32,516 nucleotides of DNA from Actinomycetota bacterium (GCA_963169235.1 CAUJCX010000050.1:1-32516); one strand, 5' to 3'. Shown: positions 1-32,516, counted from the first letter of the stretch. The notes: generated from the sequence alone by a model not told the origin. Program-made: numbers and translations.

Positions 1-3000
1 CCAACAGCGGCAGCACCTGGAGCGCCGCCACCACCGGCGCCACCGCCACCATCACCGCCGAGGCCACCACCCTGGTGCGCTTCCGCGCCGTCGACGCCGA
101 CGGCAACACGTCCGCATGGACCACCCCGGACGGCGACGCCACCGCGAAGATCGACCGCACCGGCCCCACCGGACCGACGGTCAGCGGCGGCTCGGCGAGC
201 TGGCAGTCCGTCGCCTCCATCACGCTGACCGCGACGGATGGCAGCGACGCCGGCGCCGGCCTGGACCACCGCGAGTACCAGACGTCCACCAACGGCGGCA
301 CGTCGTGGACAAGCGCCACCTCCGGATCGAGCGTGACGGTCTCGGCGCAGGGCGAGACCCTCGTGCGCTTCCGCACCGTCGACAGCGTCGGTAACGCGTC
401 CGCGTGGAGCACGGTCGCGGCGGGCTCCACGGCGCGCATCGACCGCACCGCACCGGGCGCGCCGAGCGTCACCGGCGGCTCGTCCAGCTGGCAGGCCGCG
501 GCGTCCCTCGACATCACGGCCTCCGGGTCGGACCCGCTGTCCGGCATCCTGCGCTACGAGAGCCAGACGTCCACGAACGGTGGCTCGACCTGGTCGGCCA
601 CGACCACGGGGGCCACGGCCGCCGTGAGTGCCCAGGGCACCACCATCGTGCGCTTCCGCGCTGTCGACAACGCGGGCAACACGTCCGTGTGGAGCGTCCC
701 CGGCGCCGGCGCCACCGCCAAGCTCGACCGCACGGCTCCGACCGTCTCGATGAGCGGCGGGTCGTGGTCGTGGTGGCAGGCGCCCCACTCGCTGACCGTG
801 ACCGCGACCGGCTCCGACGCCCACTCCGGCAGCGCCAGCCTGGAATACCGCACCAGCACCGACAACGGCGCTACCTGGACCGCCGCCACCAGCGGCGCCA
901 GCGTGACCATCGGCGACCTGGGCGACACGTACGTGCAGTTCCGGGCCACGGACGCCGTCGGCAACGTCGGGACGTGGTCGTCGACGTACACGCAGGACCG
1001 GGTGCGCGTCACCACCCAGCCGGGCGTCGACATCGCGACGGCGAACGTGCGGCTGACGGTCCAGGGACGCGATGAGGGCGCGTACCTGGGCAACGGCGGC
1101 GTCAGCAGCGCGGGCGACGTCAACAACGACGGCCTCAACGACCTGATCGTGGGTGCGTCGGACGACGCGGTCGCGGGCGACTCCGTGGGTACGGCCTACG
1201 TCGTGTTCGGGCGCAGCACGCCGGGGACCGTCGACCTGGCGTCGCTGGGGACGGGCGGCTTCCGCATCGTCGGAGCGCGCTCGGACGGAGACTTCGGCCG
1301 CGACGTCGCGGGCATCGGGGACGTCAACGGCGACGGGTTCGACGACGTGGCCGTCGCCGCGGCCCTCACCAACGGCCCGGTGCCGAACGCCGGGGCGACG
1401 TACGTCGTCTTCGGCAAGGCCGACGGGGCCGATGTCACCACGGCCTCCGAGGGGGCCTGGGGCTACCGCATCGACGCGCCCCCGCTTCCGTATGCGTACA
1501 ACTCGGGCAACTCCGTCGCGGGTGCCGGCGACGTGAACGGCGACGGCACTCCCGACGTGCTCATGGGCGTCGCGGCCACCAACGCGCCGGGCCGGGCCGG
1601 CGCCGGCGCCGCCTGGGTCGTGTACGGCAAGACGACGTCGTCGACCATCTCGCTGGCATCGCTGACGCTGTCCCAGGGCTACCGCGTCATCGGCGGGGGC
1701 ACCGAAGCGCACCTCGGGCAGACGCTCACGTCGCTGGGCGACGTCAACGGGGACGGGGTCCCCGACATGGCCGTGAGCGCCTCCGATGCCGACAGCAGCC
1801 AGTCCCAATCGGGTGCCGCGTACGTGGTGTACGGCCAGACGAACGAGCTGGAGATCGACGTCACCAGCCTGGGAGCACGGGGGCGGGCCATCACCCCCGG
1901 GGCGACCGCCGAGAACGCGGAGACCGTCGCGGCCCCGGGAGACGTCACGGGCGACGGGGTGCCCGACCTGCTGGTGGGGGCCACCTTGTCGGATCCCTAC
2001 GGACGCACCAACGCCGGCAGCGTGTTCGTGGTGTCGGGCGCGGGCACGGGCCCGGTCGACCTGTCGGACCCGGACGGCGTGGCGCTGCGCATCAACGGCG
2101 CCGCCAGCAACTCGGCGATCGGCTACAGCCTCAACGCGTCCCCCGGCGACGTGGACAACGACGGCATCAACGACATGCTGCTGGGGCAGTCGCAGGGCCA
2201 CCGCGGGCGTGACTGGGGCGGCACCCTGTACGTGGTGACCGGACGCGCGACGACCGGCACGGTCGACCTGCGCCAGACGCACCCGGGCACCATCCGCATC
2301 GACGGCCCCTCCGCCAGCGCGTTGTTCGGCACCGACGCCGCCATCGTCCCCGACGTCACCGGCGACGGCATCGTCGACATCGCCGCCGTGGACAACTCCG
2401 AGGCCGCCGGCCGCGCGTCCGCCGGCAACGTGCGGGTCTTCAGCCTGTACGACGTCGGCGCGCTGCCGGCGGTGACCACCCGTCCCGCGACGGACGTCAC
2501 GTCGCAGAGCGCCCTGCTGGCGGGCACCGTGGACCCCAACGGGTCGGCCACGAGATTCTGGTTCGAGTACGGCGCCACCACCGCGTACGGGTCCGCCACC
2601 CCGGCCCAGGACCTCGACTCGGACACCGAGGTCGCCGCGGTGGACGCCGGCATCACGGGCCTCGCGTACGGCGGCACCGTCCACTTCCGGGTGGTCGCCG
2701 AGAACGCCGAGGGCCGGCGCGCGTACGGCGACGACCTGTCGTTCACGGTGCCGGACACCATCGGGCCGAGCGTCCCCACCGTCACCGGCGGGTCCGCCAC
2801 GTGGCAGTCGGTCGCCTCCGTCACGCTGACGGCCTCGGGGTCGACGGACGGCGGCTCGGGAGTCGACCACTACGAGCACCAGACGTCCACGGACGGGGGC
2901 ACCACCTGGGGCGCCACCACCGCCGGGGCCTCCGTCGCCGTCACCGGCGAGGGCGAGACCGTCGCCCGCTTCCGCGCGGTGGACGCCGACGGCAACGCCT

Positions 3001-6000
3001 CCGCCTGGAGCGCGGTGTCGCCGGGATCCACGGTGTGCATCGACCGCACCGCCCCCACCGTCCCCAGCGTCACCGGCGGCTCGTCCAGCTGGCAGGCCGT
3101 GGCGTCCGTCACCATCACCGCCTCGGCGGGCACCGACGCCCACAGCGGCGTCGCCGGGTACGAGCACCAGACCAGCACGGACGGCGGCGGCACGTGGAGC
3201 GCCACCACCGCAGGGGCCAGCGTCACCATCAGCGACGAGGGCGAGGCCGTCGTCCGCGCCCGCACCGTCGACAACGCCGGCAACACGTCGGCCTGGAGCA
3301 CGGTCGGCGCGGGCTCCACCGCCCGCATCAACCGGTCGCTGCCGTCGGCGCCGACGGTCACCGGCGGCTCGGCGCTGTGGACGGGGGCGGACGCCATGAC
3401 GGTGACGGCGTCGGGATCGACCGGCGGCGTGGGCGGCATCGCCGGCTACCGGTACTCCACCAGCACCGACGGGGGCACCACCTGGTCGGCGCCCCTCGCC
3501 GGGGACAGCGTCACCGTGAGCACCCCGGGCGAGACCCTGGTGCGCTTCCTGGCCTACGACACCACGAACGCGGTGAGCGCGTGGAGCCCCGACCACTCCG
3601 GCGCGGGCGGGGCCGGCGGCACCGTGCGCCTGGGCGACCCCACGCTCGGCCCCACGCGGCCGGCATCCCACGTCTCGGGCGGGGGAACCACCCTGCGCGG
3701 CATCACCGACACCGCGATCGCCCGGGACACCACGCACAACGGGTACCTGGTGGTGGCGACGGCCCGCTGGAACGCGAGCAACGAGGTGGAGGTGTGGGGC
3801 CGCCTCACCAACGGGGTCGGCGGATGGATGGCGGAGCCCTTCCGCATCAGCACCATGGGCCCCGCGGGCAACCCCGCGTTCGAGGCCCGCGGACCGGCCG
3901 TCGTCTACAACCCCGACGCCAGCGAGTACCTGGTGGTGTGGTACGGCGACACCGACGCGGGCGGCCTGGCCGACAACGAGTTCGAGGTGTACGCGCAGCG
4001 CGTCCGCACCGACGGCGTCCTGCAGGGCACGCCCCAGCGCATCAGCCACATGGGCCCGGACGGCAACGCCGCGTTCGACGCGTGGGACCCCAGCGTGGCG
4101 TACAACCGCGCCACCCAGCAGTACCTGGTGGCCTGGAGCGGTGACACCCGCACCGGCGGCCTGGTCGACAACGAGCTCGAGATCTTCGCCACCCGCCTGA
4201 CGGACACGTTGGCGCCCATAGGCACGCAGGACCAGCGCATCAGCAGCATGGGCCCCGACGGCGACCCGTCGTTCGACGCGCAGCGCCCCGCCGCCGCAGG
4301 CAACCCGGTCACGGGCGAGTTCATGGTCACGTGGAGCGGCGACGACGACCGCGGTACCCAGGTGGACGGCGAGACCGAGATCTTCCTGCAGCGCCTGGCG
4401 TCGAACGGCACGCAGGCGGGCACGGACGACGCGCGCATCAGCCACATGGGCACCGACGGGTCCACCGAGGCCGGCGCGGACGACCCCGCCATCGCCGTGG
4501 ACGAGACGGACGGCAGCGCCCAGGTGGTCTGGAGCGGCAGCCCCGGCACCGGCACGATGGCGGCGGGCGAGCGCGAGGTCTTCGGCCAGCACGTCTCGTC
4601 GACGGGTGCCGAGACCGGCGCCGACGACGCCCGTCTCAGCACCATGGGTCCGGACGGCGACGCGCGCTTCTCGGCGGCGTCCCCCGGGGTCGCGTGGGAG
4701 CCGAACCTCCGCCAGTACCTGGTGCTCTGGACGGGCACCACCGACGCGCCAGGCATCTCGGACCGCAAGACCGAGATCTACGCGCAGCGCATGCGGGTCG
4801 ACGGCACCGAGATCGGCGCGGACGCGCGCATCTCGTACATGGGCCCCGACGACAACCCCACGTACGGGGCGCACGACGCCGCCGTCGCCGGGGGCGTGGG
4901 CCGGCCGTCGTTCCTGATGACGTGGGTGGGCGCCGACACGTCGTCCGGGCAGACGTCGCCGTCGTTCGAGGCGCACACCCGCCTCCTGGCGATGGACACC
5001 ACCGGCCCCACCGGGCCCACGCTCACCGGCGGCGGGGACTGGGTCGACGCGCCATCGGTCACCGTGACCGCGTCCGGTTCGGCCGACGCCGAGTCGGGCG
5101 TGCTGAGGTACGAGTGGATCACCAGCACGGACAGCATCTCCTGGTCGGACATCACGCGCGCGAGCACCGTCACCGTCACGGACGAGGGCGAGACCGTCGT
5201 GGCGTTCCGGGCCGCCAACGGCTACGGCGACGCGGGCGATTGGGCCACCACCGTCGTCCGCATCGACCGCGGTACGCCCACCGTGCCGGTGCTCGCCGGC
5301 GGGTCGGCGGCGTGGCGCCCGGGCGACGTGACGGTGACCGGAACCTCCACCTCCATCTCCCCCGTGACGTACTGGCACCGGACGTCCACGGACGGCGGTG
5401 GCACCTGGTCGGCGCCGGTCGCGGGCGGCTCCGTCACGGTGGGCACCGAGGGTGAGACCCTCGTCCAGATGCGGGCGGTCAACGCGGTCGGCGCCGAGTC
5501 GGCGTGGTCGGCGTCCGCCCCCGTGCGGATCGACCGCACCGCTCCCACCGGCGTCGTGGCGACGGGCGGTTCCGCCGCGTGGCAGAACGTCGCGGGCGTG
5601 ACGGTGGCCGCGTCCGGCGCCTCCGACGCGGGCGGCGCGGGCCTGTCCGGCTATCAGCGTCGCACCAGCACCGACGGCGGCACCACCTGGTCGGCTGCGA
5701 GCGCGGGCGCGTCCCTCACCGTCACGGCCGCGGGCACCACCCACGTGCAGTTCCGCGCCGTGGACGGGGCCGGCAACACGTCCGCGTGGCGCCCGTCCGT
5801 CGGCAGCGCTGCGGCCACCGTCCGCATCGACCGCGGCGCGCCGTCCGCCCCGACGGGCCTCTCGGGCCCGTCCGCGACGAAGGACGCCCCGGGGCTCGCG
5901 TGGACGGCCACCGCGGGGGTCGCGTCGTACGTCGTCACCCGCGACGGCACCGACGTCGGCACGGCGACCGGCACCACGTTCACCGACGCACCCAGGCCCG

Positions 6001-8198
6001 CCGACGGCACGTACGCGTACCGCGTCGTCGGCGTGAGCCCCACCGGCATCCGCGGCACGCCGTCCGCCGCCGTCACCGTGGTGGTGGACACCACCCCGCC
6101 CCCTGCCGTGCCGGCCGCGTCGCTCACGGGGGGGTCGCCGACGCCCACCAACGCGGCGTCGGTCACGGTGGCCACGTCCGCCGCGGCACCGTCCGGCGGC
6201 GGCATGATGCAGCACCGCTCCAGCAGCGACGGTGGCGCCACGTGGACAGCTGCGGCGCCGGGCACGTCGGCGTCGGTCACCGCGGAGGGCACCACCAGCG
6301 TGCAGTTCCGCGCCGTGGACGCCGCGGGCAACGCCTCCGCCTGGGGACCGGAGCCCGGCACCGACGCCGCGACCGTGGTCATCGACCGCACGGCCCCCGC
6401 CGCGCCGACGGGCGTGGCCTCGTCCCACCCGGTCACCGACGCCCCGCACGTGCGCTGGGACCCCGTCGCGGACGCCGCGTCGTACCGCCTCACCCGCGAC
6501 GGCGTACAGATCGCGTCGGGGACGGCCGCGGCCTACACCGACGCGGCGCTGCCGGGCGGGGGCGACTACGTGTACCGCGTGGCCGCCGTCGACGCCGCGG
6601 GCAACGTGTCGCCCTGGTCGGCTGCGGTGACGGTGACGTACGACCCCGTCGACGTGACACCCCCCGACACCCGCATCACGCGGGGACCGGGCGCGTTCGT
6701 GACCACCCCGACCCCCTCCGTGGAGTTCGCCGCCACCGAGGCGGCCCGGTTCGAGTGCCGCCTCGACGACGGTCCGTGGACGGCGTGCACGTCGCCCGCG
6801 ACGGCGCCGTCGCTGGCCGACGGCCCGCATACGTTCGACGTGCGCGCCATCGACGCCGCCGGCAACGTGGACGCCAGCCCGGTGCACCGCGCGTTCACCG
6901 TCGACACCGTGGCACCGGAGGCGCCGACGCTGACGGCCACGGCCGACGCCGCGGTGGCCACCGGCGGCGGCGGGCGGGTGTCGCTGACGACCACCGCCCC
7001 GGCCGACGCTGCCCGGGTGGAGGTGACGTCGGGGGCCCGCGTCGTGCACTCCGGCGCGGCCGGCACCGTCACCGACGCCGGGCTCGCCGACGGCGCCCGC
7101 TACGAGTACGCCGCCGTCGCCGTGGACGCGGCCGGTAACCGTTCGACCGTGGCCACCGCCGCGGCGGACACGCCCGACCGCACGGCCCCCGCCACGCCCG
7201 CCGCCCCGACCGGTGGCGGCAGCCCGATGGCCGTCGCGTGGTCCCCCGTGGCGGACGCGGCCGGCTACGTGGTGCTGAAGGACGGCGTCGCGCAGGGCGC
7301 GCCCTCCCCCGCCACGTCGTTCCTCGACCCCGCGCTCACCGACGCGCAGGCCCCGACGGTGCCCGCCGGCATCGTGGCCAGCACCACCGCCGACGGCGGG
7401 GTGGCGCTGACGTGGGCGGCCGCAACCGACGCCGGTGGCTCGGCCACGTACGCCGTGGCCGCCGAGGACGCGGCGGGCAACCGCAGCGCCCCGTCCCCCG
7501 GAGCGACGCTGTCGGCGACCACGGGCGTCGGGACGTACCGCGTGATGGCCGACGGGGCCCCGGTCGCCGACGTGGCCGGCACGTCCCACACCGTCGCCGG
7601 GCTGGCCCCGGGCGCATCCCACTCGCTGCAGGTGGTGGCGATCGACCGGGCCGGCAACGCGTCGGCGGCGTCCCCCGCCATCGTGATCACGATTCCCGCG
7701 TCCTCCGCGTCCCCCGGCGGGATGGCGCTGACCGCCGACCGCCTGTTCGTGCGGCCGGGTGCACAGGTGACGCTGACCGCGGGCGCCCCGTCGGGCCTGC
7801 CGGTCACGTGGACGGTGCCCGGGTCCGCCGCGGCTACCGGCACGCGCACGCGGGCCCGGTTCGCGAAGTCCGGGCGCTACGTGGTGACGGCCGTGGCGAC
7901 GCTGCCGGACGGCCAGACGATCACCGCGCTGGCCCAGATCACCGTCGACGGCACGCCGCCGAGCGTGGTGGTGCGCCGCCGCGGCCGCATCGCGCTCGTC
8001 ACCGCCACCGACCCGGGTTCCGGCATCGCCACGCTGGTGTGGCGCAACGGGCCGGGACGCGTCCGGGCCGTCACCCGCCGGGGCGTGCGCCTGGTGCCCG
8101 GCGTGAACCGCCTGGCCGTGACCGCCACCGACCGGTCGGGCAACGCCCGCACCGTGCGGGTGCGCATCGTGCTGCCCGCCCCCGGCGTGCGCCGGTAG
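1..8198 (+). CDS. Giant secreted Ig-like/FG-GAP repeat surface protein, 5' end missing
   Basis: The reading frame is open from the first complete codon (position 3) and begins inside an Ig-like repeat, so the true start lies upstream of the window. About 2,730 residues are visible. Order of modules: Ig-like repeats of about 90 residues (1-1000); seven FG-GAP motifs of the DVNGDGxxD type (1116-2380); a fibronectin-like unit (about 2455-2760); three Ig-like repeats (2770-3640); a second propeller of RISxMGPDG repeats (about 3650-4990); then alternating Ig-like and FnIII-like units with a two-cysteine module near 6655-6910; and a PKD/Ig-like C-terminus. FG-GAP repeats fold into Ca-binding propellers as in integrin alpha chains. 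The C-terminus ends in APGVRR, with no LPXTG motif or membrane helix, so attachment to the cell is unclear. The likely role is adhesion or matrix binding (inference). It converges on the other giant gene 154 bases away. Confidence 0.9.
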   Translation, partial: NSGSTWSAATTGATATITAEATTLVRFRAVDADGNTSAWTTPDGDATAKIDRTGPTGPTVSGGSASWQSVASITLTATDGSDAGAGLDHREYQTSTNGGTSWTSATSGSSVTVSAQGETLVRFRTVDSVGNASAWSTVAAGSTARIDRTAPGAPSVTGGSSSWQAAASLDITASGSDPLSGILRYESQTSTNGGSTWSATTTGATAAVSAQGTTIVRFRAVDNAGNTSVWSVPGAGATAKLDRTAPTVSMSGGSWSWWQAPHSLTVTATGSDAHSGSASLEYRTSTDNGATWTAATSGASVTIGDLGDTYVQFRATDAVGNVGTWSSTYTQDRVRVTTQPGVDIATANVRLTVQGRDEGAYLGNGGVSSAGDVNNDGLNDLIVGASDDAVAGDSVGTAYVVFGRSTPGTVDLASLGTGGFRIVGARSDGDFGRDVAGIGDVNGDGFDDVAVAAALTNGPVPNAGATYVVFGKADGADVTTASEGAWGYRIDAPPLPYAYNSGNSVAGAGDVNGDGTPDVLMGVAATNAPGRAGAGAAWVVYGKTTSSTISLASLTLSQGYRVIGGGTEAHLGQTLTSLGDVNGDGVPDMAVSASDADSSQSQSGAAYVVYGQTNELEIDVTSLGARGRAITPGATAENAETVAAPGDVTGDGVPDLLVGATLSDPYGRTNAGSVFVVSGAGTGPVDLSDPDGVALRINGAASNSAIGYSLNASPGDVDNDGINDMLLGQSQGHRGRDWGGTLYVVTGRATTGTVDLRQTHPGTIRIDGPSASALFGTDAAIVPDVTGDGIVDIAAVDNSEAAGRASAGNVRVFSLYDVGALPAVTTRPATDVTSQSALLAGTVDPNGSATRFWFEYGATTAYGSATPAQDLDSDTEVAAVDAGITGLAYGGTVHFRVVAENAEGRRAYGDDLSFTVPDTIGPSVPTVTGGSATWQSVASVTLTASGSTDGGSGVDHYEHQTSTDGGTTWGATTAGASVAVTGEGETVARFRAVDADGNASAWSAVSPGSTVCIDRTAPTVPSVTGGSSSWQAVASVTITASAGTDAHSGVAGYEHQTSTDGGGTWSATTAGASVTISDEGEAVVRARTVDNAGNTSAWSTVGAGSTARINRSLPSAPTVTGGSALWTGADAMTVTASGSTGGVGGIAGYRYSTSTDGGTTWSAPLAGDSVTVSTPGETLVRFLAYDTTNAVSAWSPDHSGAGGAGGTVRLGDPTLGPTRPASHVSGGGTTLRGITDTAIARDTTHNGYLVVATARWNASNEVEVWGRLTNGVGGWMAEPFRISTMGPAGNPAFEARGPAVVYNPDASEYLVVWYGDTDAGGLADNEFEVYAQRVRTDGVLQGTPQRISHMGPDGNAAFDAWDPSVAYNRATQQYLVAWSGDTRTGGLVDNELEIFATRLTDTLAPIGTQDQRISSMGPDGDPSFDAQRPAAAGNPVTGEFMVTWSGDDDRGTQVDGETEIFLQRLASNGTQAGTDDARISHMGTDGSTEAGADDPAIAVDETDGSAQVVWSGSPGTGTMAAGEREVFGQHVSSTGAETGADDARLSTMGPDGDARFSAASPGVAWEPNLRQYLVLWTGTTDAPGISDRKTEIYAQRMRVDGTEIGADARISYMGPDDNPTYGAHDAAVAGGVGRPSFLMTWVGADTSSGQTSPSFEAHTRLLAMDTTGPTGPTLTGGGDWVDAPSVTVTASGSADAESGVLRYEWITSTDSISWSDITRASTVTVTDEGETVVAFRAANGYGDAGDWATTVVRIDRGTPTVPVLAGGSAAWRPGDVTVTGTSTSISPVTYWHRTSTDGGGTWSAPVAGGSVTVGTEGETLVQMRAVNAVGAESAWSASAPVRIDRTAPTGVVATGGSAAWQNVAGVTVAASGASDAGGAGLSGYQRRTSTDGGTTWSAASAGASLTVTAAGTTHVQFRAVDGAGNTSAWRPSVGSAAATVRIDRGAPSAPTGLSGPSATKDAPGLAWTATAGVASYVVTRDGTDVGTATGTTFTDAPRPADGTYAYRVVGVSPTGIRGTPSAAVTVVVDTTPPPAVPAASLTGGSPTPTNAASVTVATSAAAPSGGGMMQHRSSSDGGATWTAAAPGTSASVTAEGTTSVQFRAVDAAGNASAWGPEPGTDAATVVIDRTAPAAPTGVASSHPVTDAPHVRWDPVADAASYRLTRDGVQIASGTAAAYTDAALPGGGDYVYRVAAVDAAGNVSPWSAAVTVTYDPVDVTPPDTRITRGPGAFVTTPTPSVEFAATEAARFECRLDDGPWTACTSPATAPSLADGPHTFDVRAIDAAGNVDASPVHRAFTVDTVAPEAPTLTATADAAVATGGGGRVSLTTTAPADAARVEVTSGARVVHSGAAGTVTDAGLADGARYEYAAVAVDAAGNRSTVATAAADTPDRTAPATPAAPTGGGSPMAVAWSPVADAAGYVVLKDGVAQGAPSPATSFLDPALTDAQAPTVPAGIVASTTADGGVALTWAAATDAGGSATYAVAAEDAAGNRSAPSPGATLSATTGVGTYRVMADGAPVADVAGTSHTVAGLAPGASHSLQVVAIDRAGNASAASPAIVITIPASSASPGGMALTADRLFVRPGAQVTLTAGAPSGLPVTWTVPGSAAATGTRTRARFAKSGRYVVTAVATLPDGQTITALAQITVDGTPPSVVVRRRGRIALVTATDPGSGIATLVWRNGPGRVRAVTRRGVRLVPGVNRLAVTATDRSGNARTVRVRIVLPAPGVRR
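1116..2380 (+). repeat. Seven FG-GAP / integrin-alpha-like Ca-binding repeats within the first giant gene
   Basis: Seven DxxxDGxxD loops (DVNNDGLND, DVNGDGFDD, DVNGDGTPD, DVNGDGVPD, DVTGDGVPD, DVDNDGIND, DVTGDGIVD) start at 1116, 1320, 1530, 1740, 1941, 2148 and 2352. The spacing is a regular 201-210 bases. Each is followed by a hydrophobic strand of the LIVGA type and, further on, by a YVVFG-type strand. Seven units match the closed seven-bladed propeller known for FG-GAP proteins, and each Asp/Asn loop is a candidate calcium site. Confidence 0.88.
3650..4990 (+). repeat. Second predicted seven-blade propeller built from RISxMGPDG repeats
   Basis: Six full repeats of 65-66 residues begin with RIS/RLS-x-MGPDG at 3843, 4038, 4236, 4434, 4632 and 4827. 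Each continues with a YLVxWSG-type strand and an E(I/V)(F/Y)xQR-type strand. A seventh, more diverged unit (about 3700-3840, with GYLVVATARW and EVEVWGRL) comes first. The regular spacing and WSG strands suggest a seven-bladed beta-propeller. I do not recognise the family by name; no Asp-box or FG-GAP motif is present. Confidence 0.7.
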
Positions 8199-8352
8199 CC
8201 CTCCGAGGCGGCCGTGCCGTCGCCGGTGACCAGGATGGGCCCGGTCCCGTTCGCGCACCCCTCCGGCGGTCCGTGAGACGAGGGAACGCCGACGCGCTGG
8301 GCGGGCCGGGGTGTGGCGGAGGCTCCAGTGTGCCCCCGGCGGACGTCTCGGC

Positions 8353-11300
8353 CTACCGCGGTGAGCCCGCGGGGCCCTCCGGGTCGGACGCGTCCGGCGC
8401 GAGATCGCGGGCGTCGGCGAGGCGGCGGGCGTCCACGTGCCCCACCCCGCCCGGGGTCAGCACCTTCACCCATGTGCGCCGGCCGCGGCGGCGGCGGCCC
8501 ACCGACCACAGGGGACCCGCGTCGTGGCGCAGGAGGAACGCGACGTCACCCCGGCGGTCGCGGCGCGTGCGCACCACCAGCCGGTGCCGGGGGTCGACGT
8601 CGGCGACCAGGTACGGCAGCACGCGGCGGCGACGCCACCACACCAGCATCGCCCCCGTCAGCACCGACGCACCGGACAGGGACAGCGCGGCGGTGGGGAC
8701 GTCGATGTCGCGCACCGCCACCAGCGCGGACAGCGGCGCCTTGACGCTGATCTCGACGGGGGCCGAGCGCGGCGACGGCGGCACGGCCACGCGCGGCGGG
8801 CTCAGCCGGCGCGCAAGGCCCGTACCCAGCCGCCGCGACGCGATCTGCTGGGGCGTCAGCGCCGGGCCGGGCGTCACGACGCCGGGTGCGGCGGGAGCCC
8901 CGGCGGGCTGCGGACGTGACGGCCGGTCCGCCGCGGGACGGGGGTCGTCGCCCGCACCGGGCTCCACCGACGCCGTACCGTCCGGGGCCGCGCGGGACGG
9001 CGCCGGGCCGCGGGCGGTGTCGGTCTGGGGGCCCGAGGGGGCGGGCGTGGCCGGCGCGGGCGGCGCGGCCGCCGGCGCCTCAGGACCGGAACCCGGCGCG
9101 TCCGGCGGCGCCGCGCCGGGGGACGGGTCCGCGCCCGCAGGCGGCGGGGCCGCCGAGACGGTCACCACGAACGTCACCGTCGTCGACAGCGCCGGGGATC
9201 CGTCGTCGGTCACGGTGACCGTGATGACGTTGCGGCCGATGTCGGTGGTCTTGGGGCTCCACAGCACGTTGCCCGTGGGGCCGATGCGTACGCCGGGGGG
9301 TCCCGCGACCCGCCGCGTCAGCGTGTTGGCCGGCAGGTCGCCGTCGGACGCGCGCACCGTGATCGCCAGGTCGTCTCCCACCCGGGCCGTGGTGTCGGGG
9401 ATGGCCGCCACCACGGGCGCCGAGTTCACCTCGGTCACGGTCACCTGCACGGGGGTCTCGGCCGGCATCGCCGGCACGCCGTCGTCGGTGGCGATCACGG
9501 CGAACGTGTACGTGCCGGGCCCCTGGGCCTCGGTGGGCGTCCACGACATCTCACCCGTGACGGGGTCGACGGTCGCGCCGGCGGGGGCCCCGCGCAGCGA
9601 GAAGCGCACCGTGTCGCCGTTGGGGTCACGGGCCGTGGCCCGGTGCGAGGCGAGCGCCAGCTCCGGGACGGTGGCGGCGGCGACCGCGTCGATCACGGGG
9701 GCGTTGTTGCCGCCGGTCACGGTCCACGTGCCCGTGCGGGTCGCCGAGGCGCCCGCGTCGTCGCGCACCGTGATGGTGGTCTGGTACGGGCTCCCCTGGG
9801 CCGCCCCGCGCGCGATGGTGCCGCTGATGAGGCCGGTGGCGGGGTCGATCGACAGGCCGTCCGGCAGCCCGGTGGCCGACCACGTGAACGTGTTGTCGGG
9901 GATGTCCGGGTCGGTCGCCGACGGCGTCAGGCTCACCGTGTCGCCCTCGCCGTTGGTCTGCGCCGTCAGCGCGGTCAGCACAGGCGGGCGGTTCACCTCG
10001 TCCACGGTGATCGTCACGGTCTGATGCGCGCTGGCCGCGGGCACCGCGTCGTCGGTGGCGACCACCACGAACGTGTACGTGCCCGGTCCCTGCGCCTCGG
10101 TGGGCGTCCACTGGGCCGTGCCGGCGGCCGGGTCGCCGGTGAAGCCGGCGGGCGCACCGACCACGCTGTACGTGATGGTCCGCGCGGGGGTCGGGCTGGT
10201 GGCGTGGGCGGTGAACGCGAGCGTCCGCTCCTCGTCCACCCGCATGTCGGGGATGGCGTCCAGCACCGGGGGGTTCGACGCCGGCGTCAGCGTGATGGCG
10301 AGGGTGTCGGCATCGCTCTTGGCACCGCCCGCGCCCGCGGCCCCCTGGTCGTTGGTGTCGACGGCGATCGACGCGGAGCCCGAGAAGCCGCTCTGGGCCA
10401 GGAACGTCATGCCGTCGAGCGCGGCGCGCACGTCGGCCTGCGCACCCGTGAACTCCAGCGCGGCGTCCAGCGACCCGTCGCCCGTCGCGAACGACAGGCC
10501 CGTCGTGCGCGCCAGGGTCAGCGTGCCGTGCGTCGCGGTGAGCCGCACGCGCAGCGGCGACGTCCCCGCGTCGACGTCGTCCACGCCCATCAGCGTGCCG
10601 CGCGCCGCCGACAGCGTCACCGCCGACCCGCTCGACGCCGTGATCGGCGCGGGCATGCGGTTCACGGGGGCGTCGTTGACGGCGGTGAGCGTGATCCCCA
10701 CCGTGTCGGTCGCGGTCTTGGCCCCGCCCGTGCCGGTGTTGCCCTCGTCGTCGGTGGTGATGGTGACGCTCGCGGCGCCCGCGACGTCGGCGGTGGGCGT
10801 GAACTGCAGTCCGTCGAGCGCCGCGTTGACCGACGCCAGCGTGCCGCGGAACGTCATCGACACGTCCAGCGACCCGTCGCCCGTGGTGAACACGAGGCCC
10901 GCGGTGCCGCCGAGCGTCAGCGTGCCGTTGGCGGCCGTCAGCGTCACCTTCACCGGAGACGATCCGGCGTCGCTGTCGGCCACGGCGATGCGGGTGCCCC
11001 CGGCCGCCGAGAACGTCACGTTGGTGTCCTCGGCCACGGTGCGGTCGGCCGGCACCGTGTGCACCGGCGCGCTGTTCACCGACGTCACCTCGATGTCGAA
11101 CGTGTCGTTGTCGCTCAGCGCGCCGCCGGCGCCCGTGTTGCCCTGATCGTCGACGGTCATCGTGGCCGTCACCGTGCCGCCGTACCCGGCCGGCGGCGTG
11201 TAGACGGCACCGTTCAGCGCGGCGTTCACCGCGGTCTGCGCGCCGGTGAACGTCATGGTCGCGTCGGCCGTGCCGTCGCCCGCCGTGAACGTCAGGCCCG

Positions 11301-14300
11301 TGATGTCGGCCAGCGTCAGCGTGCCCGCGGTGACCGTCAGCGTCGCCTCGAGGGTGCCCGCCCCCACGTCGGGGTCGCGGGTCGACAGCGCGGTCGCCGT
11401 ACCGGACGCGAACGTGAGGGTGTCGTCGTCGGTGATCGCCTGGTCGGCCGGCACGGTGTTCACGGGCGGGTCGTTGCCGGCGGCGACGGTGCGCGCCGCC
11501 GAGAACTCGGACGTGGTGTCGGTGGCGGCGATGCGCGTGGCCGTGGCCGTCACCACCGTCCCGGGCGAGACGGTGAGCGGCACCGTGAAGTCGACGCTGC
11601 CGCCCCCGGGATGGGTGACGCTCGCGGTCGCCACGAGGGTCTCGCCCTCCCCGCTGCCCGACGGGTCGGCCCCGCGCGGGTTGCGGAAGAACTCCAGCCG
11701 GTACGTCCCGGCGGGCACGTCCAGCGCCGCGACGGCGTCGACGGTGCCGCCGTGCTCCAGCAGGGGCTGCAGCACCGGCCGGTTCAGCAGGCCGTTGCCT
11801 CCCGAGTCGGCGTCCAGCGCGTCGTTGGCGGTGACGCCGTCGAACGGCCCGCCAGGGCCCGTCGTCGCCGCGTTCAGGTCGATGCCGAGGCCACCGTTGA
11901 GGTACATGTGGTTGCCCAGCACGCCGACGCCGCTCGCCGCGCCGTCGACGGCGACGCCCGGCCCCCCGTTGTGCGCCACGACGTTGGCGTCGCTGGTCTT
12001 GTTGCTGCCGATGGCGGCGCCGTTGGCCCCGACCCACACCCCGGGCCCGGTGTTGGGGAGGGCCGCGGTGCCCGCCGCGTCCGCCCCGATGGTGTTGCCC
12101 GCCACCGTCGCGCCGGACGCGCCCGCGCGCAGGGCCACGCCCGCGCCCGTGTTGCCCGAGATGACGTTGCCTTCGCCCGCGTTGGGTCCGCCGATGCCGG
12201 CCCCGGCGGCCGCCACGTCGACGCCGCCGCCGGCGTTGGGCACGGCCGCGGTACCGCCCGGGTTGGTGCCGATGCGGTTGCCCACGATGTCCACCCTGGT
12301 GCCGCCCGCCGCCACCAGCACGCCGGCGCCGCCGTTGCCGCTGATCACGTTGCCGTACGCGGCCGGGGTGTCGCCGATGACGACCGCGTCCGCCGCGACG
12401 CGCACGCCCGCGGCGGCGTTGGGGTTGGCCGCACCGCTCGCCCCCAGGCCGATCCAGTTGGCCTCCAGCGTCGTGGACGGGGCCCCCGCGCGCACGCCGG
12501 CGACGTCGGCGAAGCCCCCGACGGCGAGGCCGGCGACGGTGGTCCCGGTGCCACTGGCCACGTCGATGCCCGGGGCACCGGCGGCGGAGGCGCCGTCGAG
12601 GACGATGCGGGGCACCGCCGAGCCGGCGGGCTGGGTGCGCCCGTCCAGCGTGACGGGGTCCGTGATGGCCGGCAGCGGAGCCACGGGGCGGATGACGAAG
12701 CGGCCGGAGGCGACGTCGCGACCGGCGTCGGCGTCGGGGATGCGGAACGCCGACGTCTGCACGCCCACCAGGGCGTTGGCGTTGAGGAGGAACTGCCGCA
12801 GCGAGCCCTGCCCCGTGCGGCCCGTGTCGTAGCGCTCCACCTCGCCGCTGTAGTCGGTGCCGTTGTAGAGGTGCGACACGTACAGGTAGCGCCCGTCGAA
12901 CGCCGCGCCGCGGGCCCCGTCCGGGTCGGTGCCCACCCCGGCCGCGCCCAGGTTCATCACGGTCCACGAACCGGCGGCGCCGAACGTCGCGGTGGTGTCG
13001 TAGCGCGCCACCCGGGACGCGGCCCCGGTGGACGAGCTGTCCTGGCCCAGGTACACGTAGCGCCCGTCGAACGTGGCGGTGCGGAAGCCGACGGCGTTCG
13101 CGTCGACGGCCGTGAGGTCGAACGTCGACCACGACGCGGCGTCGGCGAACCCGCCGGCGGCCTGGGCGTCGAACCGCAGCACCAGCCCGGAGGCCCCGGT
13201 GGTGCTGTCGTACGGGGCGAAGTACACGTAGCGGCCGTCGCCGGCCAGCGCGGTGTACCCCTGCGGCCCCGTGCCGAGGCCGTGCGCCGCCGGCTCGAAC
13301 GCCGTCCACGAGAACGCCGCGCCGAACGCCTGGCGCGTGTCGTACGCCATCACCTCTCCGGCGCCGCCCGACCTGCCGTTGGCCGCAAAGATCATGTACG
13401 GCCCCGCCTTGATCACGTCGCTGAAGCCGCGGGCGTCGCTGCCCACCCCGTTCGCCGACGGGTCGTACGTGCCCCAGCTGGCCGCGTTGTCGAACGCGCC
13501 GCGGGTGTCGAGCCGCAGCACCTCGCCGGACGCGCCGGTGCCGTTGTCCAGAGGCGAGAAGTAGACGTACTGCCCGTCGAACGCCATGCCCGAGAAGCCG
13601 TCGGCGTCGGCGCCGACGCCGTTCGCGCCGGGATCGAACGCCAGCCACGACGACGCCGCTCCGAACGGCAGCGTCGTGTCGTAGCGCAGCACCTCGCCGT
13701 GGGCCGCGGTGCCGTTGTACAGGGGCGCGAAGTAGACGTAGCGACCGTCGAACAGCGCGGCCTGATACCCGTCCGGGTCGGAGCCCACGCCGTGGTCGCC
13801 CGGGTCGAACGTGCTCCACGACGCGACGTCGCCGAACGCGGCGCGGGTGTCGTAGCGGCGCACCTCCCCGTGCATGCCGGACGTGCGCCGCGACGGCGCG
13901 AAGTAGACGTAGCGGCCGTCGGTGGCGGCGCCCGCGTAGCCCACCGGGTCGACGCCGAGCCCCAGCGCGTTGGGGTCGATCGACGCCCAGGAGGCCGGGT
14001 CGGTGAACTTGGGCGGCGTCGTGGCGTCGCGCGTGTGGGTGACGGAGGCGAACGAGAACGCCTGGACGATGCCGCCGGCGTTGCCGCCCGACACCACCAC
14101 CTTCTGCACGTGCTCGGACGCGGGCAGCAGGGGGAAGCCGTCGGCCACGTCCGCCCGCATGCCTCCGGGCAGCGGGCCGGCCGCCGCCGTCGGCGTCGCG
14201 GACGTGTCGCCCGCGGCCACGCGCATCGCGCCGGCCGACGCGTACGTCTGGTCGGCCCACGCGTCCCCGCGCGCGAAGCCGCCGCGGAAGCCCTGGGACG

Positions 14301-16479
14301 GCAGCACCGAGCGGGAGTCGGTGGCCACCCAGTACGTGCCGTCGCCGTTCACGGTCACCGACCACGCGCCGCCGGCGTCGGTGCGCGTGGACGCCTCCAC
14401 CGGGTCGCCGGCGTCCGGCACCCCGTCGCCCTGGTCGCGGAAGACCCACACCGCGGCGCCGGACGCCGCCACCGCGTCGGTCAGGACGCCGTCCCCGTTG
14501 ACGTCCTCGCGCACCGTGCCCGACACGGTGCGGGCCGCCATCGGCGTGACGACCGCGGAGGGCTGGCTGGTGGCGCCCAGCGGGCGGGAGGCGCCGCTCG
14601 GTGCCGCGGTGAGCGTGGCGACCACGGGCGCGTCGCCGGGCGCGTCCAGGCGATATGCGCGCTCCAGGGCGGCGCCGGTGCTGGTGAGGGGGAAGGTCGC
14701 GACCGGTGCGGTGGTGGCGGTGGGCGTCCCGGCGCCCGCCACGGACGAGAACTCCACCACGTACTCGCCCGCGGGCACCTGGGCCGCAAGCGTGGCGGCG
14801 ACCCCGGCGCGGGTGGGCCGGGCCGACGTGATGGCGGGGGTCGCGGGTGCCCCGGCCCCGGTGGCGTCCCCGCGCGGGCCCGCGTCCATCAGGGTGCCGC
14901 CGCCCACGATCGCGTTGCCGATCACCGTGTTCTCGGCCGCCGTCGTGCCGGTGACGCGCACCGCCGTGCCCGACGCGCCGGTGGCCACGAGGTTGCCGTC
15001 CACGGGGGTGACGCCGCCGATGGTGGCGCCGGTCGCCCCGTCGATGGCGACGCTGGCCCGCAGCCCGTCCGTCGGCGCCTGGCCGCCCACCGGCACGCCC
15101 AGCACCGAGCACGTCACGGCGGTGCCGGTGGCCGGGGCGGCGATGCTCACGGGGGTGGCGACGCGGTCGACGGCCAGCGCGTGCAGGCGCACGTCGGCCG
15201 CGCTCACGCGCAGGCCCACCGGGCCCGCAGCGCGGCCGTCGATCACGATGCTGGGCGCCGGCCCGCCCGCGGCGAGGCCGCAGCGCGCACCGTCCTGCAC
15301 GCTGCCGTCGAGGCTCATCGGCGACGCGATGGACGGCAGGGGGCTGCGGGGACGGATGGTCCACGTGGCGGAGGGATCACCGCGGAAGCCGGGGTCCGAC
15401 CGCGGGATCGCGAACACCACGGCGCCCACGCGCAGGTCGGCGTTGGCCTCCTCGATGGCCGCGCGCAGCGTGCACTCGCGGGCGCCGCCGGGGGTGACGC
15501 CTCCGGTGGCGCACACGCCGTCGCCGGGGTCGGCGTCCGCCCCGTCGCCGGTGCTGTTAACCGTGACGGCCAGCGCGATGCGGCTGACAGTCGACGGCAC
15601 CGTGACGGGCTGCGGCGCCGCGACCGGCTCCGGCGCCGGGTCGGCGACCGCGGGGTCGGCGGGCGTGACGGGCGGGTCGGACGGGCCGGTCGTGGTGGTC
15701 GTTGGCGGTGGGACGCCGGGGTCCGGCTCCGTCGGGGACGAGGAGGGCGCGGGCGCCGGCGTGGTGGACGCGGGGGCGGGGGTCGTGGCCGCCGGACCGG
15801 GCGCCGGGGTGGTGGAGGCGGGACCCGGGGTCGTGACGGCCGGGGTAGGCGCCGTGGCGGTGGGTTCCGGGCCGGGGTCGAGCGGGGTGGCCGCGGGGTC
15901 CGGCTCCACCGCGGGGCCGGGCGTGTGGATGCCGATGTCCCGCATCACCACGTCGCCCGCCATGGGGAACGCCACCGTCCCGACGCCCCGCAGCATCACC
16001 GGCGCGTCGGCCTGGAGCCCCGGCGCGCCCATCATCCAGCTGCCGTCCAGCGTCACGTCCGGGGCGAACGCGCGGCCCGCGGCTCCGCCGGTGCCGTCGA
16101 TGATCAGGCGCTCCGTCACGGCCGGGTACGGCGTGCCCGGGGTCAGCCGCACGCCGTCGACGCCGGCCGGGTCGACGGTGCCCCACAGGCCCGGGTCGAC
16201 GGTCACCGTGTCGTCGCCGGGGCGGTCGTTCGCGTCGGCGATCGCGGCCCGCAGCGTGCACTCGGGCGTGCCATCCACGGCCACGAGGCCGGTGTCGCAG
16301 ACGCCGTCCGCCGGGTCGGCGTCCGGCAGGTCACCGGGGCTGTTGACCGTGATCGGTGCCGGGGCCGCCGAGGCTGTCGGCGTGGAGGTCTGTCCGGACG
16401 CGCCGGGGGCCCAGGCGACCGCGAGCGCCAGCAACGCCGGCGCCCACCGCGCCCACGCCGTGCGGCGGCGGGGCGTCAC
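8353..16479 (-). CDS. Giant membrane-anchored CSLREA / beta-propeller / cadherin-like adhesin
   Basis: The GTG start at 16479 overlaps the upstream TGA in a GTGA; the frame stays open further upstream but that stretch lies over the kinase-like gene. Length is 2,708 residues. A signal peptide (about 1-30, hydrophobic core LLALAVAWAPGASG) precedes CSLREA module 1 (about 45-90), a Pro/Thr-rich mucin-like linker (about 190-300), CSLREA module 2 (about 302-356), an SdrD-B/prealbumin-like unit (about 648-730), a seven-blade propeller (825-1222), beta-helix repeats with GNVISGN motifs (about 1330-1540), three cadherin-like repeats (about 1668-2065) and four He_PIG-type Ig repeats (about 2067-2440). 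A Pro/Ala-rich linker, a membrane helix (about 2593-2616, ending WWRRRR) and a basic cytoplasmic tail of about 90 residues complete it. It probably works as a surface adhesin or sensor; its place behind a GGDEF gene suggests c-di-GMP-linked control (inference). Confidence 0.9.
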   Translation of the reverse strand: MTPRRRTAWARWAPALLALAVAWAPGASGQTSTPTASAAPAPITVNSPGDLPDADPADGVCDTGLVAVDGTPECTLRAAIADANDRPGDDTVTVDPGLWGTVDPAGVDGVRLTPGTPYPAVTERLIIDGTGGAAGRAFAPDVTLDGSWMMGAPGLQADAPVMLRGVGTVAFPMAGDVVMRDIGIHTPGPAVEPDPAATPLDPGPEPTATAPTPAVTTPGPASTTPAPGPAATTPAPASTTPAPAPSSSPTEPDPGVPPPTTTTTGPSDPPVTPADPAVADPAPEPVAAPQPVTVPSTVSRIALAVTVNSTGDGADADPGDGVCATGGVTPGGARECTLRAAIEEANADLRVGAVVFAIPRSDPGFRGDPSATWTIRPRSPLPSIASPMSLDGSVQDGARCGLAAGGPAPSIVIDGRAAGPVGLRVSAADVRLHALAVDRVATPVSIAAPATGTAVTCSVLGVPVGGQAPTDGLRASVAIDGATGATIGGVTPVDGNLVATGASGTAVRVTGTTAAENTVIGNAIVGGGTLMDAGPRGDATGAGAPATPAITSARPTRAGVAATLAAQVPAGEYVVEFSSVAGAGTPTATTAPVATFPLTSTGAALERAYRLDAPGDAPVVATLTAAPSGASRPLGATSQPSAVVTPMAARTVSGTVREDVNGDGVLTDAVAASGAAVWVFRDQGDGVPDAGDPVEASTRTDAGGAWSVTVNGDGTYWVATDSRSVLPSQGFRGGFARGDAWADQTYASAGAMRVAAGDTSATPTAAAGPLPGGMRADVADGFPLLPASEHVQKVVVSGGNAGGIVQAFSFASVTHTRDATTPPKFTDPASWASIDPNALGLGVDPVGYAGAATDGRYVYFAPSRRTSGMHGEVRRYDTRAAFGDVASWSTFDPGDHGVGSDPDGYQAALFDGRYVYFAPLYNGTAAHGEVLRYDTTLPFGAASSWLAFDPGANGVGADADGFSGMAFDGQYVYFSPLDNGTGASGEVLRLDTRGAFDNAASWGTYDPSANGVGSDARGFSDVIKAGPYMIFAANGRSGGAGEVMAYDTRQAFGAAFSWTAFEPAAHGLGTGPQGYTALAGDGRYVYFAPYDSTTGASGLVLRFDAQAAGGFADAASWSTFDLTAVDANAVGFRTATFDGRYVYLGQDSSSTGAASRVARYDTTATFGAAGSWTVMNLGAAGVGTDPDGARGAAFDGRYLYVSHLYNGTDYSGEVERYDTGRTGQGSLRQFLLNANALVGVQTSAFRIPDADAGRDVASGRFVIRPVAPLPAITDPVTLDGRTQPAGSAVPRIVLDGASAAGAPGIDVASGTGTTVAGLAVGGFADVAGVRAGAPSTTLEANWIGLGASGAANPNAAAGVRVAADAVVIGDTPAAYGNVISGNGGAGVLVAAGGTRVDIVGNRIGTNPGGTAAVPNAGGGVDVAAAGAGIGGPNAGEGNVISGNTGAGVALRAGASGATVAGNTIGADAAGTAALPNTGPGVWVGANGAAIGSNKTSDANVVAHNGGPGVAVDGAASGVGVLGNHMYLNGGLGIDLNAATTGPGGPFDGVTANDALDADSGGNGLLNRPVLQPLLEHGGTVDAVAALDVPAGTYRLEFFRNPRGADPSGSGEGETLVATASVTHPGGGSVDFTVPLTVSPGTVVTATATRIAATDTTSEFSAARTVAAGNDPPVNTVPADQAITDDDTLTFASGTATALSTRDPDVGAGTLEATLTVTAGTLTLADITGLTFTAGDGTADATMTFTGAQTAVNAALNGAVYTPPAGYGGTVTATMTVDDQGNTGAGGALSDNDTFDIEVTSVNSAPVHTVPADRTVAEDTNVTFSAAGGTRIAVADSDAGSSPVKVTLTAANGTLTLGGTAGLVFTTGDGSLDVSMTFRGTLASVNAALDGLQFTPTADVAGAASVTITTDDEGNTGTGGAKTATDTVGITLTAVNDAPVNRMPAPITASSGSAVTLSAARGTLMGVDDVDAGTSPLRVRLTATHGTLTLARTTGLSFATGDGSLDAALEFTGAQADVRAALDGMTFLAQSGFSGSASIAVDTNDQGAAGAGGAKSDADTLAITLTPASNPPVLDAIPDMRVDEERTLAFTAHATSPTPARTITYSVVGAPAGFTGDPAAGTAQWTPTEAQGPGTYTFVVVATDDAVPAASAHQTVTITVDEVNRPPVLTALTAQTNGEGDTVSLTPSATDPDIPDNTFTWSATGLPDGLSIDPATGLISGTIARGAAQGSPYQTTITVRDDAGASATRTGTWTVTGGNNAPVIDAVAAATVPELALASHRATARDPNGDTVRFSLRGAPAGATVDPVTGEMSWTPTEAQGPGTYTFAVIATDDGVPAMPAETPVQVTVTEVNSAPVVAAIPDTTARVGDDLAITVRASDGDLPANTLTRRVAGPPGVRIGPTGNVLWSPKTTDIGRNVITVTVTDDGSPALSTTVTFVVTVSAAPPPAGADPSPGAAPPDAPGSGPEAPAAAPPAPATPAPSGPQTDTARGPAPSRAAPDGTASVEPGAGDDPRPAADRPSRPQPAGAPAAPGVVTPGPALTPQQIASRRLGTGLARRLSPPRVAVPPSPRSAPVEISVKAPLSALVAVRDIDVPTAALSLSGASVLTGAMLVWWRRRRVLPYLVADVDPRHRLVVRTRRDRRGDVAFLLRHDAGPLWSVGRRRRGRRTWVKVLTPGGVGHVDARRLADARDLAPDASDPEGPAGSPR
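9481..10111 (-). repeat. Near-identical DNA blocks in He_PIG repeats 1 and 3
   Basis: Two 64-base blocks, 9481-9544 and 10048-10111, differ at about six positions. Both encode a TPTEAQGPGTYTF strand plus the following ATDD segment of an Ig-like (He_PIG-type) repeat. The copies lie 567 bases apart with a less similar repeat between them, which suggests duplication of a two-domain unit or gene conversion. Confidence 0.75.
10285..11475 (-). repeat. Three tandem cadherin-like repeats in the membrane-anchored giant
   Basis: Three units of about 130 residues begin at about 11472 (NDPPVNTVPAD), 11080 (NSAPVHTVPAD) and 10680 (NDAPVNRMPAP). Each contains a GTLTL strand, a GLxFxxGDGxxD segment, a FxGxxxxVxAAL helix-like segment and a closing DDQGNTGxGG loop. 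This layout is common in very large bacterial adhesins. Confidence 0.8.
12815..14007 (-). repeat. Seven ~57-residue propeller repeats in the membrane-anchored giant
   Basis: Seven consecutive units start with F(G/T/A)xxxSW near 14007, 13836, 13665, 13494, 13326, 13152 and 12980. Typical content is SWxxFDP, then GVGxDPxG, then FDGRYVYFAP, then GEVxRYDT. The count and strand pattern fit a seven-bladed beta-propeller. Unit 4 has a divergent strand (GPYMIFAAN) in place of GRYVYFAP, and unit 6 is shortened around the GVG segment. Confidence 0.8.
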
Positions 16480-17759
16480 GCGGCGCGGGCCCGCGCGGGC
16501 GCCGCGGGACGGCCGGGGATGCGCACGACGGTGGCGGCGCGGGGCGCGGGGCCGATCTCCATCGTCACGCCCAGGGCCTCCCCCACCAGCAGCGCGGCCG
16601 TGATGCGGGCGCCCACGGCGGCGTCGTCCCACTGCCCGGCGTGCACCACCCGGCGCAGCGCATCGTCGGCGGGCGTGCCGTCGTGCGACACCCACAGCTC
16701 CGGGCCCTGCGCACCGTGCACCATGGCGATCTCGGCCGTGCACGCCCCGCGGTCGCACGCATCGTCCAGCAGCGATGCCAGCAGCTCGCGCAGCGCCCGG
16801 GGATCGGTGAGCGCGTCCAGGTCGGCGCGGTCGACGCGCACCGCGAGCCCGCCCTGCGTGTACGCCGACGCGGCCTGGTCGACGACGGGCTCCAGCGGCA
16901 CGGTCGCGAAGCGCTGGCCGATGTCGTCGTCCAGCACGGCCAGCAGCCGGCCCAGCGCGTCGAGGCGCCGCACCGCGTCGTCCGGGTGGGCGTCGGGGCG
17001 CACGATCGCGGCCCGCACGTCGGCCAGGGCGGCCCTGGTCACCAGGCCGCGCCGCGAGCGGTCGGCGGTGAGGCGCGTGGACGTGATGGCGCGGTGCAGG
17101 TCGGTCTTGGAGTGCCGCGTCAGCGCCATGTAGATGCCGACGACGCACAGGGGCAACAGGAACGCCACCACGAACGTCGCGAGCGCCCCCAGGCTCGACG
17201 TGCGCTCGTCCATGGAGGCGAGCCGCTCGATCACGACGGTGCGGCGGTCGGTCATCTCCTTGCGGGCCGCGTCGAACGACGATGCCAGGCGCTCCATGCG
17301 GGCCGCCGACGGCTTCCCGTCCTGGAGCGTGTCGAACGCCGCGCCCGCGGCGGTGCGGAACCGGCGCTCGGTGGCCGTGGGGTCCTGGGTCACGCTCCAG
17401 GTCGCATCGAGGGCTGCCAGCGCACCGCGCGCGTCCACCAGCGAGGCCTTGATGGCGGTGGTCGAATCGGTCGCGTACGTCCGGTCGACGTTCATCAGCA
17501 CGTGGGCCATCAGCAACTGCGACCGCGCCAGCGTCGCCGCGCGCAGGCCCTCGTCCACGGCGTGGAGCTCGTTGGCCTGTGCGGCGACGTCGCGCGACCG
17601 CTGTCCCAGCGAGAACACGCTCGCCGCCACGAGCGCGATCAGCAGGCCGCATGCGGCGGCCAGCACGAGGGCCCGCCGCCGTTGCGCGTGCTGTGGCCGG
17701 GCGGAGCGCGCGTGCGTCCAGCCGCGCAGCCCCTCGCGAGGGATCCAGCGCTCCATCAC
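16476..17759 (-). CDS. Two-helix membrane sensor with a degenerate histidine-kinase ATPase domain
   Basis: The protein is 427 residues from the GTG at 17759, which forms GTGA with the upstream stop; the ATG at 17756 is an equally good start. A membrane helix at about 30-52 and another at about 190-213 flank a mostly helical, charged extracytoplasmic domain of about 135 residues, as in four-helix-bundle sensors. The cytoplasmic part ends in an HATPase_c-like fold: an N-box-like segment RELLASLLDDACDRG (about 324-338) and a G2-like segment VGARITAALLVGEALGV (about 382-398). The usual N-box Asn is replaced by Asp and the GxGxG glycines are missing. No HE(L)RTP-type phospho-acceptor box is visible. 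It may be a pseudokinase relaying a signal to its operon partners, or a kinase too divergent for me to recognise. Confidence 0.8.
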   Translation of the reverse strand: MMERWIPREGLRGWTHARSARPQHAQRRRALVLAAACGLLIALVAASVFSLGQRSRDVAAQANELHAVDEGLRAATLARSQLLMAHVLMNVDRTYATDSTTAIKASLVDARGALAALDATWSVTQDPTATERRFRTAAGAAFDTLQDGKPSAARMERLASSFDAARKEMTDRRTVVIERLASMDERTSSLGALATFVVAFLLPLCVVGIYMALTRHSKTDLHRAITSTRLTADRSRRGLVTRAALADVRAAIVRPDAHPDDAVRRLDALGRLLAVLDDDIGQRFATVPLEPVVDQAASAYTQGGLAVRVDRADLDALTDPRALRELLASLLDDACDRGACTAEIAMVHGAQGPELWVSHDGTPADDALRRVVHAGQWDDAAVGARITAALLVGEALGVTMEIGPAPRAATVVRIPGRPAAPARARAA

Positions 17760-19381
17760 GGCACGTCACCCCCGCCCACCACGGCCTCGGCGGCGTGCGC
17801 CTCGCGCAGGTCGGACGCCAGCGAGAAGCCGCTGCGCGACAGCCGCTTGGCGCGGTACATGGCGTCGTCGGCCAGCCGCATGATCTGCTCGGGCGACGTG
17901 CTGCCCGTGCCCCAGGCGATGCCGACGCTGGTGCCGATGGGCACCTCGATGTCCTCCAGCGGCACGGGCCGGCTCAGGGTGAGGCACGCGCGCTTGGCCA
18001 CGGCGACGGCGTCTCCCAGCTCGGCTGGCCGGGTCAGCAGCACCACGAACTCGTCGCCCCCGAGGCGTGCCACGACGTCGCCGGCCCGCACGATCTCGCG
18101 CAGGCGCGTCGCGACGCGTCGCAGCACCTCGTCGCCGGCGTCGTGGCCGTGGGTGTCGTTGATCTGCTTGAAGCCGTTGAGGTCCAGGTACAACAGGCCG
18201 AACGGGGGGCCGCCACGCGCCGCGCGGGTCGACACGTCGGCCAGGCGCGCCAGCAGCTGCGCGCGGTTGGCCAGGCCGGTCATGGCGTCGTGCGTCGCGT
18301 CGTACTCCAGCCGCCGCGACCAGCGGGTGAGCTCGGCGAAGCGGCGGGCGGTGCCCCACGCCGCGCCGGCCTGCGCGATCAGCAGCGACAGCGCCTCCAC
18401 CCGGCTGGCGTCACGCGGCAGCTCGTCGGCGCTCCACGCACGCACGGCCAGCGGGTCCCCGTCGATGGTCCACGCCGGCACCACCACGCCGCCCGCGTAG
18501 CCCGTGAGGTGAAGCCACTGGTCCTCGGCGGCGTCGCCGCGGGTGCCCAGCACCACCGGCAGCGCCCGTGCGATCGCCTCGTCCAGGCCCATCGCGGGGT
18601 CCGGCTCGGGCGACGTCCCCTGACCGATGCCGTGCACGGGCATCCACACCCCGCCGGCCACGCGGCGGCACACGTCGACACGCACGAAACCCAGCGTGGT
18701 CGCCGCGCTGACGGTGGCGGCCATGACGCCGTCCGGCTCGGGCACGGCCGACAGCCGCGTCGCATGCCCGGCGACGGACTGCAGCTCGGCCGCGTGGCCG
18801 CGGGCGGCCATCAGCGTGTCGTGGGCCCGCTCCAGGTCGTCGCGCATGCGGGCCGCCACGTAGCCCGCGGGAAGCGCGAACGCCGCCACGGCGGCCAGCT
18901 GCTGCAGCCCCAGCCGCAGCATCTCGTCGTCGCCGCCGCCCATGCGCATGCGCAGGGAGATATACGCCAGGCTCACCACCAGCCATGCGACGGCCGCCGC
19001 GACGGGGCTCAGCGCCGCGGCGTCCAGCACGGGCATCAGCAGCGCCACCCACGCCAGCGGCGTGGCCGTCGGGTCCAGCAGCACGGCGCCGATCAGCGCC
19101 AGCGCGCCGTCCACCAGCGCCTGGCCCACCCGCACCGCCGCCGGCTCGGCGCGGCGCGGGGGCCGCACCACGCGGAAGGCGTTCCACGCGACGTTGAGGG
19201 CCGCCATCACCAGCACCACCACCACCGCGCCCCGGGTCGCGACCACGTCGCCGCCCGCCGGGTTCATGGAGATCAGGGTCGCGAAGACCAGCGACAAGAT
19301 CACCCGCACCAGGCGCAGGCCTCGTGCGAGCGTCTCGTCGCCTACGTGGAAGCTCTCGCGATGTAGGCGGCGGTGCGGCAA
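17756..19381 (-). CDS. Membrane GAF-GGDEF diguanylate cyclase
   Basis: Diguanylate cyclases condense two GTP into the second messenger c-di-GMP. The 541-residue protein has about six N-terminal membrane segments (about 22-178), a GAF-like region (about 205-345) and a C-terminal GGDEF domain (about 360-520). The catalytic motif GGDEF is intact at 441-445, and the product-inhibition site RAGD (432-435) lies exactly five residues ahead of it, as in allosterically inhibited family members. The DAMTGLANR start of the domain and the LDLNGFKQIND strand are also typical. The TTG start is chosen because GAGG lies four bases upstream and no better start precedes the first membrane segment; GTG codons inside that segment would be poor. 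It is the first gene of the operon with the kinase-like sensor and the giant adhesin. Confidence 0.93.
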   Translation of the reverse strand: MPHRRLHRESFHVGDETLARGLRLVRVILSLVFATLISMNPAGGDVVATRGAVVVVLVMAALNVAWNAFRVVRPPRRAEPAAVRVGQALVDGALALIGAVLLDPTATPLAWVALLMPVLDAAALSPVAAAVAWLVVSLAYISLRMRMGGGDDEMLRLGLQQLAAVAAFALPAGYVAARMRDDLERAHDTLMAARGHAAELQSVAGHATRLSAVPEPDGVMAATVSAATTLGFVRVDVCRRVAGGVWMPVHGIGQGTSPEPDPAMGLDEAIARALPVVLGTRGDAAEDQWLHLTGYAGGVVVPAWTIDGDPLAVRAWSADELPRDASRVEALSLLIAQAGAAWGTARRFAELTRWSRRLEYDATHDAMTGLANRAQLLARLADVSTRAARGGPPFGLLYLDLNGFKQINDTHGHDAGDEVLRRVATRLREIVRAGDVVARLGGDEFVVLLTRPAELGDAVAVAKRACLTLSRPVPLEDIEVPIGTSVGIAWGTGSTSPEQIMRLADDAMYRAKRLSRSGFSLASDLREAHAAEAVVGGGDVP

Positions 19382-19450
19382 TGATCCTCGGGCGGCGCGC
19401 GTCCGGCGTGCCGGTCGCGCTCCAGGGCTGGGTACGGTTTCCCTACGCCC

Positions 19451-19477
19451 GTATCGGCATCCCGAAGGCCGATTTGA
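19451..19477 (-). promoter_or_regulatory. Candidate sigma-28 (FliA/WhiG-type) promoter of the GGDEF-adhesin operon
   Basis: On the minus strand, TCAA (19477-19474) is followed by exactly 15 bases and GCCGATAC (19458-19451). The established sigma-28 consensus is TAAA-N15-GCCGATAA, so 3 of 4 and 7 of 8 positions match. The -10 box ends 69 bases before the TTG start at 19381. The same bases contain an inverted repeat ATCGGC-N9-GCCGAT (19473-19453), so a repressor or activator operator is an alternative reading. Confidence 0.5.
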
Positions 19478-19743
19478 CTAATTCACGCGATTTCGGGGCC
19501 GCCCGTCGCGGGGTGGGCGCGAAGGACGTCCCGGCGGGCGCCACCCCCGGGGGCGCGTGCGCCGTGACGGCGCGTCCACGCACCGGGCTCACGGGCACGA
19601 TGGGCGCCCGTTTCCCCTGCATCGAGCGGGTTCCCGTCGCGATCTCCGATGCCACGCGAGCCACGCCGACGGGTCGCCGAGCGGCGGCGAGTGGTGTCGC
19701 ACAGACAGGTCGTGCCCCGCCGCACCGCCGGCCCCCAGAACGG

Positions 19744-19778
19744 CCACGGGCGGGACGCATGACGCGCCCCGCCCGTGG
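19744..19778. terminator. Perfect 11-bp hairpin, second terminator-like element after groEL
   Basis: CCACGGGCGGG (19744-19754) and CCCGCCCGTGG (19768-19778) pair perfectly around a 13-base loop. It lies 77 bases beyond the groEL stop. No T-run follows on either strand, so it may act as a factor-assisted terminator or as an mRNA 3'-end stabiliser. Confidence 0.55.
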
Positions 19779-19823
19779 ACCTCACACACCTGCCGCCGCG
19801 TCCGAGGACGCGGGTCCCGCCGG

Positions 19824-19846
19824 GAACCCCGCAGAAACCGGGGTTC
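19824..19846 (-). terminator. Terminator-like hairpin directly after groEL
   Basis: GAACCCCG (19824-19831) and CGGGGTTC (19839-19846) form an 8-bp stem with a 7-base loop. It starts nine bases past the groEL stop codon. No clear T-run follows, as is usual for terminators in GC-rich actinobacteria. Confidence 0.65.
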
Positions 19847-19854
19847 TCCGCCTG

Positions 19855-21504
<1,650 letters not shown>

Positions 21505-21560
21505 TCAAGTCCTCTCGTGGAAGTGTGTGCGTCCTTCGCGGTTCCCCTGAAGGGAGGCCG

Positions 21561-21848
21561 TCAGGCCTCGACCTTGGCGAGGATGTCGTGCTCGGACAGG
21601 ATCAGCAGGTCCTCACCGTCGACCTTGATCTCGGTGCCGCCGTACTTGGAGTAGATGACCTCGTCACCCTCCGCGACGTCCAGCGCCACGCGCGCGCCGT
21701 CGACGAAGCGTCCGTCACCTGCCGCCAGCACCTTGCCGCGCTGCGGCTTCTCCTTGGCGGTGTCGGGCAGCACCAGGCCGCTCGCCGTGACCTCTTCCTG
21801 CTCCACGGCCTTCACGATCACGCGGTCGCCCAGCGGCTTAAGCTTCAT
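21561..21848 (-). CDS. groES: 10-kDa co-chaperonin GroES (Hsp10)
   Basis: GroES is the heptameric lid that closes the GroEL chamber. The 95-residue protein begins [13 protein letters not shown], has the mobile loop (TASGLVLPD, about 22-30) that docks on GroEL and the conserved end DILAKVEA. The ATG at 21848 is chosen because GGGAGG lies just upstream and the conserved N-terminus starts there; the frame is open further upstream to about 21911 but would run into the CIRCE operator. It is the first gene of groES-groEL and is preceded by CIRCE at 21905-21931, so repression by HrcA is expected. Confidence 0.98.
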
Positions 21849-21904
21849 GCATCCTCCCGGATGTCCCGGTTCATCGGTTTCGCGGCGGCCTCGGCGGCCG
21901 CCGT

Positions 21905-21931
21905 TTGGCACTCACGCTCATCGAGTGCCAA
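21905..21931. promoter_or_regulatory. CIRCE operator (HrcA binding site) of groES-groEL
   Basis: TTGGCACTC (21905-21913), nine bases, then GAGTGCCAA (21923-21931) form a perfect inverted repeat. The established CIRCE consensus is TTAGCACTC-N9-GAGTGCTAA; here position 3 and its partner have both changed, so symmetry is kept. It lies 57 bases before the groES ATG. Confidence 0.93.
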
Positions 21932-21934
21932 GGC

Positions 21935-21963
21935 ACACTAGCGAAGCGACGATTCCATCGCCA
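21935..21963 (-). promoter_or_regulatory. Candidate housekeeping promoter of groES-groEL
   Basis: Minus-strand TAGTGT (21940-21935) is a plausible -10 box, with a weak -35 (TGGCGA, 21963-21958) 17 bases upstream. The start point would then fall inside CIRCE, the arrangement expected for HrcA repression. The -35 matches the consensus at only three of six bases. Confidence 0.4.
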
Positions 21964-22047
21964 GTGGCACGGTCACTTTTTGGCAGTCGTCTTAGCCGAG
22001 CGCCAACACAGCGGCCGCAAGCAGCCCCTGAGGCGCGCCGACGGGGG

Positions 22048-22758
22048 CTAGAGAAGCGCGGGGAGCGCGATCGACAGCGCGGCCAGCGCCAGCGCGCCCA
22101 GTGCGCCCAGCGGCACCCCGCCGTGGCCGCGATGGCGCCACAGGGCCACGGCGACGGCGGCCGACGCCACGCCGGCCAGGGCCACCAGCACCACCTGTGC
22201 CACCGGGAAGAGGTCGCGGCTGAACGCGACGCCCGCCAGCACGCACGTCAGCAGGCCGGCGAACCACACCGCGTCGAAGCCCGACGCGTCCACGTCGCCC
22301 ACGCCGCGGGCGCGCACCACCCGCACCGCCTCCTCGCCCACCCACACCGCGAACACGATGTCCCACACCATCAGCAGCAGCGTCGACCGCGGACGCGGGC
22401 CGCTGATCGCCAGGTAATCGCGGGCCATCAGCAGGCCCACCACCAGCGCGACCGCGGCGGCGGCCAGCAGCACCACGGCGGCGGCGCGCCACGCGGCGTG
22501 GGCGCCCGGGGCGGGTTCGTCCCCCGGCGACGGGCGTGCGTAGACGCGGGTGCCCGACGCGGCCATGCGCCGCACCACCAGCAGGCCGGCCACGAACACC
22601 ACCGCGCCCGCTGCGGCGCCCACCAGCGCCGGGGTGGCGGCCTGCGACGGGTAGTCGCCGCCCAGCCGCAGTGCGTTGTAGACGATCAGCCATCCGCCCA
22701 GCACGCAGCCGACGGCCCACCACGCCAGCCGGGACACACCCGACCGGGCCTCGCTCAT
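22048..22758 (-). CDS. Multi-pass membrane protein of unknown function
   Basis: The 236-residue protein begins [14 protein letters not shown]. Its ATG at 22758 overlaps the rdgB stop in an ATGA, which decides the start over the longer open frame. About seven hydrophobic segments are visible (starting near residues 11, 38, 76, 110, 142, 165 and 203), with little loop sequence between them. One conserved-looking acidic pair sits in VWVGEEAVRVVRARG. I recognise no family. It is the last gene of the rph-rdgB operon and is probably translated by coupling to rdgB, but nothing links it to nucleotide metabolism beyond position. Small hydrophobic proteins of this kind are often annotated only as hypothetical. 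Confidence 0.8.
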   Translation of the reverse strand: MSEARSGVSRLAWWAVGCVLGGWLIVYNALRLGGDYPSQAATPALVGAAAGAVVFVAGLLVVRRMAASGTRVYARPSPGDEPAPGAHAAWRAAAVVLLAAAAVALVVGLLMARDYLAISGPRPRSTLLLMVWDIVFAVWVGEEAVRVVRARGVGDVDASGFDAVWFAGLLTCVLAGVAFSRDLFPVAQVVLVALAGVASAAVAVALWRHRGHGGVPLGALGALALAALSIALPALL

Positions 22759-23342
22759 GCGGCGTCCGCGGCGAAGCCCAGCAGGCGCGCCATGCCACGG
22801 GCGGCGCGGCCGCGATGGGAGATGCGGTTCTTCTCGTCGGCGCTCATCTGGGCCATGCTGCGCTCGTCGTCGAGGGGCACGAAGACCGGATCGTAGCCGA
22901 AGCCCCGTTCCCCCATCACCGCGGGGGCGATGTGGCCGGCCAGCGTCCCCTGGCTGACGCGCATCGAGCCGTCCGCCGCCAGGGCCACCAGCACGCACAG
23001 GAACGCGGCCCGGCGGTCGTCGCTGCCCTCCAGCTCGCGCAGGAGCAGGGCGTTGTTGTCGGCGAACGTGGCGTCCTCGCCGGCATAGCGGGCCGAGTAG
23101 ACGCCGGGACGGCCGTCGAGGGCCCGCACCGCCAGGCCCGAGTCGTCGGCCACCACCAGCGTGTCGTCGCCCACCAGCGGCCGCAGCGCGGTGGCCTTGA
23201 TCAGCGCGTTCTGCACCAGCGTGGTGCCCGTCTCGTCCGGGTCGAAGCCGTCAGGGGCCACGTCGATGTCCACCCGTCCGCCCCACATGCGGGTGAACTC
23301 CTCGGCCTTGTGGGGGTTCCCGGTGGCGAGCGCGATCTTCAC
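22755..23342 (-). CDS. rdgB: RdgB/HAM1-type dITP/XTP pyrophosphatase
   Basis: This enzyme cleaves non-canonical purine NTPs (dITP, ITP, XTP) to the monophosphate and pyrophosphate, keeping them out of DNA and RNA. The 195-residue protein has the family's usual length. It shows the N-terminal substrate loop [15 protein letters not shown] (about 2-16), the catalytic acidic motif [18 protein letters not shown] (about 64-81), the [10 protein letters not shown] segment (about 148-157) and the closing [10 protein letters not shown]. The GTG at 23342 overlaps the rph stop in a GTGA and sits exactly at the conserved start. Adjacency of rph and rdgB is common in bacteria. Confidence 0.97.
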
Positions 23343-24067
23343 GACGCGCCGAGCGCCTCGCGCTGCGTCTCGATCATCTGCGCGATGCCGGCGGTGGCGA
23401 GGTCGAGCAGCGCGTCCATCTGGGTGCGCGGGAACACGGCCCCCTCGGCGCTGGCCTGCACCTCCACGATGCCCCCGGACGCGGTCATCACCACGTTCGC
23501 GTCGGCGTCGGCGCGCGAGTCCTCCGCGTACGCCAGGTCGAGGCGCGGCTCGCCGTCGACGATGCCCACGCTGATGGCCGCCACGGCCTCGCGCACGGGC
23601 GAGCGCTCCAGCTTGCCCTGGGCGATGAGGCCCGCGACGGCGAGCTCGAGCGCGACGTACGCGCCGCAGATGGACGCGCAGCGCGTGCCGCCGTCGGCGG
23701 TCAGCACGTCGCAGTCGATCCACACGGTGCGCTCACCCAGGGCGTCCAGGTCGACCACGGCCCGCAGCGCGCGGCCGATGAGGCGCTGGATCTCCGACGA
23801 GCGCCCGTCCAGCTTGCCGCGGCTGATGTCGCGTGCCTTCCGCGAGCCCGTGGAGGCGGGCAGCATGCCGTACTCGGCCGTCAGCCAGCCCTTGCCGGTG
23901 CCGCGGCGCCAGCCCGGGACGCCCTCCTCGACGGACGCGGTGCAGATGACGCGGGTCTCGCCCACGGCGACCAGCGCGCTGCCGGCCGCGGTGGGTACGA
24001 AGCCGGTGGTGAGTGTGACGGGGCGCAGCTGGGAGGGCGTGCGGCCGTCGGGGCGCGGGGTGCTCAT
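23339..24067 (-). CDS. rph: Ribonuclease PH
   Basis: RNase PH is a phosphate-dependent 3'-5' exoribonuclease that trims tRNA 3' ends and acts as a hexamer. The protein is 242 residues, typical for the family. It opens [19 protein letters not shown] and has the catalytic-site segments [14 protein letters not shown] and [13 protein letters not shown], the [12 protein letters not shown] motif and an [14 protein letters not shown] strand. The ATG at 24067 has a TATCGT -10-like box nine bases upstream (24082-24077), so the transcript may have almost no leader. It heads the rph-rdgB-membrane protein operon, whose genes overlap by four bases at each junction, and is divergent from the sigma-factor gene. 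Confidence 0.97.
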
Positions 24068-24076
24068 CGGGAACGC

Positions 24077-24082
24077 ACGATA
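24077..24082 (-). promoter_or_regulatory. Candidate -10 box of rph
   Basis: TATCGT on the minus strand ends nine bases before the rph ATG and fits the TANNNT pattern. No clear -35 was found. Confidence 0.45.
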
Positions 24083-24133
24083 CCGGTGCACGCGGTCGCC
24101 CGGCCGCGGCGCGCGGGACGGGTCCGGGTGCCT

Positions 24134-24139
24134 AAGATG
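24134..24139 (+). promoter_or_regulatory. Candidate -10 box of the sigma-factor operon (leaderless)
   Basis: TAAGAT ends six bases before the ATG at 24146, the spacing expected for a leaderless mRNA. This supports 24146 rather than the ATG at 24137, which overlaps the box. Confidence 0.5.
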
Positions 24140-24145
24140 ACGGCG

Positions 24146-24766
24146 ATGGCGACGGTCTCCCCCCACAACCCCTCCGATGCCTTCGCGGCGCGCCCGGTGG
24201 ACGACGACGCCGCGCGCGTCGCACGCGTCAAGCACGGCGACCTGCGGGCGTTCGAGGAGCTGGTGGTGCGCTACCGCGGCACCGCCGTGCGCATCGCCGC
24301 GGGCATCGTGGGCCGCGACGACGCCGAGGACGTGGCCCAGGACGCGTTCCTGCGGGCCCTGCACCGCATCGACTCGTTCCGGGCCGACGCGCCGTTCCGC
24401 GTGTGGCTCATGCGCATCGTCACCAACACGGCCCTCAACGCGAAGGCGCGGCGCCGGCCCATCCCGGTGGAGAACCCCGAGGAGCCCGAGCCGTCGCCGG
24501 AGGGCGAGGCGCTGTCCCCGGCGTCGCTGCTGGAGCGCTCCGAGGCGCGCGAGCGGCTGGCGTCCAAGATCACGCTGCTGCGCCCCGAGCACCGCGCCGT
24601 GTTGGTGCTGCGCGACCTGGAGGGCCTGTCGTACGGCGACATCGCCGAGGTGGTCGACGTGCCCATCGGCACCGTGAAGGGGCGCCTGCACCGCGCCCGG
24701 GCCGAGCTGGTCGACCTGCTGCGGCACAACACGTACGACTGGGAGCTGCCGGCCGATGGCGCCTGA
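24146..24766 (+). CDS. ECF-type RNA polymerase sigma factor
   Basis: ECF sigma factors direct RNA polymerase to stress-specific promoters. The 206-residue protein has region 2 (about 33-103), including [20 protein letters not shown] and the DNA-melting segment [16 protein letters not shown] Pro/Glu-rich linker follows, then region 4 (about 136-190) with [19 protein letters not shown] and the helix-turn-helix [21 protein letters not shown]. The ATG at 24146 is chosen from the -10 box just upstream; 24137 is an alternative. It overlaps the next gene by 11 bases and leads a three-gene operon with an 89-residue protein and an MscS-like channel. No zinc-type anti-sigma factor (HxxxCxxC) is encoded beside it, so its control is not evident. 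Confidence 0.93.
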
Positions 24767-25025
24767 CGACCCGGACGCGCCCGGCCCCGCGGACCCGCCC
24801 GCCTCCGCCCTCGAGCGCCGCATCGGCGAGCTGCTGGCGCTGGTGCGTGACGATCCGCTCGACGCCGACCCCCGCCGCACCGACGAGACCATGCGCACCG
24901 CCCGCTGGCAGGTGGGCACGCGCCGGTTCCTGCACGGGGGCCACGGGTTCCTGGCGGCCTTCGGCGACGCCGTCGCCACGCTCCTGCGCCTGCGGCGCCA
25001 CGACACCCGAGGGGGGAACGACTGA
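24756..25025 (+). CDS. Small hydrophilic protein of unknown function, sigma-factor operon
   Basis: The protein is 89 residues and starts at an ATG that lies 11 bases inside the sigma-factor gene. Its TGA overlaps the ATG of the channel gene by one base (TGATG). An acidic, Pro-rich N-terminus (about 1-17) is followed by a likely helix [14 protein letters not shown], an Arg/Asp-rich middle and a second amphipathic helix [17 protein letters not shown]. There is no membrane segment, cysteine or recognisable domain. Tight overlaps on both sides make it very likely a real, co-translated gene. It could modulate the sigma factor or the channel, but the sequence itself does not show this. Confidence 0.75.
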
Positions 25026-25834
25026 TGGAGATCCTGCACTCGGCCGGCACGTCCCTGGGGGCGTTCCTGCCGCGGCTCGGTGCCGCGCTCGCCATCCTCA
25101 TCGCCGGTCTCATCGCGGCCCGCATCCTCAGCAAGATCGTGGTGCGCGTGCTGGAGGGCGCCGGGGTCGACAAGCTCGCCGACCGCTGGGGCGCGGGCGA
25201 GTCGCTCAGCCGCGTCGGCCTGGGATCGAGCGTCTCGGCGCTGATCGCCGGCATCACCCGCATCGTCGTGCTGTTCCTGGTGATCGTCATCGCGGTGTCG
25301 GTGCTGGGCCTGCCGGCGCTGAACGACGCCATCACCCAGGCCATCCTGTTCTTGCCCCGCCTGCTGGTCGCCATCGTGATCCTGGCGGCGGGCACGCTTG
25401 CCAGCGGAGCCGTGCGCGACCGCATCGACGCGGTGTGCGAGCAGATGAACGTGGCGGGACCGATGGGCGTGATGGCGCAGGTGCTGATCCTGCTCGTCAC
25501 GGTGATCGTGGCGGCGTCCATGGTGGGCATCCCCACCCTGTTCCTCATCCTGGTGGCCACCACCGTCGTCGCGGGCGTGGCGCTCACGGCGGCGCTGGCG
25601 TTCGGGCTCGGCAGCCGCGGCGTGGTCGACCACTTCACGGCCGGCCGCTACGTCAGCGAGCAGGTGCGGGTGGGCGACCACCTGCGGGTGGGCGACTCCG
25701 AGGGCGTGGTGCGGCAGCTCACCAGCGCCGCCGTGGTGCTCGACCCGGGCGACGGGCGACTTCTGCGCGTGCCCAACCGCGACATCCTCGACCAGATCGT
25801 GGAGATCCGGCCCGCCGGGGAGCCCGCCGCGTAG
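25025..25834 (+). CDS. MscS-like small-conductance mechanosensitive channel
   Basis: MscS-type channels open under membrane tension and release solutes on osmotic downshock. The 269-residue protein has about five hydrophobic segments (about 13-38, 67-95, 106-127, 151-169, 172-200). The last is rich in Ala/Gly and ends [11 protein letters not shown], like the pore-lining helix of MscS. After it comes a beta-type cytoplasmic domain with [20 protein letters not shown] and the end [13 protein letters not shown], matching the MscS beta-domain pattern. The large C-terminal alpha/beta chamber of E. coli MscS is missing, so this is a short form. It is the last gene of the sigma-factor operon, suggesting envelope or osmotic stress as the theme. 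Confidence 0.88.
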
Positions 25835-25936
25835 CCGCATCGTGCGAGAGGCGGTGAGGTGCGACGCCCCGGTCCCTTGCCCCGTCCGGTTCGCCGTTCC
25901 TCGCCGCCCTCGCGCGCCCGGGACGTCGCCCGGGCG

Positions 25937-25956
25937 GGGAGGGGTCACGCCCTCCC
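25937..25956. terminator. Terminator-like hairpin after the channel gene
   Basis: GGGAGGG (25937-25943) and CCCTCCC (25950-25956) pair around a six-base loop, about 100 bases past the channel stop. A second stem CCCGGG/CCCGGG lies just upstream. No T-run follows. The rest of the 25835-26061 gap shows nothing else I can name. Confidence 0.4.
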
Positions 25957-26061
25957 GGGGATGTAGACAGCGCCCGCGCCCGGATGGTTACGCGCCGCCG
26001 CACAACTCATGGGCTACCGTCCGGGGAACACCGCTTTCGCCACCGACGAGAGGAGCCCCGC

Positions 26062-26817
26062 GTGCCCGGCACGCCCGCCGACGTGGCCCAGGTCCTCCGC
26101 GACGCCACGCACGCCATCGCCCTCACCGGGGCCGGGATGTCGACCGAGAGCGGCATCCCCGACTTCCGCTCCGCCGGGGGCGTGTGGGAGAAGTACGACC
26201 CCATGGAGGTGGGGTCGCTGGCGACGTTCATGTCCGACCCCCAGCGGTTCTGGGACTTCCACCGCCCGCGCGTCGGCATGCTGAGCGACGCGAAGCCCAA
26301 CCCCGCCCACCTGGCGCTGGCCGAGCTCGAGCGCCGCGGGGTGCTGAAGGCGGTGATCACCCAGAACATCGACGGCCTGCACCGGGCCGGCGGCTCGCAG
26401 GAGGTCATCGAGGTGCACGGCGCGATGGACCGCGGCATGTGCCTGCGCTGCGACGCCCGGGTGTCCATGGACGAGCTGCTCGCCCGCGCCGACGCCGCCG
26501 AGGACGGCGTGCCGCGCTGCACCCAGTGCGGCTTCCAGATGAAGAGCGGCGTGGTGATGTTCGGCGAGCCACTGCCCGAGGAGGCGATCAGCCGCGCGTA
26601 CGACCACGCGATGAAGGCCGACGTGGTGCTGGTGGCCGGGTCGTCGCTGGCGGTGACGCCCGTCAACCAGATCCCCGGGATGGTGCTCGACCGCGGCGGC
26701 ACCGTGATGATCCTCACCGAGAGCGACACGCCGTACGACCGGCAGTGCGCCGTGCGCCTGCGGGGCCGGGTGGGCACCGACCTGCCCGCCGTGGTGGCCG
26801 CGCTCGGGGAGACCTGA
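26062..26817 (+). CDS. Sirtuin NAD-dependent protein deacylase (CobB/Sir2 family)
   Basis: Sirtuins remove acetyl or other acyl groups from lysines while consuming NAD. The 251-residue protein has the NAD-binding motif TGAGMSTESGIPDFRS (22-37), TQNIDGLH (100-107) and the catalytic histidine in EVHG (H119). Zinc ligands are C127 and C130 (CLRC) and C153 and C156 (CTQC). GVVMFGE and the GSSLAVTPVNQIP strand that binds the NAD ribose are also present. The GTG at 26062 is chosen because GAGAGGAG lies six bases upstream; the frame is open earlier but without a ribosome site. Substrate specificity cannot be read here: no clear Ala-x14-Tyr-x2-Arg desuccinylase pattern is obvious. It appears monocistronic and ends at a strong hairpin shared with leuA. 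Confidence 0.96.
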   Translation: MPGTPADVAQVLRDATHAIALTGAGMSTESGIPDFRSAGGVWEKYDPMEVGSLATFMSDPQRFWDFHRPRVGMLSDAKPNPAHLALAELERRGVLKAVITQNIDGLHRAGGSQEVIEVHGAMDRGMCLRCDARVSMDELLARADAAEDGVPRCTQCGFQMKSGVVMFGEPLPEEAISRAYDHAMKADVVLVAGSSLAVTPVNQIPGMVLDRGGTVMILTESDTPYDRQCAVRLRGRVGTDLPAVVAALGET

Positions 26818-26855
26818 GGGGAGGCCCGCGGCGCGGTGCGCGCCCGGGCCTCCCC
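26818..26855. terminator. Bidirectional terminator hairpin between sirtuin gene and leuA
   Basis: GGGGAGGCCCG (26818-26828) pairs with CGGGCCTCCCC (26845-26855). The loop itself folds further as GGCGCG/CGCGCC (26830-26844) after one unpaired C, giving about 17 bp in all. It begins at the base after the sirtuin stop and ends eight bases before the leuA stop. Confidence 0.85.
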
Positions 26856-26863
26856 CGCCGTCG

Positions 26864-28516
26864 CTACTGCGCGTCCTCGCGGCAGCGCCCCAGGGCGGCC
26901 ACCACGGCGCGGAACGCGGCCATGGTGATGCCCCCGTCGACGCCGGCGCCCCACGCCCGGCGGTCACCGACCCCGGCGTAGACGTACGCGACGGCCCGGG
27001 CGTCGCTGCCCGCACCCAGCGCGTGCTGGGCGAAGTCGTGTACCTCCACCACCCCGCCGGCCACGGTGGTGAGGCTGGCCACGAACGCGGCCACCGGGCC
27101 GTCGGCCCACGCGCGCACGACGTGCTGGCCCCGGTCGTCGTACAGCACCGACACCACCTCGTCGCCGCCGCGCACCGACGCCTGGGTGCACTTCACGAGC
27201 TCCAGGCCGCGGGGCTCCATGAACAGCGCGTCGAACTCGCGGCGCACGCGCTCGGCGTCGATCACGGCGCCGTCCTCCTCCGCCACCTGCTGGATGCGGC
27301 GGCCGAACTCCACGCGCATGTCGTACGGCAGGTCGAGGCCGTGCTCCTCGCGCATCACGTGGGCCACGCCCCCCTTGCCCGACTGGCTGTTGACCCGCAC
27401 GATGGCCTCGTACGTGCGGCCCACGTCGGCCGGGTCGATGGGCAGGTACGGCACCGTCCACAGTGGCTCGGTGCGGGCCTTCATCCCCTTGGCGATGGCG
27501 TCCTGGTGCGATCCCGAGAACGCCGTGTACACCAGGTCGCCCGCGTACGGGTGACGCGGATGCACGGGCAGGTCTGTGCACTCCTCGGCCACGCGGCGCA
27601 CGTCGTCGATGCTGCTCAGGTCAAGGCCGGGTGCGACGCCGGAGGCGTGCAGGTTCATCGCCATGGTGATGAGGTCGGCGTTGCCCGTGCGCTCGCCGTT
27701 GCCGAACAGCGTGCCCTCCACGCGCTCGGCCCCCGCCATGACGGCCAGCTCGCTGGCGGCCACCGCGCAGCCGCGGTCGTTGTGCGTGTGGGCGCTCAGC
27801 TCGATGTCGTCGCGTCGCGTCAGGTGGCGCGACATCCACTCGATGCGGTCGGCGTACACGTTGGGGGTGTCCACCTCCACGGTGGCGGGCAGGTTGACGA
27901 TCACCCGCCGCCCGGGCTCAGGGTCGAGCGCGTCGACCACCGCGTCGCACACGTCGCGGGCGAAGTCCAGCTCGGTCAGCACGAAGCTCTCGGGCGTGTA
28001 CTCGAAGCGCAGATCCGTGCCGTCGAGCGTGGGGGCCAGCTCACGGCACAGCGTCGCCGCGTCCACCGCGATCTGCTTCACCCCGTCGCGGTCGAGCCCG
28101 AACACCACCTCGCGTTGCACGGCGTTGGTGGAGTTGTAGAAGTGCACGATCGCCCGGCGGGCGCCCTTGAGCGACTCGAACGTGCGGCGGATGAGGTGCT
28201 CGCGGCACTGGGTCAGCACCACCAGCGTGACGTCGTCGGGCACGTCCCCCGACTCGATCATGTGCCGCACGAAGTCGAACTCCACCTGGGACGCCGAGGG
28301 GAACGCCACCTCGATGTCGCGAAAGCCCACGTCCACCAGCAGGCGGAAGAATCGTCGTTTGCGCTCCACGTCCATCGGGCGTGCAAGCGCCTGGTTGCCG
28401 TCGCGCAGGTCGGTGGAGACCCACACCGGCGGGTGGTCGATCACGGCGTCCGGCCATGTGCGGTCGGTCAGCCGCACGGGGGCCTGGGGGGCGTACTTGT
28501 GGGAAGGCATCGGCAT
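26864..28516 (-). CDS. leuA: 2-isopropylmalate synthase, actinobacterial/yeast type
   Basis: LeuA condenses acetyl-CoA with 2-oxoisovalerate, the first committed step of leucine synthesis. The 550-residue protein starts PMPSHKYAP and has the catalytic-barrel motif STDLRDGNQALARPM (about 34-48). The metal-ligand histidines are in SAHTHNDRG (about 241-249), and GNGERTGNADL (about 269-279) follows. The C-terminal regulatory domain (about 425-550) with VKCTQASVRGGDE and the glycine-rich end AGVDGGI is intact, so leucine feedback inhibition is expected. The ATG at 28516 has GGAG about eight bases upstream; an ATG six bases later also fits. The KYxP start and overall length match the TIGR00970-like form of actinobacteria and fungi. 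It is preceded by a Leu/Val/Ile-rich leader ORF. Confidence 0.97.
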   Translation of the reverse strand: MPMPSHKYAPQAPVRLTDRTWPDAVIDHPPVWVSTDLRDGNQALARPMDVERKRRFFRLLVDVGFRDIEVAFPSASQVEFDFVRHMIESGDVPDDVTLVVLTQCREHLIRRTFESLKGARRAIVHFYNSTNAVQREVVFGLDRDGVKQIAVDAATLCRELAPTLDGTDLRFEYTPESFVLTELDFARDVCDAVVDALDPEPGRRVIVNLPATVEVDTPNVYADRIEWMSRHLTRRDDIELSAHTHNDRGCAVAASELAVMAGAERVEGTLFGNGERTGNADLITMAMNLHASGVAPGLDLSSIDDVRRVAEECTDLPVHPRHPYAGDLVYTAFSGSHQDAIAKGMKARTEPLWTVPYLPIDPADVGRTYEAIVRVNSQSGKGGVAHVMREEHGLDLPYDMRVEFGRRIQQVAEEDGAVIDAERVRREFDALFMEPRGLELVKCTQASVRGGDEVVSVLYDDRGQHVVRAWADGPVAAFVASLTTVAGGVVEVHDFAQHALGAGSDARAVAYVYAGVGDRRAWGAGVDGGITMAAFRAVVAALGRCREDAQ

Positions 28517-28585
28517 CGCTCGTCTCCTGGCATGAAGGGTGCACGCACACGCGGGCACGGAGGGTGACGGGTATGTCGAAGCGTT

Positions 28586-28599
28586 CCCCCTACCGGGGG
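28586..28599 (-). promoter_or_regulatory. Leader hairpin at the stop codon of the leuA leader ORF
   Basis: On the minus strand CCCCC (28599-28595), GGTA, then GGGGG (28590-28586) form a 5-bp stem with a tetraloop that contains the leader's TAG. A ribosome terminating or stalled on the leader would affect this structure. Confidence 0.45.
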
Positions 28600-28664
28600 A
28601 GGATCACGAGCACGAGCAGGCGGCCGGCCAACGGCGGCGACGCGATGTGGGAGGGCTCGTGCAT
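28590..28664 (-). CDS. leuA leader peptide (attenuation-type), 24 residues
   Basis: An ATG at 28664 opens a 24-codon frame ending with TAG at 28592-28590, 73 bases before leuA. Residues 16-22 are LLVLVIL, encoded by CTG CTC GTG CTC GTG ATC CTC: seven consecutive branched-chain amino-acid codons. In known leu and ilv operons, ribosomes stalling at such codons during starvation switch on the structural gene. The peptide starts MHEPSHI and shows no other feature. Minus-strand TACCCT (28677-28672) lies seven bases before the ATG, so the leader is probably translated from a leaderless transcript. The codon run can pair with the leuA ribosome site (28527-28519), which suggests translational rather than purely transcriptional attenuation. 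A chance ORF of this composition in this position is unlikely. Confidence 0.8.
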   Translation of the reverse strand: MHEPSHIASPPLAGRLLVLVILPR

Positions 28665-28671
28665 GGCGCGC

Positions 28672-28677
28672 AGGGTA
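28672..28677 (-). promoter_or_regulatory. Candidate -10 box of the leuA leader transcript
   Basis: TACCCT on the minus strand ends seven bases before the leader ATG at 28664, a leaderless spacing. A weak TGAGGC lies 18 bases further upstream, inside the 3' end of the hydrolase gene. Confidence 0.5.
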
Positions 28678-28698
28678 GCACGGCGGCGGCCGATCGCC

Positions 28699-29709
28699 TC
28701 ATGCCGTCTCGCCCGCCGGGGCCTCGCGCTCCCTGCGCGAGCGTTCGGCCACGCCCCGCATCCAGCGGGCGGCCCCGTCGATGGCCTCGTCGCTGGTGGT
28801 CGAGAACACGTGGTCCGCGTCGGGGATGTAGCGCATGTACACCGACGGGCAGCCGCCCAGGAGCGCGGCCCGCTCGAGGCTGGTGCCGTCGGACGCCGGC
28901 ACCAGGCGGTCGGCGTCGGCCTGCAGGATGGCCAGAGGCACCCGCAGCGCCCCGACCCACCGTCCCGAGACGGCGGCGGTGGCCTCGGGGCCGCGTGAGG
29001 CCCACCACGTGCGGTACGTCCACACCTCGGCGTGCTCGGGCGCGTCGGTGGGGCCCGCCGCGCGCCGCACGATGACGATGCGGTCGCCGTTGTCCTCCGG
29101 TGTCACCACCGACAGGCTGCGGTGCGCGCGTATCGTCATCTCCGAGTAGCTGGGCTCCGACCCGTACTTCTCCCAGCGGTGCCGCAGCGCCCCGGGCAGC
29201 GACAGCGGGTGCGCGAACGTGCACACCCCCACCACCTCGGGCGGCTCGTGCACCGCCTGGTAGTACGTCACCAGCGTGGCGCCCATGCTGTACCCCGCCA
29301 GGATCACCCGGCGGTAGCCGATGCGGCGCAGGAGGCCCATGGCCGCGTCGATGTCCAGCGGCACCCGGTTCACCAGCCCCGTGCCGAAGAACGCGCCGAA
29401 GTTGGCCATGCGCGTGTTCATGGTGAGCACGCTGAACCCATGCTGGGCCAGGCCGAACGCCAGCCGGCGGGGGAAGCCCGACAGGTAGTTGCCCACCGAG
29501 CCGTGCACCACCATCACCGCCACCCGGCGATGGGGCGCGTCCTTGTCGTGGGGCCGGAACATCATCGCGTCCCACGAGTGGCCGTCCTCGGTCTCGAGCA
29601 CGTGCATGCGGGTCTCGAGCCGGTGATCGTCGCGCCCGAACCGGGGCCCGCGGGGCAGGCGCGGCCGGGCACGCCGTGGGGCGCTGGGGCTGGGGGCGTC
29701 GGTGCTCAC
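28699..29709 (-). CDS. Alpha/beta hydrolase, second of a tandem pair
   Basis: The 336-residue protein starts at a GTG that overlaps the upstream hydrolase's TGA (GTGA). It has the alpha/beta-hydrolase elements: an oxyanion-side strand VAVMVVHGSVGNYLSG (about 63-78), the nucleophile elbow GYSMG with S141, a candidate acid in QADADR (D265 or D267) and the catalytic His in PDADHVF (H300). Between the elbow and the acid lies an unusual cap segment with VWTYRTWWASRGPEA (229-243), shared with its neighbour. The N-terminal 30 residues are Arg/Pro-rich, with no signal peptide. Substrate is unknown: esterase, thioesterase or peptidase activity are all possible. The paralogue next door is 39 residues shorter and clearly homologous, so tandem duplication is likely. 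Confidence 0.88.
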   Translation of the reverse strand: MSTDAPSPSAPRRARPRLPRGPRFGRDDHRLETRMHVLETEDGHSWDAMMFRPHDKDAPHRRVAVMVVHGSVGNYLSGFPRRLAFGLAQHGFSVLTMNTRMANFGAFFGTGLVNRVPLDIDAAMGLLRRIGYRRVILAGYSMGATLVTYYQAVHEPPEVVGVCTFAHPLSLPGALRHRWEKYGSEPSYSEMTIRAHRSLSVVTPEDNGDRIVIVRRAAGPTDAPEHAEVWTYRTWWASRGPEATAAVSGRWVGALRVPLAILQADADRLVPASDGTSLERAALLGGCPSVYMRYIPDADHVFSTTSDEAIDGAARWMRGVAERSRREREAPAGETA

Positions 29710-30599
29710 GCGTGCGCCCTCAGCCAGCGCAGCACGTGCTGCATGGTGATGATCTCGCGGTCTTTGAAGAAGTGGGTGGCGCCCTCGATCATCTGCAACG
29801 TCACGTCCCGGTTGCCGGCGCGCCGGGCCACGTCGGCCAGCCGCGGGGCCTCCTCGGGAAACACCACGGTGTCGGCCGTGCCCTGCAGCATCAGGATGGG
29901 GGCCCACACGCCCCCGATCTGCAGGTGCGTCTTGGCGGGGTACGCCTCGGGCCCGCGGGAGTGCCACCACGTGCGGTACGTGTAGACCTCGCTGTCCTTG
30001 GGCTGGCGGGTGGGCCCGCGGCTGCGCTCGATCACGAACAGCCGGTCGTCCTCGGCACCCTGCTTGCTGTGCACGATGGGCTCGGCGGTGGCGTACAGCG
30101 TCTCGTAGTCGGGCTCGGCGCCCCAGCGCCGGGCGCGCAGCTCGAGCGACTCCGGCAGCCCCCACGGCGCGCCGAACAGCACCAGCCCGCGCAGCCACGG
30201 CACGTGCCGGGTGGCCGCCCAGCGCGTCGCCAGCGTCGCGCCGCTCGAGTAGCCCATCGCCACCAGGTCGGTGAACCCCTCCTCGCGCAGCCACCGCACC
30301 GCCACGTCGATGTCGCGGCGCGCCTTGTCGAAGATGCCGGGGCCGAACAGCTGGCCCACGTTGCCCATGCGGGTCTCGATGACCAGCACCGGGAAGCCCG
30401 CGCGCGCCACCTGGGGCGCGATGAACCTCAGCGTGCCCACCAGGAAGTTGCCCATGATGCCGTGCACGTGGTAGCAGGCCGTGCGACGTCCCGAGGCCCG
30501 CTCGCGGTGCCGGGTGGCGCGCTCGTCGATCACCAGCAACGCGTCGTGCGTGGCCCCGTCGATCGCGGTCAGCGTGACGAGGCGGTGGTCAACCGCCAC
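29706..30599 (-). CDS. Alpha/beta hydrolase, first of a tandem pair
   Basis: The 297-residue protein has a GTG start with GGGAGG about seven bases upstream. Visible catalytic parts are HVHGIMGNFLVG (44-55), the nucleophile elbow GYSSG (116-120, S118), the acid D243 in QGTADTVVF and the His H276 in EGATHFF. The cap region carries VYTYRTWWHSRGPEAYPAK (205-223), matching the same motif in the next gene. No signal peptide or membrane helix is visible, so it should act in the cytoplasm. It sits 26 bases after a flavin-reductase-like gene and overlaps the second hydrolase by four bases, so the three are probably one operon. Its substrate is not apparent. Confidence 0.88.
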   Translation of the reverse strand: MAVDHRLVTLTAIDGATHDALLVIDERATRHRERASGRRTACYHVHGIMGNFLVGTLRFIAPQVARAGFPVLVIETRMGNVGQLFGPGIFDKARRDIDVAVRWLREEGFTDLVAMGYSSGATLATRWAATRHVPWLRGLVLFGAPWGLPESLELRARRWGAEPDYETLYATAEPIVHSKQGAEDDRLFVIERSRGPTRQPKDSEVYTYRTWWHSRGPEAYPAKTHLQIGGVWAPILMLQGTADTVVFPEEAPRLADVARRAGNRDVTLQMIEGATHFFKDREIITMQHVLRWLRAHA

Positions 30600-30625
30600 G
30601 GAAAGCCTCCCGCGCCGCGCTCACG

Positions 30626-31108
30626 TCAGTCCGCCACCGAGCGGTAGCCGCGGTTCCAGTACACCAGCGGGGTCGCGTCGCTGGTGACGGCCTGGAGCAC
30701 GCGCCCCACCAGCACCGTGTGGTCACCGCCGTCGAGCGCCATGTGGTGTGCACACGACAGCCGGGCGACGCCCAGGGGCAGCAGCGGCTCGCCGAACGGG
30801 CCCTCGTCGGGTTGCAGCCCGTCCCAGCGCCCGGGATCCCAGCGGGCGAAACGGGTGGACAGGTCGTCCTGCGCACGCGACAGCACGTGCACCGTGAAGC
30901 CCGGGGCCCCCACCAGCCCCTCGTGGCTGTGCGCCGATTCGGCCACGCACACCAGCACCAGCGGCGGGTCGAGCGACAGCGACGAGAACGACGACGCCGT
31001 CATGGCGACGGGCTCGTCGCGGTACCGGGCGGTCACGACGGTGACCCCGCTGGCCCAGCGGGCCAGCGCGGCGCGGAAGTGCTGGGGATCGACGTCGGCG
31101 AGGCTCAC
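30626..31108 (-). CDS. Flavin reductase-like FMN-binding protein
   Basis: Members of this split-barrel family bind FMN or FAD and supply reduced flavin to monooxygenases, or act as NAD(P)H:flavin oxidoreductases. The 160-residue protein is close to the usual length. It starts DPQHFRAALARWASGVTVVTA and has the flavin-phosphate-binding AMTASSFSSLSLDPPLVLVCV (first 20: AMTASSFSSLSLDPPLVLVC). It ends with a DHTVLVGRVLQAV strand. The GTG at 31108 has GGGAG five bases upstream. No monooxygenase gene lies next to it; its neighbours are two alpha/beta hydrolases downstream and a secreted protein 36 bases upstream. A combined ring-oxidation and ester-cleavage pathway would fit, but is only a guess. 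Confidence 0.93.
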   Translation of the reverse strand: MSLADVDPQHFRAALARWASGVTVVTARYRDEPVAMTASSFSSLSLDPPLVLVCVAESAHSHEGLVGAPGFTVHVLSRAQDDLSTRFARWDPGRWDGLQPDEGPFGEPLLPLGVARLSCAHHMALDGGDHTVLVGRVLQAVTSDATPLVYWNRGYRSVAD

Positions 31109-31144
31109 GTTGCTCCCAGGGCCGGTTTCTCGAGCGTGCCGAAA

Positions 31145-32335
31145 TTAGCGCACGACGGCCGTGAGCACCTGCGACTGGGCGCCCGGCGGAGCGACGCCGT
31201 AGTAGCCGCCCCGCGCCCCGCCGGACAACGGCAGCGCCACCGATGCCCAGGCCGCGCGGCGTCCCAGGAGGGCCGGCGCTGTGACGAACCGTCGTTGCCC
31301 GCGGGTGTCGTCGATGCGCGCCACCAGGCGTACCTTGCCGGTGCGCAGCGACCGGTAGACCACGCGGTCGACGTAGCCGCGCCGCACGCGCATGCGCTCG
31401 CGCCACGCCATGCGGGTGCCCGAGATGGTCGCCACCGGCACGGCGGGGGACGATTCGGGCAGCTGGGCCGGCCGGGTGAGGCGGCGCACCAGGCGACGGC
31501 GACCGGTGACGGTGTCGGTGACGTACATCCACACGCGGCTGCTGGACGTGCGGGTGAGGGTGTACGCGAAGAAGCGGCTCGACAGGTCGGCGCCCGCGAT
31601 GTGGAAGTCGTCGCCAGGGCGGGCCAGCGTCGTGACGCCCCGGCCCGGCGTCACCACCGTCACCCGGTCGCGCCCCCCGTCACCGTAGCCGTACAGCGCG
31701 CCCCGGATCGCCTCGCGCACCGCGACCGCCCCGTTGGGGGCCACCCACGCTCCGGTGGGCACGACCGGCGTCCACTGCAGCGAGCGCCGGTACACCACCC
31801 GCCGCGGGGCCCCGGCGAAGCCGTCGGCGTCGGCGGCCCGCAGGTCGCCCACCAGCGTCTCGCTCACGCGCCCGTCGCCCGCCCCGACGTCGCGCTGCCA
31901 GGCGACGCGCGGGCCCTCGACGTCGGCGCCGGTGATGCGGAAACCGGAGGCCGCCGTGGTCTCGGCCTCCAGCAGGTGGCGGCGTCCCGTGCGGATCTCG
32001 ACGGCGTCCAGGCGCCGTAGCCCCGAGTTGCCGGTGATCAGCGTGACCACCCGGTCGCGGTACGCGCCCACAAGCGTGACCGGGTCGCACGCGCCGCGTG
32101 CGCGGATGCCCTTGACGCGCAGCGCCTTGCCGCCGCTGCGGCGGGCGGCCCACACCTCGGTGGGGCCGGTGGGCCCCAGGCAGCGGGTCCACACGATGTA
32201 GCGATCGCTCTGCACCACCTGGCGCACGACGCCGGTCTGCGTGGCCACCACCCGCGCGCGGGGGGCCGCGTCGGCCGCCGCGGCGACGGCGCAGGCCGCA
32301 CAGAGGCCCAGGAGGACGGCGGGACGTAGGCGCAC
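31145..32335 (-). CDS. Secreted protein of unknown function, probable beta-propeller
   Basis: The 396-residue protein has an N-terminal signal peptide (about 1-23: short basic start, then LLGLCAACAVAAAADA). The mature part is a series of short beta-strand-rich units containing patterns such as DRYIVWTR, GPRVAWQRD, SRFFAYTL, GTRMAWRER and GRRAAWASV. This periodicity is typical of TolB/WD-like propellers without a conserved motif. No catalytic residues or membrane anchor are visible, and the cysteines of the signal do not form a lipobox. The GTG at 32335 has a TAGGCT -10-like box six bases upstream, suggesting a leaderless transcript. The flavin reductase starts 36 bases after its stop and may be co-transcribed. 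Confidence 0.8.
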   Translation of the reverse strand: MRLRPAVLLGLCAACAVAAAADAAPRARVVATQTGVVRQVVQSDRYIVWTRCLGPTGPTEVWAARRSGGKALRVKGIRARGACDPVTLVGAYRDRVVTLITGNSGLRRLDAVEIRTGRRHLLEAETTAASGFRITGADVEGPRVAWQRDVGAGDGRVSETLVGDLRAADADGFAGAPRRVVYRRSLQWTPVVPTGAWVAPNGAVAVREAIRGALYGYGDGGRDRVTVVTPGRGVTTLARPGDDFHIAGADLSSRFFAYTLTRTSSSRVWMYVTDTVTGRRRLVRRLTRPAQLPESSPAVPVATISGTRMAWRERMRVRRGYVDRVVYRSLRTGKVRLVARIDDTRGQRRFVTAPALLGRRAAWASVALPLSGGARGGYYGVAPPGAQSQVLTAVVR

Positions 32336-32341
32336 CAGGGA

Positions 32342-32347
32342 AGCCTA
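32342..32347 (-). promoter_or_regulatory. Candidate -10 box of the secreted propeller gene (leaderless)
   Basis: TAGGCT on the minus strand ends six bases before the GTG at 32335 and fits TANNNT. No ribosome site separates them. Confidence 0.45.
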
Positions 32348-32417
32348 GCGTGCCGTCCGACCGCGGCCCGGGACGTCATACTCACCACCGCTGCCCACCC
32401 ACTCGTCAAGGATCGTG

Positions 32418-32516
32418 ATGGCTGACTTCTCGCTGGCCGAGGCCGTGCTCTTCTCGCTCGCGGAGGACAGCGGCGTGATGCCCGACGACGACCTGCTGGA
32501 GCGGGTCGAGAAGGCG
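32418..32516 (+). CDS. Start of an unidentified gene, cut off by the window end
   Basis: An ATG at 32418 with AAGGA about five bases upstream opens a frame that stays open for 33 codons to the end of the window. The visible part begins MADFSLAEAVLFSLAED and is acidic (LLERVEKA at the end), with a likely amphipathic helix. Too little is present to assign a family. It is divergent from the secreted propeller gene. Confidence 0.6.
   Translation, partial: MADFSLAEAVLFSLAEDSGVMPDDDLLERVEKA

Follow-up and report, generated by a model that had tools for sequence, protein, structure and literature searches.

How might a diguanylate cyclase, a kinase with a broken catalytic domain, and a giant surface protein, encoded one after another in an actinobacterial genome, work together, and which way would a signal run between them? 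The window analyzed here, 32,516 nucleotides long, is the entire contig C50 of its source genome (G000), and it carries the three genes, A, B, and C, consecutively on the minus strand from 19381 to 8353. The features of the locus are as follows:

17756-19381, minus strand: gene A, predicted membrane diguanylate cyclase, TTG start, 541 aa
16476-17759, minus strand: gene B, pseudo-histidine kinase, GTG start, 427 aa
8353-16479, minus strand: gene C, predicted giant exported surface protein, GTG start, 2,708 aa
17756-17759, minus strand: A-B GTGA overlap (A stop TGA at 17758-17756, B start GTG at 17759-17757)
16476-16479, minus strand: B-C GTGA overlap, the B stop lying over the C start GTG at 16479

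The first-pass annotation had described three genes joined by GTGA overlaps, and the open frames and both overlaps are as it claimed. The search for conserved synteny that it had proposed recovered the A-B-C order in two more Thermoleophilia genomes, G015 and G006, from another genus of the family, so that the three genes stand as a conserved unit. The B proteins of both genomes are matched at E-values of 1e-46 to 1e-49. The triad holds despite different flanking genes and a different chromosomal place, with groEL upstream in the window and other housekeeping genes in the relatives. The B-C GTGA overlap is retained in all three triads, and B keeps an open frame in each, at 36% identity across three genomes of two genera. 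By region, dN/dS of the triad genes ranges from 0.24 to 0.53; in the comparison of G015 with G006 it is 0.30 for A, 0.30 for the tail of C, 0.33 for the sensor of B, and 0.53 for the cytoplasmic part of B, where constraint is weaker. The recurrence of the triad at such ratios therefore argues for more than chance.

Triads were found in only three genomes of two genera, genome counts here being based on samples of the class or phylum. The one other genome sampled from the genus of the window gave no match to B. Among named genomes, pattern scans returned nothing for a single-protein query and only the two triad contigs for an alignment query. The G006 triad is divided over two contigs, with an intact copy of C; C of G015 is frameshifted within a repeat (L005, near 16200-16421), either by an assembly error or by a real mutation. 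No description of the A-B-C gene set was found in the literature searched, which is weak evidence of novelty.

The surroundings of the operon in the window are as follows. The groEL gene and a groES-like gene lie directly upstream on the same strand (19855-21911, minus strand), which is ordinary. A second giant repeat protein, with FG-GAP and fn3/Ig-like domains, is encoded convergently with C (3-8198, plus strand); it is truncated by the contig start, and its promoter lies outside the contig. Riboswitches, for c-di-GMP or otherwise, were sought in the window with Rfam, and all matches were at chance level.

Gene A contains a GGDEF domain (PF00990, 144 bits) with the intact GG(D/E)EF motif of diguanylate cyclases, and the GGDEF motif and the RxxD I-site are invariant in the three A orthologs; we thus predict that A is a diguanylate cyclase. 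Of the earlier description as a GAF-GGDEF cyclase, the GGDEF part holds, whereas the GAF-like region is weak (GAF_2, E = 0.002 in two orthologs) and yields no GAF_2 match in the window copy. That description had also overlooked approximately five hydrophobic segments, detected by hydropathy, which precede the GAF-like part and the GGDEF domain. The source genome contains 53 GGDEF matches; A is one of many cyclases and therefore may act only locally or redundantly.

B shares its whole architecture with HisKA/HATPase_c sensor kinases bearing Tar-like sensors and is kin to such a family, but it differs from them in lacking the phosphorylation site and the ATP-binding motifs. Two hydrophobic helices flank approximately 150 residues, giving the layout of a transmembrane helix, a Tar-like four-helix sensor, a second transmembrane helix, and a degenerate DHp/CA part. 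The window copy has no Pfam match, and neither the window nor the G015 copy matches HisKA or HATPase_c, whereas the relatives match clearly. Alignment of the three triad proteins with 28 intact relatives revealed several losses: (i) the H-box, which is SHELRTPL in 28 of 28 relatives, reads LADVRAAI, IDSLRDVI, and IASLREVI in the triads, leaving B without the phospho-acceptor histidine of an active sensor kinase; (ii) approximately 26 other columns of the DHp region are missing; and (iii) among the N, D, and G boxes that mark the ATP-binding domain of an active kinase, the N-box is gone, the G-box is gone wherever the sequence is complete, and the invariant D-box aspartate is replaced by H, Y, or F. 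The sequences indicate loss of the kinase motifs under continuing, partly relaxed selection. The first-pass reading of a two-helix sensor with a broken kinase domain thus proved correct, with both helices seen and the catalytic boxes lost in 3/3 triads.

The structural model of B has a mean pLDDT of 81. Its sensor matches the Tar ligand domain 2asr (Z 15.8, rmsd 2.1, 129 residues), which is to be read as a four-helix bundle and not as a chemoreceptor, since helical bundles easily reach high Z. Its CA domain matches the kinase 1ys3 (PrrB; Z 16.9, rmsd 2.2, 128 residues). DivL of Caulobacter and RetS of Pseudomonas use a kinase fold outside the normal phosphorelay role, and both are among the structural matches of B (the non-canonical kinase DivL at Z 15.5). 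These proteins act on other kinases, whereas B is encoded together with a cyclase and a surface protein.

Elsewhere in the phylum, in a different class, B has homologs that are intact kinases with HisKA and HATPase_c domains; 395 sampled genomes of this class contain more than 100 full-length relatives. To describe their neighborhoods, we used 40 relatives with flanks and four found earlier, and counted downstream genes by one rule (a large, exported, polar protein) for family and control kinases. An exported surface protein lies directly downstream in 39 of 43 B-family kinases versus 2 of 18 control kinases; the former count becomes 41/43 if L140 and L090, where the surface proteins escaped the filter, are included. 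The downstream proteins are Ig-, propeller-, or repeat-rich where read, and the commonest gap between kinase and surface protein is a 4-base overlap. In the window and the two other triads too, an exported surface protein comes directly after a B-type kinase with the four-helix sensor. A same-strand GGDEF gene directly upstream was observed in 3/3 triads versus 0/44 relatives; in 5/44 relatives, the B-type kinase is preceded by a single-domain response regulator. These five form regulator-kinase-surface protein operons, in which the regulator gene is directly adjacent (L138, L139, L142, L146, and L148).

C begins with a signal-like stretch and contains four He_PIG domains of Ig type, four Cadherin_4 domains, a beta-helix, and propeller-like repeats; judging from these domains, it may be an adhesin. 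Its C-terminus consists of a weakly hydrophobic segment, then RRRR, and lastly a basic tail of approximately 90 aa:

8353-8646, minus strand: C-terminal tail of C, after the weak transmembrane segment, with the RRRR stop-transfer and an SH3-like predicted cytoplasmic tail

The earlier claim of a 2,708-residue surface protein stands, and its C-terminal membrane helix is weak: in the window copy the segment falls under the hydropathy cut-off, and a helix is suggested by a clearer one in homologs and by a low-confidence model. The tail is conserved in the orthologs and resembles the tails found on surface proteins that are paired with intact kinases in another class (hhalign probability 87, E 4e-6). 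The SH3-like character of the tail is a suggestion from sequence. An AlphaFold model of the tail (six sequences) reached a mean pLDDT of 46 and was left out of the fold search. Further genomes of the class gave weak matches to the tail (E 3e-4 or worse), which were judged to be chance.

B probably descends from this family of intact kinases paired with surface proteins. The pairing counts, the presence of a same-strand GGDEF gene directly upstream only in the triads, and the likeness of the tails thus suggest that the triad is an altered kinase/surface-protein pair; it looks like one in which kinase activity was lost and a cyclase was added.

The promoter region suggests when the operon is expressed. 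One candidate was predicted upstream of gene A:

19451-19477, minus strand: predicted sigma28 (FliA/WhiG) promoter, TCAA-N15-GCCGATAC

The site stops 70 bases short of the TTG of A. It agrees with the sigma28 (FliA/WhiG) regulon, in which a TAAA-like -35 element and a GCCGATAA-like -10 element stand 14-16 bases apart before the first gene, and the genome has the sigma factor. The -10 region ATGCCGATACG is common to all three triad promoters, and so is an 11-mer including GCCGATA, at 78, 87, and 84 bp; with position ignored, such a shared 11-mer appears in 39 of 2000 shuffles. Both orthologous promoters have weaker -35 elements, TCGA and TGGA, with a spacer of N16. The pattern TCAAN{14,16}GCCGATA occurs at 11 sites in the source genome versus 0 for the reversed pattern, approximately 0.8 sites being expected by chance as estimated from base composition. 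These sites precede cheR, cheY, motA, fliJ, cheW, and a pilin-like gene, and several secreted proteins are also preceded by sigma28-type sites. The source genome encodes flagellin, a FliA/WhiG sigma factor (281 bits), and RsiG (PF22802) at G000:C35:258803-259012, the last at 68 bits with a single motif ERDVSMQRRLLHGRID. RsiG has no match in 14 control genomes or in G015, which is 84% complete. Judging from these sites, A-B-C appears to be expressed along with the motility genes.

Rubrobacter has an established switch in which RsiG binds WhiG together with c-di-GMP, and DGC/PDE genes stand behind 5 of its 12 mapped WhiG promoters (PMC8325347). Clusters of flagellar genes occur commonly in Thermoleophilia (PMC10746217). 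The source genome resembles Rubrobacter in its FliA/WhiG sigma factor, its single-motif RsiG, and a sigma28-type promoter before a DGC gene. It differs in that a pseudokinase and a giant surface protein share the predicted promoter with the DGC, and in that the predicted regulon takes in flagellar and chemotaxis genes.

Two other sites of this type were observed in the source genome. On contig C3, TCGA-N16-GCCGATAC, the form of the G015 triad promoter, stands before a gene for a 662-aa protein with a weak GGDEF match (L081:5071-7056, plus strand). On contig C39, a sigma28-type site precedes the gene for a secreted FG-GAP/He_PIG protein, and after a gap of 62 bases comes a gene for a membrane diguanylate cyclase (MGGDEF):

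L094:5160-7418 and L094:3674-5098, minus strand: C39 unit, FG-GAP/He_PIG protein and cyclase

The C39 unit was left uncounted as an independent case, there being a GC-rich hairpin between its two genes.

We propose, at a probability of roughly 35%, that the operon is a surface-contact signaling unit of the flagellated state, in which C would act through the dead-kinase relay B on A, and c-di-GMP would close sigma28. Sigma28 (FliA/WhiG) would transcribe A-B-C along with the flagellar and chemotaxis genes. After export, C would stay anchored in the membrane through its C-terminal helix, its short tail facing inward. B, formerly the kinase partner of such a surface protein, would serve without phosphorylation as a relay across the membrane, or as a scaffold, and inform A of the state of C. 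When C is bound or put under tension, B would be altered and the diguanylate cyclase activity of A would increase; rising c-di-GMP would arm RsiG, which would bind sigma28, and with the flagellar genes and the operon itself turned off, swimming cells would become attached cells. Gene order and its conservation, the cyclase motifs, the lost kinase motifs, the kinship of B, the promoter motif, and the presence of WhiG and RsiG are legible in the DNA; to these we add, as what we infer, contacts of C with B and of B with A, the direction of the signal, adhesion by C, and an action of RsiG on the A-B-C promoter.

The first-pass annotation had control run from the inside out, with c-di-GMP from A, acting via B or another receptor, governing whether C is displayed, anchored, or released. 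The cyclase and the surface protein are indeed co-encoded and conserved, and the LapA/LapD/LapG system of Proteobacteria and the Dvh system likewise link a c-di-GMP gene to a giant adhesin-like protein. Giant adhesins are under c-di-GMP control in Proteobacteria (PMC6890996), as are surface proteins in C. difficile, a Gram-positive-type cell, where the control acts on sortase-anchored proteins and a protease (PMC4591827). C, however, has no C-terminal LPxTG for sortase anchoring, with one internal LPNTG far from the C-terminus, and it ends in a predicted single membrane helix and a cytoplasmic tail, unlike the Lap system. The operon's own c-di-GMP gene is a cyclase, predicted only to synthesize c-di-GMP. 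As the first-pass annotation had itself noted, the parts are not those of LapA/LapD/LapG: domains of a LapD-type receptor or a LapG-type protease were matched in none of the three proteins. In addition, the operon has no protease or outer-membrane retention gene, no c-di-GMP-binding domain was matched in B or C, and the relatives of B are sensor kinases and not c-di-GMP receptors. We consider control of C by c-di-GMP unlikely; the ancestry of B, the sigma28 promoter, and RsiG point at least as much to a signal passing from the surface protein to c-di-GMP.

Two other explanations dispense with a signal from C to A. B might modulate another, intact histidine kinase as a heterodimer partner of the RetS or DivL kind, with A independent of B and C and merely co-expressed in motile cells. 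The DHp-like and CA folds kept in the model of B, and the occurrence of the modulatory kinases DivL and RetS among its structural matches, would suit such a role, which is nevertheless improbable given the loss of the H-box and so many DHp columns; a second B-family kinase was not found in the source genome, though other kinases exist there. Alternatively, sigma28-regulon genes might simply be grouped by ordinary co-transcription, with B a relic in decay, C a coat or stalk without an active role, and no signaling link among them. The higher dN/dS of the cytoplasmic part of B, the lack of B in the sister genome, and the sigma28-type sites before unrelated secreted proteins agree with this explanation, which we find doubtful: B stays open in three genomes at its low identity while its sensor and the tail of C are clearly constrained, the B-C overlap is exact in 3/3, and A-B-C recurs as a unit at another chromosomal place.

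The proposed surface-contact unit is assembled from parts of known kinds in a combination new to the literature searched. The family of kinases paired with giant surface proteins, of which no description was found in that literature, is a separate finding. Still more tentatively than for the operon itself, we suggest that Actinomycetota may possess widespread, undescribed surface-contact receptors, in which giant exported proteins are co-translated with, and signal via, their own four-helix-sensor kinases; in Thermoleophilia, loss of the kinase activity and gain of a cyclase would have switched the output from phosphotransfer to c-di-GMP, inside a sigma28-RsiG loop deciding between swimming and attachment. 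If so, a two-component receptor has become a c-di-GMP receptor through loss of catalysis and acquisition of a cyclase, flagellated Actinomycetota could have a concrete, testable route to sense surfaces and stop swimming, and the kinase and giant surface-protein pairs offer a large set of bacterial surface receptors for study.

Three of the surface proteins with a C-type tail show further features. L090, L091, and L130 each have, 3-6 kb upstream, a GGDEF gene encoded on the opposite strand. Past the SH3-like part, these proteins carry a further conserved cytoplasmic region of approximately 150 residues (L090:3876-4706, minus strand; L091:17816-18643, plus strand; L130:10762-11589, plus strand), which has no Pfam name and ends in (R/K)EG.
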